A DNA stretch of 64,000 bases from Fusobacterium ulcerans. Lineage in GTDB: Bacteria > Fusobacteriota > Fusobacteriia > Fusobacteriales > Fusobacteriaceae. The stretch spans positions 3,426,282-3,490,281 of the forward strand of contig NZ_CP028105.1 of assembly GCF_003019675.1 (NCBI RefSeq), written 5' to 3'. Below, piece after piece: positions 1 through 64,000 of this stretch; the stretch's first letter is position 1, and each line of letters begins with the position of its first letter. The notes beneath the pieces are model-generated. The model was not told the origin of the DNA and ran no database searches. It saw nothing but the letters and a program-made list of their open reading frames with translations. Made by a program: the position numbers and the translations under genes.

Positions 1-152
1 TCCATAAATGCCGTTCCTGCCACTTGTTCCTCTGCTCCAATAGCAAGAAGTATCTCTGTAGTAAATTGTGAAGCTGATACAGCTCTTTGAGGTGCTTTTC
101 CAAAACTGATATTGCTCAGAATAACCAAAAATAGAAGTAATCTTTTAAACAT
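1..152 (-). CDS. BtuF-like ABC transporter binding protein, N-terminus only (cut by window edge)
   Basis: Reading leftward from an ATG at 152 gives 50 codons that run off the window. The first 18 or so residues (MFKRLLLFLVILSNISFGK) form a signal peptide. The mature start, with RAVSASQFTTEILLAIGAE followed by EQVAGTAF, resembles the opening of cobalamin and siderophore periplasmic binding proteins (TroA/BtuF fold), where a Thr-Glu-hydrophobic stretch is followed by a Gly-Ala-Glu and a Val-Gly/Ala-Gly/Val turn. A GGAGG ribosome binding site lies just upstream. A cobalamin riboswitch and a terminator precede it, so it should bind a corrinoid in the periplasm. It is a second such protein besides the complete one at 13127-14029. 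The substrate is inferred from the riboswitch, not from seen residues. Confidence 0.72.
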   Translation of the reverse strand, partial: MFKRLLLFLVILSNISFGKAPQRAVSASQFTTEILLAIGAEEQVAGTAFM

Positions 153-170
153 ATTTTCCTCCAAAAAATA

Positions 171-201
171 AAAAAACCGTTCTTAAAATAAGAAGACGGC
201 A
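171..201 (-). terminator. Intrinsic terminator of cobalamin riboswitch leader 1
   Basis: On the minus strand an imperfect GC-bearing stem (CCGT..TCTT against AAGA-ACGG, with a small bulge) is followed by a run of Ts directly before the ribosome binding site of the BtuF-like gene. Its place between aptamer and gene makes it the likely expression platform. Confidence 0.6.
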
Positions 202-224
202 TAAAAATACCTTATCCGTCCTCG

Positions 225-395
225 CAGATATAGAATAAATCAATCTTTGGCAGGTCTCCTGACTTGACTTCATTTTACTTGCAAACCTTCCCAGCCGTGA
301 GCCAGTGGTGCTTTGCTTTCATCCATCTTACAGTGGCGGGACCGTGCAGGATTTCAACCTGCTTCCCTTTTAATCAAATGAACCATAGATTTCTA
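225..395 (-). promoter_or_regulatory. Cobalamin riboswitch 1 (upstream of BtuF-like gene)
   Basis: The minus strand carries the usual cobalamin aptamer elements in order: GGGAAGCAGGTTGAAATCC, then GGTCCCGCCACTGTAA, a GATGAAAGC element, CTGGGAAGG, and the B12 box AGTCAGGAGACCTGCC at 249-265. It sits between a strong promoter and a terminator. Binding of adenosyl- or another cobalamin should favour termination and so lower expression of the corrinoid binding protein. Confidence 0.95.
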
Positions 396-416
396 TTATA
401 TTTATATTTTTGATTA

Positions 417-445
417 ATTATACAATACTTAAATTTTTTAGTCAA
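417..445 (-). promoter_or_regulatory. Sigma-70 promoter for riboswitch leader 1
   Basis: The minus strand shows TTGACT (440-445), a 17-base spacer and a perfect TATAAT (417-422), about 20 bases before the aptamer. Confidence 0.75.
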
Positions 446-610
446 ATGAATAGTGAAATATCTTCCATTATTTATATTTTAATCTTTTAGTTTCATAGAA
501 TATAGATGCTTTTCAGCTTAAAATTCAGTACTTTCTTTTTCTTGTTCTTCCAATTTTACACTTTCATTGTAAATTAAAATTTCTTTTTTTCATATCACAT
601 GTTATTTTAG

Positions 611-639
611 TTGACATTATATTATTAATTTAGTATAAT
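611..639 (+). promoter_or_regulatory. Sigma-70 promoter for TonB receptor 1 leader
   Basis: A perfect TTGACA (611-616) and a perfect TATAAT (634-639) are separated by 17 bases. They lie just before cobalamin riboswitch 2, so the strength of the receptor gene would be set by the riboswitch and not by the promoter. Confidence 0.88.
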
Positions 640-649
640 CTGTGCGTAA

Positions 650-823
650 TAAAATATATTTAGGTGCTTTTATAAAGCTTAATAGAGGAAGCAGGGTGAA
701 AATCCCTCACAGCGAGAGCTGCTGTATAGTGGACGAAATCACATTATGTCACTGGGAAACTGGGAAGGCGTGAGAGTAGGATGAAACTGAGTCAGAAGAC
801 TTACCAAATAGTCATATATTTTG
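650..823 (+). promoter_or_regulatory. Cobalamin riboswitch 2 (variant core), TonB receptor 1
   Basis: The elements GAGGAAGCAGGGTGAAAATC, a GTGGACGAAAT segment, CACTGGGAAACTGGGAAGG, and the B12-box-like AGTCAGAAGACTTACC appear in the cobalamin riboswitch order. The core differs from the other leaders here: where they have GGTCCCGCCACTGT, this one has CACAGCGAGAGCTGCTGTA, which can form a small CAGC/GCTG hairpin. Flanking A/T-rich arms (AAATATAT and ATATATTT) can close the P1 stem. It is nearly identical to the leader at 4088-4257. Confidence 0.88.
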
Positions 824-884
824 TTTAAAAAGCTTTTTTGCTTATTAAACATATTTTTAAATTGACTCTCTAGTAAGGTAGGAT

Positions 885-908
885 CTCTATTTTATTAGAG
901 TTTTTTTA
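885..908 (+). terminator. Terminator of riboswitch leader 2
   Basis: A short CTCTA/TAGAG hairpin followed by seven Ts lies between the aptamer and the receptor gene. A further CTCTCTAG copy 15 bases upstream could pair with the same TAGAG, giving an alternative fold, and it is kept in the twin leader. Confidence 0.6.
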
Positions 909-985
909 TTTCTAATAAATAGTTCCCTTCCTACCAAAACACAGGAATTTTTTACAACTGAATCTTAAAAATATGGAGGAAAGAA

Positions 986-2965
986 ATGTACAAAAAAATT
1001 GGAATTTTAGCTTTGATTCTAAGCTCTACTATTTATGCTGAAGAAGTTCAAAGTACAAAGCTTAATGAAAGTGTTATCTCGACTGAAAACTTTGAAACAA
1101 GTGTAAGAGATACAGCAGCAAATATCTCTATTGTCACAGCAAAAGAGATTGAAAAAACTGGTGCAAAAAATCTTGTTGATGCTCTTAAAAATGTTCCTGG
1201 TATCTTTGTTAAACATTATGCTGGGGGAATAAAATTTGACATAAGAGGACTGAATTCAATGTACAGTGACAGAAATGCCCTGATTACACTTGATGGAGTT
1301 CCTGTGACATCTGCACAAGTATCAAATATTCCAATAGAAACTATTGAAAGAATTGAGGTAATCCCAGGTGGAGGAGGTATTCTCTATGGAGATAAAGCTA
1401 TTGGAGGTATAGTTAATATTATCAGTAAATCAGCTCTTGATAAAAAAAATTATGGAACTGTCTACTCTCAATTTGGAAGCAACAGTGAACATAAAGTAGG
1501 ATTCAATTATGGAACTAAACTTACAGACAGACTTATTACAGAAGTAGGATATACAGACTATGATTCTGATGGTTGGAGAAGAGGAGAGAAGTTTGATAAA
1601 AAAGAGGGGCGTTTTAAAGCTAAATACCTATTAGATGATGGAGAAATAGAATTTAAATACAATCACTCAGATAACAAAACATATAAAGGAATAGCTGTTC
1701 CAAGCTATATTCTTGATGATGACAGAAGAAATCCCGGAAGTCTTTCTAAGGGTAAAAATAAAAGTAATGATTACTATTTAAAATGGAAGCAAAACCTTTC
1801 AGAAGATACAGAGTTTTTGATATATGGAAACTATTATGAGAATAAAAAATGGCTTTTTAACAAAAGTAAAAACTCTTTCTACAGAGATGGGGATGAAGTA
1901 AGAAAATATGTGAAAGCTCAAATTAAACATACATATCTTCCAGAAAGCTATTTTATAGCTGGTATAGATATACTGCAAGATGAAGTGAAACCTTATGATA
2001 CTTCAGCTAAATGGAATGGATCTCTTGGAAGGTATGTAAAAAGTGGCGACTCAACTAAAGATGGTTTTGGTATCTTTGCTTTGAATAAATATTCTACTGG
2101 CAAATTCCAATTTACTCAAGGAATAAGATATGATTATGCAGATTATGACTTCTATTGGAGAAATGCCTCTCTTAATGCTTCTGACAAGAGAGGAACTAGA
2201 GACAACGCAAAATATAATGACTATTCTTTTGAGCTAAGTGCAAATTATCTATACTCTGAAACTGGTTCTACATACCTTACATACACAAGATCTTTCAGAA
2301 CTCCTACTGCTGGAGAAATTTATTATACTCGTAATTCAGAAAGACTTGATCCTCAGCTTCAGGATACTATCGAGCTTGGTATAAAAGATTTCTTTGCTAA
2401 TACTTATGTATCTGCTTCTACATTCTATAAAATGACCCATGATGAAATATATTCAACTATTCCTCCTGAATTTACTGGAATGGTAAACTACAATATAGGG
2501 AACAGTGAAAGAATAGGAGCTGAAGTTTATGCTGAACACTATATAGGTGATCTGACTTTGAAATCTTCAGTGACATATCTGCATCATAAAGTTATAAGTG
2601 GAAAATACAGTGGAAGCAAAATACCGAGCGTTCCCAACTGGAAGCTGACTTTTGGAGCTGGATATGACTTCAACAGCAATTTCTCTGTAGGAGCTGATGC
2701 TATCTATGCTGGAAACACATATGATCTAGATGATATAGCTAATGACAGAAAAGAGGATACTGGAGAATATTTTACAGTGGATATATTCTCACAATATAAA
2801 TTTGATAATGGAATATCTCTTACATTTAGAATCAACAATGTATTTGATGAAAAATATAATGAATATGCCGGATTCTGGGATGACAGTAAATACGGTATAG
2901 ATCAAAGACATTATTACCCTGCTATTGGGAGAACATATACTGCTGGCATAAGCTACTCGTTTTAA
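986..2965 (+). CDS. btuB: TonB-dependent outer-membrane corrinoid receptor (BtuB-like) 1
   Basis: This 659-residue protein has a signal peptide (residues 1-18, ending ..STIYA), a TonB-box-like stretch near residues 25-35 (KLNESVIST), and a plug domain at about residues 40-150 with the typical TAANISIVTAKEIEKTGA start and the GGGGILYGDKAIGGIVNII plug end. The rest is a 22-strand-type barrel ending in the aromatic C-terminal strand (..GISYSF). It shares its first 14 or so residues and general design with the receptor at 4396-6429, but most of the sequence has diverged. The upstream cobalamin riboswitch argues for corrinoid import and against haem or siderophore import. A GGAGG site precedes the ATG. 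Exact ligand preference cannot be read from the sequence. Confidence 0.87.
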   Translation: MYKKIGILALILSSTIYAEEVQSTKLNESVISTENFETSVRDTAANISIVTAKEIEKTGAKNLVDALKNVPGIFVKHYAGGIKFDIRGLNSMYSDRNALITLDGVPVTSAQVSNIPIETIERIEVIPGGGGILYGDKAIGGIVNIISKSALDKKNYGTVYSQFGSNSEHKVGFNYGTKLTDRLITEVGYTDYDSDGWRRGEKFDKKEGRFKAKYLLDDGEIEFKYNHSDNKTYKGIAVPSYILDDDRRNPGSLSKGKNKSNDYYLKWKQNLSEDTEFLIYGNYYENKKWLFNKSKNSFYRDGDEVRKYVKAQIKHTYLPESYFIAGIDILQDEVKPYDTSAKWNGSLGRYVKSGDSTKDGFGIFALNKYSTGKFQFTQGIRYDYADYDFYWRNASLNASDKRGTRDNAKYNDYSFELSANYLYSETGSTYLTYTRSFRTPTAGEIYYTRNSERLDPQLQDTIELGIKDFFANTYVSASTFYKMTHDEIYSTIPPEFTGMVNYNIGNSERIGAEVYAEHYIGDLTLKSSVTYLHHKVISGKYSGSKIPSVPNWKLTFGAGYDFNSNFSVGADAIYAGNTYDLDDIANDRKEDTGEYFTVDIFSQYKFDNGISLTFRINNVFDEKYNEYAGFWDDSKYGIDQRHYYPAIGRTYTAGISYSF

Positions 2966-2980
2966 TTAAAAACAACATAT

Positions 2981-3040
2981 CCCCTTAAGAAAAAAAGCAT
3001 CACATAAATACTAAATTATCTTAAGGGGATTTTATTTTTT
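2981..3040 (+). terminator. Terminator after TonB receptor 1
   Basis: A perfect 10 bp stem, CCCCTTAAGA with TCTTAAGGGG, is followed by ATTTTATTTTTT, 16 bases after the receptor stop. Confidence 0.85.
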
Positions 3041-3141
3041 TAAAATTCAATATTAAAAATCTGTTGGTGAAATAAGGAGAGTGTGAAAAAATTTCTGTAA
3101 ATCATAACTTTATATAATAAAAATTTGAGCTTTCCAATATA

Positions 3142-3183
3142 AAAGACCTGTTAAACAAAACTTTTGCTTCACAGATCCTTTCT
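3142..3183 (-). terminator. Weak terminator candidate after MORN protein 1
   Basis: The minus strand can form an interrupted stem (AAAG..CTGT with ACAG..CTTT) followed by a short T-rich run. It lies directly after the stop of the MORN gene. The stem is weak. Confidence 0.35.
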
Positions 3184-3188
3184 TATTA

Positions 3189-3782
3189 TTATTCACTTAT
3201 ATTTTTACTTGATACAATTTCACCATCTTTATATTCTCTCTCTAAAATTACTTTTCCATTTTCATATATTTTTTCTGTACCATGAAGTACATACTCTTTG
3301 TAATTTTGCTCATGCTCTAAATTACCATTTTTGTCATAAAATTTTGATGTTCCATGAAGGCAGTCTTTCTTGTAATTCAACTCTGCTATTATTTTTCCAT
3401 TCTCCTGATAGCCTTTTTCCATCCCATCCTTTTCTCCATCTTTGTAGTTTGTTTCCATTTTAAGCTGTCCACTATCATAATATATTCTGCTTATTCCATC
3501 TAATTTACCATCTTTGTATCCTGTAGACTCCCATTTTATAGTTCCATTTTCATGATATCCCTTTTCTGAATTTAATTTCCCTTCATTATAAACCTGCTTC
3601 TTTATTATTTTATCCCCTTCACTTACACTCATTATTCCAGTATATGGTTTGCTCTCTTCCTTTTTATATAAAAGCTTATCTTCTCTCACTTCTACATTAT
3701 AATATTCTTCATTTCTTTCTGTTCCAGAAACAGTGATAAAGACCACCAATAACAGCAATAATATTATAAAAACTTTTTTCAT
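3189..3782 (-). CDS. Secreted MORN/YwqK-like repeat protein 1
   Basis: I start this gene at the ATG at 3782 (197 residues), because it opens a clear signal peptide (MKKVFIILLLLLVVFITVSG) and has a GGGGGAA stretch about 9 bases upstream; an in-frame ATG at 3806 is less likely. After a short linker the protein is a chain of about six 20-24-residue MORN-like units with the pattern Y-x-D/N-G-x-L/K-x-G. This is the family often annotated as YwqK antitoxins, although a toxin role is not shown for these. It sits alone between the two receptor units on the opposite strand and has no riboswitch of its own. A cell-surface or periplasmic scaffold role is only a guess. Confidence 0.75.
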   Translation of the reverse strand: MKKVFIILLLLLVVFITVSGTERNEEYYNVEVREDKLLYKKEESKPYTGIMSVSEGDKIIKKQVYNEGKLNSEKGYHENGTIKWESTGYKDGKLDGISRIYYDSGQLKMETNYKDGEKDGMEKGYQENGKIIAELNYKKDCLHGTSKFYDKNGNLEHEQNYKEYVLHGTEKIYENGKVILEREYKDGEIVSSKNISE

Positions 3783-4044
3783 AAACTCATTCCCCCAGTA
3801 TCTCAAATTTTGTACAACTTTTTAAATTTACAAAAAATACTCTTTCTCTCTTTATAATGATATATAAAAGAGGGTTTCTTGTCAATGCATTATTTATTCC
3901 ATTTTAAATATTAATTATATAACTCCTCTTAAAAAGATAAAAGATAAATTTAATGAAATTTTAAAAATTAATATTATAAAATTAAATCTTTTCTGAAGAC
4001 TCTATTCAAAAATTATCTTTCATAGAACAAGGATGAAATTAATG

Positions 4045-4073
4045 TTGACATTATATATTAAATCAAGTACAAT
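4045..4073 (+). promoter_or_regulatory. Sigma-70 promoter for TonB receptor 2 leader
   Basis: TTGACA (4045-4050), a 17-base spacer and TACAAT (4068-4073). The surrounding bases resemble the promoter of the twin unit at 611-639. Confidence 0.82.
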
Positions 4074-4087
4074 TGGTTCGTAATCAA

Positions 4088-4257
4088 AAATATATTTAGG
4101 TGCTTTTTGTAAAGCTTAATAGAGGAAGCAGGGTGAAAATCCCTCACAGCGAAAGCTGCTGTATGGTGGACGAAATCACATTATGTCACTGGGAAACTGG
4201 GAAGGCGTGAGAGTAGGTTGAAACTAAGTCAGAAGACTTACCAAATAGTCATATATA
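4088..4257 (+). promoter_or_regulatory. Cobalamin riboswitch 3 (variant core), TonB receptor 2
   Basis: Nearly base-for-base the same as riboswitch 2, with only a handful of substitutions over about 165 bases. It has the same variant core (CACAGCGAAAGCTGCTGTA) and the same B12-box variant (GTCAGAAGACTTACC). The downstream bases up to the terminator are also kept. Confidence 0.88.
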
Positions 4258-4318
4258 CACTTATCAATGATTTGAAATCTCATTGTGTATTTTTAATTTG
4301 ACTCTCTAGTAGGTAGAA

Positions 4319-4343
4319 CTCTCTATTTATTAGAGTTTTTTTA
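4319..4343 (+). terminator. Terminator of riboswitch leader 3
   Basis: A CTCTA/TAGAG hairpin with a five-base loop is followed by seven Ts, then the receptor ribosome binding site (AAGGGGG). A CTCTCTAG alternative partner lies upstream, as in leader 2. Confidence 0.6.
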
Positions 4344-4395
4344 TTTACAAGACCTTATATATTTTTTGAAAAAATAATATTTTAAGGGGGAAAAA

Positions 4396-6429
4396 ATGTA
4401 TAAGAAAATTGGGATTTTAGCATTAATTTTAAGTTCATCTCTGTTTGCAGAGGAATTAGGAAAAAAGGAAGAATTTGCTGTAAAGCTTAATGAATCAACT
4501 ATTACATCAGAAAGATATGATGAGACTCCTGTTATTGAAACAGCTAAAAATGTTACTGTTATCACAAGTGAAGAGATTGAAAAAAGAGGATATAAAAGTG
4601 TGGATGAAGCTCTTGTAAATGTTCCCGGTCTTTCTTTTGCAGGTGGATATTTATCAATGAGAGGGCAAGTTCCAAGCATGGGAAACAAACATCTGGTTGT
4701 ACTGGTTGATGGGATTCCTCAAAATGGCATGGATAATAGGTCATTCGATTTAGATTTTATTCCTGTAGAACAAATAGAAAAAATAGAGGTAGTTCCTGCT
4801 GGAGGAGCTATTATGTATGGAGGAAATGCTACTTCTGGAGTTATCAACATCATTACTAAAGAAAATGAAAACAAAAAATATTGGGGAAATGCTGGACTTC
4901 AAGTGGGTTCATTCAATGAAAGAAAGTATAAATTAAACTACGGAACTAATCTAACAGAAAATTTATCAATAGATGCCAGATATATTAATACAGATAAAGA
5001 TGGGTATAGAGATTATACGAAAAAGGAATCTGAATTTGAAGAAATAGGGGCTAAATACAAATTAAAAGATGGAAATATAGGTTTTAAATATATTCGCAAT
5101 GAAAGAAAATCAACAGGTTCTGGATATCTTACCAAAGCTCAATATGATCATGATAGGAGGCAAAATGATTCAAGTTATAAAGAAAAAATAGCTCATGATA
5201 CACAAGATAAATATATTCTTGAATTTAACAAAAAGCTGTCTGGCAACTTATCTCTTTCAGCTGTAGCTGAATATCGTGAGAGGGAATATACTTATTCTCA
5301 GCCTAAAACAGCTGCATATTCATCATATCATAGCAGAGTAAAAAATACTGATTCTCTATATACAAATGCGCAGTTAAAATATAGCTATGCTGAAAAAAGC
5401 AATTTAATATTTGGAGGAGACTATTCTAAAGCTAAAGTTAAAGAAGATGGATATAGTACTTCTGGTTCTACAATTTATCGTAAAACATATACAGTAACTG
5501 ACTATGAAGCTATTGGTGGTTATCTTCTTAATAAATATAGTTATAATAATTTTATCTTTACTCAGGGAATTAGAGTGGAAAGAAATAAATTTGATGAAGA
5601 TGAAGCCTCTTATAAGACTGATGGAACTTTTAAAAATAAAAAAAATATTAATGATTCCAATACAAATACAAACTATGAATTAACAGCAAACTATATGTTT
5701 TCTGAAGATACTTCAGGATATGTCAGCTGGAATAGAGTATATAGATCTCCTAATCTGACTGAATATACTAGTTGGAAAACAAATAAAAATACCAATGAAA
5801 CTGCTTCAAGAGATTCTCAGGAAGTTGATACTTTTGAAATTGGTCTTAAGTCTCTTATAAATAATATTTATTTGTCTGGAGCTGTATTCTATATCAAAGG
5901 GAATAAAGAGATAATGTACGATTATTATAGAGATGAAATAGCAATAGATAAATCTGAAAGTGGAAGCTACTACAACCTTGATGGAAAAACTGAAAGAATA
6001 GGAATTGAACTTGCCAGTGAACAATATTTCGACAAATTAACATTGAGAGAAAATTTTACATATATGCATAATGAAATTGTAGATGGCCCATATAAAGGAA
6101 ACGATATTCCTGGTGTAAGCAATGTAATATTCGGATTAGGAGCTACCTATGAAATCACTTCTCAGTTTACTTTTAACATTGAATCAAATTACCATGGAAA
6201 AGCTTATCTAATCAATGATTATTATAATAAAGTTCCCAAAAGAAATAGCTATATGGTTACAAATATTTCTGCAAAATATAATTTTGAAAATGGTGTATCT
6301 CTTGCTGCTGGAATAGATAATGTTTTCAATGAAATTTACTGTGACTATATTACTTATGCAGGTACAAAAATCAATTATTCTCCTTCACCTGAGAGAACAT
6401 ATTATGTAAGTGCTGAATATAAATTTTAA
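4396..6429 (+). CDS. btuB: TonB-dependent outer-membrane corrinoid receptor (BtuB-like) 2
   Basis: This 677-residue protein has a signal peptide (MYKKIGILALILSSSLFA), a TonB-box-like stretch (VKLNESTITSERY), and a plug at about residues 45-160. The plug includes a conserved GGAIMYGGNATSGVINIIT end. A long barrel follows, ending ..YYVSAEYKF with a terminal Phe. The signal peptide is nearly the same as in the receptor at 986-2965, which points to a duplication of the leader and gene start, but the bodies have diverged and probably bind different corrinoids or differ in affinity. The next gene starts only 20 bases after the stop, so the two are likely co-transcribed under riboswitch 3. Confidence 0.87.
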   Translation: MYKKIGILALILSSSLFAEELGKKEEFAVKLNESTITSERYDETPVIETAKNVTVITSEEIEKRGYKSVDEALVNVPGLSFAGGYLSMRGQVPSMGNKHLVVLVDGIPQNGMDNRSFDLDFIPVEQIEKIEVVPAGGAIMYGGNATSGVINIITKENENKKYWGNAGLQVGSFNERKYKLNYGTNLTENLSIDARYINTDKDGYRDYTKKESEFEEIGAKYKLKDGNIGFKYIRNERKSTGSGYLTKAQYDHDRRQNDSSYKEKIAHDTQDKYILEFNKKLSGNLSLSAVAEYREREYTYSQPKTAAYSSYHSRVKNTDSLYTNAQLKYSYAEKSNLIFGGDYSKAKVKEDGYSTSGSTIYRKTYTVTDYEAIGGYLLNKYSYNNFIFTQGIRVERNKFDEDEASYKTDGTFKNKKNINDSNTNTNYELTANYMFSEDTSGYVSWNRVYRSPNLTEYTSWKTNKNTNETASRDSQEVDTFEIGLKSLINNIYLSGAVFYIKGNKEIMYDYYRDEIAIDKSESGSYYNLDGKTERIGIELASEQYFDKLTLRENFTYMHNEIVDGPYKGNDIPGVSNVIFGLGATYEITSQFTFNIESNYHGKAYLINDYYNKVPKRNSYMVTNISAKYNFENGVSLAAGIDNVFNEIYCDYITYAGTKINYSPSPERTYYVSAEYKF

Positions 6430-6449
6430 TTCTAAACAGGGAGGAGACA

Positions 6450-6980
6450 ATGAAAAAATTTAATAAACACTTTATACTCTCAATACTATTTCTATTTTTT
6501 ACATTGAATACATATAGTTATAGAGTAAAAGAAAGCCCTACAGAGAGATTCAAAATCGAAAATTTTAAAGATGAAATTAAAAAGACAAATTTTAAGTTTG
6601 ACGAATTTGGAAAAGCAAAAGATTACGGAATTCTTGGATACTATAATTTTGTTCCTTTAAAAAGCAATGGTAAAATATCCGCATATGCCTGTTTGACTCA
6701 TCTTAAAGTATATGACAGACATGAGCCTTTTATTGTTATAGTTTCTTTAGATGGAAAAATAATAGACTATTCTATTCCAGAAGCAAAGAAAAAACATTTT
6801 CCTCTTAATTCAGATAATGTGAAAAAAATGGTAATTGGGAAAGATAAAAACAATGTAAAAATGGACGCAGTAGCTGGTTCTACTTTTCACGTTCCTGCCA
6901 TTAATGCTGAATTAAAAAACATATTAAATATTTTTGAATATCGAAAAGAAATAATTAGAAAAGATGAAGTAAAAGTATAA
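6450..6980 (+). CDS. Secreted FMN-binding-domain protein
   Basis: This 176-residue protein has a signal peptide (about residues 1-23, ending ..FTLNTYS). Its C-terminal half resembles the FMN-binding domain of RnfG/NqrC-type proteins: the stretch DAVAGSTFHVPAINAEL matches the D-x-[IV]-[ST]-G-A-[ST] flavin-attachment motif, with Ala for Ser/Thr and a swapped Gly-Ser, so flavin attachment on the Thr is plausible but not certain. It follows the corrinoid receptor by 20 bases with a GGGAGGAG ribosome binding site and ends at its own terminator. I infer a role linked to corrinoid uptake, perhaps reduction of cob(III)alamin in the periplasm, but this is a guess from position. Confidence 0.65.
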   Translation: MKKFNKHFILSILFLFFTLNTYSYRVKESPTERFKIENFKDEIKKTNFKFDEFGKAKDYGILGYYNFVPLKSNGKISAYACLTHLKVYDRHEPFIVIVSLDGKIIDYSIPEAKKKHFPLNSDNVKKMVIGKDKNNVKMDAVAGSTFHVPAINAELKNILNIFEYRKEIIRKDEVKV

Positions 6981-6994
6981 AATTTTGTATAATA

Positions 6995-7037
6995 AAATGA
7001 GATGAGCCCAGCTGCAAGTTCATCTCATTTTTATTTA
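6995..7037 (+). terminator. Terminator after receptor 2 operon
   Basis: An 11 bp stem, AAATGAGATGA with TCATCTCATTT, is followed by T-rich sequence, 15 bases after the FMN-binding gene. Confidence 0.8.
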
Positions 7038-7108
7038 TATTTCATGCTTGATTCCCAGTATTTTTAAAAATTCATCTTTGTTTTATAATTTAAAAATTGT
7101 TGTAAATT

Positions 7109-7279
7109 TTACTTTTTCTTATCTTTTTCAATTTCTGTATTTCTATTGAGTTTTTCTAAAATATTCAGATTAGTTATTTCGTGAAATTCCTCTTTTTCAT
7201 CCTTTTTCTCAATTTGAACTTTTCTATTCAATTCTTCCAAAATATTTAAATTAGTTAAATCTTCTTTTCTACTTTTCAT
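7109..7279 (-). CDS. 56-residue charged protein with two internal repeats
   Basis: An ATG at 7279 overlaps the stop of the preceding gene as ATGA (7276-7279), and the frame stays open for 56 codons. The product is highly charged and contains the same element twice, about 26 residues apart: LTNLNILEELNR and ITNLNILEKLNR, each followed by a Lys/Glu-rich tail. No domain is recognised. The ribosome binding site (AGGAGACC) lies inside the end of the upstream gene, so translation is probably coupled. A degraded version of this gene junction occurs at 21919-22022. Function unknown. Confidence 0.55.
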   Translation of the reverse strand: MKSRKEDLTNLNILEELNRKVQIEKKDEKEEFHEITNLNILEKLNRNTEIEKDKKK

Positions 7280-7500
7280 AGTTGGTCTCCTTTTATAATG
7301 TTAAATTTTAATAATTTTTCCATATTTGCTTCAATAAATTTATCAGTAATAATATATGACACTGTTTTTTGAATCACTGGAAGTTCTTTTCCAGAATAAA
7401 TAAACTCCACTTTTCTTTCTACATTTTTAAAATGCTCTCCATTTTCAATTACTTTTGCCAGTTCTCCAATATCAAATCCTTTTTTTAAATCTCTATTCAT
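7276..7500 (-). CDS. 74-residue hypothetical protein coupled to downstream small gene
   Basis: This gene has a good ribosome binding site (GGAGGAGG) and encodes 74 residues rich in Lys and Glu, with no signal peptide or membrane segment. I recognise no family. It ends ..NIIKGDQL with its stop overlapping the next start. It lies 85 bases after the MORN gene on the same strand, with no terminator seen between, so it may be part of the same B12-controlled transcript. A short peptide ending in the same GDQL and the same ATGA junction is found near the IS110 element. Confidence 0.6.
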   Translation of the reverse strand: MNRDLKKGFDIGELAKVIENGEHFKNVERKVEFIYSGKELPVIQKTVSYIITDKFIEANMEKLLKFNIIKGDQL

Positions 7501-7585
7501 CTCTTTCCTCCTCCTTAAATATTTATAATAAACATAAAATTAATATAAAGTTATTGCTGAAAAATATATTTTATTCCCAATAATT

Positions 7586-8332
7586 TTATGATGCTTCTCC
7601 TACAATTTTCCCTTCCATAAATGATGCTGTTCCCAGAAGTTTTCCATTTTCATAAAACATACTCCAGTTTCCATCCAGCATATCATTTTTAAAATAGCCT
7701 ATTGCATTAATCACACCATTCTCATAATATCTTATATATCTTCCATTTTTTATATGTTTTTTGTACTCTTCTTTTATCTCTATATCTCCATTTTCAAAAT
7801 AGTATGTAACTGCTCCCTCTAATTTAGCATTAACAAAATTTCTCACTACCTCTATCTTTCCATTTTGATAATAGAGTATATTTCTTCCGTGAAGTATATT
7901 TTTTCTATACATACTGCTTTCCTGTATTTCTCCATTAGGATAATAAGTCAATTTTTGCCCATTAAGTTTCCCGTTTTTAAAAAATGCCCTCATTTTAATA
8001 CTGCCGTTTTCATAATATTTTACCCATTCCCCATCCATTTGATCATCCTTAAAAGATATATATTCTTCTATATTTCCATTGAGATAAAACTGTGAGAAAT
8101 CACCATTTAATTTTCCTTCTTTGTATTCTGCCATCTCTTTTAATATTCCATTTTGATAGAATTTTTTACTTACTCCATCTTTGATTCCATTTTGATATGT
8201 TTCCTCTTCCTTTAAAATATCACTTGGATATCTGCATACTAATTTTCCAGTAAAAGGTTTATCTTCTCCTATTATAAATACTATTCCATTTACAGAAATT
8301 TTATTAAAAAATGGTACTTCTCTTATATTCAT
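7586..8332 (-). CDS. MORN/YwqK-like repeat protein 2 under a cobalamin riboswitch
   Basis: This 248-residue protein is made almost wholly of about ten MORN-like repeats of 20-23 residues (for example YYENGSIKMRAFFKNGKLNG). It has no evident signal peptide, unlike the two other MORN proteins here (3189-3782 and 38360-39040). The GGAGGG ribosome binding site and ATG follow, by about 30 bases, the terminator of a full cobalamin riboswitch. MORN repeats usually serve as protein or lipid contact surfaces. A link to B12 is unexpected and is inferred from the leader only. Confidence 0.78.
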   Translation of the reverse strand: MNIREVPFFNKISVNGIVFIIGEDKPFTGKLVCRYPSDILKEEETYQNGIKDGVSKKFYQNGILKEMAEYKEGKLNGDFSQFYLNGNIEEYISFKDDQMDGEWVKYYENGSIKMRAFFKNGKLNGQKLTYYPNGEIQESSMYRKNILHGRNILYYQNGKIEVVRNFVNAKLEGAVTYYFENGDIEIKEEYKKHIKNGRYIRYYENGVINAIGYFKNDMLDGNWSMFYENGKLLGTASFMEGKIVGEAS

Positions 8333-8359
8333 TTTTATCCCTCCATTTCATGACATAAA

Positions 8360-8403
8360 TAAAAAAATCCCAAAACTTACGATTATGTAAATTTCGGGAT
8401 TAA
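8360..8403 (-). terminator. Terminator of riboswitch leader 4
   Basis: On the minus strand AATCCC and GGGATT close an imperfect stem of about 15 bp followed by TTTTTTTATT, directly before the MORN gene ribosome binding site. Confidence 0.8.
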
Positions 8404-8454
8404 ATATTTTGTATCAAAAAATAAATAACAAAATATGATCTCTAAATTCACACT

Positions 8455-8640
8455 CGTCCTCGCAAGTTGATCTTTATTATCAAAGGCAGGTCTCCTGACT
8501 TAGAATCACTTTACTCACATACCTTCCCAAGACATATTCTATGTCTCAGTGGCAATCTGCTTTCATCCTCATTACAGTGGCGGGACCGTTTGAGATTTTC
8601 ACTCAATTCCCTTTTAATCTAGCAAAACTAGAACCATTTG
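8455..8640 (-). promoter_or_regulatory. Cobalamin riboswitch 4 (upstream of MORN operon)
   Basis: The minus strand holds GGGAATTGAGTGAAAATC, GGTCCCGCCACTGTAA, GATGAAAGC and the B12 box AAGTCAGGAGACCTGCC (about 8483-8500) in the canonical order. No clear -35/-10 pair was seen before it, and there is no obvious terminator between it and the gene ending at 8680, so it may be fed by read-through from the exbB operon. Confidence 0.94.
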
Positions 8641-8679
8641 ATATTTTTATTTTATTCTTTTGTTTGTTTTATATTTTTA

Positions 8680-8991
8680 TTAAGAATTTGCCCCTCTTAC
8701 TATTTCCACTTTAGATATATTTCCAAAATCATTTAATGCTTTAGCAAAAGAAGTTTTTATAAGGTCCATATACTTTCTTACATATTCCTCTCCACTATTG
8801 ATACAGTCTACTGTCATTTTATATACAGCATTCTCATCTTTGAAAAAATAAAGGTTGACAGTATCCATCACTGTAAATATTTCCATCTCTGCTACGTTAC
8901 AAGGTATATCATGATTCTTCGCTTCTTCTACAGCTTTATTTATTAATAATGCTGGGATTATAGAATGTGTAGTCTCTGAATTGATTCTCAT
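8680..8991 (-). CDS. 103-residue hypothetical protein of the exbB-exbD-tonB operon
   Basis: The ATG at 8991 is chosen because AAGGAG lies 7 bases upstream; an in-frame ATG at 9030 gives a poor N-terminus. The product is a small soluble protein with two Cys, no signal peptide and no recognised motif. Its central part (VMDTVNLYFFKDENAVYKM) looks like paired beta strands followed by a helix. It comes 93 bases after tonB on the same strand without an obvious terminator between, so it is probably transcribed with the TonB energising genes under riboswitch 5. Function unknown. Confidence 0.65.
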   Translation of the reverse strand: MRINSETTHSIIPALLINKAVEEAKNHDIPCNVAEMEIFTVMDTVNLYFFKDENAVYKMTVDCINSGEEYVRKYMDLIKTSFAKALNDFGNISKVEIVRGANS

Positions 8992-9084
8992 AATTATCAC
9001 TCCTTTTAATTTTATACAGCTAAAAAACATTTATTTAAATTAATCTTTATACACTTTATTTTTTCTAGGTATTATTTTAAATAT

Positions 9085-9780
9085 TTACTTTACATTAAAT
9101 CTGAAATCTTTATAGAAATAGAGTTTTATTTTTTCACCATGATAAATAATTGGATCGAACTCCCATTTTTTAAGAGCCTTCTCTACCTCTTTTCTAAAGC
9201 CGTAAGAAGTAAAATTGTCCAGAAATATTATTTCCTCCACTTTTCCATTGAGCCCAATGAGGAATTTTGTTTTTATAACTACCTCATTTCTGTAGTTAGC
9301 TCTTTTAGCAATAATAGGGTATTCTGGTTCAACCTCTCTTTTGATTCTGTACCTGATGCCTTCTCCGCTTTTCTGATCTCCTATATAGGTACCAGTTCCA
9401 TCTTTTACCAGTCCAGCCAAAGGATTATATGGTATTGAATTTCCAGAAGTTGTCTCCTCTTTTGCAGTTTCCTTACTTTCTTCTTTTATTGGTTCCTCTT
9501 TCTTTTTAACTTCTTTTTTAACAACTTTTTTTACTACTTTTTTCTCTGTCTTCTTTTCAACTTTCTTTTCTTCCTTTGGTTTTCCCTCTTTCTTAGGCTC
9601 TGGCTGTGCAAGAGACTGCAAAGGTGCTGGAGCAGGGGTATTATTCTCTACTTTCAGCTCGCTGAGATATACGAGAACATTCTTGCTATCCAGCTTTATA
9701 TCTTTTACAGGCTTGGTATATACAGCAAAAATCAACAGCAGATGACATAAAAAAGAGATTACATAGAATTTCAATTTCAT
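9085..9780 (-). CDS. tonB: TonB energy-transducing protein
   Basis: The protein has an N-terminal membrane anchor (about residues 4-22), a periplasmic spacer rich in Lys, Glu and Pro (about residues 55-115, with KKVEKKTEKK-type repeats) and a C-terminal TonB domain of about 90 residues with the EYPIIAKRANYRNEVVIKTKF and KKWEFDP hallmarks. It links the proton-motive-force machine ExbB-ExbD to the two outer-membrane receptors. The start could be the ATG at 9780 or a GTG three bases before; the ATG is preferred. It follows exbD by a few bases. Confidence 0.92.
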   Translation of the reverse strand: MKLKFYVISFLCHLLLIFAVYTKPVKDIKLDSKNVLVYLSELKVENNTPAPAPLQSLAQPEPKKEGKPKEEKKVEKKTEKKVVKKVVKKEVKKKEEPIKEESKETAKEETTSGNSIPYNPLAGLVKDGTGTYIGDQKSGEGIRYRIKREVEPEYPIIAKRANYRNEVVIKTKFLIGLNGKVEEIIFLDNFTSYGFRKEVEKALKKWEFDPIIYHGEKIKLYFYKDFRFNVK

Positions 9781-9789
9781 CACCTACTT

Positions 9790-10200
9790 TTACTTTATAC
9801 TGTTTATTTCTAATTTTTCCAGTCCTATATTCTTCAGCCTTCCCATAGTTTCAATTACAGTTTCATATCTTAAATCTTTATCAGCACTGACAATAAGGGT
9901 TTGTTCCTTTCTTCCTTTCATCAGTTCACTTACAGTTTCTTCCAGTTTTGTATTTTCTATCTCTACAGAATCCTCACCATTTTTAAAGAAATACTTTCCA
10001 TCTTTATCTATTATCAGTTCAGCTCCCTCTTCTGTTGTATTTATTTCCTCTACAGAAGATTTTGGGAGATTCATATCAAATTTATTGTACTGGCTGAATG
10101 TAGTTACCAGCATAAAAAATATCAACAGCTGAAATACCACATCTATCAATGGTGTCAGATCAGGATTGATTATCCCCTTCCTTCTTCTTAGTTCTCTCAT
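9790..10200 (-). CDS. exbD: ExbD biopolymer transport protein
   Basis: This 136-residue protein has a single N-terminal membrane segment (about residues 15-38) that contains the conserved Asp (LTPLIDVVFQLLIFFML) needed for proton use. A short periplasmic domain follows, with the VSADKDLRYETVIETM motif. Its ATG overlaps the exbB stop by four bases (ATGA), so the two are translated together. With ExbB it forms the inner-membrane motor that drives TonB. Confidence 0.95.
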   Translation of the reverse strand: MRELRRRKGIINPDLTPLIDVVFQLLIFFMLVTTFSQYNKFDMNLPKSSVEEINTTEEGAELIIDKDGKYFFKNGEDSVEIENTKLEETVSELMKGRKEQTLIVSADKDLRYETVIETMGRLKNIGLEKLEINSIK

Positions 10201-10826
10201 ATCTCTTCCTTCTTTCTAGCCTTTTTGATATTGATAAGGGCAGTAGACGTTTTCTCTATCTCAAGCATTATCTTGTCAGCTTTTCTGCTGAATGTCTGAT
10301 AAGCTATTATTGCTGGTATTGCTATAAATAATCCTGCTGCTGTTGTAAGAAGTGCTTCTGATATCCCATTGGCTACTACATTTGGATCTCCTGCCCCTTG
10401 TAATGCTATGGCTTTAAATGATTTTATCATTCCAAGTACAGTTCCAAGAAGTCCAGCCATTGGAGAGATATATGCCACTATTCCCAATATAGACAATCTT
10501 CTTTCAAGGTTTTCTATCTGTTCCAAAGCTTTTTCTTTCATAAGCTTCTCTTTGCTTTCATATAGATCATTTTCATTTCTATATGCTAAAAGTATGCTCT
10601 TTACTGTTCTTGACACTGAATTATTTGTTTTATCACACAATGCTATTGCTTCGTTTTCTTTTTCTGCTCTCACTAAGTTTACTATTTCCTCTTTAAATTC
10701 TGTTGTTATTCCCTGTTCATTTTTCATGAAATAAGCAGTTCTCTCCAGTATTGTTCCCAATCCTACTATAGACAATGCAGCTAAAAGCCACATCATTATT
10801 CCACCTTCTACAAAATAAGTGTACAT
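10197..10826 (-). CDS. exbB: ExbB / MotA-TolQ family proton channel
   Basis: This 209-residue protein has three membrane segments: one near the N-terminus (about residues 8-25) and two in the C-terminal MotA/TolQ/ExbB domain, the second starting at the AYISPMAGLLGTVLGMIKSF motif. The length is normal for short ExbB proteins. It is the first gene of the exbB-exbD-tonB operon, has an AGGAGG ribosome binding site, and follows riboswitch 5 and its terminator. This set is therefore dedicated to B12 uptake, although it could serve other receptors. Confidence 0.95.
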   Translation of the reverse strand: MYTYFVEGGIMMWLLAALSIVGLGTILERTAYFMKNEQGITTEFKEEIVNLVRAEKENEAIALCDKTNNSVSRTVKSILLAYRNENDLYESKEKLMKEKALEQIENLERRLSILGIVAYISPMAGLLGTVLGMIKSFKAIALQGAGDPNVVANGISEALLTTAAGLFIAIPAIIAYQTFSRKADKIMLEIEKTSTALINIKKARKKEEI

Positions 10827-10866
10827 TTTTCCTCCTGATCTGTATTTTAAATTAATTGACTACATT

Positions 10867-10924
10867 AAAAAATCTCTGATAAAAAACAAGTGCCCAAGCC
10901 CCCATTTTGTTTTTATCAGAGAAT
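10867..10924 (-). terminator. Terminator of riboswitch leader 5
   Basis: The minus strand has a long stem, CTCTGATAAAAACAA with TTGTTTTTTATCAGAG, followed by ATTTTTT. It lies between the aptamer and exbB. Confidence 0.85.
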
Positions 10925-10997
10925 CTTAAATATCATATTATTTAAATAAATATTTAACTTCTTATCCTCCCTTTTTCCCACCGAAAAAGTAAAAAAC

Positions 10998-11153
10998 TAG
11001 TTTTTAGGTAAGTCTCCTGACTCAGTTTCATCCTACTCCCTACCTTCCCAGATCAGTGATCCAGTGGTTATAGGTTTCATCCACTTTACAGTAGCGGGGG
11101 CTGTGTGGGTTTTTCACCCATCTTCCTCTTTTAAGCCTTACGGCACCTAACAC
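10998..11153 (-). promoter_or_regulatory. Cobalamin riboswitch 5 (exbB-exbD-tonB operon)
   Basis: The minus strand shows GAGGAAGATGGGTGAAAAAC, CAGCCCCCGCTACTGTAA, GTGGATGAAACC, CTGGGAAGG and the B12 box GAGTCAGGAGACTTACC (11007-11023). The core is slightly altered from the consensus but complete. Confidence 0.93.
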
Positions 11154-11162
11154 TATACTTAT

Positions 11163-11191
11163 ATGATATGATTTATCTTGTACTTTGTCAA
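11163..11191 (-). promoter_or_regulatory. Sigma-70 promoter for exbB operon leader
   Basis: Minus-strand TTGACA (11186-11191), a 17-base spacer and TATCAT (11163-11168), about 10 bases before the aptamer. Confidence 0.78.
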
Positions 11192-11357
11192 TCATTTTCA
11201 TAAAAACTGATATATAAATTATTAAACAGCTATACTTCTTGAAAATTATACTTTTCAAAATTTTATTTTTTATAATTTATATTTTAAAAGCTATTCCCTA
11301 CCATAAGTTTATTTTTTCATCAGCTCTCTGAAAACTTTTTTATTTCAAAATTATTTT

Positions 11358-12146
11358 TTATTTAACTATCCCTTTTAATCTAAAGTATGGAACTCCATCT
11401 TCTATTTCAATTGAAGATTCCACTCTGTACACCTCTCTTATGAGCTGTGGTGTAAGAACTTCCAATGATTTTCCCTCTTTATATTTTTTACCATCTTTAA
11501 GCACAATTATTCTGTTGCTGTATTGAGCAGCCTGATTCAAATCGTGAAGCACCATTATTATAGTTATTCCCAGATTCTGATTCAATTCTCTCACCAGCTC
11601 CATTATCTCAAACTGATGACATATATCCAGATATGTAGTAGGTTCATCCAGAAGAAGTATTCCTGTCTTTTGAGCAAGTACCATTGCTATCCATACTTTC
11701 TGCCTCTCTCCACCTGACAGACTCATTACTTTTCTCTCTCTGAATTTATCCAGTTTGCACATTGTAATAGCCCAATCTACAATATCTTTATCTTCCTGAT
11801 TATATACTTCATACCATTTTTTATGAGGAACTCTTCCATACATGATAAAATCATATACAGTTATATCATCAGGAATCTCATTGTTTTGTGATACAAATGC
11901 AAGCTTCTTTGCAAATTCTTTGTTTTTTATATTACTGATCTCTTCTCCATCTAAATATATGTTTCCATTTTTACATGGGAGTACTCTTGATATAGCTTTC
12001 AAAAGAGTTGATTTTCCACAGCCGTTAGTCCCTATTATAGAAACTACCTCTCCCTTAGTTATCTCAATATTCAAATCGTGAATGATGACCTTTTCTCCAT
12101 AAGCCAGTTCTATATTATGTCCTTTTATAGTTTCCATTCTAGTCAC
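11358..12146 (-). CDS. btuD: Cobalamin ABC transporter ATPase (BtuD/FecE type)
   Basis: This 262-residue ATPase has a Walker A (IGTNGCGKSTLL, about residues 37-48), the signature LSGGERQKVWIAMVLAQ and Walker B ILLLDEPTTYLD, followed by the switch His in VLHDLN. These are the full marks of the FecE/BtuD/FhuC subfamily. Its start overlaps the end of the permease gene by 8 bases. It powers import of the corrinoid from the periplasmic binding protein through BtuC. The start may be the fourth residue (a second Met). About 200 bases separate it from riboswitch 5, and no terminator was identified at its 3' end. Confidence 0.9.
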   Translation of the reverse strand: MTRMETIKGHNIELAYGEKVIIHDLNIEITKGEVVSIIGTNGCGKSTLLKAISRVLPCKNGNIYLDGEEISNIKNKEFAKKLAFVSQNNEIPDDITVYDFIMYGRVPHKKWYEVYNQEDKDIVDWAITMCKLDKFRERKVMSLSGGERQKVWIAMVLAQKTGILLLDEPTTYLDICHQFEIMELVRELNQNLGITIIMVLHDLNQAAQYSNRIIVLKDGKKYKEGKSLEVLTPQLIREVYRVESSIEIEDGVPYFRLKGIVK

Positions 12147-13140
12147 CTACCTTTCTCAGCAGGTACAGGAAGAACGGCACACCAATTACAGCCATTACTA
12201 TACCAGCAGGTATCTCAATAGGTGAAAACATAGTTCTTGATATTGTGTCAGCTATTACCAGCACTACAGCACCAAGAAGTCCAGCAAATGGTATCAGATA
12301 TGTGTGATCTGAACCTATAATCAATCTGGCTATGTGAGGAACTATCAGTCCTACAAAGCCTATCAGTCCTACATTTGCTACTGATATTCCTGTTAGAAAA
12401 CAGGCAAGAGCACAAAGTTTTAATCTTTTTCTAGGAATATCTACTCCCAGATTCACAGCAAAATTATCTCCTAATTGAAGAATATTTGCATCTCTTATCA
12501 TAGTAAAACAGGCTAAAATTCCCACAGCAGTATATGGAAGCAGTCCTGTTACATGTCTCCAGTTTTTCCCATTGAGACTTCCATTTAGCCATGACAATAC
12601 TCCCTGTATCTCATCACTGAATAATATAAACATCAATCCTGTAATACTTCCAAGTATAGCATTTATAGCTACCCCCGACAGAATTACCCTGATAGGCTTC
12701 AGCCCTTTTTTCCATGCCAGCATAAATACAATGGCACAGGCTATTGCTCCCCCTACAAATGCAGAGAAATTCATAAAAAATATAGCTTTAGGATAAAGTA
12801 TCATAATAATCAGAGCAGTGACGCTAGCTCCTGAAGACACCCCTGTAAGACCCGGATCAGCCAGAGGATTTTTCATTACAGCTTGTAACAGCACTCCAGC
12901 CAATGACAGATTACACCCTACCATTACAGCAATCAATATACGTGGTATTCTTATATCCCATAAAATAGCTTTTAATATCTCATCGTCATAACTTTTTATA
13001 AAAAGAGATTTCAGTATCTCTCCAGAAGTATAATTTACACTCCCAAATCTCACTGAAAATATTATTGAAAAACCTAGAATAACCAGAGCAGTAAAGATAA
13101 GAATTATCTTCCTCCCTCTCTTATCTTTATTCATAAACAT
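12139..13140 (-). CDS. btuC: Cobalamin ABC transporter permease (BtuC/FecCD family)
   Basis: This 333-residue membrane protein has about ten transmembrane helices and the FecCD motifs RIPRILIAVMVGCNLSLAG, NPLADPGLTGVSSGA and GFVGLIVPHIARLIIG. The loop after the last motif is where BtuD couples. It overlaps both neighbours (14 bases with btuF and 8 with btuD), a tightly packed operon. By context the cargo is a corrinoid; siderophore permeases of the same family look alike, so the riboswitch decides the call. Confidence 0.92.
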   Translation of the reverse strand: MFMNKDKRGRKIILIFTALVILGFSIIFSVRFGSVNYTSGEILKSLFIKSYDDEILKAILWDIRIPRILIAVMVGCNLSLAGVLLQAVMKNPLADPGLTGVSSGASVTALIIMILYPKAIFFMNFSAFVGGAIACAIVFMLAWKKGLKPIRVILSGVAINAILGSITGLMFILFSDEIQGVLSWLNGSLNGKNWRHVTGLLPYTAVGILACFTMIRDANILQLGDNFAVNLGVDIPRKRLKLCALACFLTGISVANVGLIGFVGLIVPHIARLIIGSDHTYLIPFAGLLGAVVLVIADTISRTMFSPIEIPAGIVMAVIGVPFFLYLLRKVGD

Positions 13141-14029
13141 ATCTGTATAATTCCTCCAATGCGTCTATCGAATTTACCCCGGCACTCATTCTGAACAATG
13201 TAGGATCGATATCCAGTATTTTATTATTTTTATATGCCTTTGTGAGCTTCCATACAGGGTTGCTTGAAAATATCTCTTCAAATCCCTCTCCATTTTTAGT
13301 CTGACTTGTAGGAAGTCTCAATATTACATCAGGATTAGCTTTAATGAGCTGTTCCATGCTGAATGGTACTGATCTTTTCAAAAGTACACTGTTATCAATA
13401 GAAGTTACTACATTTTCACATCCTATCTTGTCCATAAGCCCTTGCAGAAAATGGTTTTTTCCAGTCATAAAAAAACTCTCTCCATTTCCATAAAGGATGG
13501 CTACTCTCTTCTTTTCTTTTCCCTTTAATTTTTCAGCCAGTATTTTTTCTCTCCTTTTCACATCATCAAGTATAGCCTTAGCTTCCTTGTCCTTATGAAA
13601 AGCTTTTCCCAATATCTCAATAGCCTTCATAGATTCATCATATGTATCTACTTTCATATAAAAACTAGGTATATTGAGATTGTCATATTTAGGCTTTAAT
13701 GCTGGTTTAGAATAAATAGTAGAGATTACAAGATCTGTTCTCAGAGCTTTTACTCTTTCCAGATCAGGTATTCCAGATCTCCCTATTCTTGGCACCTCAT
13801 CATATTTTTCAGGTATCTTTGTTGTAGAACTTGCCACTCCTACCAGATCAATATCCAGAGCTGCCAGAAATCTTGATATTATAGCCGAATCTGTAACTAC
13901 AGCCTTTGGAAAATAATCCAGCTGCAAGTCCTCTTCTCCCTGATGTATAGAAAATTTCTCTTTTCCAAAAGATATATTTCCTATTACAAGTAGGAATACA
14001 GCAGTTAGAATAATATATACTTTTTTCAT
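13127..14029 (-). CDS. btuF: Cobalamin periplasmic binding protein (BtuF/FepB fold)
   Basis: This 300-residue protein has a signal peptide (about residues 1-22, ending ..GNISFG) and the two-lobed TroA-type fold: DSAIISRFLAALDIDLVGVA in lobe 1, a long linking helix, and MEQLIKANPDVILRLP in lobe 2. A weak ribosome binding site (AGGAGA) precedes the ATG. It is the first gene of btuF-btuC-btuD and follows riboswitch 6. It is a second such protein besides the truncated gene at the left edge; the two N-termini differ, so they may serve different transporters or ligands. Confidence 0.9.
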   Translation of the reverse strand: MKKVYIILTAVFLLVIGNISFGKEKFSIHQGEEDLQLDYFPKAVVTDSAIISRFLAALDIDLVGVASSTTKIPEKYDEVPRIGRSGIPDLERVKALRTDLVISTIYSKPALKPKYDNLNIPSFYMKVDTYDESMKAIEILGKAFHKDKEAKAILDDVKRREKILAEKLKGKEKKRVAILYGNGESFFMTGKNHFLQGLMDKIGCENVVTSIDNSVLLKRSVPFSMEQLIKANPDVILRLPTSQTKNGEGFEEIFSSNPVWKLTKAYKNNKILDIDPTLFRMSAGVNSIDALEELYRYVYE

Positions 14030-14060
14030 TATTTTCTCCTGTTATATAATTTTATCCAAT

Positions 14061-14091
14061 AAAAAAACCCAGCACAAAGAAATACCAGGCT
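14061..14091 (-). terminator. Terminator of riboswitch leader 6
   Basis: The minus strand can pair CCTGGTA with TGCTGGG (using G-U pairs) and continues with TTTTTTTATTGG, just before the btuF ribosome binding site. A second perfect hairpin, GCTACAT with ATGTAGC, lies directly upstream (14089-14122). Confidence 0.65.
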
Positions 14092-14134
14092 ACATCAAAA
14101 GCTCTTTAAATTTCTATGTAGCATAACTTTCCTC

Positions 14135-14300
14135 GGAAGCTTGTACAATAATCTTTCTAAGCAGGTCTTCTGACTTATAGCTCGAACACAGCTCCCTCCT
14201 TCTCGGATATATCCAATGGTATTTGGAAGCTATTTGCTAAATTACAGCGGCCGGACCGTTTGAGATTTTCACTCAATTCCCTTTTAATTAAAAAAACTTA
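14135..14300 (-). promoter_or_regulatory. Cobalamin riboswitch 6 (btuFCD operon)
   Basis: Minus-strand elements: GGGAATTGAGTGAAAATC, GGTCCGGCCGCTGTAA, a GGGAG segment, and the B12 box AAGTCAGAAGACCTGC (about 14162-14178). The CCGGCCGCTGT core departs from CCCGCCACTGT by compensating-looking changes. Confidence 0.92.
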
Positions 14301-14336
14301 GAATAAACATCATATACAATATATTTTAATACTTTA

Positions 14337-14365
14337 ATTTTATTACTTAACAGCTTCTTTGTCAA
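14337..14365 (-). promoter_or_regulatory. Sigma-70 promoter for btuFCD leader
   Basis: Minus-strand TTGACA (14360-14365), a 17-base spacer and TAAAAT (14337-14342). Confidence 0.8.
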
Positions 14366-14427
14366 TGAAGAATTATATAAATATCCTTTCACCCAAAAAT
14401 TCTAAAGTGTATTTTTAATTTTGGGTA

Positions 14428-14456
14428 TTGACATTTGAAAGAAAACATAGTATATT
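14428..14456 (+). promoter_or_regulatory. Sigma-70 promoter for cbiK leader
   Basis: TTGACA (14428-14433), a 17-base spacer and TATATT (14451-14456). It is divergent from the btuFCD promoter; the two -35 boxes are about 60 bases apart. Confidence 0.8.
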
Positions 14457-14480
14457 CATACTGAACAGAATAATTGAATT

Positions 14481-14670
14481 TGAGGTTCTATATTTTAGAA
14501 TAATTGGGAAGTGAGGTTTAATCCCTCCGCGGTCCCGCCACTGTGATGCTGACGAAAGATATAACCACTGGATTATTTTTAATCTGGGAAGGGTATCTAG
14601 TAGGATGAAGCTAAGCCAGGAGACCTGCCTCAGATGTATTGCTGTGTAATATCATTGCGTGGACGAGAGA
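14481..14670 (+). promoter_or_regulatory. Cobalamin riboswitch 7 (cbiK)
   Basis: Plus-strand elements in canonical order: GGGAAGTGAGGTTTAATCCC, GCGGTCCCGCCACTGTGA, GCTGACGAAAGA, CTGGGAAGG, GGATGAAGC and the B12 box AGCCAGGAGACCTGCC (14613-14630). The following GCGTGGACGAG is the usual 3' extension near the pseudoknot. Confidence 0.96.
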
Positions 14671-14706
14671 TATTGACCTTTGTTATTTTTATTTAATCAA
14701 GGCATG

Positions 14707-14735
14707 TATCTCCTATCAACAGGAGATTTTTTTTA
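14707..14735 (+). terminator. Terminator of riboswitch leader 7
   Basis: A perfect ATCTCCT/AGGAGAT stem with a six-base loop is followed by eight Ts, about 25 bases before the cbiK ribosome binding site. The AGGAGA arm is not the ribosome binding site itself. Confidence 0.88.
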
Positions 14736-14772
14736 TTAAAAAAATCCCTGCAAATTTATTAGGAGGATGATC

Positions 14773-15711
14773 ATGGGAAAAATGAGAAATTTATTGGCTG
14801 GAGCTATGCTTCTAGCTGGAGGAACTGTTGCATTTGCACATTCAGAAGGAGGATACGTGGATAACAATTTTTTCAAAGGAATGCAGAAGGGTGACAAAGC
14901 AGCTGTACTTATGGTTCACTTTGGAACTACTTATGATGACACAAGAGCTTTAACTATTGATGCCATCAACAAAAAAGCTAAAGATGAATTCAAAAATGCT
15001 GATGTAAAAGAAGCTTACACTTCAAGAATAATTATGAGAAGACTAAAAGCTAAAGGAATTGAAAAACAAAATCCTACTGAAGTTATCAACGATCTGAAAG
15101 CTAAAGGGTATACTCATCTTTTAGTACAAGGTACTAACATTATGAATGGTGTAGAATCTAACAACCTAGCTGAAGAATTAAAAAAATATGAAAAAGATTT
15201 TAAAGATATAAGAATGGGAAATCCACTATTAACTGACCATGAAGATTATGAAAAAGTAGCAAAAGCTATTGCTAAAAAAATTGGACCTCTAAAAGCTAAC
15301 CAAGGTGTAGTTTTAGTAGGACATGGAACTCATCACTTTGGTGGTTCTGCATATGCTATGATGGACTATGTATTTACTGCTGAAGGAATGGACACTTATG
15401 CTGTAGGTACAGTAGAAGGATACCCTGCATTCGATAATGTAGTTGCTAAATTAAAATCTAAAGGTGTTAAAGAGGTTATCTTAATGCCATTTATGTTTGT
15501 TGCTGGAGATCATGCTAATAATGATATAGCTGAAGACTGGAACAATGACCTTAAAGAAGCTGGATTCACAGTTTCTAAAATCATATTAGAAGGTTTAGGA
15601 CAAAATCCTGATATTCAAAATATCTATATTGATCATGCTAAATTTGCTGCTCAACATAAACCTGAAGATATGCAGGCTAAAAAAGTTCAATATGCAAATG
15701 ATAAAGACTAG
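14773..15711 (+). CDS. cbiK: Secreted CbiK-type anaerobic cobaltochelatase
   Basis: The ATG at 14773 has AGGAGG six bases before it; the ATG at 14767 touches that site and is too close. The 312-residue product has a signal peptide (MGKMRNLLAGAMLLAGGTVAFA), then the CbiK class II chelatase fold: VLMVHFGTTYDDTRALTI near the start, the metal-site His in VLVGHGTHHFGGSAYAMMDY, and a second His in MPFMFVAGDHANND. CbiK normally inserts cobalt into sirohydrochlorin in the cytoplasm; an exported form (CbiK-P) is known in Desulfovibrio. It stands alone, controlled by a riboswitch and bounded by a terminator. Its periplasmic substrate (a tetrapyrrole or simply cobalt) is not known. Confidence 0.9.
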   Translation: MGKMRNLLAGAMLLAGGTVAFAHSEGGYVDNNFFKGMQKGDKAAVLMVHFGTTYDDTRALTIDAINKKAKDEFKNADVKEAYTSRIIMRRLKAKGIEKQNPTEVINDLKAKGYTHLLVQGTNIMNGVESNNLAEELKKYEKDFKDIRMGNPLLTDHEDYEKVAKAIAKKIGPLKANQGVVLVGHGTHHFGGSAYAMMDYVFTAEGMDTYAVGTVEGYPAFDNVVAKLKSKGVKEVILMPFMFVAGDHANNDIAEDWNNDLKEAGFTVSKIILEGLGQNPDIQNIYIDHAKFAAQHKPEDMQAKKVQYANDKD

Positions 15712-15780
15712 GTAAAGACAACTTTACATATATTTAAACTTTAATTACAATTTAAACTTTCTGTGTGTTTAAAAATAGAG

Positions 15781-15820
15781 AAGAGATATTTGGCTTAGAC
15801 TCCTGAATATCTCTTTTTAA
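15781..15820 (+). terminator. Terminator after cbiK
   Basis: A perfect 9 bp stem, AGAGATATT with AATATCTCT, is followed by TTTTAATTT. Confidence 0.8.
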
Positions 15821-15828
15821 TTTGCCAA

Positions 15829-15863
15829 TAAAAAAACTGACCTCACATTCCCGACCAGTTTGC
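15829..15863 (-). terminator. Terminator after the DUF4261 gene
   Basis: Minus-strand AAACTG and CAGTTT form the stem and TTTTTATTGG follows. It lies just after the stop of the gene at 15869. Confidence 0.55.
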
Positions 15864-15868
15864 TTATA

Positions 15869-16621
15869 CTAATATGTTATTTTTAAAGATTTTCCGCTTA
15901 CAAATATCCCAGAAGATACCTTAAAAGAAAATCCATTTTTTCCTATTTTATAGAAACTTCCCTTTTCAACATTGATATCATTTTTTATTATCTCACCAAC
16001 TATTCTCAAAAGAAATTCAAATATTTCTTCACATTCTCTGAGAGAATTCAATATTTCCACCTCTTTCTTCTTAAAATGATTAAGTCCTAAAGTGTAAGCT
16101 GATATACCATTTTTATCACTGGCTATTCCTATATACACCCATAAAAGCACAGGAAGTTTTCCCAGTTTTAATTCTTTGGCTAAACATCTATAAGTTTCTT
16201 TTTCAATAATCATAGGACTCATATATACAGCAATAGCCTCATCTTCTACTAATATACTGCTTGCTATTTTAGTAAATATTTTATGTCTTTCTATATTATC
16301 CTTTCCATTGAGTATGGAAATTATCACATGAGATCTATGTTTTGATACTTTTGCCTCTGCGTCCTCCCACATCCAGTTATCCTTGTAATGACTTTCCACT
16401 TCATGATCAGGAATCGGCCCTGGTACAAAACTGCAAGCTATAAGCATATCATCTACATTAAAAGCTATAGTATCCTCTTCTGCTGAATCTTTTATTTCTA
16501 TCCCCCATTCATTCTTCAAATTCAATTTTAATTTATTGAAGTTGTAATCAAAACCTTCCAAGAGGACAAATCCCACTATAATATCTGGAAGCATTTTTTT
16601 CTTTTTTCCCCAAAACAACAT
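15869..16621 (-). CDS. DUF4261 domain protein
   Basis: This 250-residue cytosolic protein opens with a short basic stretch (MLFWGKKKKML) and then follows the DUF4261 pattern: VGFVLLEG near the start, a WGIEI turn, a CSFVPGPIPDHEVE motif, a KHRSHVIISI motif, and a conserved central PMII..E. Members of this family have no settled biochemical role; some lie near toxin or immunity genes. It is monocistronic, lying between cbiK and the autotransporter. A second Met at residue 10 is a possible start. The family call rests on the pattern of motifs as I remember them. Confidence 0.65.
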   Translation of the reverse strand: MLFWGKKKKMLPDIIVGFVLLEGFDYNFNKLKLNLKNEWGIEIKDSAEEDTIAFNVDDMLIACSFVPGPIPDHEVESHYKDNWMWEDAEAKVSKHRSHVIISILNGKDNIERHKIFTKIASSILVEDEAIAVYMSPMIIEKETYRCLAKELKLGKLPVLLWVYIGIASDKNGISAYTLGLNHFKKKEVEILNSLRECEEIFEFLLRIVGEIIKNDINVEKGSFYKIGKNGFSFKVSSGIFVSGKSLKITY

Positions 16622-16803
16622 TTTTATTCCTCCAACTTGCTCTACTCTAAAAAATTATATAGTCTCTTTCTAAACTATACAATTAATTATATGTCAATCT
16701 TTTCTTAAAAGCAATCAAAATATTCTGTTTTTATCGGCTAAATACTATTTATTTCATCTATTATTTTTATATTTAAATATTAAAAATTTTTTTAATATTT
16801 TAT

Positions 16804-16830
16804 TAAAAAACAGAGAAATATTTCTCTGTC
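16804..16830 (-). terminator. Terminator after the autotransporter
   Basis: A perfect 20 bp palindrome (16810-16829), ACAGAGAAATATTTCTCTGT, followed on the minus strand by TTTTTAAT. Confidence 0.8.
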
Positions 16831-16874
16831 TTTCAATTAATTATTCATAGGTTGTTAGTATTTCTTATTTCACT

Positions 16875-19800
16875 TTAAAACTTATACCCCATTCCTGCTC
16901 CTGCTATCCATTCACCTTTTGTCTTGTTCTTTCCAGAACCATTGTGCGAATCTCTCTCTACAGAATAAGTTCCTTTTATATCAAATAGCACTCCATTTTC
17001 TAATTCAAGTGCATATTTAGCATTCAATCCAATACTATGTTCATTTTTGTGAGCTACTAAGATATCAAAGTCACTTCCACCTTTGAATCTTCCTGTGATA
17101 TATTCTTCCTCTGCTCCATCTAATATTTTAGTATAGCTTACTCCTGCTGTTAAAGTACTTGTTCCTTTTTCATGAGGTATTACTTTTTTAAGGTCTACTC
17201 CTATTTTCCCTACTGTGTAGTCAAATGATTTAGAATCAGTTTCTATTGCTAAAGCTTTGCTTCCTTCATTAGCTCCATCTTGGTCTATGTATGTATATGA
17301 CAATGTTCCATAAGGTTCTAGGAATAAGTTCTCTCCAACTTGATGTGAATATCTTCCATTCAAATAAATATCATATGTCATATCATTGTAATTATCTGAA
17401 TATTGCATCACTGGTTCTGCTGTACTTGAAGCTACTTTGTTTACTGCTATTCTATCTGCATCATAATCTCCATACTGGAATCCTGCTCCTGCTGTTACTT
17501 TTAGATTTCCAATATACTTTTTAGCATATGCTCCAAGATACAATGCGCTTCCATCTACTTTCGATCCATTAGACAAGTCAGATTTTAGTTTGTTTCCTCC
17601 AATTACTACTCCTGAAGTTAGTGTATCTGATATTCCATATTCTCCTAACATATATGCACCAGTTATCTTAGTATCTGCATCCATGTCTGAACTTCCTATG
17701 TCATAAGTATAGTATCCTTTTCCATAATATGTATCTTTAGTTCCACCATCTACATGAGTAAGCCCACCATATATCATCCATTTTCCTGCATCAGCTTTAA
17801 ATATATTATCAGTAACTATATCTCTAAACATTCCTGCTGACTTTCTTGAAAGCTCATTAGAATATGAGTATGGATTTCCTGCATAGATGTCATTTAGGTA
17901 TCCTAAGAAAGTTGATAGTTTTTCATCATCATCTACATTGAAGTTTCCTATTAAATCTTCAACAGAAAGAATTCCATGATATATTTTATTTAATTGAGGA
18001 TATTTTAAATAGTCTGGTAAATCCAAAATAGATGATATCATTATCTCATTATCAGATATTCTATCCACAGTATGAAGTTTTGATGTTGTACCAATAGTAT
18101 CATTATTTAATCCCTCTCCTAAAGTAGTAGTATTAAAACTGATTATATTTTCTTTTCCTGCTCCATTTAGAGCAAGAAGAAGCTTACCACAATCTATTGA
18201 CTTTATTGTCCCTGTATTTTCATATAGTGCATGACCTTTTATTTTTCCATTGCTAGAATCTTTAACAGTTGAGTCTATTCTTAAAACTAGTATTCCATCT
18301 TTCTGTATATTTATCTTTCCCACATTTGTTATTTTTGCATTTTCATAGAAAGCAACATTATTTACAATATTAAGATTTGCAAAGCCGCTTATTTCATTAA
18401 AAATATTCATAGTATTATTATATAGAACAACTCTTTTTTCATCTCTGTTTCCTATTAGATTTAGAGTATTATTACCTGCTGTTGCTAATATATCTCCATT
18501 GATTATACTTTCTTTAATAGTAATTATATTATTTGCTCCTGCTAATTCTATCTTTCCATTAATTATACTTTTTTCTTCAATGGAAAGAATACTGTCTGTT
18601 CCTGTCATAGAAATAGCTGATGATTTTGTAGCATTTACTGTAGTATTTTTAAGAATGAGATTATTATTTCCTGTCATAGAAACAACTGGAGAAGTTCCAT
18701 CTAATCCTCCATTTACTATTGTATTGTCCAAAGTAAGTATTGAATTATTATCCATTACAACTGCTGTCTTATAAGCATTAACTATGCTGTTATTTAATTC
18801 GTTATACCATCCAGAAACTTTAAGAGTATCTGTTATTCCATTTAGAATATATTTTTTAGTTGAGTCAATAATTTCTTCTTTATCTTTTCCACCAGAAGCT
18901 TCATCAGAATCATAATATTTTAACTTTCCATTTTCCAATGTTAAACTTTCAGTTCCTATTACATTATCATCAGAATCTTTTGTTTTCGCTTTAGCATTGA
19001 TTATTGTATATTTATCAGTTATTGGCTTATTAAAATTAAATTTTCCTTCATCTTTTTCATAGCCAATTACAACATCTGTATTACCATAAATTTCTCCAAA
19101 TTTTCCTGAATACTTTTCTTCTAAAATATATTTATCTCCATCAACTTTAAAAGCAAGTCCATAACTTTTTATAAAATCAACTGTACCTCTATCATTTTGT
19201 ACTACAAAATCACTACTACTCACAAGAAGTCCATAGTTATACGCATTATTTATTGTTCCCCCACTATTATGTATAGCATTTATTTCCCCATAGATAACTC
19301 CTACATTTTGGAGACTTCCTATATTACTGCTTGAACCTGAACTAGTACTATAATTCCAAATTCCAGAAATACCACTAGATATAACCCCAGCATTTTGGAG
19401 ATTTTCTATAATACCCAAACCTAAACTTTCATTAGAAATTCCAGAAATATCACCAGATATACTTCCTATATTTAATAGGCTTCCTATATTACTGCTTGAA
19501 CCTGAACTAGTACTATAATTCCAAATTCCAGAAATACCACTAGATATAACCCCAGCATTTTGAAGATTTTCTATAATACTTGAACCTAAACTTTCATTAG
19601 AAATTCCAGAAATACCACTAGATATAACCCCAGCATTTTGGAGATTTTCTATAATACCCGAACCTAAACTTTCATTAGAAATTCCAGAAATATCACCAGA
19701 TATACTTCCTATATTTAATAGGCTTCCTATATTACTGCTTGAACCTGAGTCAGTACTATAATTCCAAATTCCAGATTTACCACTAGATATAATTCCTGTA

Positions 19801-20442
19801 TTTATTAAACTCTCTATACTACCTGATCCTGAGTAGAAACTAGAATTACAAATTCCAGATTCAGAAGTACCAGATATAATTCCTATATTTATTAGACTTC
19901 CTATAATACTTTTTGAATCTGAGTCAGTACTAGAATTATAAATCCCAAAATTATTGCCAGATATAGTTCCGCTATTTATCAAATTTTCTATAACACCTGA
20001 ACCTGAATCTTTACTCAAATTATAAATTCCATACCTACTGGATATAGCTCCATTATTTTTTATACTACCTATACTTCCATTCTCATTATAGATTCCAAGA
20101 CTACCAAAACTTTCTGCTCCAAAAATTAAACCATTATTTATAAATTCTACTTCTTTTAAATTTCCACTTAATCTCAATCCATAGCCAATAATATTTCCAT
20201 ATACATTTTTCCCATTTTGATTTCCAGATAAAACCATATTATTTATATAAGTATTATCTTTCCAACTGTTTTCAGTATATGGATTTCCATCTTCCCATTT
20301 TGTTCCATCATCCTTACTAAATTCTATTGTTCCGCTACCACCTTTTATCCACAAATAATCATCTGCCTTTATTACAGCACTACAAGAGAGAAGCATTCCC
20401 ACTACTGCTTGTATGATAAAAGCGTAGTAAATTATTTATCAT
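16875..20442 (-). pseudogene. Large autotransporter adhesin, with apparent frameshift in the signal peptide
   Basis: The long open frame (16875-20402) encodes about 1175 residues: a passenger of glycine/serine/asparagine-rich beta-helix-type repeats (residues 60 to about 880) and a C-terminal autotransporter beta-barrel (about residues 890-1175) ending GAGMGYKF. The frame itself lacks a proper start. The best start is the ATG at 20442, 4 bases after GGAGG, which opens MINNLLRF and then goes out of frame. Removing one T from the TTTT run at 20418-20421 would join it to IIQAVVGMLLSCSAVIKADD and restore a complete signal peptide. So it is either inactive, phase-variable, a sequencing error, or translated from a rare start. 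The barrel and passenger are otherwise intact. Confidence 0.75.
19311..19800 (-). repeat. Near-identical internal repeats of the autotransporter passenger
   Basis: A unit that encodes a NIGSLLNIGSISGDISGISN-type segment recurs with a spacing of 165 bases (19315 to 19480) and then 243 bases (19480 to 19723), the difference of 78 being one extra 26-residue subunit. Copies are nearly identical at the DNA level, which suggests recent duplication or gene conversion. The unit is built from shorter 26-29-residue elements that continue in a more diverged form to about 20060. Confidence 0.85.
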
Positions 20443-20444
20443 AC

Positions 20445-20669
20445 ATCCTCCTTCTTTAATTCATTTTGGTATATAATTAATTATTGAAACTGTGGACTTT
20501 TTACTTTTGCCTAAAGATTCTTTTGAATACTTTTACTAGGAGATTATTGCCACTGTTTTTTCTCAAACACTTATAGTTGGTTAAAATTCTTTTGATTTTT
20601 TATGTTTGCAAGGATGTGTTGATTAAAACTTTGTGGATGCGCAGTTTCTTATCTCTTTTAAAGGATGTG
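20445..20669 (+). other. Non-coding left flank of the IS110 element
   Basis: About 225 bases between the autotransporter and the transposase. IS110-group elements encode a structured bridge RNA in a non-coding end, usually upstream of the recombinase gene; this stretch is the right size and place, but I cannot confirm a fold. It must also contain whatever promoter the autotransporter has, so the insertion may have displaced it. Element ends are not visible because this family lacks clear terminal repeats and target duplications. Confidence 0.35.
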
Positions 20670-21845
20670 ATGTTTATGTTATTGTTAGGTATTGATATCG
20701 CTAAATTAAATCATGTGGCTTCTCTTGTTGATTCTGATTCTGGGGAACTTATTTTTTCTAATTTTAAATTCCAGAATAATATGCCTGGATTCCTCTCCCT
20801 TTATGAAAAAATTGTAGATTTTCCAATTAAAGACATTATTATTGGTTTAGAATCAACTGCCCATTATGGAGAAAATTTTATTAATTTTTTCTTTCAAAAA
20901 GGATTTAAAATTGCTGTAATCAACCCTTTACAAACTTCACATTTACGTAAAGCTAATATTAGAGATACTAAAAATGATCATTTAGACTCTATTACTGTTG
21001 CTAAAGCTTTACTTTTTGATAATTTCAAATTTGTTTCTCAAAACAATGTTTCTAATTTTGCGCTAAAAAAACTTACTCGTTTTAGAAAAAGTCTAGTTAA
21101 ACAAAGATCTAGAAGTAAAATTCAGCTTGTTTCTTTACTAGATATTATTTTTCCTGAACTACAATATGTTTTTAAAGCTGGTATCCATACTAAGGCTCTT
21201 TATGCCCTTCTTAAGAAATATCCTTCTACAGAAAAAATAGCTGCTTTAAGAGAAAAATCATTATTTTCTATTTTAAGCAAAGCTTCTAAAGGCCATTATG
21301 ACATGGCAAATGCTTTACTTTTAAAAAGTCATGCTAAATCTTCTGTAGGTGTCAAGGATACATCTATATCTATACATATCCCTCAATTAATTGAATTAAT
21401 TGAGCTGTTAGATAAGCAAATTAAATCAATAGAAGAAGAAATTGAAGCTTCTCTTGATAATGGATCACCAATTCTTTCTATTCCAGGAATTAGTAATGTT
21501 GCAGCTGCCAGCATAATTGGAGAAATTAATGATATTTCTAATTTTGATTCCCCATCTAAATTACTTGCATATGCAGGACTTGATCCTAAGATAAGGCAGT
21601 CAGGAAATTTCAATGCTTCTTCATGTAGGATGTCTAAAAAAGGGTCTCCATATTTGCGCTATGCTTTAATTTACACTGCTTGGAATTTAGTAAGAAACAG
21701 CAAAATATTTAAAGACTATTATTTAATTAAAAGAGCACAGGGAAAATCTCATTACAATGCTTTAGGGCATGTTGCGCACAAATTGGTGAGAGTGATTTAT
21801 GCTTTATTTAAGAAAAATTTAATCTATCAAGAATTTCAACTCTAA
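20670..21845 (+). mobile_element. IS110-family transposase (DEDD recombinase)
   Basis: The protein starts at the ATG at 20670 (AAGG 7 bases upstream), giving 391 residues and the typical opening MFMLLLGIDIAKLNHVA. The N-terminal DEDD/RuvC-like domain shows the Asp in GIDIAK, the Glu in GLESTAHYG and the Asp pair in DTKNDHLDSITVAKAL. The C-terminal IS116/IS110/IS902 domain has SIPGISNVAAASIIGEI and AGLDPKIRQSGNF, with a nearby Ser (SSCRMSKKGSPYLRYAL) expected as the nucleophile. It looks intact and could be active. A frame-extending upstream TTG start is unlikely. Confidence 0.92.
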
Positions 21846-21918
21846 CATTCTTAGATTAAAAATATTTTAAAGAGTTTTCAAACTCTAATTTTGTAATGCA
21901 GAAATATTAAGATGAAAT

Positions 21919-21945
21919 TTATTTATTTTTATCTTGACTTTTCAT
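21919..21945 (-). pseudogene. Remnant of the small-gene cassette (8 codons)
   Basis: An ATG at 21945, overlapping the upstream stop as ATGA, is followed by only 8 codons (MKSQDKNK). The leader and first residues (AGGAGACCAACTATGAAAAG) are the same as for the 56-residue gene at 7109-7279, so this is probably a truncated copy. Confidence 0.45.
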
Positions 21946-22022
21946 AGTTGGTCTCCTATTGTTATATTTCTTCCTCTTTTTTTGTTGCTGCTTTTTACTG
22001 CTCTCATTATTTTTTCTATCAT
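21942..22022 (-). pseudogene. Truncated relative of the 74-residue B12-island gene
   Basis: A good ribosome binding site (GGGGAGG) and an ATG at 22022 open a 26-codon frame, MIEKIMRAVK..NITIGDQL, ending with the same GDQL-stop/ATGA junction as the 74-residue gene at 7276-7500. The middle of the protein is missing. A promoter-like TTGGTA-17-TATAAT lies upstream. It may be a decayed copy, or a very short functional peptide. Confidence 0.45.
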
Positions 22023-22102
22023 TATTCCTCCCCAAGAAAAATATATTTAATTAAATTATAAAGATTTTTTCCTTATATACCAAATGTGTAAAAAAGTTCT
22101 CT

Positions 22103-22294
22103 TTTATACACTTTTGCGAACACTTAACTCTTTATAATAATTATTCCATTCTTTGAACCTTGTTTTTTAAACTATTCTATTATAAGCAATATTACTCTTA
22201 AAATGAAAAATTGTCAAGTTTTTAGTTTTTTATAACGCTCTTAAAATTTAATAAACTATATGCTATTCGCAAAAGTGTATAAATGCGAACACTT
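22103..22294. repeat. 18 bp inverted repeat flanking 145 bases
   Basis: TTTATACACTTTTGCGAA at 22103-22120 is repeated exactly in inverted orientation at 22266-22283, and the decamer GCGAACACTT occurs as a direct repeat at 22116-22125 and 22285-22294. The enclosed bases are very AT-rich and contain no gene. It could be a small mobile-element relic or a pair of protein-binding sites. Confidence 0.7.
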
Positions 22295-22310
22295 GAGGTA
22301 TCCCTTAAAT

Positions 22311-22348
22311 ACAAAAATCCTCAGCAAGTTTCTACTGAGGATTTTCTT
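22311..22348 (-). terminator. Terminator after the CNNM/CBS gene
   Basis: An 11 bp stem, AAAATCCTCAG with CTGAGGATTTT, followed on the minus strand by a short T run. It lies 64 bases after the stop of the gene at 22412. Confidence 0.75.
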
Positions 22349-22411
22349 AATTTTATTCTTTTTTTAAGTTTTTTATTATTTTTAAATTATATAATTTTTT
22401 CAGCTGTTTCT

Positions 22412-23755
22412 CTATTCAAGATTTATATTTCCTATATCTTCTGCTTCTTCATTTTCTTCTTTTTTAGTTACCAATAACTGATCAACTTTAAAGTTATCTA
22501 CATCTACTACTTCAAATGTATAATTTTCAAAGTCTACCATAGCAGCTTTTTTAGGAATACTTTTCAGCATATACATCATAAATCCAGCTATTGTTTCATA
22601 TGTATCTTCTTCTGGGAATTTCTCTATATCCAATACTTTTTTTACATCTTCAATAGGTGTGACCCCGTCCATAAGCCATGATCCTTCACCTCTTGATATT
22701 ATCTGCTGTTCATCCTGATCCTGATAAACTATATCTCCCATAAGGGTATTTACAACGTCGTTTAATGTTACAAGTCCTACTACATGTCCATACTCATTTA
22801 ATATTATAGCAAAGTCATCCCTTGCCTCATTAAATCTATCCAAAGCTTCTGATAACGTCAATGTATTTGGAATTATTAGAAGACTTGGATTACATATCTC
22901 CTGTATATCATGAAGTCCACTCATTTCACCTTTCAATATTCTAGGAAGAATATCTTTAGAGTCTACATACCCTAGAACTGTATCTATCTCATTTTGGCAT
23001 ACTAAAAACTTAGAATGAGGATAGTTGGCTATCTTTTCTTTTATGCTCTCTTCTCCCTCTTCTAAAGTAAGGTATACTATTTCATCTCTTGTAGTCATTA
23101 TAGAAGAAACCCATCTTGTATCCAGTTCAAATATATTTTCTATCAGATGATGCTCTTTTCTTTGAACTACTCCAGCCTCTGCTCCAGCATCTACCACAGC
23201 AAATATATCATCATAGGTTATTATATCATTTCTTGTCAATGGCACTTTGAATAATTTAAAAACAAATGTTGCTGTCCCATTGAATATGAATATCAATGGT
23301 CTCAATATACATATCAGAATCATCATTGGTTTTATTATATGTACTGCTATAGTTTCTGGTGCCACCATTGCCAGTCTTTTAGGTATCAAATCTGCAAATT
23401 CAATAAACATCCCTGTTATAATAAGGAATGATATTACACTTCCTATTGCTGGAGCTTTATCAGCAAGCCCCGGTATCCATTTTCCTATAAAAGAGGTCAC
23501 CCATGGCCCAGCTATATTGTCTCCAATTATACCACCTAATATTGCAATCGCATTTATACCTATTTGAATAGCTGTAAAAAAGTTCCCTGAAGTTTCCTGT
23601 ACCTTCAGTACTTTTTCTGCATTTTCGTCTCCTTCTTCTATCATTATCTGTAGTTTCATCTTTCTTGCTGAAGCAAGGGATATCTCACTCATAGATAAAA
23701 AAATACTCATCAATATTAAAATAACGAGTAAAATAATTTTTAAAAAAACACTCAT
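22412..23755 (-). CDS. CNNM (DUF21) / CBS / CorC-HlyC domain membrane protein
   Basis: This 447-residue protein has an N-terminal CNNM transmembrane domain (about residues 1-190, four membrane segments, opening FLSMSEISLASARKMKL), a pair of CBS domains (about 205-330, with VDAGAEAGVVQRKEHHLIEN before it), and a C-terminal CorC/HlyC domain (about 350-430). This architecture is that of the CorB/YhdP/HlyC group, linked to magnesium or cobalt efflux or homeostasis; older names call it a haemolysin. It is monocistronic and length and domain order are normal. The transported ion cannot be told from the sequence. Confidence 0.88.
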   Translation of the reverse strand: MSVFLKIILLVILILMSIFLSMSEISLASARKMKLQIMIEEGDENAEKVLKVQETSGNFFTAIQIGINAIAILGGIIGDNIAGPWVTSFIGKWIPGLADKAPAIGSVISFLIITGMFIEFADLIPKRLAMVAPETIAVHIIKPMMILICILRPLIFIFNGTATFVFKLFKVPLTRNDIITYDDIFAVVDAGAEAGVVQRKEHHLIENIFELDTRWVSSIMTTRDEIVYLTLEEGEESIKEKIANYPHSKFLVCQNEIDTVLGYVDSKDILPRILKGEMSGLHDIQEICNPSLLIIPNTLTLSEALDRFNEARDDFAIILNEYGHVVGLVTLNDVVNTLMGDIVYQDQDEQQIISRGEGSWLMDGVTPIEDVKKVLDIEKFPEEDTYETIAGFMMYMLKSIPKKAAMVDFENYTFEVVDVDNFKVDQLLVTKKEENEEAEDIGNINLE

Positions 23756-23939
23756 AATATCTCTCCTAATTTTATTATTTGAATACTATTGTTTCTATAA
23801 TACTTAATCTTCTTTGTATCTTTTTAAATTTTTTTGTGCTAGAATATTTATAAAGTATGTATAATTACATTATTTATCTCCTTAAAATTATACCATATTT
23901 TTATTAATATTGCATATTGAAATATTTGGAGGCCTTTTT

Positions 23940-24653
23940 ATGACACCTATTGAGATTTTTGGAATGATTATTCTTGGACTTGGGGCTGGTTTTAGTAAAC
24001 TTGGTATCCCAACTGCTTTAGTCTTTTCTCCTCTGCTTGCTTCACTCTATGGAGGTAAAACTTCTGCTGGTATTATAATCATACCTGTGGTTATCTCTGA
24101 TCTGACTATGCTCTACTTATACAGAAAAGAACTTGATTTAAAAATACTAAAAAAAATACTTCCTATGACAATATTTGGAATAATTGTTGCTGTGGTTTTT
24201 GGTAACAATATATCTGATGAAGTTTTCAAGAAAAGTATGGGAGCTATTATTTTAGCAATAGGTATTCTTACTCTTTTAAAAAGCCTCAATGTTAATTTTT
24301 CAAAATTAAGTTATGTCTTTGGGTTTCTTGGTGGATTTTCATCTTTTATAGGAAATGTTTCAGGACCTTTAATGAGCATATATCTTTTAAATATCAACTT
24401 AGATAAAGATAAATTTTATGGTACAAGAACTTGGTTCTACTTCATAGTTAATTTTTCGAAACTTGTCCTCTATTTCTTTTTCTTAAAAAATATTAATTTA
24501 TTTACTCTTTCAAGAGGAGTATGTTCTATACCCACTGTCTTTGTTGGTGTATTCGTTGGAAGATACATAGTTGGAAAAATGAATCAGAATGTTTTTGAAA
24601 AATTTATTGTTATTGTAAGTATAATCAGTGGATTAAATCTTCTTCTTCGTTAG
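23940..24653 (+). CDS. TauE/SafE-family sulfite/organosulfonate exporter-like membrane protein
   Basis: The ATG at 23940 is preferred, as GGAGG stands 8 bases before it; a TTG 30 bases upstream is unlikely. The 237-residue product has about eight hydrophobic helices in two halves and the family features LGAGFSKLGIPTAL near the N-terminus and GFLGGFSSFIGNVSGPLMSIYLL in the second half. The family exports or imports small sulfur-containing or other organic anions. The substrate cannot be told. It is monocistronic, bounded by a strong terminator. Confidence 0.85.
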   Translation: MTPIEIFGMIILGLGAGFSKLGIPTALVFSPLLASLYGGKTSAGIIIIPVVISDLTMLYLYRKELDLKILKKILPMTIFGIIVAVVFGNNISDEVFKKSMGAIILAIGILTLLKSLNVNFSKLSYVFGFLGGFSSFIGNVSGPLMSIYLLNINLDKDKFYGTRTWFYFIVNFSKLVLYFFFLKNINLFTLSRGVCSIPTVFVGVFVGRYIVGKMNQNVFEKFIVIVSIISGLNLLLR

Positions 24654-24662
24654 ATTTTATGA

Positions 24663-24688
24663 GAGTGGCATTGTCACTCTTTTTTTAT
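24663..24688 (+). terminator. Terminator after the TauE-like gene
   Basis: GAGTG/CACTC stem with a short loop followed by eight Ts. Confidence 0.8.
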
Positions 24689-24692
24689 TCCA

Positions 24693-24723
24693 CAAAAAAC
24701 AGGCGGCACGAATACCACCTGTT
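24693..24723 (-). terminator. Terminator after bactofilin
   Basis: Minus-strand AACAGGTGG pairs with CCGCCTGTT (one G-U) and is followed by TTTTG. It is just after the bactofilin stop and convergent with the previous terminator. Confidence 0.75.
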
Positions 24724-24732
24724 CACATTTGT

Positions 24733-25167
24733 TTATTCGTCTACATCACTATCATCATATGAATTTGTTTTTTCTTCATCTTCCTTCATACTCAAATATT
24801 CATTAGATTTCTTTTTTTTGCTGTACCCTTCAAAATTTCCTCCATCTTCTATTACAAGTTTGTCACTGACAATATCTCCAATAACATTACTTGTAGATGA
24901 AAGTTCAACAGTATCACCTTCTAATTCCCCTTTAAAAAATCCACTTATAACAATTTTAGAAGCTGCTATTTTACCTTCTACCTTACCTTTAGGTCCAATG
25001 GTAACTGATGCTCTTGAAAGTATATTTCCATTGATTTCCCCATCGATAACCAGATTACACTCACTTACTACATCCCCTGTGAATGAAGTCCCCTGAGATA
25101 CTTTAGTTAGTTCTTTTGTTGAATAATCTGTGTCTGCAACTTTGTCATTTCTAGTAAAGATTGCCAT
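24733..25167 (-). CDS. Bactofilin (polymer-forming cytoskeletal protein)
   Basis: This 144-residue protein carries the central bactofilin beta-helix (about residues 25-115): GTSFTGDVVSECNLVIDGEI, then repeated G-x-[IV]-x-[GA] rungs. The ends are polar and the C-terminus is acidic. Bactofilins form filaments without nucleotide and guide local cell-wall enzymes. The start overlaps the last 61 bases of the M23 peptidase gene; an AAGGGGG ribosome binding site sits inside that gene. The peptidase/bactofilin pairing matches known cell-shape modules, so both probably act on cell shape. Confidence 0.92.
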   Translation of the reverse strand: MAIFTRNDKVADTDYSTKELTKVSQGTSFTGDVVSECNLVIDGEINGNILSRASVTIGPKGKVEGKIAASKIVISGFFKGELEGDTVELSSTSNVIGDIVSDKLVIEDGGNFEGYSKKKKSNEYLSMKEDEEKTNSYDDSDVDE

Positions 25168-26000
25168 TTTACCCCCTTTTCGTTTTTAAATATATAGTCG
25201 TAATTCTCTAGACTCCATTTTGCAAAATTCTTTGGATCCATTCTTTTTCCAAGATAATGTATCTCATAGTGGAGATGAGGACCGCTTGATCTTCCTGTGT
25301 TACCAGATTTACCAATTACTGTTCCCTTAGTTATAAAATCTCCTACTTTTACATCTATTTCGTTCAAATGAGCGAAATATGTTTTAAATCCAAAATTATG
25401 TGATAATATGATAAGGTTTCCAAATCCTCCAGCATTAAATCCTGCATATTCCACTATTCCATCTCCAGGTGCAAGAATATCTGTTCCTATCTTAGCTACA
25501 AAGTCCAGTCCATAATGGAATTTTCTCTGCTCCAGTACAGGATGGAATCTTCCTCCAAATCCACTTGAATAGCCTTTAAATGGCGATATTGGATTCCCAT
25601 TTGGTATCATTTGAAGAAGATATTTTTTATCTATTATATTAAGCTTTGTCAAATCAAGTCTCTCTATATCGTTAAGATTTACTGAATTAACCGCAGTATC
25701 CTCTCCCATAAGCCTTTCTATTTCACTTATTTTTTCACTTATATTTTCAAGCTCAAGATTTTTTTCTTCTAAATTTTGTCTATTTTCCTCTATTTGAGTA
25801 TAAAGTTTTTCATTTTCAAGTTTAAAGTAGCTGTACTCATCTACTTTCTCTTTCAAGACGAAGATCATTATTATCAGTAAAACAAGTCCTGTAAAGAAAA
25901 GGCTTCCAACTACAAAAAGATATTTTTTTATTATTTTATCAAAAGAATAGCATTTTACCCCTCTGAAGTCAGTTATAGTTATATAAAATCTATTTTTCAA
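25107..26000 (-). CDS. M23-family peptidase with membrane anchor and coiled coil
   Basis: This 297-residue protein has a single N-terminal membrane helix (about residues 28-50), a coiled coil (about 60-100), and a LytM/M23 domain (about 150-250) with intact zinc ligands: HYGLD and PHLHYEI. It should cut peptidoglycan cross-links in the periplasm. It ends inside the bactofilin gene (61 base overlap), and the pair recalls the Csd1/CcmA system of Helicobacter. The enzyme seems complete and active. Confidence 0.92.
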   Translation of the reverse strand: MKNRFYITITDFRGVKCYSFDKIIKKYLFVVGSLFFTGLVLLIIMIFVLKEKVDEYSYFKLENEKLYTQIEENRQNLEEKNLELENISEKISEIERLMGEDTAVNSVNLNDIERLDLTKLNIIDKKYLLQMIPNGNPISPFKGYSSGFGGRFHPVLEQRKFHYGLDFVAKIGTDILAPGDGIVEYAGFNAGGFGNLIILSHNFGFKTYFAHLNEIDVKVGDFITKGTVIGKSGNTGRSSGPHLHYEIHYLGKRMDPKNFAKWSLENYDYIFKNEKGVKWQSLLEMTKLQTQIIQQKN

Positions 26001-26127
26001 ATGTCTTTCTTCCCCTTTTCATACTAAGTTTGTTATTTTTAACATACACTAATGATTCTATAATTTTTAACAGTATATGTCAATCGTTTTCCTTACTAAT
26101 CTTTACAATTATACTTCAGAATAGCAC

Positions 26128-26162
26128 AAAAAAAAGGGGTTTCAACTTATGAAACGCCCTTC
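26128..26162 (-). terminator. Terminator after the sigma factor
   Basis: Minus-strand AAGGGCGTTTC pairs with GAAACCCCTT (one mismatch) and is followed by TTTTTTG. Confidence 0.85.
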
Positions 26163-26190
26163 ACATATTTTTCAAATTTTTTATAGTTTT

Positions 26191-26973
26191 TTATAATGTT
26201 CCTCTTAATTTATCTATTGCTTCTAATTGTATTTGCCTTATTCTTTCTTTAGTGAGATTCATACGCTCACCTATTTCTCCTAAAGTAAGTACTTTTTCAT
26301 CCAGCAGTCCATATCTATATATCAATACTTCTCTCTCTTTTGATGGAAGCTTGTTTACTTTCTTCATTAGATCAATAGTTGAGTTTTTAGCAATAACCTT
26401 ATCTTCAAAAGTATCATCAAATATTATGCTGCTGCAATATTCTGCTATTTCTCCATACATTTCATTCCCAATACAGCTTCCTTTTTCCAGTACTTCAATA
26501 TATCTTTCTGCTTCTTTTTTTCTCATATCTAAACTACTGCATATCTCCTCAATAGAAGGAAGATGTGAATTTTTATTTTTATAGTCCTGAACATATTTCT
26601 TCATTCTTGATATTCCATCATATACATATGAAGGAAATCTAATAAGTCCTCTGCTTGATGTTATATACCTAAGTATACTCTGTTTTATCCAAAATGTTGA
26701 ATAAGTAGAAAATCTTATGTTTTTTTCTGGTTCATATTTTTCAACTGCTCTGATAAGCCCCATATTCCCTTCCTGAATCAAATCAAGTAAAGGTATTCCC
26801 ATATTTGTATATTTTCTTGCTATACTTATAACCAGTCTGAGATTAGATGTAACCAGTTTTTCCTGTGCATCCTTATCTCCTGCTTTTGCTTTTATTGAGA
26901 TATCTTTCTCCTCTTCAGGTGTTAAAAGAGGATATCTACTTATATCTTTTATATATTCAGAAATATCCAACAT
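26191..26973 (-). CDS. Sigma-70 family RNA polymerase sigma factor (RpoD/SigA-like, lacking region 1.1)
   Basis: This 260-residue sigma factor contains region 1.2/2 (YPLLTPEEEKDISIKAKAGD, NLRLVISIARKYTNMGIPLL, DLIQEGNMGLIRAVEKYEP and FSTYSTFWIKQSI), region 3, and a region 4 helix-turn-helix (LTLGEIGERMNLTKERIRQI). It is far shorter than a primary sigma factor and has no region 1.1, so it is probably a group 2/3 alternative sigma factor. It is monocistronic with its own terminator. What activates it cannot be read from the sequence. Confidence 0.92.
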   Translation of the reverse strand: MLDISEYIKDISRYPLLTPEEEKDISIKAKAGDKDAQEKLVTSNLRLVISIARKYTNMGIPLLDLIQEGNMGLIRAVEKYEPEKNIRFSTYSTFWIKQSILRYITSSRGLIRFPSYVYDGISRMKKYVQDYKNKNSHLPSIEEICSSLDMRKKEAERYIEVLEKGSCIGNEMYGEIAEYCSSIIFDDTFEDKVIAKNSTIDLMKKVNKLPSKEREVLIYRYGLLDEKVLTLGEIGERMNLTKERIRQIQLEAIDKLRGTL

Positions 26974-27116
26974 TTTTTCTCACCCTTCCTTAAGTTATAC
27001 TTCACATTAGTTTTATACTATATAGTTGACGAAATTCCTTTATTTTTTTTATATTTTTTATTTAATAGAAAAATACAGGCAAATATGTTACACTTTAATT
27101 AGAGAGGTGATTTTTA

Positions 27117-27689
27117 ATGAGAGTACTGGGAATCGATCCAGGGACAGCAATAGTAGGTTTTGGTGTAATTGATTATGAAGAGAGTAAATTTAAAATAGTG
27201 GATTACGGATGTTTTTATACAGATAAGGATACCCCTATGGAAGATAGACTCTGTCAGATTTATGAAAAACTTGATGATCTCATAAAAAAATATAACCCAG
27301 AGCATATGGCAATAGAAGAACTTTTCTTCTTTAAGAATAATAAGACTGTAATTTCTGTAGGACAGGCAAGAGGTGTTCTTCTTTTATGCGGAAAGCAGAA
27401 TGGTCTAAAAATACAGGGGTATACTCCCTTACAGGTAAAAACTGGGATAACAGGATATGGAAAAGCTGAAAAAAAACAGGTACAGCTAATGGTACAAAAA
27501 TTTTTGGGAATGAAAGAAATCCCAAAACCAGATGACGCAGCAGATGCATTGGCTATAGCTATCACTCATATAAATTCATTAAATAGTGGTTACTTTGGAC
27601 AGGCTCTTGCTTCTACTATCAGTACAAAAGCACTGCCTAAAGAAAAACTCACTGCTAAAGAGTACAGAGACCTTATTTTAAATAGATAA
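27117..27689 (+). CDS. ruvC: Holliday junction resolvase RuvC
   Basis: This 190-residue endonuclease has the DEDD-type catalytic set: Asp7 in MRVLGIDPGT, Glu in the MAIEELFFFKN motif near residue 67, and the Asp pair in the PKPDDAADALAIAITH motif. It resolves Holliday junctions with RuvAB. GAGAGGTGA lies 6 bases before the ATG. A nitroreductase follows 22 bases on. Length is slightly above the usual 170-175 because of a short C-terminal tail. Confidence 0.96.
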   Translation: MRVLGIDPGTAIVGFGVIDYEESKFKIVDYGCFYTDKDTPMEDRLCQIYEKLDDLIKKYNPEHMAIEELFFFKNNKTVISVGQARGVLLLCGKQNGLKIQGYTPLQVKTGITGYGKAEKKQVQLMVQKFLGMKEIPKPDDAADALAIAITHINSLNSGYFGQALASTISTKALPKEKLTAKEYRDLILNR

Positions 27690-27711
27690 CAAATAAACTT
27701 AGGAGGATGCT

Positions 27712-28287
27712 ATGATTTTAAAAGCTTTAGAAAACGTACGTTCGCACAGAAGTTTTACTGACAAGTCATTAACAAAAACTGAATTATCTAAAATAGTTGA
27801 AGGAGCCAGACTTGGTGCTTCAGCTAAAAATTCACAATCTATCAGATTTTTTTGTGTTTCTGATAAGAAATTATGTGATGAAATATTTGAGCAGATCAAA
27901 TGGGCTGCTGCTGTAAGCTGGAATCCTGTACTTGAAGAATCTCCAAGAGCCTATGTTATTCTTTGTGCCTGCGAGCCTCTTACTCAGACATCTGATCCTT
28001 TGCTTCACTTTGACATGGGTATAGCTTCACAAAATATGCTCCTTTGTGCTGGTGAAATGGGATATGGAGGATGTATAGTCGGTTCTTTCAATAAGAAAGA
28101 AGTTGAAAAAATAATTGGTCTTCAAGAAAAATATAAATCATATTTTATACTTGCTTTAGGAGAACCTAAAGATAAAGTTAAAATAGTTGCAGCAGAAAAT
28201 AAGGATACAAGATATTATAGAGATACTCTGAATAATCACTTTGTTCCTAAGCTGTCTCTTAATGAACTTATCATAGGAAATAAATAA
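27712..28287 (+). CDS. Nitroreductase-family flavoprotein
   Basis: This 191-residue protein has the FMN-binding nitroreductase signs: NVRSHRSFTDKSLTKTEL at the start, an SAKNSQSIRFF element, and a C-terminal half with MGIASQNMLLCAGEMGYGGC and FILALGEPKDK. Members reduce nitro groups, quinones or flavins with NAD(P)H as dimers. The physiological substrate is unknown. AGGAGG precedes the ATG, and it may be co-transcribed with ruvC. Confidence 0.9.
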   Translation: MILKALENVRSHRSFTDKSLTKTELSKIVEGARLGASAKNSQSIRFFCVSDKKLCDEIFEQIKWAAAVSWNPVLEESPRAYVILCACEPLTQTSDPLLHFDMGIASQNMLLCAGEMGYGGCIVGSFNKKEVEKIIGLQEKYKSYFILALGEPKDKVKIVAAENKDTRYYRDTLNNHFVPKLSLNELIIGNK

Positions 28288-28388
28288 AAAATAATAAAAA
28301 ATAATTGTTGACTTTTTTAATAAGTTATTGTAAAATTAATTTACAAATCCTTTCTTTTTAAAAGTATTTTAATTTTTACGTATTAACA

Positions 28389-28427
28389 AAAAAGCTGACA
28401 GTTGCATGAAACCTGCCAGCTTTTTTG
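28389..28427. terminator. Bidirectional terminator (nitroreductase / acetyltransferase)
   Basis: AAAAAAGCTGACAG pairs with CTGCCAGCTTTTTT (one mismatch) and has T runs on both strands; the two genes converge here. Confidence 0.85.
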
Positions 28428-28429
28428 TT

Positions 28430-29593
28430 TTATTGATATTCCTGTATGTAGACTTTCTGCTTAGGGAATATCTTTTTTATTTCCTCTATTTTTTCTCTGT
28501 TGTTTATCTTTACTCTTTCTAACTCTATCATCTCATCTATTGAAAAATAACCAAATATCAAATGGTTCAAATCAGTTATATCTATTTCTATATCACTTTC
28601 TATTCTATCTTTTTTTGAAACAGCTCCATATACAGAAATTTCATAGACACCATTATTTTCCTCTATCACTTTATCAGTAACAGATATTTTTAATTCTCGA
28701 TCCTCTATATGAAGTCTTTTCAGCATATTCTCCACATTGACTATCCTTCCCATTATAAATGGAAATTCAATTTTCTCCATGGATGTCTGATCATGAATGT
28801 AAAAATTCATATTACTGTTCACAGGAGCTTTTATTATTAGTTCAGGATAGTATTCCTTATGAGTTTTTATAAAGGCAAACATAGATTCAATTACTTTTTT
28901 ATTAAATCCAAAAAGCTCTCTTACCTCAAGACTTCCTTCTCTCTTATATAGTGAAATATATCCTGCTGCTTTATTTTCCAGATAGAAAATATAGATATCT
29001 CCATTTTCATTTTCCATCTCTTTCAAAGCCCTTCTGTAGTAATTTTCATCCCTCTCTAAATATGCAAAGCTATTCTTCATTTTTTCCTTGTATATCTCTA
29101 TTAAATCTCCATACAGATTCTTTTCTTCAGATACTTTCTTTATTTCATATGTTCTGTCTATCCTTTCAAAAGGTATATTCTCCATAGAGATACTATATTT
29201 TTCAAGACTGCTCATATATCCAAATCCGTATCTCCTATATATTTCAGTATTTATTGGGCTCAGAAAAACAAAATCCAGCCCTTTTTCCCTTGCATTTCTC
29301 AAGCTGTATCTTATTAGCTCTCCCATATATCCTTTTCCTCTGTATTGAGGGGATACTGCCACTGCTATTATGTAGAACGATGAAAGCTTTTCATTATTCA
29401 TTATCATCTCATATGGATTTTCATGAAGGGATGCTCTTATCTCCTTTTCTCCATCTTCCATCAATAGAAAATTTTCTTTTCTGTATAATTCATCAAAATA
29501 GAATCTTACTTCATTTTCACTGTCTGTAAAACACTCTTTCCATATATATTCAGCCTTTATTTTATCCTTATCATTTCCATATCTTATTTCCAT
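28430..29593 (-). CDS. Eis-like GNAT acetyltransferase
   Basis: This 387-residue protein has the three-part Eis architecture: a GNAT domain (about residues 1-150, with the acetyl-CoA loop VSPQYRGKGYMGELI and the YRRYGFGYMSSLEKYSI end), a second GNAT-like region, and a C-terminal sterol-carrier-protein-like domain (about 280-387). Eis relatives acetylate lysines or aminoglycosides in some bacteria, but the substrate here is not known. It is monocistronic. Confidence 0.82.
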   Translation of the reverse strand: MEIRYGNDKDKIKAEYIWKECFTDSENEVRFYFDELYRKENFLLMEDGEKEIRASLHENPYEMIMNNEKLSSFYIIAVAVSPQYRGKGYMGELIRYSLRNAREKGLDFVFLSPINTEIYRRYGFGYMSSLEKYSISMENIPFERIDRTYEIKKVSEEKNLYGDLIEIYKEKMKNSFAYLERDENYYRRALKEMENENGDIYIFYLENKAAGYISLYKREGSLEVRELFGFNKKVIESMFAFIKTHKEYYPELIIKAPVNSNMNFYIHDQTSMEKIEFPFIMGRIVNVENMLKRLHIEDRELKISVTDKVIEENNGVYEISVYGAVSKKDRIESDIEIDITDLNHLIFGYFSIDEMIELERVKINNREKIEEIKKIFPKQKVYIQEYQ

Positions 29594-29683
29594 ATCATAC
29601 TCCTTATGCAGTATATTCTTTCTTCTTACATTATAAATAATATAGAGAAAAAAATCTACATAATATATTTTTAAAAGATAACC

Positions 29684-29738
29684 AAAAAAGAGGGTACTTC
29701 CAAAGTCTGCTGAATCAGCTCTGGAAATATCCCTCTCT
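29684..29738 (-). terminator. Terminator of the 4-hydroxybutyrate operon
   Basis: Minus-strand AGAGGGATATTTCCAGAG.. pairs with ..TTTGGAAGTACCCTCT, with a small internal CTG/CAG hairpin, followed by TTTTTTGG. It closes the operon begun at the sigma-54 promoter near 34450. Confidence 0.8.
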
Positions 29739-29740
29739 CT

Positions 29741-29980
29741 TTATTTTAATTTCTCCATTATCCATTTTAATATTTCTTCTTCATGAAATTTACCTATATG
29801 TACAAGATACTCCTGAATATTTATCACCCTCTTATTTCCCAAAGCTTTTACACACCCTCTCTGACAACCATTCAATATTATTATTACTTCTTCTTTACTT
29901 GGCGGCAAAAGCTTTAGTTTTTCATATAGTTTCTCTCTATGATACAAAGGATTGCATCCTCCACAAAATCTAATTTCCAT
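29741..29980 (-). CDS. Small Cys-rich protein of the 4-hydroxybutyrate operon
   Basis: This 79-residue cytosolic protein has two cysteine pairs: CGGC near the N-terminus (MEIRFCGGCNPLYHRE) and a C-x3-C pair (LNGCQRGCVKALG), suggesting a metal or Fe-S ligand set of four cysteines. I do not recognise a named family. It is the last gene of the operon and starts 10 bases after the permease stop. The operon contains an oxygen-sensitive [4Fe-4S] enzyme and a NifU-like protein, so a role in cluster handling or in redox/thiol chemistry is possible but not shown. Confidence 0.6.
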   Translation of the reverse strand: MEIRFCGGCNPLYHREKLYEKLKLLPPSKEEVIIILNGCQRGCVKALGNKRVINIQEYLVHIGKFHEEEILKWIMEKLK

Positions 29981-29989
29981 AAATTTTTC

Positions 29990-31348
29990 CTATTCTTTAA
30001 CTTCTACTGTTTCATTCTGTTTATTTTTTACACTTACAAGGAGAAGATGAAGAATGATTCCTATTCCCATTCCCCATGCTGCACCTTTTGTTGCAAGCAC
30101 TGCTGCCATTACCCCAGCTATTCCCATATCTAGTTCAGATTCACACATAGACATAGCAAGTCTTGTACAGATATATCCCTGAACCAGCATAGTAAGCGAA
30201 AGAGCCACTGGAAGTATAGGCTGTACCAATGAAACTATTGGTATCAATGCAACTGACACGCAAGTCATTATTCTGAATGTTCCTACTCCACCATATATAG
30301 AATCCATAGCTTCTCTTCCCTCTTTGTATCTCTGTGAAACAGAAGCTGTAACTGCTGCCCATAATGGTCCGCACATAGGGACATATGGAATCAATACTGC
30401 CTGAACTATATTTCTAATACCACTGATAAGATTAGAACGATTAGAGTTGAAATCTATTTTCTCATCCTGTCTTACTTCATCAGCTTCATTTATCAAGGCA
30501 CTGCTTGTAACAAAATCTCCAAATGCAATTATATATACCATTACTGCCATAGGGATAGCACTTATGAAAAATGTCATCTTAGGAACCCCTACACCAAATA
30601 TACTCACTTCTCTCAATATATTTCCAATTTCAGGTATCTTTATAACCGACCCTATCTCTATTTTAGGAAATGGAAGTTCTTTTACCAACGGACTGATTAT
30701 TATACTCAAAAAAATTGCTGGAAGCATTCCATATTTACCAAAAGCATCTGCCAGTTTATTTCTTTTTCTTAAATCTCTGAATTTTACTGAGAAAAGAAGA
30801 TAAAAAGAAAATAGTCCTCCAAAAGCTATTGAAATGGGATAAAGATTAAATCTTCCTTTTGCACTGAATTCTCCAACTACTGCTGCAAATCCTGCTCCTA
30901 ACAATATCCCTGATTTTATAGATACTGGAATTATTCCCATAAGTTTTCCAGCAAGCCCTGTTATACCCATTATTATGAATATGCAGGCAACTAATATCTG
31001 TAAAGCTATAAGGGCATGTATTCTGTCTACACCAATAGTGAATTTAGAAAGATAAACTATTGTCAAAGGAATAGAAGGAGTTATCCAACCGGGTACTACA
31101 GGATCTCCAAGAAGAGCATGAAGATTGTATAATATTCCATTAATTATTACCATTGACCATGCCAGCTCAAAAGATATCCCCAGATGTTCTGTCAGTATAG
31201 GGATAGCCCCAAGGCAAGTAGCACACATAAGTATTGCCTGCATAGCTTCCGACCATTCCCATTTGTAATGGATAAAAGGGAGTCTCAGCTTGAATATCCC
31301 TAATGGAGTATATGGTTGTTCCTGTCCGTATTCTCTCTTAATTGCCAT
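29990..31348 (-). CDS. Membrane permease (NCS2-like / purine-pyrimidine or SulP-type), 4-hydroxybutyrate operon
   Basis: This 452-residue protein has about 12-14 hydrophobic segments and a conserved GDPVVPGWITPSIPLTIVYL loop in the first third; another (GILLGAGFAAVVGEFSAKGR) lies before the centre. It is most like nucleobase-cation symporter-2/SulP-fold transporters, but I cannot place it in a defined subfamily. Because it lies between the CoA-transferase and a small gene in an operon for 4-hydroxybutyryl-CoA chemistry, I infer that it imports a small organic acid such as 4-hydroxybutyrate. AGGGGA lies before the ATG. Confidence 0.55.
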   Translation of the reverse strand: MAIKREYGQEQPYTPLGIFKLRLPFIHYKWEWSEAMQAILMCATCLGAIPILTEHLGISFELAWSMVIINGILYNLHALLGDPVVPGWITPSIPLTIVYLSKFTIGVDRIHALIALQILVACIFIIMGITGLAGKLMGIIPVSIKSGILLGAGFAAVVGEFSAKGRFNLYPISIAFGGLFSFYLLFSVKFRDLRKRNKLADAFGKYGMLPAIFLSIIISPLVKELPFPKIEIGSVIKIPEIGNILREVSIFGVGVPKMTFFISAIPMAVMVYIIAFGDFVTSSALINEADEVRQDEKIDFNSNRSNLISGIRNIVQAVLIPYVPMCGPLWAAVTASVSQRYKEGREAMDSIYGGVGTFRIMTCVSVALIPIVSLVQPILPVALSLTMLVQGYICTRLAMSMCESELDMGIAGVMAAVLATKGAAWGMGIGIILHLLLVSVKNKQNETVEVKE

Positions 31349-31360
31349 ACTTTTCCCCTC

Positions 31361-32662
31361 CTAAAGTGTTTTATATTTTTCCAAAGCTTTCTGAGCCAAT
31401 TCCTCTCTGAAATCAGGATGAGCTATTTTTATCAGTTCCTTAGCTCTTTCTCTCAAAGTTTTTCCTTTCAGATCAGCAATACCATATTCAGTAATTATAT
31501 ACTGCACATCATTTCTCGAAGTAGTCACAGCAGCTCCTTCATCCAGATAAGCAGTAATTCTTGATACTTTTCCTTTAGAAGCTGTAGAAGGTATTGCTAT
31601 TACTGACTTGCCATTTAAAGCAAATGCTGTTCCTCTTACAAAATCTACCTGCCCCCCAGTTCCGCTGAATTGTTTTGTTCCCATAGTTTCAGCATTTACC
31701 TGTCCCATAAGATCTACCTGTATTGCTGAATTTATAGATACTATATTATCATTTTTTGATATCACTCTAGGATCATTTACATAGTCAACTGGATATATTT
31801 CTACACTTGGATTATCATCTACATAATCATAAAGCTTTCTAGTTCCCATAAGGAAGCTCACTATTGATTTGCCTTTATGAAGAGTTTTCCTGCTGTTGTT
31901 AATAACCCCTGCCTTCACCAGTTCCACTACTCCATCTGATATCATTTCTGAATGTATTCCTAAATCTTTCTTATCTTTCAGAAATGTAAGCACTGCATCA
32001 GGTATAGCCCCTATTCCCAGCTGTAAAGTATCTCCATCATTTATCAGACTCGCACAGTATTCTCCAATCTTTCTTTCAATATCTCCAATTCTAGGAGGAT
32101 TTAAAACAATGATAGGCTCGTCTCTCTCTACTATTACATCTATTTCTGATATATGTATAAAGTTATCTCCCAGTACTCTCGGCATAAATTTATTTACTTG
32201 AGCTATGACGCATTTTGCATTTTCAGCAGCAGCTTTTGTATAGTCACAAGTTATTCCCATACTGCAATACCCATGCTCATCAGGTGTAGATACTTGTATC
32301 AAAGCTACATCTACTGGCATACTTCCACCTTTCTTAAAAAGTTTAGGTATTTCAAAGAAAAATGATGTTGTATAATCTCCATTTCCTGCATTTACCACAT
32401 CTCTGGTACCTCCTCCAAGAAAAAGTCCATTATGTCTGAAATGCCCTGCCATTTCAGGCTTCATATATTCACATTTTCCAAGAGCTACCATGTGAACTAT
32501 TTCAACATTTTTGTATTCTTTATAGTTTTGCACCATTGCATCCACCACAGTCTGAGGCTCTCCAGCTGCATGGCAGATTACCACACGGCTGTCTGATTTT
32601 ATTTTTTTCACTGCTTCTTCTGGTGAACACACTTTTTTCTTATAGTCCTCTCTCCAATCCAT
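31361..32662 (-). CDS. Acetyl-CoA hydrolase/transferase family: 4-hydroxybutyrate CoA-transferase
   Basis: This 433-residue enzyme belongs to the Cat2/AbfT branch of the acetyl-CoA hydrolase/CoA-transferase family. It shows the CoA-binding stretch near LQLGIGAIPDAVLTFL (about residues 215-230), the conserved Glu in HSEMISDGVVEL (the catalytic Glu that forms the thioester), and the C-terminal SGTGGQVDFVRGTAFA motif. It lies 4 bases after a NifU-like gene and upstream of the permease. It would activate 4-hydroxybutyrate to its CoA ester using acetyl-CoA or butyryl-CoA. Specificity is inferred from context. Confidence 0.85.
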   Translation of the reverse strand: MDWREDYKKKVCSPEEAVKKIKSDSRVVICHAAGEPQTVVDAMVQNYKEYKNVEIVHMVALGKCEYMKPEMAGHFRHNGLFLGGGTRDVVNAGNGDYTTSFFFEIPKLFKKGGSMPVDVALIQVSTPDEHGYCSMGITCDYTKAAAENAKCVIAQVNKFMPRVLGDNFIHISEIDVIVERDEPIIVLNPPRIGDIERKIGEYCASLINDGDTLQLGIGAIPDAVLTFLKDKKDLGIHSEMISDGVVELVKAGVINNSRKTLHKGKSIVSFLMGTRKLYDYVDDNPSVEIYPVDYVNDPRVISKNDNIVSINSAIQVDLMGQVNAETMGTKQFSGTGGQVDFVRGTAFALNGKSVIAIPSTASKGKVSRITAYLDEGAAVTTSRNDVQYIITEYGIADLKGKTLRERAKELIKIAHPDFREELAQKALEKYKTL

Positions 32663-32666
32663 AAAT

Positions 32667-32945
32667 CTATCTCCCCCTCAAATAACTTTTAGCTATCTCT
32701 ATAAATTCTTTGGAAGCACCAGCATTTACATGGAGTACTTCTATCTCTGGGAATTTTTCTCTTACACTTATTTTTATAAAATTCTCACTGGTATCAATTG
32801 AGTGAGGGCAGGTACAACACTGCCCCATCAATCTTAAAACCAGTTTCCTGTTTTTCTCATCATACTCCTCAACAGATATATCTCCATTGTGTTTACGTAG
32901 TTCTGGCCTTATCTCCTCATCTAAAAATTTTTCTATTTTATCCAT
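32667..32945 (-). CDS. NifU-like C-terminal domain protein
   Basis: This 92-residue protein is a stand-alone NifU C-terminal (Nfu-type) domain: the opening FLDEEIRPELRKHNGDISV and the Cys pair in GQCCTCPHSIDT, which is C-x2-C plus an adjacent Cys. Such proteins carry or deliver Fe-S clusters. It is located directly after 4-hydroxybutyryl-CoA dehydratase (3 bases away), an enzyme that needs a [4Fe-4S] cluster, so a dedicated carrier is an appealing idea. The start is the first ATG and the next gene follows at 4 bases. Confidence 0.85.
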   Translation of the reverse strand: MDKIEKFLDEEIRPELRKHNGDISVEEYDEKNRKLVLRLMGQCCTCPHSIDTSENFIKISVREKFPEIEVLHVNAGASKEFIEIAKSYLRGR

Positions 32946-32948
32946 AAA

Positions 32949-34400
32949 TTACCCTTTGATATCTAAAATATCTTTTACAAGCTGTTTTTTAACTTCAAGA
33001 TTAGACTGTCTGCTTATCATAATTCTTTGTGCCTGAGGCGACCCAGCTCCATGCATAGACTCTGTTCTGTATCCTACAGCTGCTGTTCCCAATGTAAGAT
33101 TTTCTATAAGTCTAAGTACTTTCATCCTATCTATTGTAGGTACAGAAGCCACTCCTTTCAGATATTTTTCTATATATCCACCTAGTACTGGATCTCTGTA
33201 GTCTTTCTCAGAAGGCATAGTTACAAACAATCCACCAGCGATATCTTCTGCCAGTCTAGCTATTTCATATGGGAATCTAGTTACATTCTGCTTACAGATA
33301 TTAGCCAGAAGCATATCTATCTCATATGACCCTGCCACTGTTGGATGCCCTTCACTCGAGCAGGCAATTCCTGCACAGTATAGAGTTTCATTTAAATGTA
33401 TCATTTCAATTAATTTATCTTTTATGTGAGAAGCTTTTTTAGTTCCATTATAATCAGAAACAAGAGCTGCTGCTCCAATCAGTACATCTCCAACTCCTAC
33501 TTTACATCCACCATAACTTTGTCTGTGGAATCCTGCAAATCTCTCTACCAGCATTCCAGAAAAATCATACTCTTCGCACATAAATATACGCTCAGTAGGT
33601 ACAAATACATCATCAAATATAACCAGAGCCTCATGTCCACCAAATTTAGGATTTCCTCTGTCCAAAGTTCCCTCTTCAAGTTTTCTTGTATCACATGACT
33701 GTCTTCCATATATTATTTTTATTCCTTTAGTATCACTTGGTACAGAAAAAGCTACTGCATAATCTTTATCCTCTTCTGTCATAGATATAGTCGGCATTAC
33801 AAGTACTTCATGAGAATTTACTATTCCAGTTTGATGTACCTTTGCTCCTTTGACTACAATACCATCTGCTCTTTTCTCTACTATATGAAGGAATAAATCT
33901 GGATCCTCCTGTTGCGATGGTGATAGCCCTCTGTCTCCTTTAGGGTCAGTCATAGCTCCATCTACTGTTAAATCTTCTCTCTGCACATATTCCAAAAATT
34001 TCTTAAATCTAGCATGATATTCTGTTCCATATTTTTGATCTGTTTCATATGTAGTGCTGTATACAGCATTAAAAGCATCCATTCCAACGCAACGCTGGAA
34101 GCACGCAGCTGTTTTCTGTCCCAACAATCTCTGCATTTTTACTTTTTTTACAAGATCATCTGTACTTTGGTGGATATGTGTAAATCTGTTGATTTTCTCT
34201 CCTGTCATATGAGAATCAACTACCATAAGTTCAGCATACTTTGGATCTTGTGCAAGTTCATAAGTCATTATTACTGAATTTAAAGATGGTCTGATGATAG
34301 GATTATCTACTGGATCCTTTACTCTTTCTCCAAAAAGATAAACTTCCAAGTTTAATTTTCTTAAACTCTCTAAATATTCCTGAGGTGTTTTTAAAGCCAT
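32949..34400 (-). CDS. abfD: 4-Hydroxybutyryl-CoA dehydratase / vinylacetyl-CoA delta-isomerase
   Basis: This 483-residue flavoenzyme of the HpaB/acyl-CoA dehydrogenase fold has the expected ligands for its [4Fe-4S] cluster: Cys100 and Cys104 (AACFQRCVGMDAF), His292 and Cys299 (GFHRQSYGGCK), which match the characterised enzyme of Clostridium aminobutyricum by position. It converts 4-hydroxybutyryl-CoA to crotonyl-CoA by a radical route. It heads a five-gene operon and is preceded by a sigma-54 promoter at 34449-34466. All key residues are present, so it should be active. Confidence 0.94.
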   Translation of the reverse strand: MALKTPQEYLESLRKLNLEVYLFGERVKDPVDNPIIRPSLNSVIMTYELAQDPKYAELMVVDSHMTGEKINRFTHIHQSTDDLVKKVKMQRLLGQKTAACFQRCVGMDAFNAVYSTTYETDQKYGTEYHARFKKFLEYVQREDLTVDGAMTDPKGDRGLSPSQQEDPDLFLHIVEKRADGIVVKGAKVHQTGIVNSHEVLVMPTISMTEEDKDYAVAFSVPSDTKGIKIIYGRQSCDTRKLEEGTLDRGNPKFGGHEALVIFDDVFVPTERIFMCEEYDFSGMLVERFAGFHRQSYGGCKVGVGDVLIGAAALVSDYNGTKKASHIKDKLIEMIHLNETLYCAGIACSSEGHPTVAGSYEIDMLLANICKQNVTRFPYEIARLAEDIAGGLFVTMPSEKDYRDPVLGGYIEKYLKGVASVPTIDRMKVLRLIENLTLGTAAVGYRTESMHGAGSPQAQRIMISRQSNLEVKKQLVKDILDIKG

Positions 34401-34448
34401 TCAAATCACTTCCCTTTAAATTTATTTTAATCCCTTGGTATATGTAAT

Positions 34449-34466
34449 AAGCAAGTTCCCTGCCAA
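34449..34466 (-). promoter_or_regulatory. Sigma-54 (-24/-12) promoter of the abfD operon
   Basis: On the minus strand TTGGCAGGGAACTTGCTT has the GG (-24) and GC (-12) pairs exactly 10 bases apart and fits the TGGCAC-N5-TTGCA consensus at all but two positions. It lies about 50 bases before the abfD start codon. Confidence 0.85.
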
Positions 34467-34536
34467 TGAAATAAATTTCTCTTTATTTTTCTGAACTCTT
34501 TCCAAATCAAGATTTGATATTTTTTCAAAAAGAATT

Positions 34537-34574
34537 AAAAAAAACTGTATTGCATAATTTCAATACAGTTTTTA
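34537..34574 (-). terminator. Terminator after the sigma-54 activator gene
   Basis: Minus-strand AAAAACTGTATTG pairs with CAATACAGTTTTT and leads into TTTAATTC. Confidence 0.85.
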
Positions 34575-34581
34575 TATAGTT

Positions 34582-34613
34582 TTGCATTTTTGCAATAAAT
34601 TGCAATTTTGCAA
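34582..34613. promoter_or_regulatory. TTGCAA repeats: likely enhancer sites for the activator
   Basis: Four hexamers, TTGCAT (34582), TTGCAA (34590), TTGCAA (34600) and TTGCAA (34608), spaced 8, 10 and 8 bases apart. TTGCAA is its own reverse complement, so the array is symmetric. It lies about 116-147 bases upstream of the -24 element, the usual distance for sigma-54 enhancers. Binding by the neighbouring activator is inferred. Confidence 0.6.
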
Positions 34614-34638
34614 CATAGTTATACTTGATGGCTTATAA

Positions 34639-36108
34639 TTATTCCTGTCCTGCAAGTTTTCTTGTAATTGTAGCAGGATCTACCTGTAATGCTTTGGCTA
34701 CCTGTCTTTGAGAACCTTTTTCTTTGAGCATATTTTTTATAAGATTCTGCTGAAATTTGAGTGTTGCTTCCTTTAAACTCATTTTATGATACTGATAAAG
34801 TTCCTCTATTACTCCTGTTTTGTCACTTCCTAATTCTAAAGCTCCCTTTTGAAAAATATATTTTGGAAGATAATCAGTAGATACTTCATTTCCTTGAGAT
34901 ATAATTACAAGCTGTTCTATAAGATTTTTCATCTCTCTAATATTTCCAGGCCATTGATACCTATAAAATACCTCTATTATCTCCTGACTGAAAAATTTTT
35001 CCACATCATATTTCTTATTAAATTCTTTCAGAAACCTTAAACAAAGAGGTACTATATCATCTTTTCTCTCTTTTAAAGATGGAATATTTATAGATATCAC
35101 ATTAAGTCTGTAATACAAATCTTCTCTGAATTTTCCCTCTTTTACTAATTCTCTTAAATCTCTGTTTGTTGCAGCTATTATCCTTGCATTTGTCTGTATA
35201 ACTCTCTCCCCACCTATACGCCTTACTTCCAGACTTTCCAATACTTTCAGCAGTTTTACCTGCAAATCTATATTCAGCTCTGATATCTCATCCAAAAACA
35301 AAGTAGAATTATTGGCAAGTTCAAAAACTCCCATTTTTCCTTTTTTTGATGCTCCAGTAAAAGCTCCTGCCTCATATCCAAAAAATTCTGATTCTATAAG
35401 GCTTTCTGGAATAGCTCCACAATTTATCTCAATAAATGTCTGTTCATTTCTGTTGCTGTATTTATGTATCAGCTTGGCTATATGTGTTTTTCCAGTTCCT
35501 GTCTCTCCTGTAAGAAGGACAGAAGTATCCATCTTTGATATCTTCAATATCATTTTCAAAGTATTGAACATAGATTTGTCTTTAAATGTTATATCATCTA
35601 TATCTACCAGCTGTTCTTTCATATTTTCCAGCTCATCTTTATATTTCTGTGTCAGATTCTGATTCAGAAACAATTCTCTTCTTAGTCTTTCTATATCTGA
35701 CAAATCCCTTACATTAGTCACGATATATTTTCTTTTTCCATCTTCATCAAATACTGGTACACTTGTTACAAGCACTTCTTTTCCAGAGGAAAGCTTCTGA
35801 TTTACTGTAGCTTCTTTTCCAGTTTCTATCACTACAAGAGACCCAGAATTGTCATATACTCCTGCCTCTACTAAATCTCTCATATTTTTCCCAATAAGGT
35901 CCTCTATATTCAATCCTGTAATACGTCCATAGGATTTATTTACCAGAAGAGTATTTGCCTCTCCATCAGTTACATAAATCCCATCATAAGATGAGTCCAC
36001 TATGGATTTCATCATCTTATTAATGTATCTATTTTCTATAATCTCATCTTTTAAAGATTCTGATTCTATTTTTTCCCTGAACAACAACCCATCTTCCTTA
36101 TGATCCAT
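34639..36108 (-). CDS. Sigma-54-dependent activator with PAS domain (PAS-AAA+-HTH)
   Basis: This 489-residue regulator has a PAS sensor domain (about residues 30-140, with SSYDGIYVTDGEANTLL), a short coiled linker, and an AAA+ domain (about 165-400) with Walker A GETGTGKTH, the sigma-54 contact loop GAFTGA, Walker B LFLDEIS and the R-finger region. The C-terminal helix-turn-helix (GSQRQVAKALQVDPATITRKL) is of the TyrR/Fis type. It precedes the abfD operon on the same strand, with its terminator, TTGCAA sites and a sigma-54 promoter between. It probably turns the operon on in response to a small molecule sensed by PAS. Confidence 0.92.
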   Translation of the reverse strand: MDHKEDGLLFREKIESESLKDEIIENRYINKMMKSIVDSSYDGIYVTDGEANTLLVNKSYGRITGLNIEDLIGKNMRDLVEAGVYDNSGSLVVIETGKEATVNQKLSSGKEVLVTSVPVFDEDGKRKYIVTNVRDLSDIERLRRELFLNQNLTQKYKDELENMKEQLVDIDDITFKDKSMFNTLKMILKISKMDTSVLLTGETGTGKTHIAKLIHKYSNRNEQTFIEINCGAIPESLIESEFFGYEAGAFTGASKKGKMGVFELANNSTLFLDEISELNIDLQVKLLKVLESLEVRRIGGERVIQTNARIIAATNRDLRELVKEGKFREDLYYRLNVISINIPSLKERKDDIVPLCLRFLKEFNKKYDVEKFFSQEIIEVFYRYQWPGNIREMKNLIEQLVIISQGNEVSTDYLPKYIFQKGALELGSDKTGVIEELYQYHKMSLKEATLKFQQNLIKNMLKEKGSQRQVAKALQVDPATITRKLAGQE

Positions 36109-36360
36109 CCCTCTCTCCTTAGTGTTTATGTATTTTCCGACCTAACCCAATTTTATACTTTATTTTCTCTTATTGTCAATGTTTTTAATTAATCTTGTTT
36201 ACTAAAAAAATTTATATATTTCTTAAAAATTCACTTTTTCTTATTTAGAATGCATATTTTTATTTTATTGTACTTAGCTCTTTTCTTATTATGTTTTTTA
36301 TATTATAATTATTATATTAAAATTAAAGTTTAATTTAATGAGATTTTTTAGGGAGGTAAA

Positions 36361-36756
36361 ATGTTTTCATACAAATATAAGATAGTAAAGGAAGATATAA
36401 ACTATGGAGGTCATGTAGGAAATGAGAGAGCTCTTCTTTTCTTTCAATTTTCAAGAATGGCATTCTTTGAATCTCTTGGATTTACAGAATTAGATTTAGG
36501 AGATGGAATAGGAGTTATCCAAAAAAATGGATATGTTGAATATAATAAGGAACTTTTCCTAAATGATGAAATAGAAATAAAAATAACTAAAATAGAAATA
36601 GAAAAAATCAATTTTACTTGCCACTATGAAATATATAATAATGCTGGCGAAAAAGTTATCAACGGATACACTATGCTTGTATGTTATGATTATACAGCTA
36701 AGAAAATAAAAAGAGTTCCTCAAGGCTTTAAAGATAAAGTTGAAGCTCTGGCTTAG
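36361..36756 (+). CDS. Hotdog-fold thioesterase (4HBT family)
   Basis: This 131-residue protein has the hotdog pattern of 4-hydroxybenzoyl-CoA thioesterase/YbgC relatives: DINYGGHVGNERALLFFQFS with a central helix and a long beta-strand tail (KINFTCHYEIYNNAGEKVIN). In place of the usual catalytic Asp in the helix motif there is a Gly-Gly-His segment; which residue does the catalysis is not certain. GGGAGG precedes the ATG. It should split an acyl-CoA; substrate unknown. The next gene follows 16 bases after the stop. Confidence 0.82.
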   Translation: MFSYKYKIVKEDINYGGHVGNERALLFFQFSRMAFFESLGFTELDLGDGIGVIQKNGYVEYNKELFLNDEIEIKITKIEIEKINFTCHYEIYNNAGEKVINGYTMLVCYDYTAKKIKRVPQGFKDKVEALA

Positions 36757-36772
36757 TTAATTGGAGGTTATT

Positions 36773-37204
36773 ATGAAAATACTGGTCAGTGCCTGCCTGT
36801 TAGGTGTAGAATGTCGTTACAATGGTAAGGGAGAATTGAGAGAGGATATAAAAGCTTTGATGAAAGATCATGAACTTATACCAGTGTGTCCAGAACAACT
36901 TGGGGGACTTGCTACTCCTCGTGATCCTGCTGAAAGACAGGGAGATAAAATTATCACAAAAACTGGTATAGATGTTACTGCTGAATATCTGAAAGGAGCA
37001 GAGGAAGTTTTAAAACTGGCTAAGCTCTATAATTGCAGTGCTGCTGTCTTGAAAGAAAGAAGCCCTTCTTGTGGTGCTGGAAAGATTTATGATGGTACTT
37101 TTTCAAAGATACTTATAGCTGGAAACGGAGCTGCTGCTGACTTACTTATAAAGAATGAGATAAAAGTTACTGGCGAATCTGAAATAGATAAAATATTTTT
37201 ATAA
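36773..37204 (+). CDS. DUF523 family protein
   Basis: The ATG at 36773 is chosen because GGAGG lies 7 bases before it; a TTG 12 bases upstream is less likely. The 143-residue product has the DUF523 signature: ILVSACLLGVECRYNGKG at the start, CPEQLGGLATPRDPAER in the middle and LKERSPSCGAGKIYDG near the C-terminus. Several conserved cysteines suggest a metal or disulfide. Its biochemical role is unknown. It follows the thioesterase closely and ends at a strong terminator. Confidence 0.88.
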   Translation: MKILVSACLLGVECRYNGKGELREDIKALMKDHELIPVCPEQLGGLATPRDPAERQGDKIITKTGIDVTAEYLKGAEEVLKLAKLYNCSAAVLKERSPSCGAGKIYDGTFSKILIAGNGAAADLLIKNEIKVTGESEIDKIFL

Positions 37205-37206
37205 TC

Positions 37207-37256
37207 AAAAAGCTGCCTGAAGAAATAAAATAATCTTCTTTATGGCAGCTTTATTT
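37207..37256. terminator. Bidirectional terminator (DUF523 / coiled-coil gene)
   Basis: AAAAGCTGCC and GGCAGCTTTA form the stem, with an inner GAAGA/TCTTC pair; A/T runs flank both sides. Confidence 0.8.
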
Positions 37257-37277
37257 ATACTTTCAAATCAACTTTGA

Positions 37278-37517
37278 TTATATTAAAACTTCTGTATCTT
37301 CAAGTATCAGCTTCAATCTTTCAATGACTTCTTCCAGCCACAGCTCATTTGACTCAAAAATCTCTATTTTTTCCATTATACTGTCATGATACTGCATTAT
37401 CTCTTTTTTTATCTCAGTGACTTCTCTTTTTTCTTTTCTCACTTTAGTTTCTGCAATCTTTTCTATATTCTCTCTAACAGTTTTTAATAATTTTTTTGTT
37501 TCTGATATTTTATCCAT
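37278..37517 (-). CDS. 79-residue coiled-coil protein of unknown function
   Basis: A short, highly charged protein (Lys/Glu-rich) with heptad-like spacing of Ile/Leu/Val, so a coiled coil through most of its length. No family recognised. It has a GGAGG site upstream. It is 52 bases after the DUF4184 gene, on the same strand, and is probably co-transcribed. Confidence 0.6.
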   Translation of the reverse strand: MDKISETKKLLKTVRENIEKIAETKVRKEKREVTEIKKEIMQYHDSIMEKIEIFESNELWLEEVIERLKLILEDTEVLI

Positions 37518-37569
37518 AGCTTTCCTCCATTAGATCAGTTATTATCTTATATTTCAAAGATTATCTTAA

Positions 37570-38298
37570 CTATCCTTTATTTTTTCCTCTGAATAAAAAA
37601 GATGTCAATACCAGAGAAAGAAGAAAGGCAGTGATAAAATTCACTATCAAATTCCAAAAAGAAGGATATGGAATTCTCTTTGAAAGTCCCACATACATAA
37701 TTATAGGTGTTGAAACAATCAGAAAAATCCAATATTTATATTTGCCTTTTTTAGATACACAGGTTTTATCTGCTGGGAGATTAACAATAGCTTTTATCAC
37801 TATTATTCCTCCTAAAAGGGTGCTTATATGCTGTAATATTCTATATACAGGTATCTTTTGTCCAAACATTTTCACTGAAGATTCCAGTACTGAAAACATT
37901 TTCACAAAATGACCTGTTCTATGAGTAAAGCCATCCCATAATATATGAGAACATATCCCAATTATAATTGAAACTACAACAACATACCAGTTCTTTTTAA
38001 AATAGCTGTTCCAGTTAAAGTCTCTGAGATTCAAAAAACGTGACTGAAAAAATAGAGGCATATTATTAATCAATGCTTCTTTAATTAAGTTATGAAAAAT
38101 AAAAGCAAGTAAAATCCCCATAGGAAGATCATACCATAAAATACCACTTATAGTGTGGCTGTATTTACTTTTCATTCTCAAAAAATATTCGAAATCAGGG
38201 GCTATACTTCCAACAATAAGCCCTGTCATTGATATATATTTTCGTGGTAATTTTTTTAACGGCAATATGATTGCAGGATGCGAAAATGTAAATGGCAT
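37570..38298 (-). CDS. DUF4184 family membrane protein
   Basis: This 242-residue membrane protein opens with the family signature MPFTFSHPAIILPLKKL and has the conserved GSIAPDFEYFLRM and SHILWDGFTHRTGHFV motifs, with about six hydrophobic segments. The His and Asp residues in those motifs (HP, PDFE, HxxWDGFTHR) resemble metal-dependent hydrolases of the membrane, but no reaction has been proven for the family. It lies between the MORN lipoprotein and the coiled-coil gene on the same strand. Confidence 0.82.
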   Translation of the reverse strand: MPFTFSHPAIILPLKKLPRKYISMTGLIVGSIAPDFEYFLRMKSKYSHTISGILWYDLPMGILLAFIFHNLIKEALINNMPLFFQSRFLNLRDFNWNSYFKKNWYVVVVSIIIGICSHILWDGFTHRTGHFVKMFSVLESSVKMFGQKIPVYRILQHISTLLGGIIVIKAIVNLPADKTCVSKKGKYKYWIFLIVSTPIIMYVGLSKRIPYPSFWNLIVNFITAFLLSLVLTSFLFRGKNKG

Positions 38299-38359
38299 TG
38301 ATTTCTCCTTTTATGTTCAAAATTTATGTTCCTAGTAAAATAATGCTGATTTTTTGCTT

Positions 38360-39040
38360 TTATTCTTCTATATCAATTCCTACTATTCTGCCATTTCTAT
38401 AGATACCACTCATCAAAAGATCTCCATCTCTATCAAATGCGTGCCATGCTCCATTTCTTATACCTTTTTCATAATTTACAATATAAGCTATATTTCCTTT
38501 CTCATCAAAATATTTCCATTCTCCCTGCCTCAACTGATTTATAACATTTCCATTGCACAGAAGTTTTCCATTTTTTTGATATATTGCTATGCTTATAATA
38601 TTTTCTCCATCAATGAATATATTCTGCACTTCCAGTTTTCCATCTTCATCAAACATTTCCCAGAAACCGCTTCTTACACCATTGGTATAATTTCCTCTTA
38701 CTTTTAATTTACCATTTTCATGATAATATACCTGTTCTCCATTTAATTTTCCATCCATATATTTTTCAACACTGAATATTTTCCCATTTTTTTCATTATA
38801 AAATATCCATTTTTTATCTCTCTTATCATCTTTGAAAAAACCTTTAGCAGCAATTTTTCCATTTTCAAAATAGCTTGTCATTTTTCCATTCTTTTTATTA
38901 CCTACATATATTATTTTAGATTCCATATTTCCATTATCATAATAAGTTTTTACAGTTTCCTTTGGAGTAGAGGGAGTATTGTTCCTTATATTTGTACATC
39001 CTATCATCAAAAAACTGATGACCAGAATAATAAACTTCAT
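38360..39040 (-). CDS. MORN/YwqK-like repeat lipoprotein 3
   Basis: This 226-residue protein has a lipoprotein signal (MKFIILVISFLMIGC, with Cys15 as the acyl site), then a short linker and about eight MORN-like units of 20-24 residues (for example YYENGKIAAKGFFKDDKRDK-type). It resembles the MORN proteins at 3189-3782 and 7586-8332, but it is anchored to a membrane. It starts a possible three-gene unit with the DUF4184 and coiled-coil genes. Function unknown. Confidence 0.75.
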   Translation of the reverse strand: MKFIILVISFLMIGCTNIRNNTPSTPKETVKTYYDNGNMESKIIYVGNKKNGKMTSYFENGKIAAKGFFKDDKRDKKWIFYNEKNGKIFSVEKYMDGKLNGEQVYYHENGKLKVRGNYTNGVRSGFWEMFDEDGKLEVQNIFIDGENIISIAIYQKNGKLLCNGNVINQLRQGEWKYFDEKGNIAYIVNYEKGIRNGAWHAFDRDGDLLMSGIYRNGRIVGIDIEE

Positions 39041-39226
39041 AGTTAGACCTCCAGTTGTTCTATTCTTTACTTTCTATTTTACAACAATTATAGTCACTAT
39101 TCAACAAATATATTCCTCTGGCTGTAAATAAATTTATTGTAATCTAAAAAAAAGATTATATCAGTATTGTTCTGAAACTAATTATCCTGATAATGGAGCT
39201 GTAATGTATTCTGAATAATGTTCTTA

Positions 39227-39255
39227 TTGACTTTTATTGAAAAAAAAATTATACT
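39227..39255 (+). promoter_or_regulatory. Sigma-70 promoter for the fabG-thiolase pair
   Basis: TTGACT (39227-39232), a 17-base A/T-rich spacer and TATACT (39250-39255), about 70 bases before the fabG start. Confidence 0.7.
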
Positions 39256-39322
39256 TATCATAAGTGTTTAAAACGAAATATGATTTAGCTTGAATTCATG
39301 CTGAAGTTTAAGGAGGAAAATA

Positions 39323-40045
39323 ATGGATAGATTAAAAGGAAAAATCGCTTTAGTTACTGGAAGTGCTAGGGGAATAGGAAGAGCTGTTGTTGAGAAATTT
39401 GCTGCTGAAGGTGCAGAAATGGTTATCTCTTGTGATATGGGAGAAGCTGTATATGAGCAGTCAAATGTTAGACATGAAATATTAAATGTTACTGACAGAC
39501 CTGCTATAAAAGAATTTGTTGCAAAAATAGCAGCTGAATATGGAAGAATAGATATCTTAATAAACAATGCTGGTATTACTAAAGATGCTCTTTTACAAAG
39601 AATGACTGAAGAGCAATGGGATGCAGTTATAAATGTAAACTTAAAAGGAGTATTCAACATGACTCAAGCTGTTGCTCCTATTATGTCAAAAAATAAATCT
39701 GGATCAATAGTTACTCTTTCATCTGTAGTTGGACTATATGGAAACTTAGCTCAAACTAACTACTCAGCTACAAAAGGTGGAGTTATAGCTATGACTAAAA
39801 CTTGGGCAAAAGAATTAGCAAGAAGAGGAGCTATCAGAGCAAACTGTGTAGCACCTGGATTCATTGAAAGCCCAATGACTGATGTATTATCAGAAAAAGT
39901 AGTTGCTGGAATGATGGAGAGAACTCCATTAGCAAGATTTGGAACTGCTGAAGATGTAGCAAATGCTATTCTTTTCTTAGCAAGTGATGATGCTTCATAC
40001 ATTACAGGACAAGTTTTACCTGTAACTGGAGGACTGGTTATTTAA
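39323..40045 (+). CDS. fabG: Short-chain dehydrogenase, FabG-like 3-oxoacyl reductase
   Basis: This 240-residue NAD(P)H-dependent enzyme has the TGSARGIGRAV nucleotide-binding motif (about residues 12-22), the NNAGIT motif, the catalytic Ser (TLSSVVG), Tyr and Lys (YSATKGG), and a C-terminal TGQVLPVTGGL. It reduces a 3-oxoacyl-ACP or, given that a thiolase follows at 42 bases, acetoacetyl-CoA. AAGGAGG precedes the ATG. Gene context fits the butyrate/acetoacetyl-CoA pathway better than a core fatty-acid operon. Confidence 0.9.
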   Translation: MDRLKGKIALVTGSARGIGRAVVEKFAAEGAEMVISCDMGEAVYEQSNVRHEILNVTDRPAIKEFVAKIAAEYGRIDILINNAGITKDALLQRMTEEQWDAVINVNLKGVFNMTQAVAPIMSKNKSGSIVTLSSVVGLYGNLAQTNYSATKGGVIAMTKTWAKELARRGAIRANCVAPGFIESPMTDVLSEKVVAGMMERTPLARFGTAEDVANAILFLASDDASYITGQVLPVTGGLVI

Positions 40046-40087
40046 TTTTTCACAAATTAAAATAAAATTTAGGTATAGGAGGATTTA

Positions 40088-41296
40088 ATGAGTAAAGTGT
40101 ACATTGTAGCAGCTAAAAGATCTGCTATAGGAAGTTTTTTAGGAAGTTTAGCCCCTTTATCATCTAGCGACCTTGGAGCCGCAGTTGCAAAGCAAGTTAT
40201 TGAAGATGCAAAAATTGATCCAGCTAATCTGGACGAAGTAGTTATCGGAAATGTATTACAAGCAGGTCAGGCACAAGGTGTAGGAAGACAGGTAGCCATA
40301 AAAGCTGGTGTACCTCAGGAAGTTCCTGGTTATACACTGAATATTATATGTGGAAGTGGAATGAAAACTATCATTTCATCATATGCTAACATTAAAGCAG
40401 GAGAAGCAAATCTTATCCTTGCTGGAGGAACTGAATCAATGTCTAATGCTGGATTCATCCTTCCAGGAAAAGTAAGAGGCGGACATAAAATGGCTGACCT
40501 TACTATGAAGGATCATATGGTATTTGATGCTCTTACAGATGCATTTACAAATGTACATATGGGAATCACTGCTGAAAATATAGCTGCTAAATATGGAATC
40601 ACAAGAGAAGAGCAAGATGCATTCTCATTTGCTTCTCAACAAAAAGCAATAGCTGCTGTTGACTCTGGAAGATTCAAAGATGAAATAGTTCCAGTAGTTA
40701 TCAGTACTAAAAAAGGAGATATCACTGTTGATACAGATGAATATCCTAATAGAAAAACTGACCTTGAAAAATTAGGTAAATTAAGACCTTCATTCAAAAA
40801 AGATGGAACTGTAACAGCTGGAAATGCTTCTGGACTAAACGACGGAGCATCAATGATGGTACTTGCTTCTGAAGAAGCTGTTGCTAAATACAACCTTAAA
40901 CCTTTAGTTGAAATTGTTGCTACTGGTATTGGTGGAGTAGACCCTCAAATAATGGGAATGGGACCTGTTCCTGCTATTGGAAATGCTCTTAAAAAATCTG
41001 GAATGAAACTTCAAGATATGGAGCTTATTGAATTGAATGAAGCATTTGCTTCTCAATCTCTAGGAGTTATGAAAGAATTATGTGCACAACACGGTGTAGA
41101 AAGAGAATGGTTCAACGATAAAACTAACGTTAATGGTGGAGCTATCGCTTTAGGACATCCAGTTGGAGCTTCTGGAAACAGAATCATGGTTACTTTAATA
41201 TATGAAATGAAGAAAAGAGGATTAACTTATGGACTTGCTTCTCTATGTATTGGTGGAGGAATGGGAACTGCTATAATCCTTAAAAATGTTGACTAA
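40088..41296 (+). CDS. Thiolase (acetyl-CoA acetyltransferase)
   Basis: This 402-residue thiolase has the nucleophile Cys in NIICGSGMKT (about residue 89), the His in GGAIALGHPVGASGNRI and the second Cys in ASLCIGGGMGTA, with length a little above the usual 392. It condenses two acetyl-CoA to acetoacetyl-CoA or the reverse. It follows the FabG-like gene, giving an acetoacetyl-CoA synthesis and reduction pair. A TAGGAGG ribosome binding site is present. It ends at a strong terminator. Confidence 0.94.
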   Translation: MSKVYIVAAKRSAIGSFLGSLAPLSSSDLGAAVAKQVIEDAKIDPANLDEVVIGNVLQAGQAQGVGRQVAIKAGVPQEVPGYTLNIICGSGMKTIISSYANIKAGEANLILAGGTESMSNAGFILPGKVRGGHKMADLTMKDHMVFDALTDAFTNVHMGITAENIAAKYGITREEQDAFSFASQQKAIAAVDSGRFKDEIVPVVISTKKGDITVDTDEYPNRKTDLEKLGKLRPSFKKDGTVTAGNASGLNDGASMMVLASEEAVAKYNLKPLVEIVATGIGGVDPQIMGMGPVPAIGNALKKSGMKLQDMELIELNEAFASQSLGVMKELCAQHGVEREWFNDKTNVNGGAIALGHPVGASGNRIMVTLIYEMKKRGLTYGLASLCIGGGMGTAIILKNVD

Positions 41297-41314
41297 TTAA
41301 AAAATTTTAAACTT

Positions 41315-41347
41315 AGAAGCTGGTAAAAAAACCAGCTTCTTTTTTTG
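41315..41347 (+). terminator. Terminator after thiolase
   Basis: A perfect 10 bp stem, AGAAGCTGGT with ACCAGCTTCT, followed by six Ts. Confidence 0.9.
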
Positions 41348-41386
41348 CTCAATTATGATATAATTATTATAAGAGAGGTGATGATA

Positions 41387-41719
41387 ATGTTTAAGAAATT
41401 ATTATTTTTATGTATCATTATGAGCAGCTTTGCTTTTGCAGCACCTGCACCTAAAGATAGTGTTGAAATGAGAATAAAACAATTTAATGAATATAAACAG
41501 CTGGTTGATTCAAACAGGGAAAAAGAAATAGCTAGAAATACTCCTAGTAAGGCAGAGGTAGAAATAGAACTCATGAGAGAAAAGCAGGAGTTTGATAAAC
41601 AGATAGCTATGGAGAGAGAAAAAAGAGAACAGAGAAGAGATAACCTTGTAAACACTGTTTTGATAGGTGGAATAGGCTATGGTGGCTATAGAATAGGAAG
41701 ACATCATAGATGGTGGTAA
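41387..41719 (+). CDS. Small secreted protein with basic C-terminus
   Basis: The ATG at 41387 is favoured because AGAGAGGTG stands about 7 bases upstream. The 110-residue product has a signal peptide (MFKKLLFLCIIMSSFAFA), a charged Lys/Glu-rich helix (about residues 30-80), and an unusual C-terminus (GGIGYGGYRIGRHHRWW). No family recognised. It lies alone between two terminators. Confidence 0.6.
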   Translation: MFKKLLFLCIIMSSFAFAAPAPKDSVEMRIKQFNEYKQLVDSNREKEIARNTPSKAEVEIELMREKQEFDKQIAMEREKREQRRDNLVNTVLIGGIGYGGYRIGRHHRWW

Positions 41720-41728
41720 AAAAATAAA

Positions 41729-41774
41729 AGCAGATGACTAAAAGCTAGAATAATTTTTAGTCATCTGTTTTTTT
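41729..41774. terminator. Bidirectional terminator (secreted protein / methyltransferase)
   Basis: CAGATGACTAAAA pairs with TTTTTAGTCATCTG and has T runs on both strands between two converging genes. Confidence 0.85.
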
Positions 41775-41785
41775 CATTGCAGCTA

Positions 41786-43006
41786 TTACAGTTTTATCAG
41801 AAAATATGGTGAAAGCAGACTATCTAAAAGTGGTTCTATTCCTAGAAAATCTTTAAACTTTCCATACTCTTCAAATCTTTTCTTCAAAGATTCAGTTGTT
41901 GTCTTTTCTTTTATTCCTCTGATAAGTGTATTCTTAGGAGTATGCTCCATGTCTATAAATTCCATTACCTGAGTTCTATATCCACATAATTCTAATGCCT
42001 GAGCTCTAAAAGCATCAGTGGCAATAGTTGCATATTTTTCTAAAAGTATTCCATGCTTTCCTATAGGAAGCTGCGATGCAAAGAAATCACTTTTTTTATT
42101 GGCACTTAGCTTATCATTAAATTCATGCTGACAGCATGGAACTGCAAGAATAGCCTTTGCATTTAATTCCAGTCCTTTTAAAAGTGCATAATCTGTAGCA
42201 TTATTACAAGCATGAAGAGAGAATATTATGTCTACATTTTGAAGCTTATCAAAATCTTTAATATCCCCTGTTAAAAATTCCAGATTTTCACATTTTAATT
42301 CCTTAGCTATATCATTGCATTTCTTCATTACATCTTTCTTTAAATCCAATCCTATTATCTCAAAAGTAAAGTTTTTGATATTCTTTAAATAGTGATGAAG
42401 TGCAAAAGTAAGATATGATTTTCCACATCCAAAATCTACAAATTTAATATGAGAACCTATGAGTTTTCTATTTTGAAGTTCTCTTATAGTGTCATCTATA
42501 AATTCAAGATATTTATTTATCTGTCTGAACTTGTCGTAACTCTGCTTGAAAACTTCTCCCTTTTCTCCCATCACTCCCAATTTTATAAGGAAAGGTACAG
42601 GTGTTCCTTCTTCAAGTATATAGTTTTTCTTTTTGTTATGCTCCAGTGTTTTTAATGTTTTTGTATTTTCTGATTTTTTCAGATTAAAGTCGTTTTTCCC
42701 TTTCAATATCTGGTAATCACTTCCGTTTACAGATATAAGAATCTGTTTAAAATTATCCAGTATTTCAGAAAATTTCATTTTTGAAGAATCTATACAGATA
42801 TTTTCATGGAAAGCCTTGTTATCTTTAAATTGTTCAAACTGTATAAAGATTTCATCTTTTATTTTTAATGGCTTTATATTTATTTTTGAATATGGATACT
42901 CTTTGTTCACAGGACTTGAAATAACCCCTTTAATAAAAATATTCTCATCTATAATATCAGAAAATAATCTCTCAATATATTCCTTATTTACTTTCATTTC
43001 TACCAC
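41786..43006 (-). CDS. SAM-dependent methyltransferase (class I)
   Basis: This 406-residue protein has an N-terminal domain of about 160 residues of unknown type and a C-terminal Rossmann-like class I methyltransferase domain (about 165-350) with motif I VDFGCGKSYLTFALHHYL, the acidic end of strand 2 (EIIGLDLKK) and a CNNATD motif near the substrate site. It resembles the Methyltransf_32-type proteins annotated as SAM methyltransferases that act on nucleic acid or protein; substrate unknown. It is monocistronic. Confidence 0.75.
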   Translation of the reverse strand: MVEMKVNKEYIERLFSDIIDENIFIKGVISSPVNKEYPYSKINIKPLKIKDEIFIQFEQFKDNKAFHENICIDSSKMKFSEILDNFKQILISVNGSDYQILKGKNDFNLKKSENTKTLKTLEHNKKKNYILEEGTPVPFLIKLGVMGEKGEVFKQSYDKFRQINKYLEFIDDTIRELQNRKLIGSHIKFVDFGCGKSYLTFALHHYLKNIKNFTFEIIGLDLKKDVMKKCNDIAKELKCENLEFLTGDIKDFDKLQNVDIIFSLHACNNATDYALLKGLELNAKAILAVPCCQHEFNDKLSANKKSDFFASQLPIGKHGILLEKYATIATDAFRAQALELCGYRTQVMEFIDMEHTPKNTLIRGIKEKTTTESLKKRFEEYGKFKDFLGIEPLLDSLLSPYFLIKL

Positions 43007-43220
43007 TCCTTTACCTTGATGTTAAGCCTCAAAGGATCTCTATTAATCTTATCATATGAGAGAAATAATGTCCACTTCTTTAAGGTTATAGGTTTACTAC
43101 TGTTCAAAGTATGTACAATAACATTCTTATTTATATATTTAAACAAAATCAAAAAGATATTTAATATAAAGTCGTATACCTTAAAAGGATAAAGGAATAA
43201 AAATATCTTTTATTATCTAA

Positions 43221-43249
43221 TTGACAAAGAATAATAAATATGATATTTT
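43221..43249 (+). promoter_or_regulatory. Sigma-70 promoter with extended -10 for the metal P-type ATPase
   Basis: TTGACA (43221-43226), a 17-base spacer and TATTTT (43244-43249), with a TG one base before it (extended -10). A G-rich tract follows but no clear operator was identified. Confidence 0.6.
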
Positions 43250-43325
43250 ATATATAGGGTATGGGGGTATATACTATATCACTTGTAGATTAATTAAATA
43301 ATTAATAATATTATGGAGGATATAT

Positions 43326-45686
43326 ATGAAAGTAAGAGAGTATGCAGTAGATAATCTTGGCTGCGCCGGATGTGCTGCCAAAATACAACATGAAGGTTCT
43401 AAAATGTCAGGTATACTAAACAGCAATCTTGACCTTTACAAGAAAAAAATGATAGTTGAAACTGATGATAATTTTAATGAAGAAAAATTTTTATCAGATA
43501 TCAATAAAATAGCTGACAAGCTTGAACCGGGAACAAAAATATACAAAAAAGAAAATGAACAGATAAAAACAAGAGAATATGTTGTAGAAAATTTAGGATG
43601 TGCTGGATGTGCTGCTAAGATACAACATGAAGGTTCTAAAATAGCAGGAGTTATCAACAGCAATCTTGATCTTTACAAGAAAAAGATGACCATTGAATCT
43701 GATTCATCTTTTGATGAAGAGAGCTTTCTGGAAAAAATAAATACAATAGCTGATAAATTAGAGCCTGGAACTTTAATATACAAAGCTGAATCTGATGATG
43801 ATACTGATGAAGCAAGAGCTAAAAGAGAAGAGGAAATAGCTCAGGAAAAAGCAGAAGAGAAAAGGGAAAAAATGCTTCTTATTATTGGAGCTGCTCTATT
43901 TATTATCTCTGTTTTCCTTAAACCATTTCCAATGCTGAAACTTGCTGTATCTATAGTGGCATATATAATTTTAGGTGGAGATGTTGTTCTTAATTCATTT
44001 AAAAATATTACAAAAGGAAATTTCCTTGATGAAAACTTCCTGATGACTATTGCCACATTTGGTGCTTTTTATCTGGGAGAAACAACTGAAGCTGTTGGAG
44101 TAATGCTTTTCTATAAAATAGGAGAATACTTCCAGGAATCAGCTGTAAGAAATTCAAGAAAATCTATTGAAAAACTTTTGGATATCAGACCTGATTATGC
44201 AAATATAAGAGATAACAATGGTGAAGTAATAAAAGTTTCCCCTAAAAAATTGAAAATTGGAGATATTATTATTGTCAAATCTGGAGAAAAAGTTCCAGTA
44301 GATGGAATTGTAGTAAAAGGTGAAAGTGACCTGAATACTGCTGCTCTTACTGGAGAATCTGTTCCTTCTGATGTTGCTGTAAACAGTGAAGTTCTAAGTG
44401 GAAGCTTGAATGGAGCTGGAGTTCTTGAAGTAAAAGTTACAAAACTTTTCAGTGATTCTACTATCAACAAAATAATTGAAATGGTAGAAAATGCAAGCAA
44501 CAAGAAAGCTGAATCAGAAAAATTTATTACAAAGTTTGCAAGATATTATACTCCAATAGTTGTGGTAATAGCTCTGATAGTTGGACTTGGATTCCCAACA
44601 TTATTTGGTAATTTCAATATGTGGTTTGGAAGAGCATTGATATTCCTTGTTATATCTTGTCCATGTGCTTTGGTATTATCTGTACCGCTTACTTTCTTCA
44701 GCAGTATAGGAAAAGCTTCTAAAAGTGGTATCCTTATCAAAGGAGGTAACTATCTTGAAGCTCTTACAACTATAGGTGCTGTTGTATTCGATAAGACTGG
44801 AACACTTACTAAAGGTAAATTTAAAATAGACAAGCTTGAAGCTGTAAATGGAAATGAAGATGATCTTTTAAAAACAGCTAAAATAGGTGAATTTTATTCT
44901 AATCACCCAATAGGAAAAGCTATTATAAGTCATGGAAGCATTGAAATAAATGAAGAATATATAGAAGGGTACAAAGAACTTTCCGGATTCGGAGTACTTT
45001 CATATTATGAAGGTAAAATGATTCTTATAGGTAACTATAAACTTATGAAAGAATACAAAATAGAAGCTGAAGAAAAACATTATGCTGGAACTGTTCTATA
45101 TGTTGCTGAAAATAATATCTTCCTAGGATATGTATATATTTCAGATGAAATAAAAGAAGATTCTCCTATGACTATAGAGGGATTGAAAAAAGCTGGAATC
45201 CAAAGCTATATGCTTACTGGAGACAGTGACAGAATAGGTGCAGTAGTTGGAGAGAAATTAGGATTACAACCTGAAAATGTATATTCACAGCTGCTTCCAC
45301 AGGATAAAGTAAGCAAACTTGAAGAAATTAAATCTAAAAATGATAAAGGTGTTGTCTTTGTAGGAGATGGTGTCAATGATGCCCCTGTGTTGTCTCTAGC
45401 TGATGTAGGAATCGCTATGGGTGGTGTAGGTAGTGATATTGCAATAGAGGCTGCTGATGTGGTTATAATGAAAGATGAGCCTTCTAAAATACTTGAACTG
45501 TTAAAAATAGCAAAACAAAACAAAAAAGTTGTTATGCAGAATATAGTTATGGCTCTTGGAGTAAAAGTAATAGTTATGGTACTTGGAGTTTTTGGTATAG
45601 CAAATATGTGGATGGCTATATTCTCAGACGTTGGGGTATCATTACTGGCTGTTCTTAATGCTTCTCAAGGAATAAAAAGAAATTAA
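43326..45686 (+). CDS. Zn/Cd/Pb-type P1B ATPase with two N-terminal metal-binding domains
   Basis: This 786-residue P-type ATPase has two tandem HMA-like domains (about residues 1-75 and 78-155), each with the metal motif GCAGCAAKIQHEGSK, then six to eight membrane helices, the CPC motif (SCPCALVLSV), the phosphorylation site DKTGTLT, the TGDSD and GDGVNDAP loops, and the NHPIGKAI motif. The last membrane helix carries the D-x-G motif (FSDVGVSLLAVLNA), which marks the P1B-2 group, exporters of Zn, Cd or Pb. It is monocistronic, with a GGAGG site and an unusual 3' element. The two N-terminal domains look like a tandem duplication. Confidence 0.9.
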   Translation: MKVREYAVDNLGCAGCAAKIQHEGSKMSGILNSNLDLYKKKMIVETDDNFNEEKFLSDINKIADKLEPGTKIYKKENEQIKTREYVVENLGCAGCAAKIQHEGSKIAGVINSNLDLYKKKMTIESDSSFDEESFLEKINTIADKLEPGTLIYKAESDDDTDEARAKREEEIAQEKAEEKREKMLLIIGAALFIISVFLKPFPMLKLAVSIVAYIILGGDVVLNSFKNITKGNFLDENFLMTIATFGAFYLGETTEAVGVMLFYKIGEYFQESAVRNSRKSIEKLLDIRPDYANIRDNNGEVIKVSPKKLKIGDIIIVKSGEKVPVDGIVVKGESDLNTAALTGESVPSDVAVNSEVLSGSLNGAGVLEVKVTKLFSDSTINKIIEMVENASNKKAESEKFITKFARYYTPIVVVIALIVGLGFPTLFGNFNMWFGRALIFLVISCPCALVLSVPLTFFSSIGKASKSGILIKGGNYLEALTTIGAVVFDKTGTLTKGKFKIDKLEAVNGNEDDLLKTAKIGEFYSNHPIGKAIISHGSIEINEEYIEGYKELSGFGVLSYYEGKMILIGNYKLMKEYKIEAEEKHYAGTVLYVAENNIFLGYVYISDEIKEDSPMTIEGLKKAGIQSYMLTGDSDRIGAVVGEKLGLQPENVYSQLLPQDKVSKLEEIKSKNDKGVVFVGDGVNDAPVLSLADVGIAMGGVGSDIAIEAADVVIMKDEPSKILELLKIAKQNKKVVMQNIVMALGVKVIVMVLGVFGIANMWMAIFSDVGVSLLAVLNASQGIKRN

Positions 45687-45702
45687 ATTTAAATAATAAA
45701 AA

Positions 45703-45838
45703 GAGTGATAAAAAAGCTAGATTAATTTTCCAGTAATTACATCAGTTAATAATTTCAACTGACATAATTACTCAGATACAACAGTAGAATTGTTGTAATC
45801 TTTAATTATTTTTGCTTATGAATCACTCTTTTTTTCAT
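45703..45838 (+). other. Structured 3' element: closing stem with two internal hairpins
   Basis: GAGTGAT (45703) pairs with ATCACTC (45822-45828), closing a region with two hairpins: AGTAATTA/TAATTACT (45732 with 45772) holding CAGTT/AACTG, and TACAACA/TGTTGTA (45777-45797). It ends in TTTTTTT, so it also terminates transcription. This is a three-way-junction layout and is longer than a normal terminator. Confidence 0.6.
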
Positions 45839-45915
45839 ATATAATACTAAAAAAGATTTATTTTAAAAGATAAAATGGTATAATCTAAATAATAAAACTA
45901 TTGGAGGAAAAATAA

Positions 45916-46437
45916 ATGATGGGAAAAGATATAAAAGAATGCTATGAAAGAGAAAATGAAAAATATTTTGATTATTTTGTATTAGGTATATCGGGAATTT
46001 ACTTAATTCTTACTCTTGCAACTTACTGGCTTAGTTTTTTGCTATATCGTGGTCAGGCTGCTAATATAGCAGGAATTATTATTGGAATCTTCTTTCTGGC
46101 TGTATATATTGTATATTTTAAAATGGACAAATACTACAAGTTCATATATTTCTTCATATTTATTATTTGTTCATGGGTATCATCTTTCACTTTGTCAGGT
46201 ATAGTATCTTTTATCATAATTCTACCTGCACAATATTTAAGTGATTCCAATCTGAAATTTGAGTATATTCTTATGTTCATTCTTATTATGAAAGGAATTA
46301 TTGGTATGTTTATAAATTCATTTTTATATCAGCTTTTTAAAAAACTTTCATACAAACATATTTATCTAAATCCAGAAAAATATGAAGAAGAGGAAGACGA
46401 TGATGAAGAAGATGAGAATGAAGAATATACTATCTAA
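45916..46437 (+). CDS. Membrane protein with acidic C-terminus
   Basis: This 173-residue protein has about four hydrophobic segments (near residues 23-43, 48-68, 75-100 and 108-135) and a highly acidic Asp/Glu C-terminal tail of about 20 residues. GGAGG lies before a double ATG (MM), so the start could be the first or second. I recognise no family. It stands alone. Confidence 0.6.
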   Translation: MMGKDIKECYERENEKYFDYFVLGISGIYLILTLATYWLSFLLYRGQAANIAGIIIGIFFLAVYIVYFKMDKYYKFIYFFIFIICSWVSSFTLSGIVSFIIILPAQYLSDSNLKFEYILMFILIMKGIIGMFINSFLYQLFKKLSYKHIYLNPEKYEEEEDDDEEDENEEYTI

Positions 46438-46690
46438 ATAACAAAATTGATAAAAAATTAACTTTTCATTATTAAATAATCAAAAGTTTTTAACTGCTAT
46501 AATTATTTAGAAGTAGCTATGTTATTGTAAAAATTTTATATTTTTCTATATTTTATAAAAAAATCAAAGATAGCTATTTTTATAGGAAAATTTTTTAAGT
46601 ATATCCAATCTCTAAATTCTCTCTTTTATATTTCATTAAATATTTTATTGAAAGAATTTAAAAACTATCTTATATATTATCTAATAAAAT
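46438..46690. other. AT-rich intergenic stretch, nothing recognised
   Basis: About 250 bases of very AT-rich DNA with no open frame of note, no repeat and no RNA motif that I can support. It separates two converging genes, before the terminator at 46691. Confidence 0.5.
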
Positions 46691-46747
46691 AAAAGGATGA
46701 TTCAAAGAAAATTAAATTTATCACTTTTCTTTCAAATCATCCTTTTT
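46691..46747 (-). terminator. Terminator after the EcsC-like gene
   Basis: AAAAGGATGATT and AATCATCCTTTT form a long stem with an inner AAAGAAAA/TTTTCTTT extension; a T-rich run follows on the minus strand. Confidence 0.8.
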
Positions 46748-46754
46748 AAATTAT

Positions 46755-47489
46755 TTATTTTTTGTAAAAACTTATGTCTGCTAATGGAAGTTCAGATAAA
46801 GCTTCCTGCAAATTAAGAGCAAGAGGTTTCATTGTAATATAAGTAACCACCCCTGAAATCACTCCTCCTATATATGGAATAGCTCTGCTCACTCCAACAG
46901 AAAAACTCTGCTGACTGACTTTAACTCCCAATATAGAGGCAGCCTTTTTAATTATTGGATATACTGCACTTCTTGTCAAAGCTTTCTGCAATATCTTTTT
47001 TTCAATATTTAATGCAGCACTTTGAGCAAGTTTAACGACAGCATTATCTGCTAAATCCACTCCAAACATGACACCCATAAGTAAAGTCATACGATCAATT
47101 GTATCTTTACTCAGCTCCTCATTCTTTTCAAACATATCTTTCCATCCATAAAGATAGGCTAATTTTTGAGTTATTCTGATTATATGTCCAAAATATTGAG
47201 TAATATCAATAGCTATTGTTCCCACAATAACTATTCCTCCTGGAACACCTATAATTGTCGAGATAAGAGTAGCTTGTCTTAGTTCATAGGCAATTACCTT
47301 ATCTGCTATTTTATTTATTTCAGAAACTTCTATCCCTGCAATAGCTGGATTATCCTGAACAGCTTTTTTTACTATATCTTCAGAAAAATATTTTGATAAT
47401 TCTTTTTTCAAGAAGCCTTCTCTATTTATTTTGACTCCACGAATTTTCATTACTTTTTCTAAGACAGCATCAAATTTATTCCTATCCAT
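46755..47489 (-). CDS. EcsC-family-like protein
   Basis: This 244-residue protein has a charged N-terminal third and two hydrophobic stretches (about residues 80-110 and 205-225), with repeated small-residue helices (ISTIIGVPGGIVIVGTIAID, RAIPYIGGVISGVVTYITMK). The layout resembles EcsC-domain proteins, whose function is unknown; confidence in the family is modest. It is monocistronic. Confidence 0.5.
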   Translation of the reverse strand: MDRNKFDAVLEKVMKIRGVKINREGFLKKELSKYFSEDIVKKAVQDNPAIAGIEVSEINKIADKVIAYELRQATLISTIIGVPGGIVIVGTIAIDITQYFGHIIRITQKLAYLYGWKDMFEKNEELSKDTIDRMTLLMGVMFGVDLADNAVVKLAQSAALNIEKKILQKALTRSAVYPIIKKAASILGVKVSQQSFSVGVSRAIPYIGGVISGVVTYITMKPLALNLQEALSELPLADISFYKK

Positions 47490-47513
47490 ACTGACCCCAC
47501 TTAACTAGTATAA

Positions 47514-47552
47514 TTAAAAAGCTGACCCAAATCATTTGATCAGCTTTTATTT
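47514..47552 (-). terminator. Terminator after efp
   Basis: Minus-strand AAAAGCTGA pairs with TCAGCTTTT and leads into TAATTATAC. Confidence 0.75.
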
Positions 47553-47558
47553 AAAAAA

Positions 47559-48122
47559 TTATTTTTTGATTCTTTCTACATATTCATTTGTTCTAGTATC
47601 AATTTTAATCCACTCACCTTGCTCAACAAATAAAGGAACTTGAATTTCAAATCCAGTGTTGATTTTAGCAGGTTTCATTACTTTTCCACTTGTATCTCCT
47701 CTTAGTCCTGGCTCAGTATATTCAACTTGTCTATCAAGGAAAGTAGGTAATTCTACAGCAACTGGAGTAGATTCATAATATATTACATCTAGTTCCATTC
47801 CTTCTTCAAGATAGTTGATAGCATCTCCTAAGTCTTCCTCTTTAAGTTCTACTTGATCCCAAGTTTCTGGATTTGAGAATACATAAAAACTTCCATCATT
47901 GTAAGAATAAACAGTTTTGATTTTATCAAGTCTGATGTCATCCATTTTCTCGTCTGCTTTGTAAACAGCATCTGAAATGTTTCCATTTAATAGATTTTTC
48001 ATTTTAAATTTTACCACTGCTGCGTTTCTTCCTGATTTGTTGTACTCTGATTTTAGAACTACAAATGGATCGTTTCCAATTTTAATTGTACTTCCTGCTC
48101 TTAATTCTTGAGCTATTTTCAT
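47559..48122 (-). CDS. efp: Translation elongation factor P, Arg32 type
   Basis: This 187-residue EF-P has the three beta-barrel domains in normal length. The loop of domain I reads NKSGRNAAVVKFKMKNLL, with Arg32 (counting from Met1) at the tip, instead of the Lys found in EF-Ps that are modified by EpmA. Arg32 is the site of rhamnosylation by EarP in Pseudomonas, and an earP homologue lies directly upstream (10 bases apart). EF-P rescues ribosomes stalled at polyproline. Confidence 0.96.
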   Translation of the reverse strand: MKIAQELRAGSTIKIGNDPFVVLKSEYNKSGRNAAVVKFKMKNLLNGNISDAVYKADEKMDDIRLDKIKTVYSYNDGSFYVFSNPETWDQVELKEEDLGDAINYLEEGMELDVIYYESTPVAVELPTFLDRQVEYTEPGLRGDTSGKVMKPAKINTGFEIQVPLFVEQGEWIKIDTRTNEYVERIKK

Positions 48123-48132
48123 TTTTGACCTC

Positions 48133-49311
48133 CTAAAATTTCTCTATAAAATCTTTTATTTTATTTATAAGATTACAGTTTGAGATAAGAAAATCTCTAA
48201 ATAGAGAATTGCATCTTTCTATCTCCTTCAGATTGTTGAAGAAAAATAAATATTCCTCTTTTCCTTCTTCTAAAGAATTTTCTCTTCTAAAATTGTAATC
48301 TTTAAAAAGCTTTTTATACTCAGACAGATATTCTTCTGAAGTTTTTCCCTTCATCTGTCTTTCATATTTGTCTAAGAATCCTTCTATCTTATCCATATGA
48401 GCATAATCTTCCTGACAGTAAATATGCCATAGATAAGGCTTTCCAGTGAGTACTGCTCTTATAAAAGAATCCTCTCCTCTTACAAAATTAAAATCTGTCA
48501 GATTTATTAATTCTTCATAATCTTCCTGACTTAAAAATTTGCAGAACTGTACTTCTATTTTACCATATTTATAAATATTTCCAAGCTTTTCTATAAAATT
48601 TTTCTCAAAAAAGTTTTTAAAGCCTTCCTGTGTCTTTTCTCCCATAGCTAAAATTACTACTTCTTTGTCTAAAGACTTCAAGTCTCTAAATAATGGAGTA
48701 AAGTTTTTTTCATATGAAAACACTGTTCCTATGATTTTTTTATCAATATTTTCTATTTCTGAGAAATATTTTTTTCTGTAATATTCCTTGTTTTCAATTA
48801 CATTTTTTATTCTATCCAAATAAAGTGAATCAGCAATGACTCCTCCACTTTTTTCAGTGAATCCAGGCATAAAAAATATCTTCTTTAATTTCCCTTTTCC
48901 GCTTGGTGATTCTTGTAAATGACAGCTCTCTATCCAGTCCTCTGCTGAAAGATATTCCAGATTTATAAGCAAATCTGAGTTATCATAAGCCTCATTCATA
49001 TACTCCTCAGGTATTGTACACCCAAAGGCTTCTATTATAACATTTGCAGTAGAAAAAGTACACATATTTTTCTTAACATATTCATAGGTAACATATTGAA
49101 TTCCGTCTATCTCTTGATTTTGAATATTTTTCACATTTGAATTTATATTAATAAACTCATCAAGTCTGTTGAGTATTACTCTTATCTTTACGTTTTCTCC
49201 AAATACTTTTTTAAATTCCTTTCCCAATCTGTATACTACACCTATATCTCCAAAATTATCTATTATTTCACAGAATATATCAAGACTCTTTAATTCCATT
49301 TCTTTTTTCAT
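48133..49311 (-). CDS. earP: EF-P arginine rhamnosyltransferase EarP
   Basis: This 392-residue GT-B glycosyltransferase matches the EarP/DUF2331 family: LDIFCEIIDNFGDIGVVYRL near the start (with the Asp pair used in catalysis), NVIIEAFGCTIPEEYM in the middle, and FNFVRGEDSFIRAVLTGKPYLWHIYCQ in the second half (the conserved Glu-Asp region that binds TDP-rhamnose). It sits immediately before efp, as in other EarP organisms. The start is either Met1 (very close to AAGGAG, 1 base) or Met5. It overlaps the end of the upstream gene by 32 bases. Confidence 0.93.
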   Translation of the reverse strand: MKKEMELKSLDIFCEIIDNFGDIGVVYRLGKEFKKVFGENVKIRVILNRLDEFININSNVKNIQNQEIDGIQYVTYEYVKKNMCTFSTANVIIEAFGCTIPEEYMNEAYDNSDLLINLEYLSAEDWIESCHLQESPSGKGKLKKIFFMPGFTEKSGGVIADSLYLDRIKNVIENKEYYRKKYFSEIENIDKKIIGTVFSYEKNFTPLFRDLKSLDKEVVILAMGEKTQEGFKNFFEKNFIEKLGNIYKYGKIEVQFCKFLSQEDYEELINLTDFNFVRGEDSFIRAVLTGKPYLWHIYCQEDYAHMDKIEGFLDKYERQMKGKTSEEYLSEYKKLFKDYNFRRENSLEEGKEEYLFFFNNLKEIERCNSLFRDFLISNCNLINKIKDFIEKF

Positions 49312-50239
49312 ACTCCTTCTTTGCTGCTTCTGCCCAGTTTGGTCTTGCTATCATAGCTCTTCCCACTGCTACAAAATCTAAAAGATTATTTTCTACAAGC
49401 CAGCTGGCTTCCGTTTCTTTTTTTATCTTTCTTACTCCTATTACAGGTATATTTACATGCTTCTTAATCTCTGTTCCCATATATATTACCCAGTCCAAAG
49501 GAAATTCACTTGGCATTTCTATTTTCCTTTCCTGTTTAAATACAGGATCAGGTACACCACTTGATACATGAAGAATATCTACTCCCAATTTCTCCAGATA
49601 CTTTGCTATCTCTATTCCATCTTTTACTTCAGGTTCGTTTCCACCCATTCTGTAGCCTAAAATAAAATCATCATTAAAAAGTTCTCTTGTTTCCTCTATG
49701 AGCCTTTTAGAAAAGTACATTCTCTTTTCAAAAGTTCCCCCATATTTATCATCTCTCAAATTCCACAGTCTTGAATTTAATTGTGATATAAGATAAGTAT
49801 GAGCTCCATGTATTTCTATTCCATCAAACCCCGCTTCTCTCGCTCTCCTAAAAGCCCTTTTAAAGCTTTCAAGTATTTCATCAAGAATATGTTCAGGGAC
49901 ATCCTTTATTTTCTCTTTAAAACCTGCATGGTGAAGTTGTATAAGGACTGGAACCTCATACTCATGACAAATATCTGCTATTCTTTTAAGTCCAGCAATA
50001 AATTTATCATCCCATATCCCCAACTGGTTGTCTCTCAATTTTCCATCCTCTGCTACAGCAGAAGCTTCCACTATCACTAGTCCAGTTCCTCCAGCACAAA
50101 CATCTCTGTACCATTCCACCACTCTGTCAGTAACAAATCCATCTTTTCCCACCATCGAAAATCTTACTAAAGGGGGAAGAACTATTCTGTTCTTTATTTT
50201 TATATTTTTTATATTTATACTATCAAATAATTTTGGCAT
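49280..50239 (-). CDS. Old Yellow Enzyme family NADH:flavin oxidoreductase
   Basis: This 319-residue TIM-barrel flavoenzyme has the FMN-site features: NIKIKNRIVLPPLVRFSM at the start, VPVLIQLHHAGFK, and GIEIHGAHTYLISQLNSRLWNLRDDKYGG with the catalytic-site pattern, ending GRAMIARPNWA. It lacks the C-terminal NAD and Fe-S domains of 2,4-dienoyl-CoA reductase, so it is the short form. It reduces activated C=C bonds; the physiological substrate is unknown. It overlaps earP by 32 bases, which suggests co-transcription. Confidence 0.88.
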   Translation of the reverse strand: MPKLFDSINIKNIKIKNRIVLPPLVRFSMVGKDGFVTDRVVEWYRDVCAGGTGLVIVEASAVAEDGKLRDNQLGIWDDKFIAGLKRIADICHEYEVPVLIQLHHAGFKEKIKDVPEHILDEILESFKRAFRRAREAGFDGIEIHGAHTYLISQLNSRLWNLRDDKYGGTFEKRMYFSKRLIEETRELFNDDFILGYRMGGNEPEVKDGIEIAKYLEKLGVDILHVSSGVPDPVFKQERKIEMPSEFPLDWVIYMGTEIKKHVNIPVIGVRKIKKETEASWLVENNLLDFVAVGRAMIARPNWAEAAKKEYEKRNGIKES

Positions 50240-50462
50240 TTTTACCTCTCTGAAACTTTGCTTTGATGTAACATTATATCATATTTTTTATAATTCTATT
50301 CAATTTTTTTTGTTTTTTAGAGATAAAGTTAAAAGAAATATCACCAGATAAATATTTTAATATAATTTAAACTCCTATTGCTAAATTGTCAATAACTGTG
50401 GTATAATATAATGATTTTTTGAATACGTATAAAAGTAAAATTTATAGGAGGATATATATTAA

Positions 50463-52088
50463 ATGATAGCTACTAGTAATCTTGGAATGAGATTTTCTGG
50501 AAGAAAACTGTTTGAAGATGTTAATCTTAAATTTACTCCTGGAAACTGTTATGGTCTTATAGGAGCAAATGGTGCTGGAAAATCTACATTTGTTAAAATA
50601 CTTTCTGGAGATCTTGATCCTACAGAAGGAGAAGTAATTTTTGATAAAAAAAATAAAAGAATGGCTGTATTAAAGCAGGATCACTTTGCTCATGAAGAAG
50701 ATGAAGTACTTAATGTAGTTCTTATGGGGCATAAAAAACTTTGGGACATTATTGTGGAAAAAAATGCTATATACGCAAAAAGTGAATTTACTGATGAAGA
50801 TGGTTTAAAAGCTGCTGAATTAGAAGGAGAATTTGCTGAATTAAATGGTTGGGAAGCTGAAACTGAAGCTGAAACTCTTTTGATGGGATTAGGTATAGGA
50901 ATTGACTCTCACCATAGACTTATGAAAGAATTAACAGAGCCTGAAAAAGTTAAAATACTTTTGGCACAAGCTCTATTTGGACAACCTGACATACTGCTTT
51001 TAGACGAGCCTACTAACGGACTTGATATCAAAGCTATCTCTTGGCTTGAAAATTTCCTTATGAATCTGGATAATACAACTGTTATAGTTGTATCACATGA
51101 CAGACACTTTTTAAATAAAGTATGTACTCATATTACAGATATCGATTATGGAAAAGTTAAAATGTATGTAGGAAACTATGATTTCTGGTATGAATCAAAT
51201 GAACTTATGGTAAAACTTCTTTCTTCTAAAAATAAGAAAATTGAACAGAAAAGACAAGAGTTACAAGAATTCATTGCTAGATTTAGTGCCAATGCTTCAA
51301 AATCTAAACAAGCTACTTCAAGAAAGAAGCTTCTTGATAAACTTCAATTGGAAGATATGCAGGTATCAAATAGAAAATATCCATTTATAGAATTCAAGCA
51401 AGAAAGAGAAGCTGGAAACAACCTTCTTAAAGTTGAAAACCTTACTAAAACTATTGATGGAGTTAAAATTCTTGACAACCTTACATTCACTATCAATACA
51501 GGAGACAAAGTTGTTTTCCTTGCTAAAAATGATATTGTTAAAACAACTCTTTTATCAATATTAGCTGGTGAAATGGAAGCTGATTCAGGAACATACACTT
51601 GGGGAGTAACTACTACTCAAGCTTATATGCCTAAAGATAACACTAAATTCTTTGAAAATAAAAATCTTAACCTTATAGACTGGTTAAGACCTTACTCACC
51701 TGATCAGCATGATGTTTTTGTAAGAGGATTCCTAGGAAGAATGCTTTTCACAGGAGAAGATGCTATGAAGAGCTGCGCAGTTCTTTCAGGGGGAGAAAAG
51801 GTAAGATGTATGCTTTCAAGAATGATGCTTACAAATGCCAATGTTCTTATGTTTGATAACCCTAATGACCACTTGGATCTAGAGTCTATCACATCATTGA
51901 ACAAAGCACTTATCAACTTTAAAGGAACTATATTATTTGGAGCTCATGACCATGAGTTTATCCAGACAGTAGCCAACAGAATTATTGAGATAACTCCTAA
52001 TGGAATTCTTGATAAAATGATGAGCTATGATGAATATCTTGAAGATGAAAATGTACAGCAAAGATTAGAAGAATTATACGCTGAGTAA
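50463..52088 (+). CDS. ABC-F ATPase (YbiT-like) with degenerate second ATPase domain
   Basis: This 541-residue ABC-F protein has two nucleotide-binding domains. NBD1 has an intact Walker A (LIGANGAGKSTFVKI) and Walker B (LLLDEPTNGLD); its signature is LTEPEKVKILLAQA, as is common in YbiT. NBD2 has a damaged Walker A (FLAKNDIVKTTLL, no glycines of the loop except none), and Walker B ends MFDNPNDHLD with Asn in place of the catalytic Glu, though its signature LSGGEKVR is intact. One composite site may thus still work. The linker contains the ABC-F arm (FSANASKSKQATSRKK). It probably acts on ribosomes. Confidence 0.9.
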   Translation: MIATSNLGMRFSGRKLFEDVNLKFTPGNCYGLIGANGAGKSTFVKILSGDLDPTEGEVIFDKKNKRMAVLKQDHFAHEEDEVLNVVLMGHKKLWDIIVEKNAIYAKSEFTDEDGLKAAELEGEFAELNGWEAETEAETLLMGLGIGIDSHHRLMKELTEPEKVKILLAQALFGQPDILLLDEPTNGLDIKAISWLENFLMNLDNTTVIVVSHDRHFLNKVCTHITDIDYGKVKMYVGNYDFWYESNELMVKLLSSKNKKIEQKRQELQEFIARFSANASKSKQATSRKKLLDKLQLEDMQVSNRKYPFIEFKQEREAGNNLLKVENLTKTIDGVKILDNLTFTINTGDKVVFLAKNDIVKTTLLSILAGEMEADSGTYTWGVTTTQAYMPKDNTKFFENKNLNLIDWLRPYSPDQHDVFVRGFLGRMLFTGEDAMKSCAVLSGGEKVRCMLSRMMLTNANVLMFDNPNDHLDLESITSLNKALINFKGTILFGAHDHEFIQTVANRIIEITPNGILDKMMSYDEYLEDENVQQRLEELYAE

Positions 52089-52092
52089 AAGT

Positions 52093-52126
52093 AAAGAAGG
52101 ATGATTAAAATCATCCTTCTTTTAAT
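52093..52126. terminator. Bidirectional terminator (ABC-F / nucleoside kinase)
   Basis: AAGAAGGATGA and TCATCCTTCTT form the stem with a short loop between two converging genes. Confidence 0.85.
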
Positions 52127-53589
52127 TAATATCTATAGAAAATACTGTCTCCAATAAATTCTTTAAGTATAGAATCATCTGGAATATATTTTGAGTCTAT
52201 ATCTACAAAGCAATACAAGAACTTTGTAAGCCTCTTTGCTTCTTCATAATATGGACTGTCTGTTTTTATTTTTATTAATTCTCTTATAGCATATCTTTTT
52301 AATACTCCAAGTTCATACACTAAGTTAGAGTTGAACATTGCATCTGCATCTTCCTGGAATGGAAAAATATACTTTTCTTCCCCTTTTCTTACAGAATTCC
52401 ACATAGCAATAGTTTCCTCAACAGATGTATCTCTAGCCAAACTATCTCTTACCAGACGTCTTATTTCTCTTACATCACTTGTTGCAATTCTATTATGTCT
52501 GTCTATATTTAACTGTGTCAAACAGCTCACATATATCTTAAATTTATTTTTCTTTGGTATAGCAGCTGTTAATTTTTCATTAAGTCCATGTATTCCCTCT
52601 ATGATTATAAGTCCATGTTCTGGAACTTTCATCATTTTTCCTACTTTTTCTCTCTCACCGCTTATGAAATTATATTCTGGTATCTCTACTTCTTTTCCAG
52701 CTATAAGATCTCTAAGATTTTCATTCAATAATTTCAAATCAAGAGCATCTATAGTTTCATAGTCCTTATTTCCGTCTTCATCAAGAGGAACATTCTTTCT
52801 TCCAATATAGTAATCATCCAGAGATATCACTATTGGTGTTATTTCATTAGCTCTTAAATGAAGATACAATCTTTTACTGAATGTTGTCTTTCCAGAAGAA
52901 GAAGGCCCAGCAATAGTTACTAATTTTATATTTTCATTTGCTGTTATCTGATCAGCTATTTTACCAATGTTTTTATGATGAAGAGCTTCGTTTATTCTTA
53001 TTAATTCTGGAATTTCTCCTTTTAATATTTTTTCATTTAATGTACCAATAGTAGAAACATCAAGGATATCATTCCAACGCCCTGTTTCTTGAAATACTTT
53101 TGCCATTTTAGGATTATCTATATATGGTGGAAGTTCATTTGGGTTTTTAGTTGGATACTTTATTAAAAATCCTCCATTATATACAGAAATTTCATATAAT
53201 TTTACATCTTTAGTGGATGAATATGGAACTTCATAAATAAAATCAAAATATCCATCTATTTCATACTCCATCATTCCAGTCCATCCAGAATTATCAAGTA
53301 ATGTTCTTATATCTTTTCTTGGTATAGTACTGCTTCTGCTTTTTAAAGCATCATTATCTTGACATATCAATCTTATTGGATACCCTTTTTCTATTATCTC
53401 CTGCATCTTTTTATCTATTTTTTTAATACCTTCTTCAGTTATTTTTTCACCTCTTGTTACTGTCCCATAAGTTCCATTATTTAAAGAATGATCTATTTCT
53501 ACTTCAATATCTGGAAAAGTTTCATATACTGCTTTTAGAAAAATAAGTTTTAATGTTACTGCATACTTTTTAGGATCAAACGCTACCAT
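52126..53589 (-). CDS. Nucleoside (uridine-like) kinase with N-terminal extension
   Basis: This 487-residue protein has a long N-terminal region of about 195 residues and a P-loop kinase domain of the uridine kinase/phosphoribulokinase family (about 205-400): Walker A TIAGPSSSGKTTFSKRL, LDDYY motif, and IIIEGIHGLNEK. Similar fused proteins with a threonyl-tRNA-synthetase-like N-terminus are annotated as nucleoside kinases in clostridia and fusobacteria. It should phosphorylate uridine, cytidine or a related sugar. It is monocistronic, with its stop at the shared terminator. Confidence 0.82.
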   Translation of the reverse strand: MVAFDPKKYAVTLKLIFLKAVYETFPDIEVEIDHSLNNGTYGTVTRGEKITEEGIKKIDKKMQEIIEKGYPIRLICQDNDALKSRSSTIPRKDIRTLLDNSGWTGMMEYEIDGYFDFIYEVPYSSTKDVKLYEISVYNGGFLIKYPTKNPNELPPYIDNPKMAKVFQETGRWNDILDVSTIGTLNEKILKGEIPELIRINEALHHKNIGKIADQITANENIKLVTIAGPSSSGKTTFSKRLYLHLRANEITPIVISLDDYYIGRKNVPLDEDGNKDYETIDALDLKLLNENLRDLIAGKEVEIPEYNFISGEREKVGKMMKVPEHGLIIIEGIHGLNEKLTAAIPKKNKFKIYVSCLTQLNIDRHNRIATSDVREIRRLVRDSLARDTSVEETIAMWNSVRKGEEKYIFPFQEDADAMFNSNLVYELGVLKRYAIRELIKIKTDSPYYEEAKRLTKFLYCFVDIDSKYIPDDSILKEFIGDSIFYRY

Positions 53590-53700
53590 AAAAACACCTC
53601 ATTTTTTCATATTTTAAGTTTCCAACAATCTTTTCTGTAATATTATTAAAGACTTGTTTATATTATACCAGATATTTCGAGAATTTTTCTACTTTTTAAA

Positions 53701-53774
53701 TAAAAAAGGAGAATAAACTGCAAGCAGAAATATCCCTTTAGAAATTTCATTTCAACTTTTCAGCTATTCTCTCT
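53701..53774 (-). terminator. Terminator after spmB
   Basis: Minus-strand GAGAGAATAGCTG pairs with CAGTTTATTCTCC (one mismatch), enclosing a smaller hairpin and leading to TTTTTTATTT. Confidence 0.7.
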
Positions 53775-53785
53775 TATTTTTTATT

Positions 53786-54325
53786 TTATCTAAACATTAA
53801 ATTGCATATCCATACTGAAGTTAATAATCCTGCTAAGTCAGCCAAAAGTCCAGCTGCTACTGCATGTCTTGTCTTTCTTATACTCACTGCTCCAAAATAT
53901 ACTGCAAGTACATAGAATGTTGTTTCTGTTGATCCCATCATTGTTGAAGCTATTCTTCCTATTAACGAATCTGGTCCATATGTCATCATCAGGTCGTTCA
54001 TTACTCCAGTTGCTCCTCCTCCAGATAATGGTCTCATTATTGCCATTGGCAGTACTTCTCCCGGCATTCCTATCACTGAAAATATTGGATTTAATACTTT
54101 CATCATTATATCTATACATCCTGAGCTTCTGAATATTCCTATTGCTACAAGCATTGCCACTAGAAATGGAATTATTCTTATTGCTGTTGTAAACCCTTCC
54201 TTTGCTCCTTCACAGAAAACTTCATATACTTTTATCTTCTTCACAAAGAATGCATATCCTACTATTACAAATATTATCATTGGTATTGCAAAAAGTGATA
54301 TCTGATTCATTATCATTACAAACAT
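53786..54325 (-). CDS. spmB: Nucleoside-recognition / SpmB-like membrane protein
   Basis: This 179-residue membrane protein has about four to five hydrophobic segments and the conserved RPLSGGGATGVMNDLM and MMGSTETTFYVLAVYFGAV motifs of the spore maturation protein B group, which also occurs in non-sporulating bacteria. It follows the SpmA-like gene by 29 bases, and the pair probably form one transport unit. The substrate is not known; the Gate domain family includes nucleoside transporters. Confidence 0.85.
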   Translation of the reverse strand: MFVMIMNQISLFAIPMIIFVIVGYAFFVKKIKVYEVFCEGAKEGFTTAIRIIPFLVAMLVAIGIFRSSGCIDIMMKVLNPIFSVIGMPGEVLPMAIMRPLSGGGATGVMNDLMMTYGPDSLIGRIASTMMGSTETTFYVLAVYFGAVSIRKTRHAVAAGLLADLAGLLTSVWICNLMFR

Positions 54326-54354
54326 TTTCTATTCCTCCCTCATCTGTTTTATTA

Positions 54355-54951
54355 CTAAATTTTCTCTCTTTTAAAGGCTGGCAGCTTTTGTAAAATTTTA
54401 CAAGATATTATCCCTACTGCTGTTGAAGCTATTGTAGCTATTATTGTAGGTGCTATAATCTCTGTTGCGTTTGCTGAACCTGCTGCCGTTCTGTATGCTA
54501 TTACACTTGAAGAAATAAGAGTTACAGATGAAGTATTTATTGCCAAAAACATTACCATTGCATTTGATGCTTCGTCTTTATTGGTATTCAAGTCCTGTAG
54601 TTCCTGCATAGCTTTTATCCCTAATGGTGTTGCTGCATTTCCTAATCCGAAGAAGTTCGCTGCCATATTCGCTACCATACTTCCCATAGCTGGGTGATCT
54701 GCTGGTACTTCTGGGAACAATCTTATCATAAGAGGCTTCATCGCTCTTCCCATTGCTCTTACCATTCCTGCTTCTTCAGCTATTTTCATAAGACCTAGCC
54801 ATAATGCCATTACCCCTACCAATCCAATTGATATCTCTACTGCTGTTCCTGCTGAAGATATCGCCGAATCAGTAACTGCCTGAATCTTTCCAGTAAACAT
54901 AGAAACTATTACTCCAATAACAATAAGTCCGCACCAAATTCCATTAATCAT
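54355..54951 (-). CDS. spmA: Nucleoside-recognition / SpmA-like membrane protein
   Basis: This 198-residue membrane protein has the Gate/SpmA pattern: MINGIWCGLIVIGVIVSMFT at the start, AVEISIGLVGVMALWLGLM, and ANFFGLGNAATPLGIKAMQ in the middle. About five hydrophobic segments. It forms a two-gene unit with spmB. The presence outside spore-formers means the spore maturation name is historical. Confidence 0.88.
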   Translation of the reverse strand: MINGIWCGLIVIGVIVSMFTGKIQAVTDSAISSAGTAVEISIGLVGVMALWLGLMKIAEEAGMVRAMGRAMKPLMIRLFPEVPADHPAMGSMVANMAANFFGLGNAATPLGIKAMQELQDLNTNKDEASNAMVMFLAINTSSVTLISSSVIAYRTAAGSANATEIIAPTIIATIASTAVGIISCKILQKLPAFKREKI

Positions 54952-55137
54952 TTTTTTTCCTCCTGAATGTTTTTGTTCATATTATCTGTTCTATATTATA
55001 TTCTATCAAATTTTCTGGAATTTTCTATCAAACAAAATAAATATATATTTGTTCATATTTTTATAAAATAACCATTAGAAATAAAAGATATTAAAAAAAA
55101 TAAAATTCATATTTTATGTATAAAAATAATTTTACAT

Positions 55138-55172
55138 ATAAAAAACCCAGCTGATTCATACCAACTGGGTTA
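55138..55172 (-). terminator. Terminator after the dpp operon
   Basis: Minus-strand AACCCAG and CTGGGTT form the stem with a 16-base loop, followed by TTTTATATG, 13 bases after the dppF stop. Confidence 0.8.
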
Positions 55173-55184
55173 TGTCATCTTATT

Positions 55185-56186
55185 TTATTTTTTCTCTAAA
55201 TATACCACATTTTCATCTACAAATCCAAGTTCTTTAGCTAAATGACAAGCATAGAAATGTCCTTCTCCAACTTCTTGAAGTTTTGGATCTTCCTGTCTGC
55301 ATATATCTTTTGCATAAACACATCTTTTTGCAAATCTACATCCTTTTTCAGGATTGATAGGAGAAGTAATCTCTCCTTGAAGTCTTATTCTTTCCATTTT
55401 CTTAGTTACACTAGCTACTGGTATAGCTGATAATAGTGCTTTTGTATATGGATGAATAGGATTCTTAAACAAGTCTTTTGATGGAGCTTTTTCAACAAGC
55501 TGTCCTAAATACATAACTGCAATATCATCAGAGAAATGTTTTACAACTGATAAGTCATGTGTTATGAACATATATGTAAGTCCAAATTCCTCTTGAAGAT
55601 CTTGCATCAGGTTCAATACTTGTGCTTGAATAGAAACGTCAAGAGCAGATACTGGCTCATCACAAACTATGAATTTAGGATTCAATGCAAGTGCTCTGGC
55701 AATACCTATTCTTTGTCTTCTTCCTCCATCAAGTTCATGAGGATAAGTGTTTATAAGTCTTTCACTTAATCCAACTGTCTCCATAAGTTCCATTACTCTT
55801 TTATCACGATCTTCTCTATTTTTATAGATTCCGTGAATAATAAGTGGTTCTGCAATAATTTCACTTACAGTCATTCTTGGATTCAAAGACGCAAACGGGT
55901 CTTGGAAAATGATCTGCATTTTTTGTCTGATTTCTATCATTTGCTCTTTTGTATAATTTCTAATATTTTTTCCTTCGAATAAAATTTCTCCATCAGTAGC
56001 TTCCAGAAGTCTCAAAATAACTCTTCCTGTAGTTGATTTTCCACAACCAGATTCTCCAACTACTCCTAGTGTCTTTCCTTCACGAATTGAAAAATTTACA
56101 TCATCTACTGCATGAAGTAATCCTTTTGGAGTATTAAAATATTTCTTTAGATTTTTTACTTCAAGTAAAACTTTGCTATTTTCCAT
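55185..56186 (-). CDS. dppF: Dipeptide/oligopeptide ABC transporter ATPase DppF/OppF
   Basis: This 333-residue ATPase has Walker A VVGESGCGKSTTGR, Walker B FIVCDEPVSALD and the switch His in THDLSVV. The signature reads LDGGRRQRIGIARALAL, where Asp and Arg replace the usual LSGGQ residues; this variant is seen in other OppF-type proteins. The C-terminal oligopeptide/dipeptide transporter domain (PIHPYTKALLSAIP, with a Cys-rich C-x6-C-x5-C pattern) is present. It overlaps dppD by one base and is the last gene of the operon. Confidence 0.93.
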   Translation of the reverse strand: MENSKVLLEVKNLKKYFNTPKGLLHAVDDVNFSIREGKTLGVVGESGCGKSTTGRVILRLLEATDGEILFEGKNIRNYTKEQMIEIRQKMQIIFQDPFASLNPRMTVSEIIAEPLIIHGIYKNREDRDKRVMELMETVGLSERLINTYPHELDGGRRQRIGIARALALNPKFIVCDEPVSALDVSIQAQVLNLMQDLQEEFGLTYMFITHDLSVVKHFSDDIAVMYLGQLVEKAPSKDLFKNPIHPYTKALLSAIPVASVTKKMERIRLQGEITSPINPEKGCRFAKRCVYAKDICRQEDPKLQEVGEGHFYACHLAKELGFVDENVVYLEKK

Positions 56187-57187
56187 TATTTTTTATCCTC
56201 CTGTTCCTCTTTAAATTCTACCAATCCTTCGCAAATAAGGCATCTTACTTTATGTCCTTCAGTTACTTCTACAACATTTGGATCCTGCTTAGAGCAAAGT
56301 TCTGTTGCATGAGGACATCTAGGATGGAATTTACATCCTTTTGGCAGATCAGTAGGGTCAGGCATTAACCCTTGAATAGGTTTTAATCTAGTAGTTTCTT
56401 CATCTAAGCTTGGAATAGATCCAAAAAGTCCATGTGTATATGGATGTTTAGGATTTTCAAAAACATCTAATAATGTTCCTGCTTCTATTATTTCTCCAGC
56501 ATACATTATAGCTACTTTATCACATACTTGTGCAACTACTCCAAGGTCATGTGTAATAAGGATCATTGCAGTTTTAAATTTTTCTTTAAGGTCATTCATC
56601 AAATCAAGAACTTGAGCTTGAATAGTAACATCTAGTGCAGTTGTTGGTTCATCTGCTATCAGAAGCTTTGGATTACATGCAAGAGCTATTGCTATGACAA
56701 CCCTTTGCTTCATTCCTCCAGAAAATTGATGTGGGTAATCATTTACTCTGGCACCTGGAATTCCAACAAGCTCAAGCATATCTTTTGCTTTTTCTAAAGC
56801 TGCTGCTGCTCCTATTTGCTCATGGATATCTATAACCTCAGCTATTTGTTCTCCAACAGTCATAACTGGATTAAGAGAAGTCATTGGATCTTGGAATATC
56901 ATTGATATCTGGCTTCCTCTGATTTTTCTCATTCCTTCTTCAGTTTCTTTCAAAAGATCTTTTCCAAAGAATTTAATAGATCCTTTTATTACCTTTCCAG
57001 GAGGATTTGGAACAAGTCCCATAATACCTAGAGCAGAAGTTGTTTTCCCAGCTCCAGTTTCTCCAACAAGACCTATAGTCTCTCCTTCATTAAGTTCTAT
57101 ATCAAGTCCATTAACAGCAGATACTGTTTCGCTTTCTGTAACATATTGAATAGTTAAATCTTTTATGTCCAATAATTTTTCGCTCAT
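56186..57187 (-). CDS. dppD: Dipeptide/oligopeptide ABC transporter ATPase DppD/OppD
   Basis: This 333-residue ATPase has Walker [16 protein letters not shown], signature [19 protein letters not shown] and Walker [13 protein letters not shown]. The C-terminal peptide-transporter extension with Cys ligands ([14 protein letters not shown]) is present; in related DppD proteins this segment holds an Fe-S cluster. It lies between dppC (22 bases) and dppF (one-base overlap). Confidence 0.94.
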
Positions 57188-57209
57188 TTTATAATTCCCC
57201 CTAACTCTA

Positions 57210-58094
57210 TTATTGTTTTAATCTTGGATCTAGTGCATCTCTAAGTCCGTCTCCTAAAAGGTTCAATGATAAGATAGTTATCATTATAGCCACTCCTGGG
57301 AATGTAGTTACCCACCATGCATATCTAAGGTATTGTCTACCTCCAGACAGCATAGATCCCCATTCTGGAGCAGGAGGCTGTATTCCTAGTCCAATAAAAC
57401 TCAATCCTGCTGTTGATAAGATTGCACTTGCAACCCCTAGAGTTCCTTGTACAATTACAGGAGCTAATGAGTTAGGAATTATATGTCTAAATATTATTCT
57501 TGCATTACTTGCACCAATAGCTTTTGCAGCTTCAACAAATTCCTGATCTCTTATAGAAAGAACTGAAGCTCTAACTATTCTTGCATATCTAGGTATATTA
57601 GATACACTGATAGCAACCATCAGGTTAAGTATACTTGGTCCTAGTGCAGAAACGATAGCAATAGCCAAAAGAATACTTGGTACTGCTAGGAATATATCCA
57701 TTATTCTCATAATTATATTATCCAATTTTCCACCATAGTATCCAGCTAGAGCTCCCAAAGTTCCTCCACATACAATTGATATTCCAACTGCTACGATTCC
57801 AACTTTTAATGATACTCTTGCACCATGGATAAGTCTTGCAAATATGTCTCTACCAAATTCATCAGTTCCAAGCCAGTGAGCTGCACTTGGTCCTTGCAAT
57901 CTGCTTCCTAAATTCTGTTTGATTACTACTGTGTCATAATTCGCTATAACATCAGCAAATAATGCTAATAAAACTAATATACATAAAATAACAAGTCCTA
58001 AAAGAGCCATTTTATTCTTTTTCAGCATTCTCCATACTTCTCTCCATTGGCTTCTTTTTTTATTAGCTTGTTTTGTATTTTCTTTAGATGACAT
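57210..58094 (-). CDS. dppC: Dipeptide ABC transporter permease DppC
   Basis: This 294-residue permease has an N-terminal cytosolic stretch, six membrane segments and the binding-protein-dependent transport EAA loop ([24 protein letters not shown]). The N-terminal OppC-type motif ([21 protein letters not shown]) is present. It forms the channel with DppB and is energised by DppD and DppF. Confidence 0.95.
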
Positions 58095-58108
58095 CTTAAT
58101 CCCCCTTA

Positions 58109-59035
58109 CTACTTATATTGTGATTTGATTCTAGGATCAACATAAGCATACAATATATCTACCAATAGATTTACAACACTGAATGTTGCGGCTAGGAATA
58201 TAACCGCTGCTAGAACTGTTGGAGTATCCTTTTGTCTGATAGCATCAACCATAAGTCTTCCTACACCAGGCCATGAGTAAACTGATTCTGTAAGAACAGC
58301 TCCTCCTAAAAGACCACCAAATTGTAATCCAACTACTGTGATTATTGGGATTAGCGCATTTTTAAGAGCATGTTTATTGATTACAACTTTTTCTGCAACC
58401 CCTTTAGCTCTCGCAGTTCTGATATAATCCTGTCTTATAACTTCCAGCATAGAAGAACGCGTCATTCTCGTTATGATAGCAGCAGATCCTACCCCTAAAG
58501 TTACTGACGGCAGTATCAAACTCTTGAGGCCATCAAATCCTCCAGAAGGTAATAACCCTAATTTAACAGAGAAAGTAAGTATAAGCATAAGTCCTAACCA
58601 GAATACTGGCATAGAAACTCCAAGTAATGCTAATATCATACTGAAACTGTCTAAGAACGAATATTGTCTTGTAGCCGAAATAATACCAACTGGTATACCT
58701 ATACAAACTGAAATTATTATTCCAATAACAGCTAATATAAGTGTATTTGGGAATCTAGAAAATATTTCTCCAAAAACCTCTCTTCCAGTAGTGTAAGATC
58801 TTCCAAAGTCACCAACAACAGCTTTTCCCACATATCTAAAATACTGAACCAAGAATGGATCATTAAGTCCCATTTCTTCTCTCAATTTCAAGATTGCCTC
58901 TTTAGGTGCATTTTCACCCAAAATTAACTGTGCTGGATCCCCAGGAGTTAATGACATGATAGTAAAAACTAAAAGCGATACTCCTAATAATACAGGAATA
59001 AGTAATAAAAGTCTTCTTAATACGTATTTGTGCAT
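58109..59035 (-). CDS. dppB: Dipeptide ABC transporter permease DppB
   Basis: This 308-residue permease opens with the DppB/OppB signature MHKYVLRRLLLLIPVLLGVS and has six membrane segments with the EAA-type loop (RTARAKGVAEKVVINKHALKNALIP). The MTPGDPAQLILGENAP segment is typical. It begins after a stable hairpin that separates it from dppA and is followed by dppC after 14 bases. Confidence 0.95.
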   Translation of the reverse strand: MHKYVLRRLLLLIPVLLGVSLLVFTIMSLTPGDPAQLILGENAPKEAILKLREEMGLNDPFLVQYFRYVGKAVVGDFGRSYTTGREVFGEIFSRFPNTLILAVIGIIISVCIGIPVGIISATRQYSFLDSFSMILALLGVSMPVFWLGLMLILTFSVKLGLLPSGGFDGLKSLILPSVTLGVGSAAIITRMTRSSMLEVIRQDYIRTARAKGVAEKVVINKHALKNALIPIITVVGLQFGGLLGGAVLTESVYSWPGVGRLMVDAIRQKDTPTVLAAVIFLAATFSVVNLLVDILYAYVDPRIKSQYK

Positions 59036-59130
59036 CTTTTAGTACGACACTCTAACTTTTTAAAGTGCTCTCTCCTTTCCTTTAAATTTTAATATATATT
59101 TTAATTTTTGTTGCAAACCCTTTTTATTTT

Positions 59131-59176
59131 AAAGGGCTGAATCTAAAAAGTATAAATTTTAGATGCAGCCCTTCTC
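59131..59176 (-). terminator. Strong intergenic hairpin between dppA and dppB
   Basis: On the minus strand AGAAGGGCTGCATCTAAAA pairs with TTTTTAGATTCAGCCCTTT (one mismatch, long stem). The run of Ts after it is weak. It may be an attenuator or mRNA-stabilising element, so that dppA is expressed above the downstream genes. Confidence 0.7.
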
Positions 59177-59212
59177 TAAATATTTATTTTTTAAGTTAGT
59201 TTCTTTTTAAAA

Positions 59213-60748
59213 TTAAATTTGTTTAAATTTTGTACCATATAATCTATGGTGTCCTGCTGCTTTTAATTTAAAGTTGTCTACATATTTTTGTAATCCAGCA
59301 TTTTGAGCTTTGTATGCTGTTATGTATAAAGGCACTTCTTCTTGAACTATAATTTGTACTTCATTATATAAAGCTTTTCTTTCATCTTGATCATTTGAAT
59401 TTCTTGCTTTTGTTAATAATTCATCAACTTTAGGATTGTCATAGAATGCTCTGTTTCCAGCTCCACCGAAGCAAGATGTATGAAGTAATGGATATAATCC
59501 ATAGTCAGCATCTCCAGTTACACTTACCCATCCTAGGATAAACATTTCATGGTCTCCTCTAGAAGTACCATCTAAGAATGCTCCCCACTCAAGAGTTTCA
59601 ACAGCTATATCTACTCCAATAGCTCTTAATTGATCTTGAACTATTATAGCAATATCTCTTCTGTCTGGATTTTCATTGATCCAGATTTTTGATTTAAATC
59701 CATTTGGATATCCAGCTTCAGCTAATAGAGTTTTAGCTTTATCTATATCAACTGTCCAAGCTTTTGCTTCATCACTATGTCCAAATACTTTTGGTCCGAT
59801 AAGTGAATTAGCTTTTGTAGCTGATCCTTTATATACTGTAGAGATGATATCGTCTACATTGATTGCAGATGCAATAGCTTGTCTTACTCTTACATCATTA
59901 AATGGTGCTTTTTTAGTATTAAATCCAATGTAATCTATAGATAGAGATGGCTCTTCTAAGAATACTAGGTTTTTGTCTTCTCTTATTCTTTCTTTATCCA
60001 TTCCTTCAATATCATAAGCTATATCGATTTCTCCAGTTTCTAATCCTATTGTTCTGTTAGTTGCTTCAGGTATTGCTCTGAATATAACATTTTTTATAGG
60101 AGTTTCCCCTAAGAAATAATCTGGGTTAGCCTCAAGAACTATTCTGTCTCCAGAAGCCCATGATACAAATTTGTATGGTCCAGTTCCTACTGGATGCTGT
60201 CCATATGAATCTCCAGAAGCTTTAACAGCTTTTTCATTAAGTATAGCTGTTGTTGGATGGCATAAATGGCTTAATAAAGCTCCAAATGGTTGTTTAGTTA
60301 TTACTTTAACAGTATTTTCATCTACTACTTCTACTTTATCCACAGTCCCTATAATGTGAGATACTTGTGGAGAACTTTTCATTCTGTCTAAAGAGAACTT
60401 AACATCTGCTGCTGTTAAAGGCTCACCATTGTGGAATTTTACTCCTTTTCTTAAATGGAATACAGTTGTCACATCATCTGGCTGTTCCCATGATTCAGCA
60501 AGACTTGGTATAATATTCATATTTTCATCTTGTTCAACTAATCTATCATATATTTGAACTGTTACTTTTGATGACGGTGCATCATTTGTTGCATGTGGAT
60601 CCAAAGATTTTGCATCTGCTCCATTAGCTACTACCAAAGTATCTTTTGTTGCTGCCTTTGCTCCTGTTGTTTCTTTACTTCCACCACAAGAGATAAATAA
60701 GAATACTGATAGAAGTGCTAAGATCAATAGATGTAATTTCTTTTTCAT
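59213..60748 (-). CDS. dppA: Dipeptide/oligopeptide-binding lipoprotein DppA-type
   Basis: I prefer the ATG at 60748 (MKKKLHLLILALLSVFLFISC), 10 bases after GGAGG; the ORF extends three codons further. Cys21 is the lipobox Cys, so the protein is anchored to a membrane. The 511-residue body is a solute-binding family 5 protein: ANGADAKSLDPHATND start, LAESWEQPDDVTTVFHLRKG motif with KFHNGEPLTAADVKFSLDRM, and VRQAIASAINVDDI. It is the first gene of dppABCDF and catches short peptides. Confidence 0.93.
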   Translation of the reverse strand: MKKKLHLLILALLSVFLFISCGGSKETTGAKAATKDTLVVANGADAKSLDPHATNDAPSSKVTVQIYDRLVEQDENMNIIPSLAESWEQPDDVTTVFHLRKGVKFHNGEPLTAADVKFSLDRMKSSPQVSHIIGTVDKVEVVDENTVKVITKQPFGALLSHLCHPTTAILNEKAVKASGDSYGQHPVGTGPYKFVSWASGDRIVLEANPDYFLGETPIKNVIFRAIPEATNRTIGLETGEIDIAYDIEGMDKERIREDKNLVFLEEPSLSIDYIGFNTKKAPFNDVRVRQAIASAINVDDIISTVYKGSATKANSLIGPKVFGHSDEAKAWTVDIDKAKTLLAEAGYPNGFKSKIWINENPDRRDIAIIVQDQLRAIGVDIAVETLEWGAFLDGTSRGDHEMFILGWVSVTGDADYGLYPLLHTSCFGGAGNRAFYDNPKVDELLTKARNSNDQDERKALYNEVQIIVQEEVPLYITAYKAQNAGLQKYVDNFKLKAAGHHRLYGTKFKQI

Positions 60749-60974
60749 AAATAACATTCCTCCCTAAAATTATATTTTTATTTTCGTTTCATTTTGAAAA
60801 ATTATTGCCACATTTTTAAAAATGAAAACTTATTTTGAGTGTACATAATTGAAATGATTGTTTTTATTACAACACTCTTTCTATAATAAGGATACAACAT
60901 TTTAAAAATAAGTAAAGAAATATTTTTTTCTACATCCCTTCAACATTGTCTTTTTTAAATATAATTATAGAAAG

Positions 60975-61003
60975 AATGTACTATTTATTAGGCTTTAAGT
61001 CAA
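60975..61003 (-). promoter_or_regulatory. Candidate sigma-70 promoter for dppA
   Basis: Minus-strand TTGACT (60998-61003), a 17-base spacer and TACATT (60975-60980). It lies about 230 bases before the dppA start, leaving a long A/T-rich leader in which I see no riboswitch. Confidence 0.4.
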
Positions 61004-61130
61004 ATTTATAAAATTTATATGGCAAATATAGATTTTATATATGATAAAATATCGTATTATCTATAGAACAAGAATACCAATTTTTCAGTCTTAAAATTAA
61101 TTTTTTTTAATAATTAGTGAAAAAATGAGC

Positions 61131-62210
61131 TTATTTTTTTGAGTAAATTTTTGAAGCTACATAAGCTGTTATCGGCACTGCAACCAAAATACCTATGCTT
61201 CCACAAAAAGCTCTTAATATCTCAACAACTATTGATTCAAAGTTTAATATTCTTATAAGTGGATATTGACTTTTTTGTAGGTATATAAAAATGGTAGTCA
61301 TAAGACTGCTTCCTATATAAGCAAGAATAAGTGTATTGATCATTGTTCCAATGATATCACTTCCTATTCGCATTCCAGAAAGAAACAATTCTTTTCCATG
61401 TATATCTTGATTTTTTTCTTTTATTTCATTCAATGCTGAAGAGATAGACATAGCTACGTCCATTACAGCTCCCATACTTCCGAGTATAACCCCAGCTGAG
61501 ATAACCTCTTTTATTTTTATATTCTGCAACATAGAAGCATAATTTAAAGCCTCAGTTGTAACATATCCAGTCAATCTCATTGTATTTACAAAAGTGAAAG
61601 ACAGTATCCCTGCCACTAAAACTCCACCTATTGCCCCTAATATTGCTATTATCCCCTTGTTATTAAAACCTGTCATGAGATATATAGTAACTATAGAAGC
61701 AAAGAGGGCTGTTATAACTGATAATAATATTGGAGAATATCCAACTATTATTCCTGGAATAAAAACTTTATATATGAATACAACTACAAGTAAAAGCGCT
61801 ATCATCGCTTTAAATCCTTTGAACTTTGAAAAAGCCAAAGTTGTAATTACAAAAAGTGCTCCTAAATATATTATGTCATTTCTTTTATCTTTGTCTGCTA
61901 CATAATATTTTTCATTTCCCTCTTCATCAATATCATGATAAAGAACTACATTGTCTCCCTCTTTTACATTTATATTAAAAGCATCTTCCCTATAGATAGG
62001 AAATTCAACAAGAATTTTATCCCCTTTCCTATCTCCTTCCATTATAACCACATCATAAAGAAGTATTTCTTTTAACTCTTCAACTTCTTCCTCTGGTGAA
62101 AGACAGTCTTCCAATTTCAATATTTTCCCTTTTATGTATTCCTCTTGAGAATATACTGTCATAGAAAATAATGAGTATATCATTAATGCTAGTAATAAAA
62201 TTTTTTTCAT
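61131..62210 (-). CDS. YibE/F family membrane protein
   Basis: This 359-residue protein has a signal peptide/first helix (about 1-20), a soluble domain of about 90 residues, then seven to eight membrane helices. It carries the YibE/F pattern (GMRIGSDIIGTMINTLILAYIGS). Function of the family is unknown. It is monocistronic, between dppA and rpsO, all on the minus strand. Confidence 0.88.
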   Translation of the reverse strand: MKKILLLALMIYSLFSMTVYSQEEYIKGKILKLEDCLSPEEEVEELKEILLYDVVIMEGDRKGDKILVEFPIYREDAFNINVKEGDNVVLYHDIDEEGNEKYYVADKDKRNDIIYLGALFVITTLAFSKFKGFKAMIALLLVVVFIYKVFIPGIIVGYSPILLSVITALFASIVTIYLMTGFNNKGIIAILGAIGGVLVAGILSFTFVNTMRLTGYVTTEALNYASMLQNIKIKEVISAGVILGSMGAVMDVAMSISSALNEIKEKNQDIHGKELFLSGMRIGSDIIGTMINTLILAYIGSSLMTTIFIYLQKSQYPLIRILNFESIVVEILRAFCGSIGILVAVPITAYVASKIYSKK

Positions 62211-62295
62211 AATCCTCTCCTGTTATCATTTATCCCCATACTTAGTAGAATACTTTAAATCCATACAAAATTCAACTTTTATTTTAAAAAAATTA

Positions 62296-62324
62296 TAAAA
62301 AAAACGAGGATATCTCCTCGTTCT
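62296..62324 (-). terminator. Terminator after rpsO
   Basis: A perfect AACGAGGA/TCCTCGTT stem with a 4-base loop, followed by TTTTTTTT on the minus strand. Confidence 0.85.
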
Positions 62325-62332
62325 TTATTTAA

Positions 62333-62596
62333 TTATTTTCTGATTCCTAATCTAGCGATTAAGTTTCTGTATCCTTCAAGATCTTTCTTAGTTAGGTAAG
62401 CTAGTAATCTTTTTCTTTGTCCTACCATTTTTAATAATCCTAATCTTGAGTGGAAGTCTTTTTTGTGAACTCTTAAGTGATCAGTTAGGTGATTGATCTT
62501 TTCAGTAAGAAGTGCGATTTGTACTTCAGTAGATCCTGTATCTCCTTCAAATTTTCCAAACTCTTTAACTATTTCTGCTTTACTTCTCATAGCCAT
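62333..62596 (-). CDS. rpsO: 30S ribosomal protein S15
   Basis: This 87-residue protein has the S15 pattern: [20 protein letters not shown] near the start, [21 protein letters not shown], and [20 protein letters not shown] toward the end. It binds the central domain of 16S rRNA. AGGAGG precedes the ATG. Met3 is a possible alternative start. It is monocistronic between YibE/F and ftsH. Confidence 0.97.
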
Positions 62597-62721
62597 TTTA
62601 TGTTTCCTCCTAAATTATATATTATTTGAGCCAAGTAATACGGGGCTAATCGTAAAACTGAGCACAAATTTACTAGATAATCATATCATATTATCTAAAA
62701 AATGTAAATGCTTTATTATTT

Positions 62722-64000
62722 TTATTCTTGATTTTCTTTATCAAATTCCTTATCTTCTTCTATTTTTTCAATTACTTCTTCTTTTTCTTTCTCTTCTATA
62801 ACTTCATCAGCTTTTATTTCAGCAGCTTCTTTTTTTGATTCAGCTAAATCAGCAAGAGTCTTTCCGTTCATTAAAGCTTCAAATTCTGCTCTGTTAAGAG
62901 TTTCTTTTTCTAATAAAGCTTTTGCTATGACATCTAATTTATCAAAATTATCTCTTAATAATTTTAAAGTTTCTTGATACTGAGTATTTACTATTGAAAG
63001 AATTTCTTCATCTATATCTTTTCCAGTTTCTTCACTGTAATATTTCTGCTGGAATAAATCTCCTTCTCTAGTTCCGTCAAGAAGTATTGGTCCAAATTTA
63101 TCTGACATTCCATAAACTTTTACCATACTGTGAACAATACCTGTAACATGCTGAATATCACTGCTTGCTCCTGTAGTTATATCATTAAATACAATCTGCT
63201 CAGCTGCTCTTCCACCTAAAGCATATTTTATCATATTTAAGTATTCACTTTTAAAATAATATCCCTTTTCCTCTTCAGGAAGCGACATAGTAAACCCTCC
63301 AGCTCTTCCTCTTGGAACTATTGTTACTTTATGAACGGGGTCTGTATTTGGCAGTAAATGAGTTACAACAGCATGTCCTGCTTCGTGATAAGCTGATATT
63401 TTTCTCTCTTTTTCTACTACTACTTTAGATTTTCTTTCTGGTCCTATACTTACTTTTTCAGATGCTTCTTCCAAGTCATCCATAGTTATTTCTTCTCTGC
63501 CTTCTCTTGCAGCAAGAATTGCAGCTTCATTAAGCATATTTGCAAGGTCAGCCCCTACAAATCCCGGAGTTTTCTTAGCTATTATAGATAAGTCTACATC
63601 TTTAGCAATTTTTTTACCTCTAATGTGTACTTTTAATATTTCTTCTCTTCCTTTAATATCAGGATTATCAACTATTACCTGTCTGTCAAATCTTCCAGGT
63701 CTCATTAAAGCTTTATCCAGTATCTCAGGTCTGTTAGTTGCAGCAAGTACTATGATAGTTTCATCAGTTCCAAACCCATCCATCTCTACTAGAAGCTGGT
63801 TAAGAGTTTGTTCTCTCTCATCATTTCCTCCACCTTGTCCAGAACCTCTTTTTCTACCTACAGCATCTATCTCATCAATAAATATGATACAAGGAGCACT
63901 TTTTCTAGCTTTGTTAAATAAATCTCTTACTCTTGAAGCTCCTACCCCTACGAACATTTCTACGAATTCAGATCCAGACATGCTGAAAAATGGTACTTTA
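62722..64000 (-). CDS. ftsH: ATP-dependent zinc metalloprotease FtsH, C-terminal part (5' end outside window)
   Basis: The open frame continues past the right edge; the visible part starts [20 protein letters not shown], just after the Walker A region of the AAA+ domain. It includes Walker B ([15 protein letters not shown]), the second region of homology ([20 protein letters not shown]) and the zinc-binding HEAGH at about residue 197 of the visible part. The Asp zinc ligand lies further on in the peptidase domain, and the C-terminus is a Lys/Glu-rich tail. FtsH is a membrane-bound protease for misfolded or short-lived membrane and regulatory proteins. Confidence 0.97.

Follow-up and report, generated by a model that had tools for sequence, protein, structure and literature searches.

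What do the genes that accompany abfD, the gene for 4-hydroxybutyryl-CoA dehydratase, contribute to the use of 4-hydroxybutyrate (4HB) in Fusobacterium ulcerans? The radical dehydration that AbfD carries out is mechanistically demanding, and the enzyme holds a key place both in archaeal carbon fixation and in the routes by which gut and oral bacteria make butyrate from GABA and succinate. The abfD gene is accompanied by two conserved small genes that have so far been labelled only 'nifU' and 'hypothetical'; in the 64,000-nucleotide stretch of F. ulcerans DNA analysed here (the window) both share an operon with abfD, a CoA-transferase gene and a permease gene. The best explanation, to which we assign a probability of about 0.6, is that this operon is an inducible module for uptake and fermentation of external 4HB and that it includes two accessory proteins dedicated to the dehydratase. 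The tie of the small proteins to AbfD-type dehydratases, rather than the operon itself, is the stronger result. If these proteins are cluster-handling partners of AbfD, they offer a direct handle on working AbfD in engineered strains and insight into the evolution of a dedicated Fe-S supply line.

All five genes are encoded on the minus strand, between 34400 and 29741, and are separated by gaps of 3, 4, 12 and 9 nt (Table 1). Their order and coordinates are those given in a first-pass annotation: abfD, a gene for a stand-alone NFU domain protein (NFU), the CoA-transferase gene, the permease gene and a small Cys-rich gene, whose product is called here the CGGCNP protein. That annotation also proposed a single transcript with a strong terminator, which agrees with a stable hairpin followed by T6 directly past the last gene. 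Besides the five genes first described, the unit includes an activator gene and two palindromes upstream. The operon is real and conserved; operons of its kind are known, and this is a fusobacterial form.

Table 1. Positions in the window of the genes and signals of the abfD operon and its activator.
Feature	Position	Strand	Evidence
Operon terminator, hairpin and T tract	29681..29741	-	-32.2 kcal/mol, z -6.8
Small CGGCNPxY.R...GCxxxC protein, AbfD-linked family	29741..29980	-	Alignment; linkage to abfD; AlphaFold2 pLDDT 88.9
NAT-fold permease, candidate 4-hydroxybutyrate transporter	29990..31348	-	7tak 42% identity, TM 0.87; gene context
4-hydroxybutyrate CoA-transferase (AbfT)	31361..32662	-	3eh7 E 8e-171; 3gk7 E 1e-150
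Stand-alone NFU (NifU C-terminal) domain protein with GQCCTCP (CxxC)	32667..32945	-	PF01106 60 bits, cut-off 27
abfD (4-hydroxybutyryl-CoA dehydratase)	32949..34400	-	1u8v E 7e-238; C100, C104, H292, C299 conserved; single copy in genome
Sigma-54 -24/-12 promoter TTGGCAGGGAACTTGCT	34450..34466	-	Pattern scans of window, genome and abfD loci
Intrinsic terminator of activator gene	34540..34573	-	-13.4 kcal/mol, z -6.1
Predicted upstream activator site 2, TTGCA-N4-TGCAA	34582..34595	-	Palindrome count vs shuffles; recurs in relatives
Predicted upstream activator site 1, TTGCA-N4-TGCAA	34600..34613	-	Palindrome count vs shuffles; recurs in relatives
Sigma-54 enhancer-binding activator (PAS, AAA+ with GAFTGA, HTH)	34639..36108	-	Pfam Sigma54_activat 5e-67, PAS, HTH_50

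The enzyme identities proposed for AbfD and the CoA-transferase are upheld by full-length similarity to 1u8v and to 3eh7 and 3gk7, respectively. AbfD matches 1u8v over residues 3-482 (E 6.6e-238), and its C100, C104, H292 and C299 are invariant in both AbfD alignments made; we take these Cys, Cys, His and Cys positions to be the [4Fe-4S] ligands of known AbfD. Judged by its sequence, the protein is a 4-hydroxybutyryl-CoA dehydratase that keeps its cluster ligands, and its gene is the only abfD copy in a genome represented by a single 3.54 Mb contig. In the CoA-transferase, the Glu of the HSEM motif aligns with E238 of 3gk7, which is presumably catalytic. The pair thus named corresponds by sequence to AbfD and AbfT of Clostridium aminobutyricum (1u8v and 3gk7), with Fe-S ligands retained. 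The ligands were also considered as a marker to split AbfD paralogues that are linked to a CGGCNP gene from those that are not, but they fail to separate the two groups because even a relative of 37% identity keeps them.

The clear -24/-12 promoter (GG-N10-GC) reported upstream of abfD is borne out. The pattern YTGGCA-N6-TTGCW has its sole match in the window at this site, where 0.14 matches are expected by chance; the whole genome has 13 sites, compared with 0 for a reversed control pattern, and the majority of the 13 lie directly upstream of long open frames. The same promoter occurs 5' of abfD, at 11/11 positions, in each of the eight fusobacterial loci with both abfD and the permease that were examined. 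Of 30 other abfD loci with a nearby activator gene, many of them clostridial, 19 have a site with at least 10/11 positions, compared with 3 of 1500 shuffles. The palindrome TTGCA-N4-TGCAA occurs twice in the window, a count reached in 0 of 100 shuffles, and two copies are likewise found in loci of relatives (L018, L019, L020 and L022). The GAFTGA motif of the activator is visible in its translation, and the protein is PrdR-like, with 404.7 bits against the NCBIfam PrdR model, below the cut-off of 795; it occupies the same position in the abfD-bearing genomes of the genus and in genomes G015 and G037. RpoN has one well-scoring match in the genome and a second, weak match below cut-off. With promoter, AAA+ GAFTGA activator and genomic RpoN all present, sigma-54 dependence of the operon is supported. 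The promoter, transcript and terminator of the first-pass annotation are right in view of the promoter scans, locus conservation and terminator folding.

That annotation also regarded the module as undescribed in this exact form, a view that has to be qualified. A Clostridium operon abfD-nifU-hyp-ach-golB under sigma-54/XanR control is filed under 'Butyrate/Butanol synthesis' in the list of Nie et al. 2019 (PMC6615313), so this kind of operon, sigma-54 control included, had been predicted before, in a different phylum. Both operons place abfD, nifU, a hypothetical gene and a CoA-transferase gene of the acetyl-CoA-hydrolase type under the control of sigma-54 and an activator of their own; the window operon differs from the listed one in being from Fusobacterium, in having its small gene last rather than third and in having the permease identified. 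In that list, nifU and hyp are left without interpretation. A C. difficile cluster, abfD-CD630_23400-cat2-4hbD, has CD630_23400 listed as hypothetical (PMC6311696), and by gene order this is the CGGCNP gene that we find between abfD and cat2. The cluster shares abfD, the CGGCNP protein and the 4HB CoA-transferase with the window operon, whereas its 4hbD, together with sucD/cat1 for making 4HB from succinate, has no counterpart there; conversely, neither NFU nor this permease type was seen at the C. difficile locus. An open-access literature search found no paper connecting AbfD with the small proteins or 4HB transport with the permease, and nothing useful on NifU with the Porphyromonas gingivalis 4HB operon.

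A genome-neighbourhood comparison, which the first-pass annotation had suggested, reveals that the operon is conserved in Fusobacteriaceae and that related abfD loci occur in clostridia. All four abfD-bearing genomes of the genus, and G015 as well, show the order activator-abfD-NFU-CoA-transferase-permease-small gene. G037 shows it too, with the addition of an iron alcohol dehydrogenase (371 residues) and a further permease. Genome G025 has a second abfD module with activator, abfD, NFU, CoA-transferase and, further on, a dehydrogenase, from which this permease is missing; one genome therefore holds both a permease version and a dehydrogenase version. A wider survey covered 80 abfD loci from other bacteria, in which NFU occurs 39 times, the CGGCNP protein 38 times, the CoA-transferase 53 times and the permease 16 times; activator and 4HB dehydrogenase each occur in 33 loci (31 each at a stricter cut-off). 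At least one of the two small genes is present in 54 of the 80 loci and neither is nearby in 26, so an abfD locus does not strictly need either one. In the same direction, C. aminobutyricum AbfD has reportedly been produced in active form in E. coli without either small protein.

The NFU protein matches PF01106 with 60.1 bits (cut-off 27), and both cysteines of its CxxC are invariant across 27 relatives. It shares domain and CxxC with the NFU/NfuA C-terminal domain and differs in being stand-alone and tied to abfD in this genus. Among 12 genomes of the genus, the four with abfD hold five NFU genes, all directly downstream of an abfD copy, and NFU is absent from all eight genomes without abfD; it is therefore not a housekeeping or general Fe-S carrier there. 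The median distance between the NFU gene and abfD across the 80 loci is 32 nt. Since NFU proteins of other organisms hand [4Fe-4S] clusters on to the enzymes that need them, the simplest interpretation is that this one supplies AbfD.

The CGGCNP protein has 79 residues and four cysteines common to its relatives, with C6, C9 and C39 invariant and C43 nearly invariant in the alignment. No Pfam or NCBIfam model scores above cut-off for it; the DGC domain (PF08859) reaches 17.4 bits, below its cut-off of 27, and matches weakly in 2 of 30 members. In the AlphaFold2 model, which is a confident one, CxxC follows strand 1 and GC-x3-C follows strand 2, an arrangement in which the cysteines may share a metal site. 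A Foldseek search of the PDB with this model returned nothing significant (best E 1.4), and a PDB profile search gave matches at chance level (best 5kh0, a small GTP-binding protein, E 0.19). Among fold matches, that to the IspG C-terminal domain is closest but, with a VIA-align Z of 4.9 over 75 residues, too weak to establish kinship; profile comparison with IspG yields a probability of 1.5%, below significance, with CxxC and GC in register. The IspG C-terminal domain bears a [4Fe-4S] cluster.

In a sample of 245 Clostridia genomes drawn evenly from the class, the CGGCNP protein occurs in 10 genomes as 12 copies, none of them farther than 5 kb from a gene of the abfD family; for ten the distance is 38-550 nt. 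The median distance across the 80 abfD loci is 304 nt. In the same Clostridia sample, 12 of 13 abfD-family genes at 55% identity or more have a CGGCNP protein, and co-occurrence by genome gives a hypergeometric P of 6e-17, which is too small since kinship is ignored. The tie to AbfD-type dehydratases is near-exclusive, as seen for NFU in this genus and for the CGGCNP protein among the sampled Clostridia genomes, and the association spans bacteria that are only very distantly related. Four of the 12 Clostridia copies adjoin AbfD paralogues of 55-62% identity; three of these four loci were read by eye, lie outside 4-hydroxybutyrate operons and have adjoining genes like those of ferredoxin-type 2-oxoacid oxidoreductases, with no CoA-transferase or permease there. 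Because the CGGCNP protein is kept beside such paralogues, it tracks the dehydratase and not transport, CoA transfer or the 4HB pathway itself. In Lachnospiraceae it is fused to an apparent MaoC-type hydratase domain (recognized by eye), and in G049 the NFU and CGGCNP genes form a pair away from abfD that is preceded by a similar MaoC-like gene.

These patterns make it very improbable that the small genes are passengers inherited with one ancestral operon and functionally unconnected to AbfD. One gene order common to many loci is what such inheritance would produce, but the order and strand of the small genes vary (they are upstream and divergent in Lachnospiraceae), they lie 3-7 kb off in L126, L091 and G309, and L024 has a separate NFU-CGGCNP pair; linkage to diverged AbfD paralogues without the remaining operon genes and the fusion to a MaoC-like domain also speak against it. 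A different view is that the small proteins are not maturation factors at all: the CGGCNP protein would act in redox chemistry in the manner of thioredoxin or SelW, or would donate electrons to reactivate AbfD or its flavin, and NFU would simply be the organism's Fe-S carrier, co-expressed on demand. SelT/SelW/SelH and Rdx profiles match 3 of 30 CGGCNP relatives weakly (best E 0.003-0.009), with no match to the window protein, and the position of CxxC directly after the first strand resembles thioredoxin/SelW-like folds. We nevertheless consider this view unlikely, given four conserved cysteines instead of a single pair and the lack of NFU in genus members without abfD, where it is no general carrier. 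Preferred here are roles in cluster handling, with NFU likely to be a cluster carrier and the CGGCNP protein an accessory or repair factor. The first-pass annotation had suggested that both proteins could be maturation factors for AbfD; service to the dehydratase is strongly supported by gene linkage, and maturation may be the form that it takes.

The permease is related in fold (E 1.8e-30) and in sequence to the NAT transporter 7tak, whose deposited name is PurT and which we take to carry purines; the genome context of the window permease is 4HB, not purines. No Pfam or NCBIfam model exceeds its cut-off (MOT1 14.8 bits, cut-off 30; BenE 21.4 bits, cut-off 203.4), so its fold alone places the protein with NAT, and it is not classed here as a nucleobase transporter. 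Among the 16 permease-bearing abfD loci, 14 have no 4HB dehydrogenase gene (P 0.02; both genes occur together in 2 loci, of 16 and 31, respectively) and 14 have the activator (P 1e-5), P values that overstate significance because the sequences share descent. At abfD loci the permease tends to take the place of 4HB dehydrogenase; the C. difficile locus and many of those in Bacteroidales have the dehydrogenase instead of the permease. The whole set, activator-abfD-NFU-CGGCNP-CoA-transferase-permease, is present at locus L063 of Clostridium homopropionicum, which grows with 4HB as sole substrate (PMC4591306). The proposal that the permease is a 4-hydroxybutyrate transporter thus finds its support in gene context.

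Where 4HB comes from bears on the same point. A dedicated 4HB dehydrogenase was not found in the genome, the best match to the locus-type enzyme having 35% identity and adjoining a pdxA-like gene. The description of the module as complete and self-sufficient applies only to uptake, CoA transfer and dehydration, and GABA, suggested earlier as a source, is unsupported. External 4HB is favoured over GABA because the genome has no close 4HB dehydrogenase, although a generic alcohol dehydrogenase could serve in its place. It is also conceivable, if rather doubtful, that the permease moves another compound (crotonate, butyrate, GABA or a purine) and that the operon handles 4-hydroxybutyryl-CoA of intracellular origin. 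The name PurT of its 42% identical relative and the dehydrogenase-bearing loci of C. difficile and Bacteroidales are consistent with this, whereas the genome's lack of a close 4HB dehydrogenase, the tendency of the permease to be missing where that enzyme occurs and growth of C. homopropionicum on 4HB (PMC4591306) argue for 4HB import.

With uptake of external 4HB as the preferred reading, the activator would sense a signal from a presumed inducer, bind the predicted TTGCA-N4-TGCAA sites and drive sigma-54 transcription of one mRNA. The NAT-fold permease would import 4HB, the CoA-transferase would form 4-hydroxybutyryl-CoA, and AbfD, with its [4Fe-4S] cluster and FAD, would dehydrate this to crotonyl-CoA, with butyrate made elsewhere. 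NFU would supply AbfD with [4Fe-4S] clusters, and the CGGCNP protein, as the second dehydratase-dedicated accessory, would aid cluster insertion or repair, probably by binding a metal or cluster through its four cysteines. If the permease is a 4-hydroxybutyrate importer, it tells which gut bacteria can feed on 4-hydroxybutyrate.

A more general proposal is offered tentatively, at somewhat less than even odds: that the CGGCNP protein represents an undescribed Fe-S accessory family (for insertion, protection or repair) of AbfD-type radical dehydratases, acting with NFU where both are present, and that the permease represents a NAT-fold branch for omega-hydroxy acid anions such as 4HB and its sulfonate counterpart. 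Four further Fusobacteriaceae genomes have permease relatives in the vicinity of a glycyl radical enzyme cluster, and in the two tested (G040 and G053) the enzyme is a (2S)-3-sulfopropanediol dehydratase above cut-off, with the activase also above cut-off in G040. The expected end product of the sulfopropanediol route is 3-hydroxypropane-1-sulfonate, the sulfonate counterpart of 4HB. Small omega-hydroxy anions as a common substrate would explain both the abfD and the sulfopropanediol contexts; import of the diol itself by the sulfopropanediol-linked branch is equally possible. A single clade of abfD-linked permeases was not recovered, the tree giving several. In this tree, which has a mixed phylogeny and long branches, the sulfopropanediol-linked branch is nested among the abfD-linked permeases.

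A thioesterase and DUF523 gene pair, divergent from the gene for the sigma-54 activator, adjoins the 4-hydroxybutyrate module across the genus and is not kept there in two compared genomes (G015 and G037). Farther out, a few kilobases from the module, a reductase gene and a thiolase gene lie side by side and could supply the C4 end of the pathway. At loci from four other Fusobacteriaceae genomes (L193, L194, L195 and L197), abfD, NFU and the CoA-transferase gene are next to genes resembling heterodisulfide-reductase/hydrogenase-type electron-transfer genes, with succinate dehydrogenase/fumarate reductase-like genes also present in three of the four; both sets of identities were read by eye.

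Features flanking the module, elsewhere in the window and in other genomes
Feature	Location	Remarks
4HBT-type thioesterase + DUF523 (2-thiouracil desulfurase) gene	window 36361-37204	divergent from activator
SDR (FabG/acetoacetyl-CoA reductase type) + thiolase	window 39323-41296	adjacent genes
NFU-like protein without CxxC	L029 6209-6478 (G049)	GSYYGSA in place of lost CxxC
Permease relative + sulfopropanediol dehydratase cluster	L025 2017-9461 (G040)	likewise L026-L028
Cobalamin riboswitches	window 232-14646	n=7, both strands

Components of the module also recur in other settings. In other Fusobacteriaceae, permease relatives occur inside clusters for (2S)-3-sulfopropanediol dehydratase (HpfG-type) or close to them, and the G040 cluster is followed by another of similar make-up. 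Near the NFU-like protein of G049 that has lost its CxxC lie an iron alcohol dehydrogenase and a paralogue of the permease. The small CGGCNP protein is fused to a MaoC-like hydratase domain at seven loci (L097, L102, L103, L104, L116, L127 and L128), for the most part in Lachnospiraceae.

Genome-wide, F. ulcerans has 13 perfect sigma-54 sites (L151-L163), most with long open frames starting just downstream, which provide a ready list for the RpoN regulon. All seven cobalamin riboswitches in the first 15 kb of the window score above the Rfam gathering score, and their unusual density points to a large B12-controlled region.
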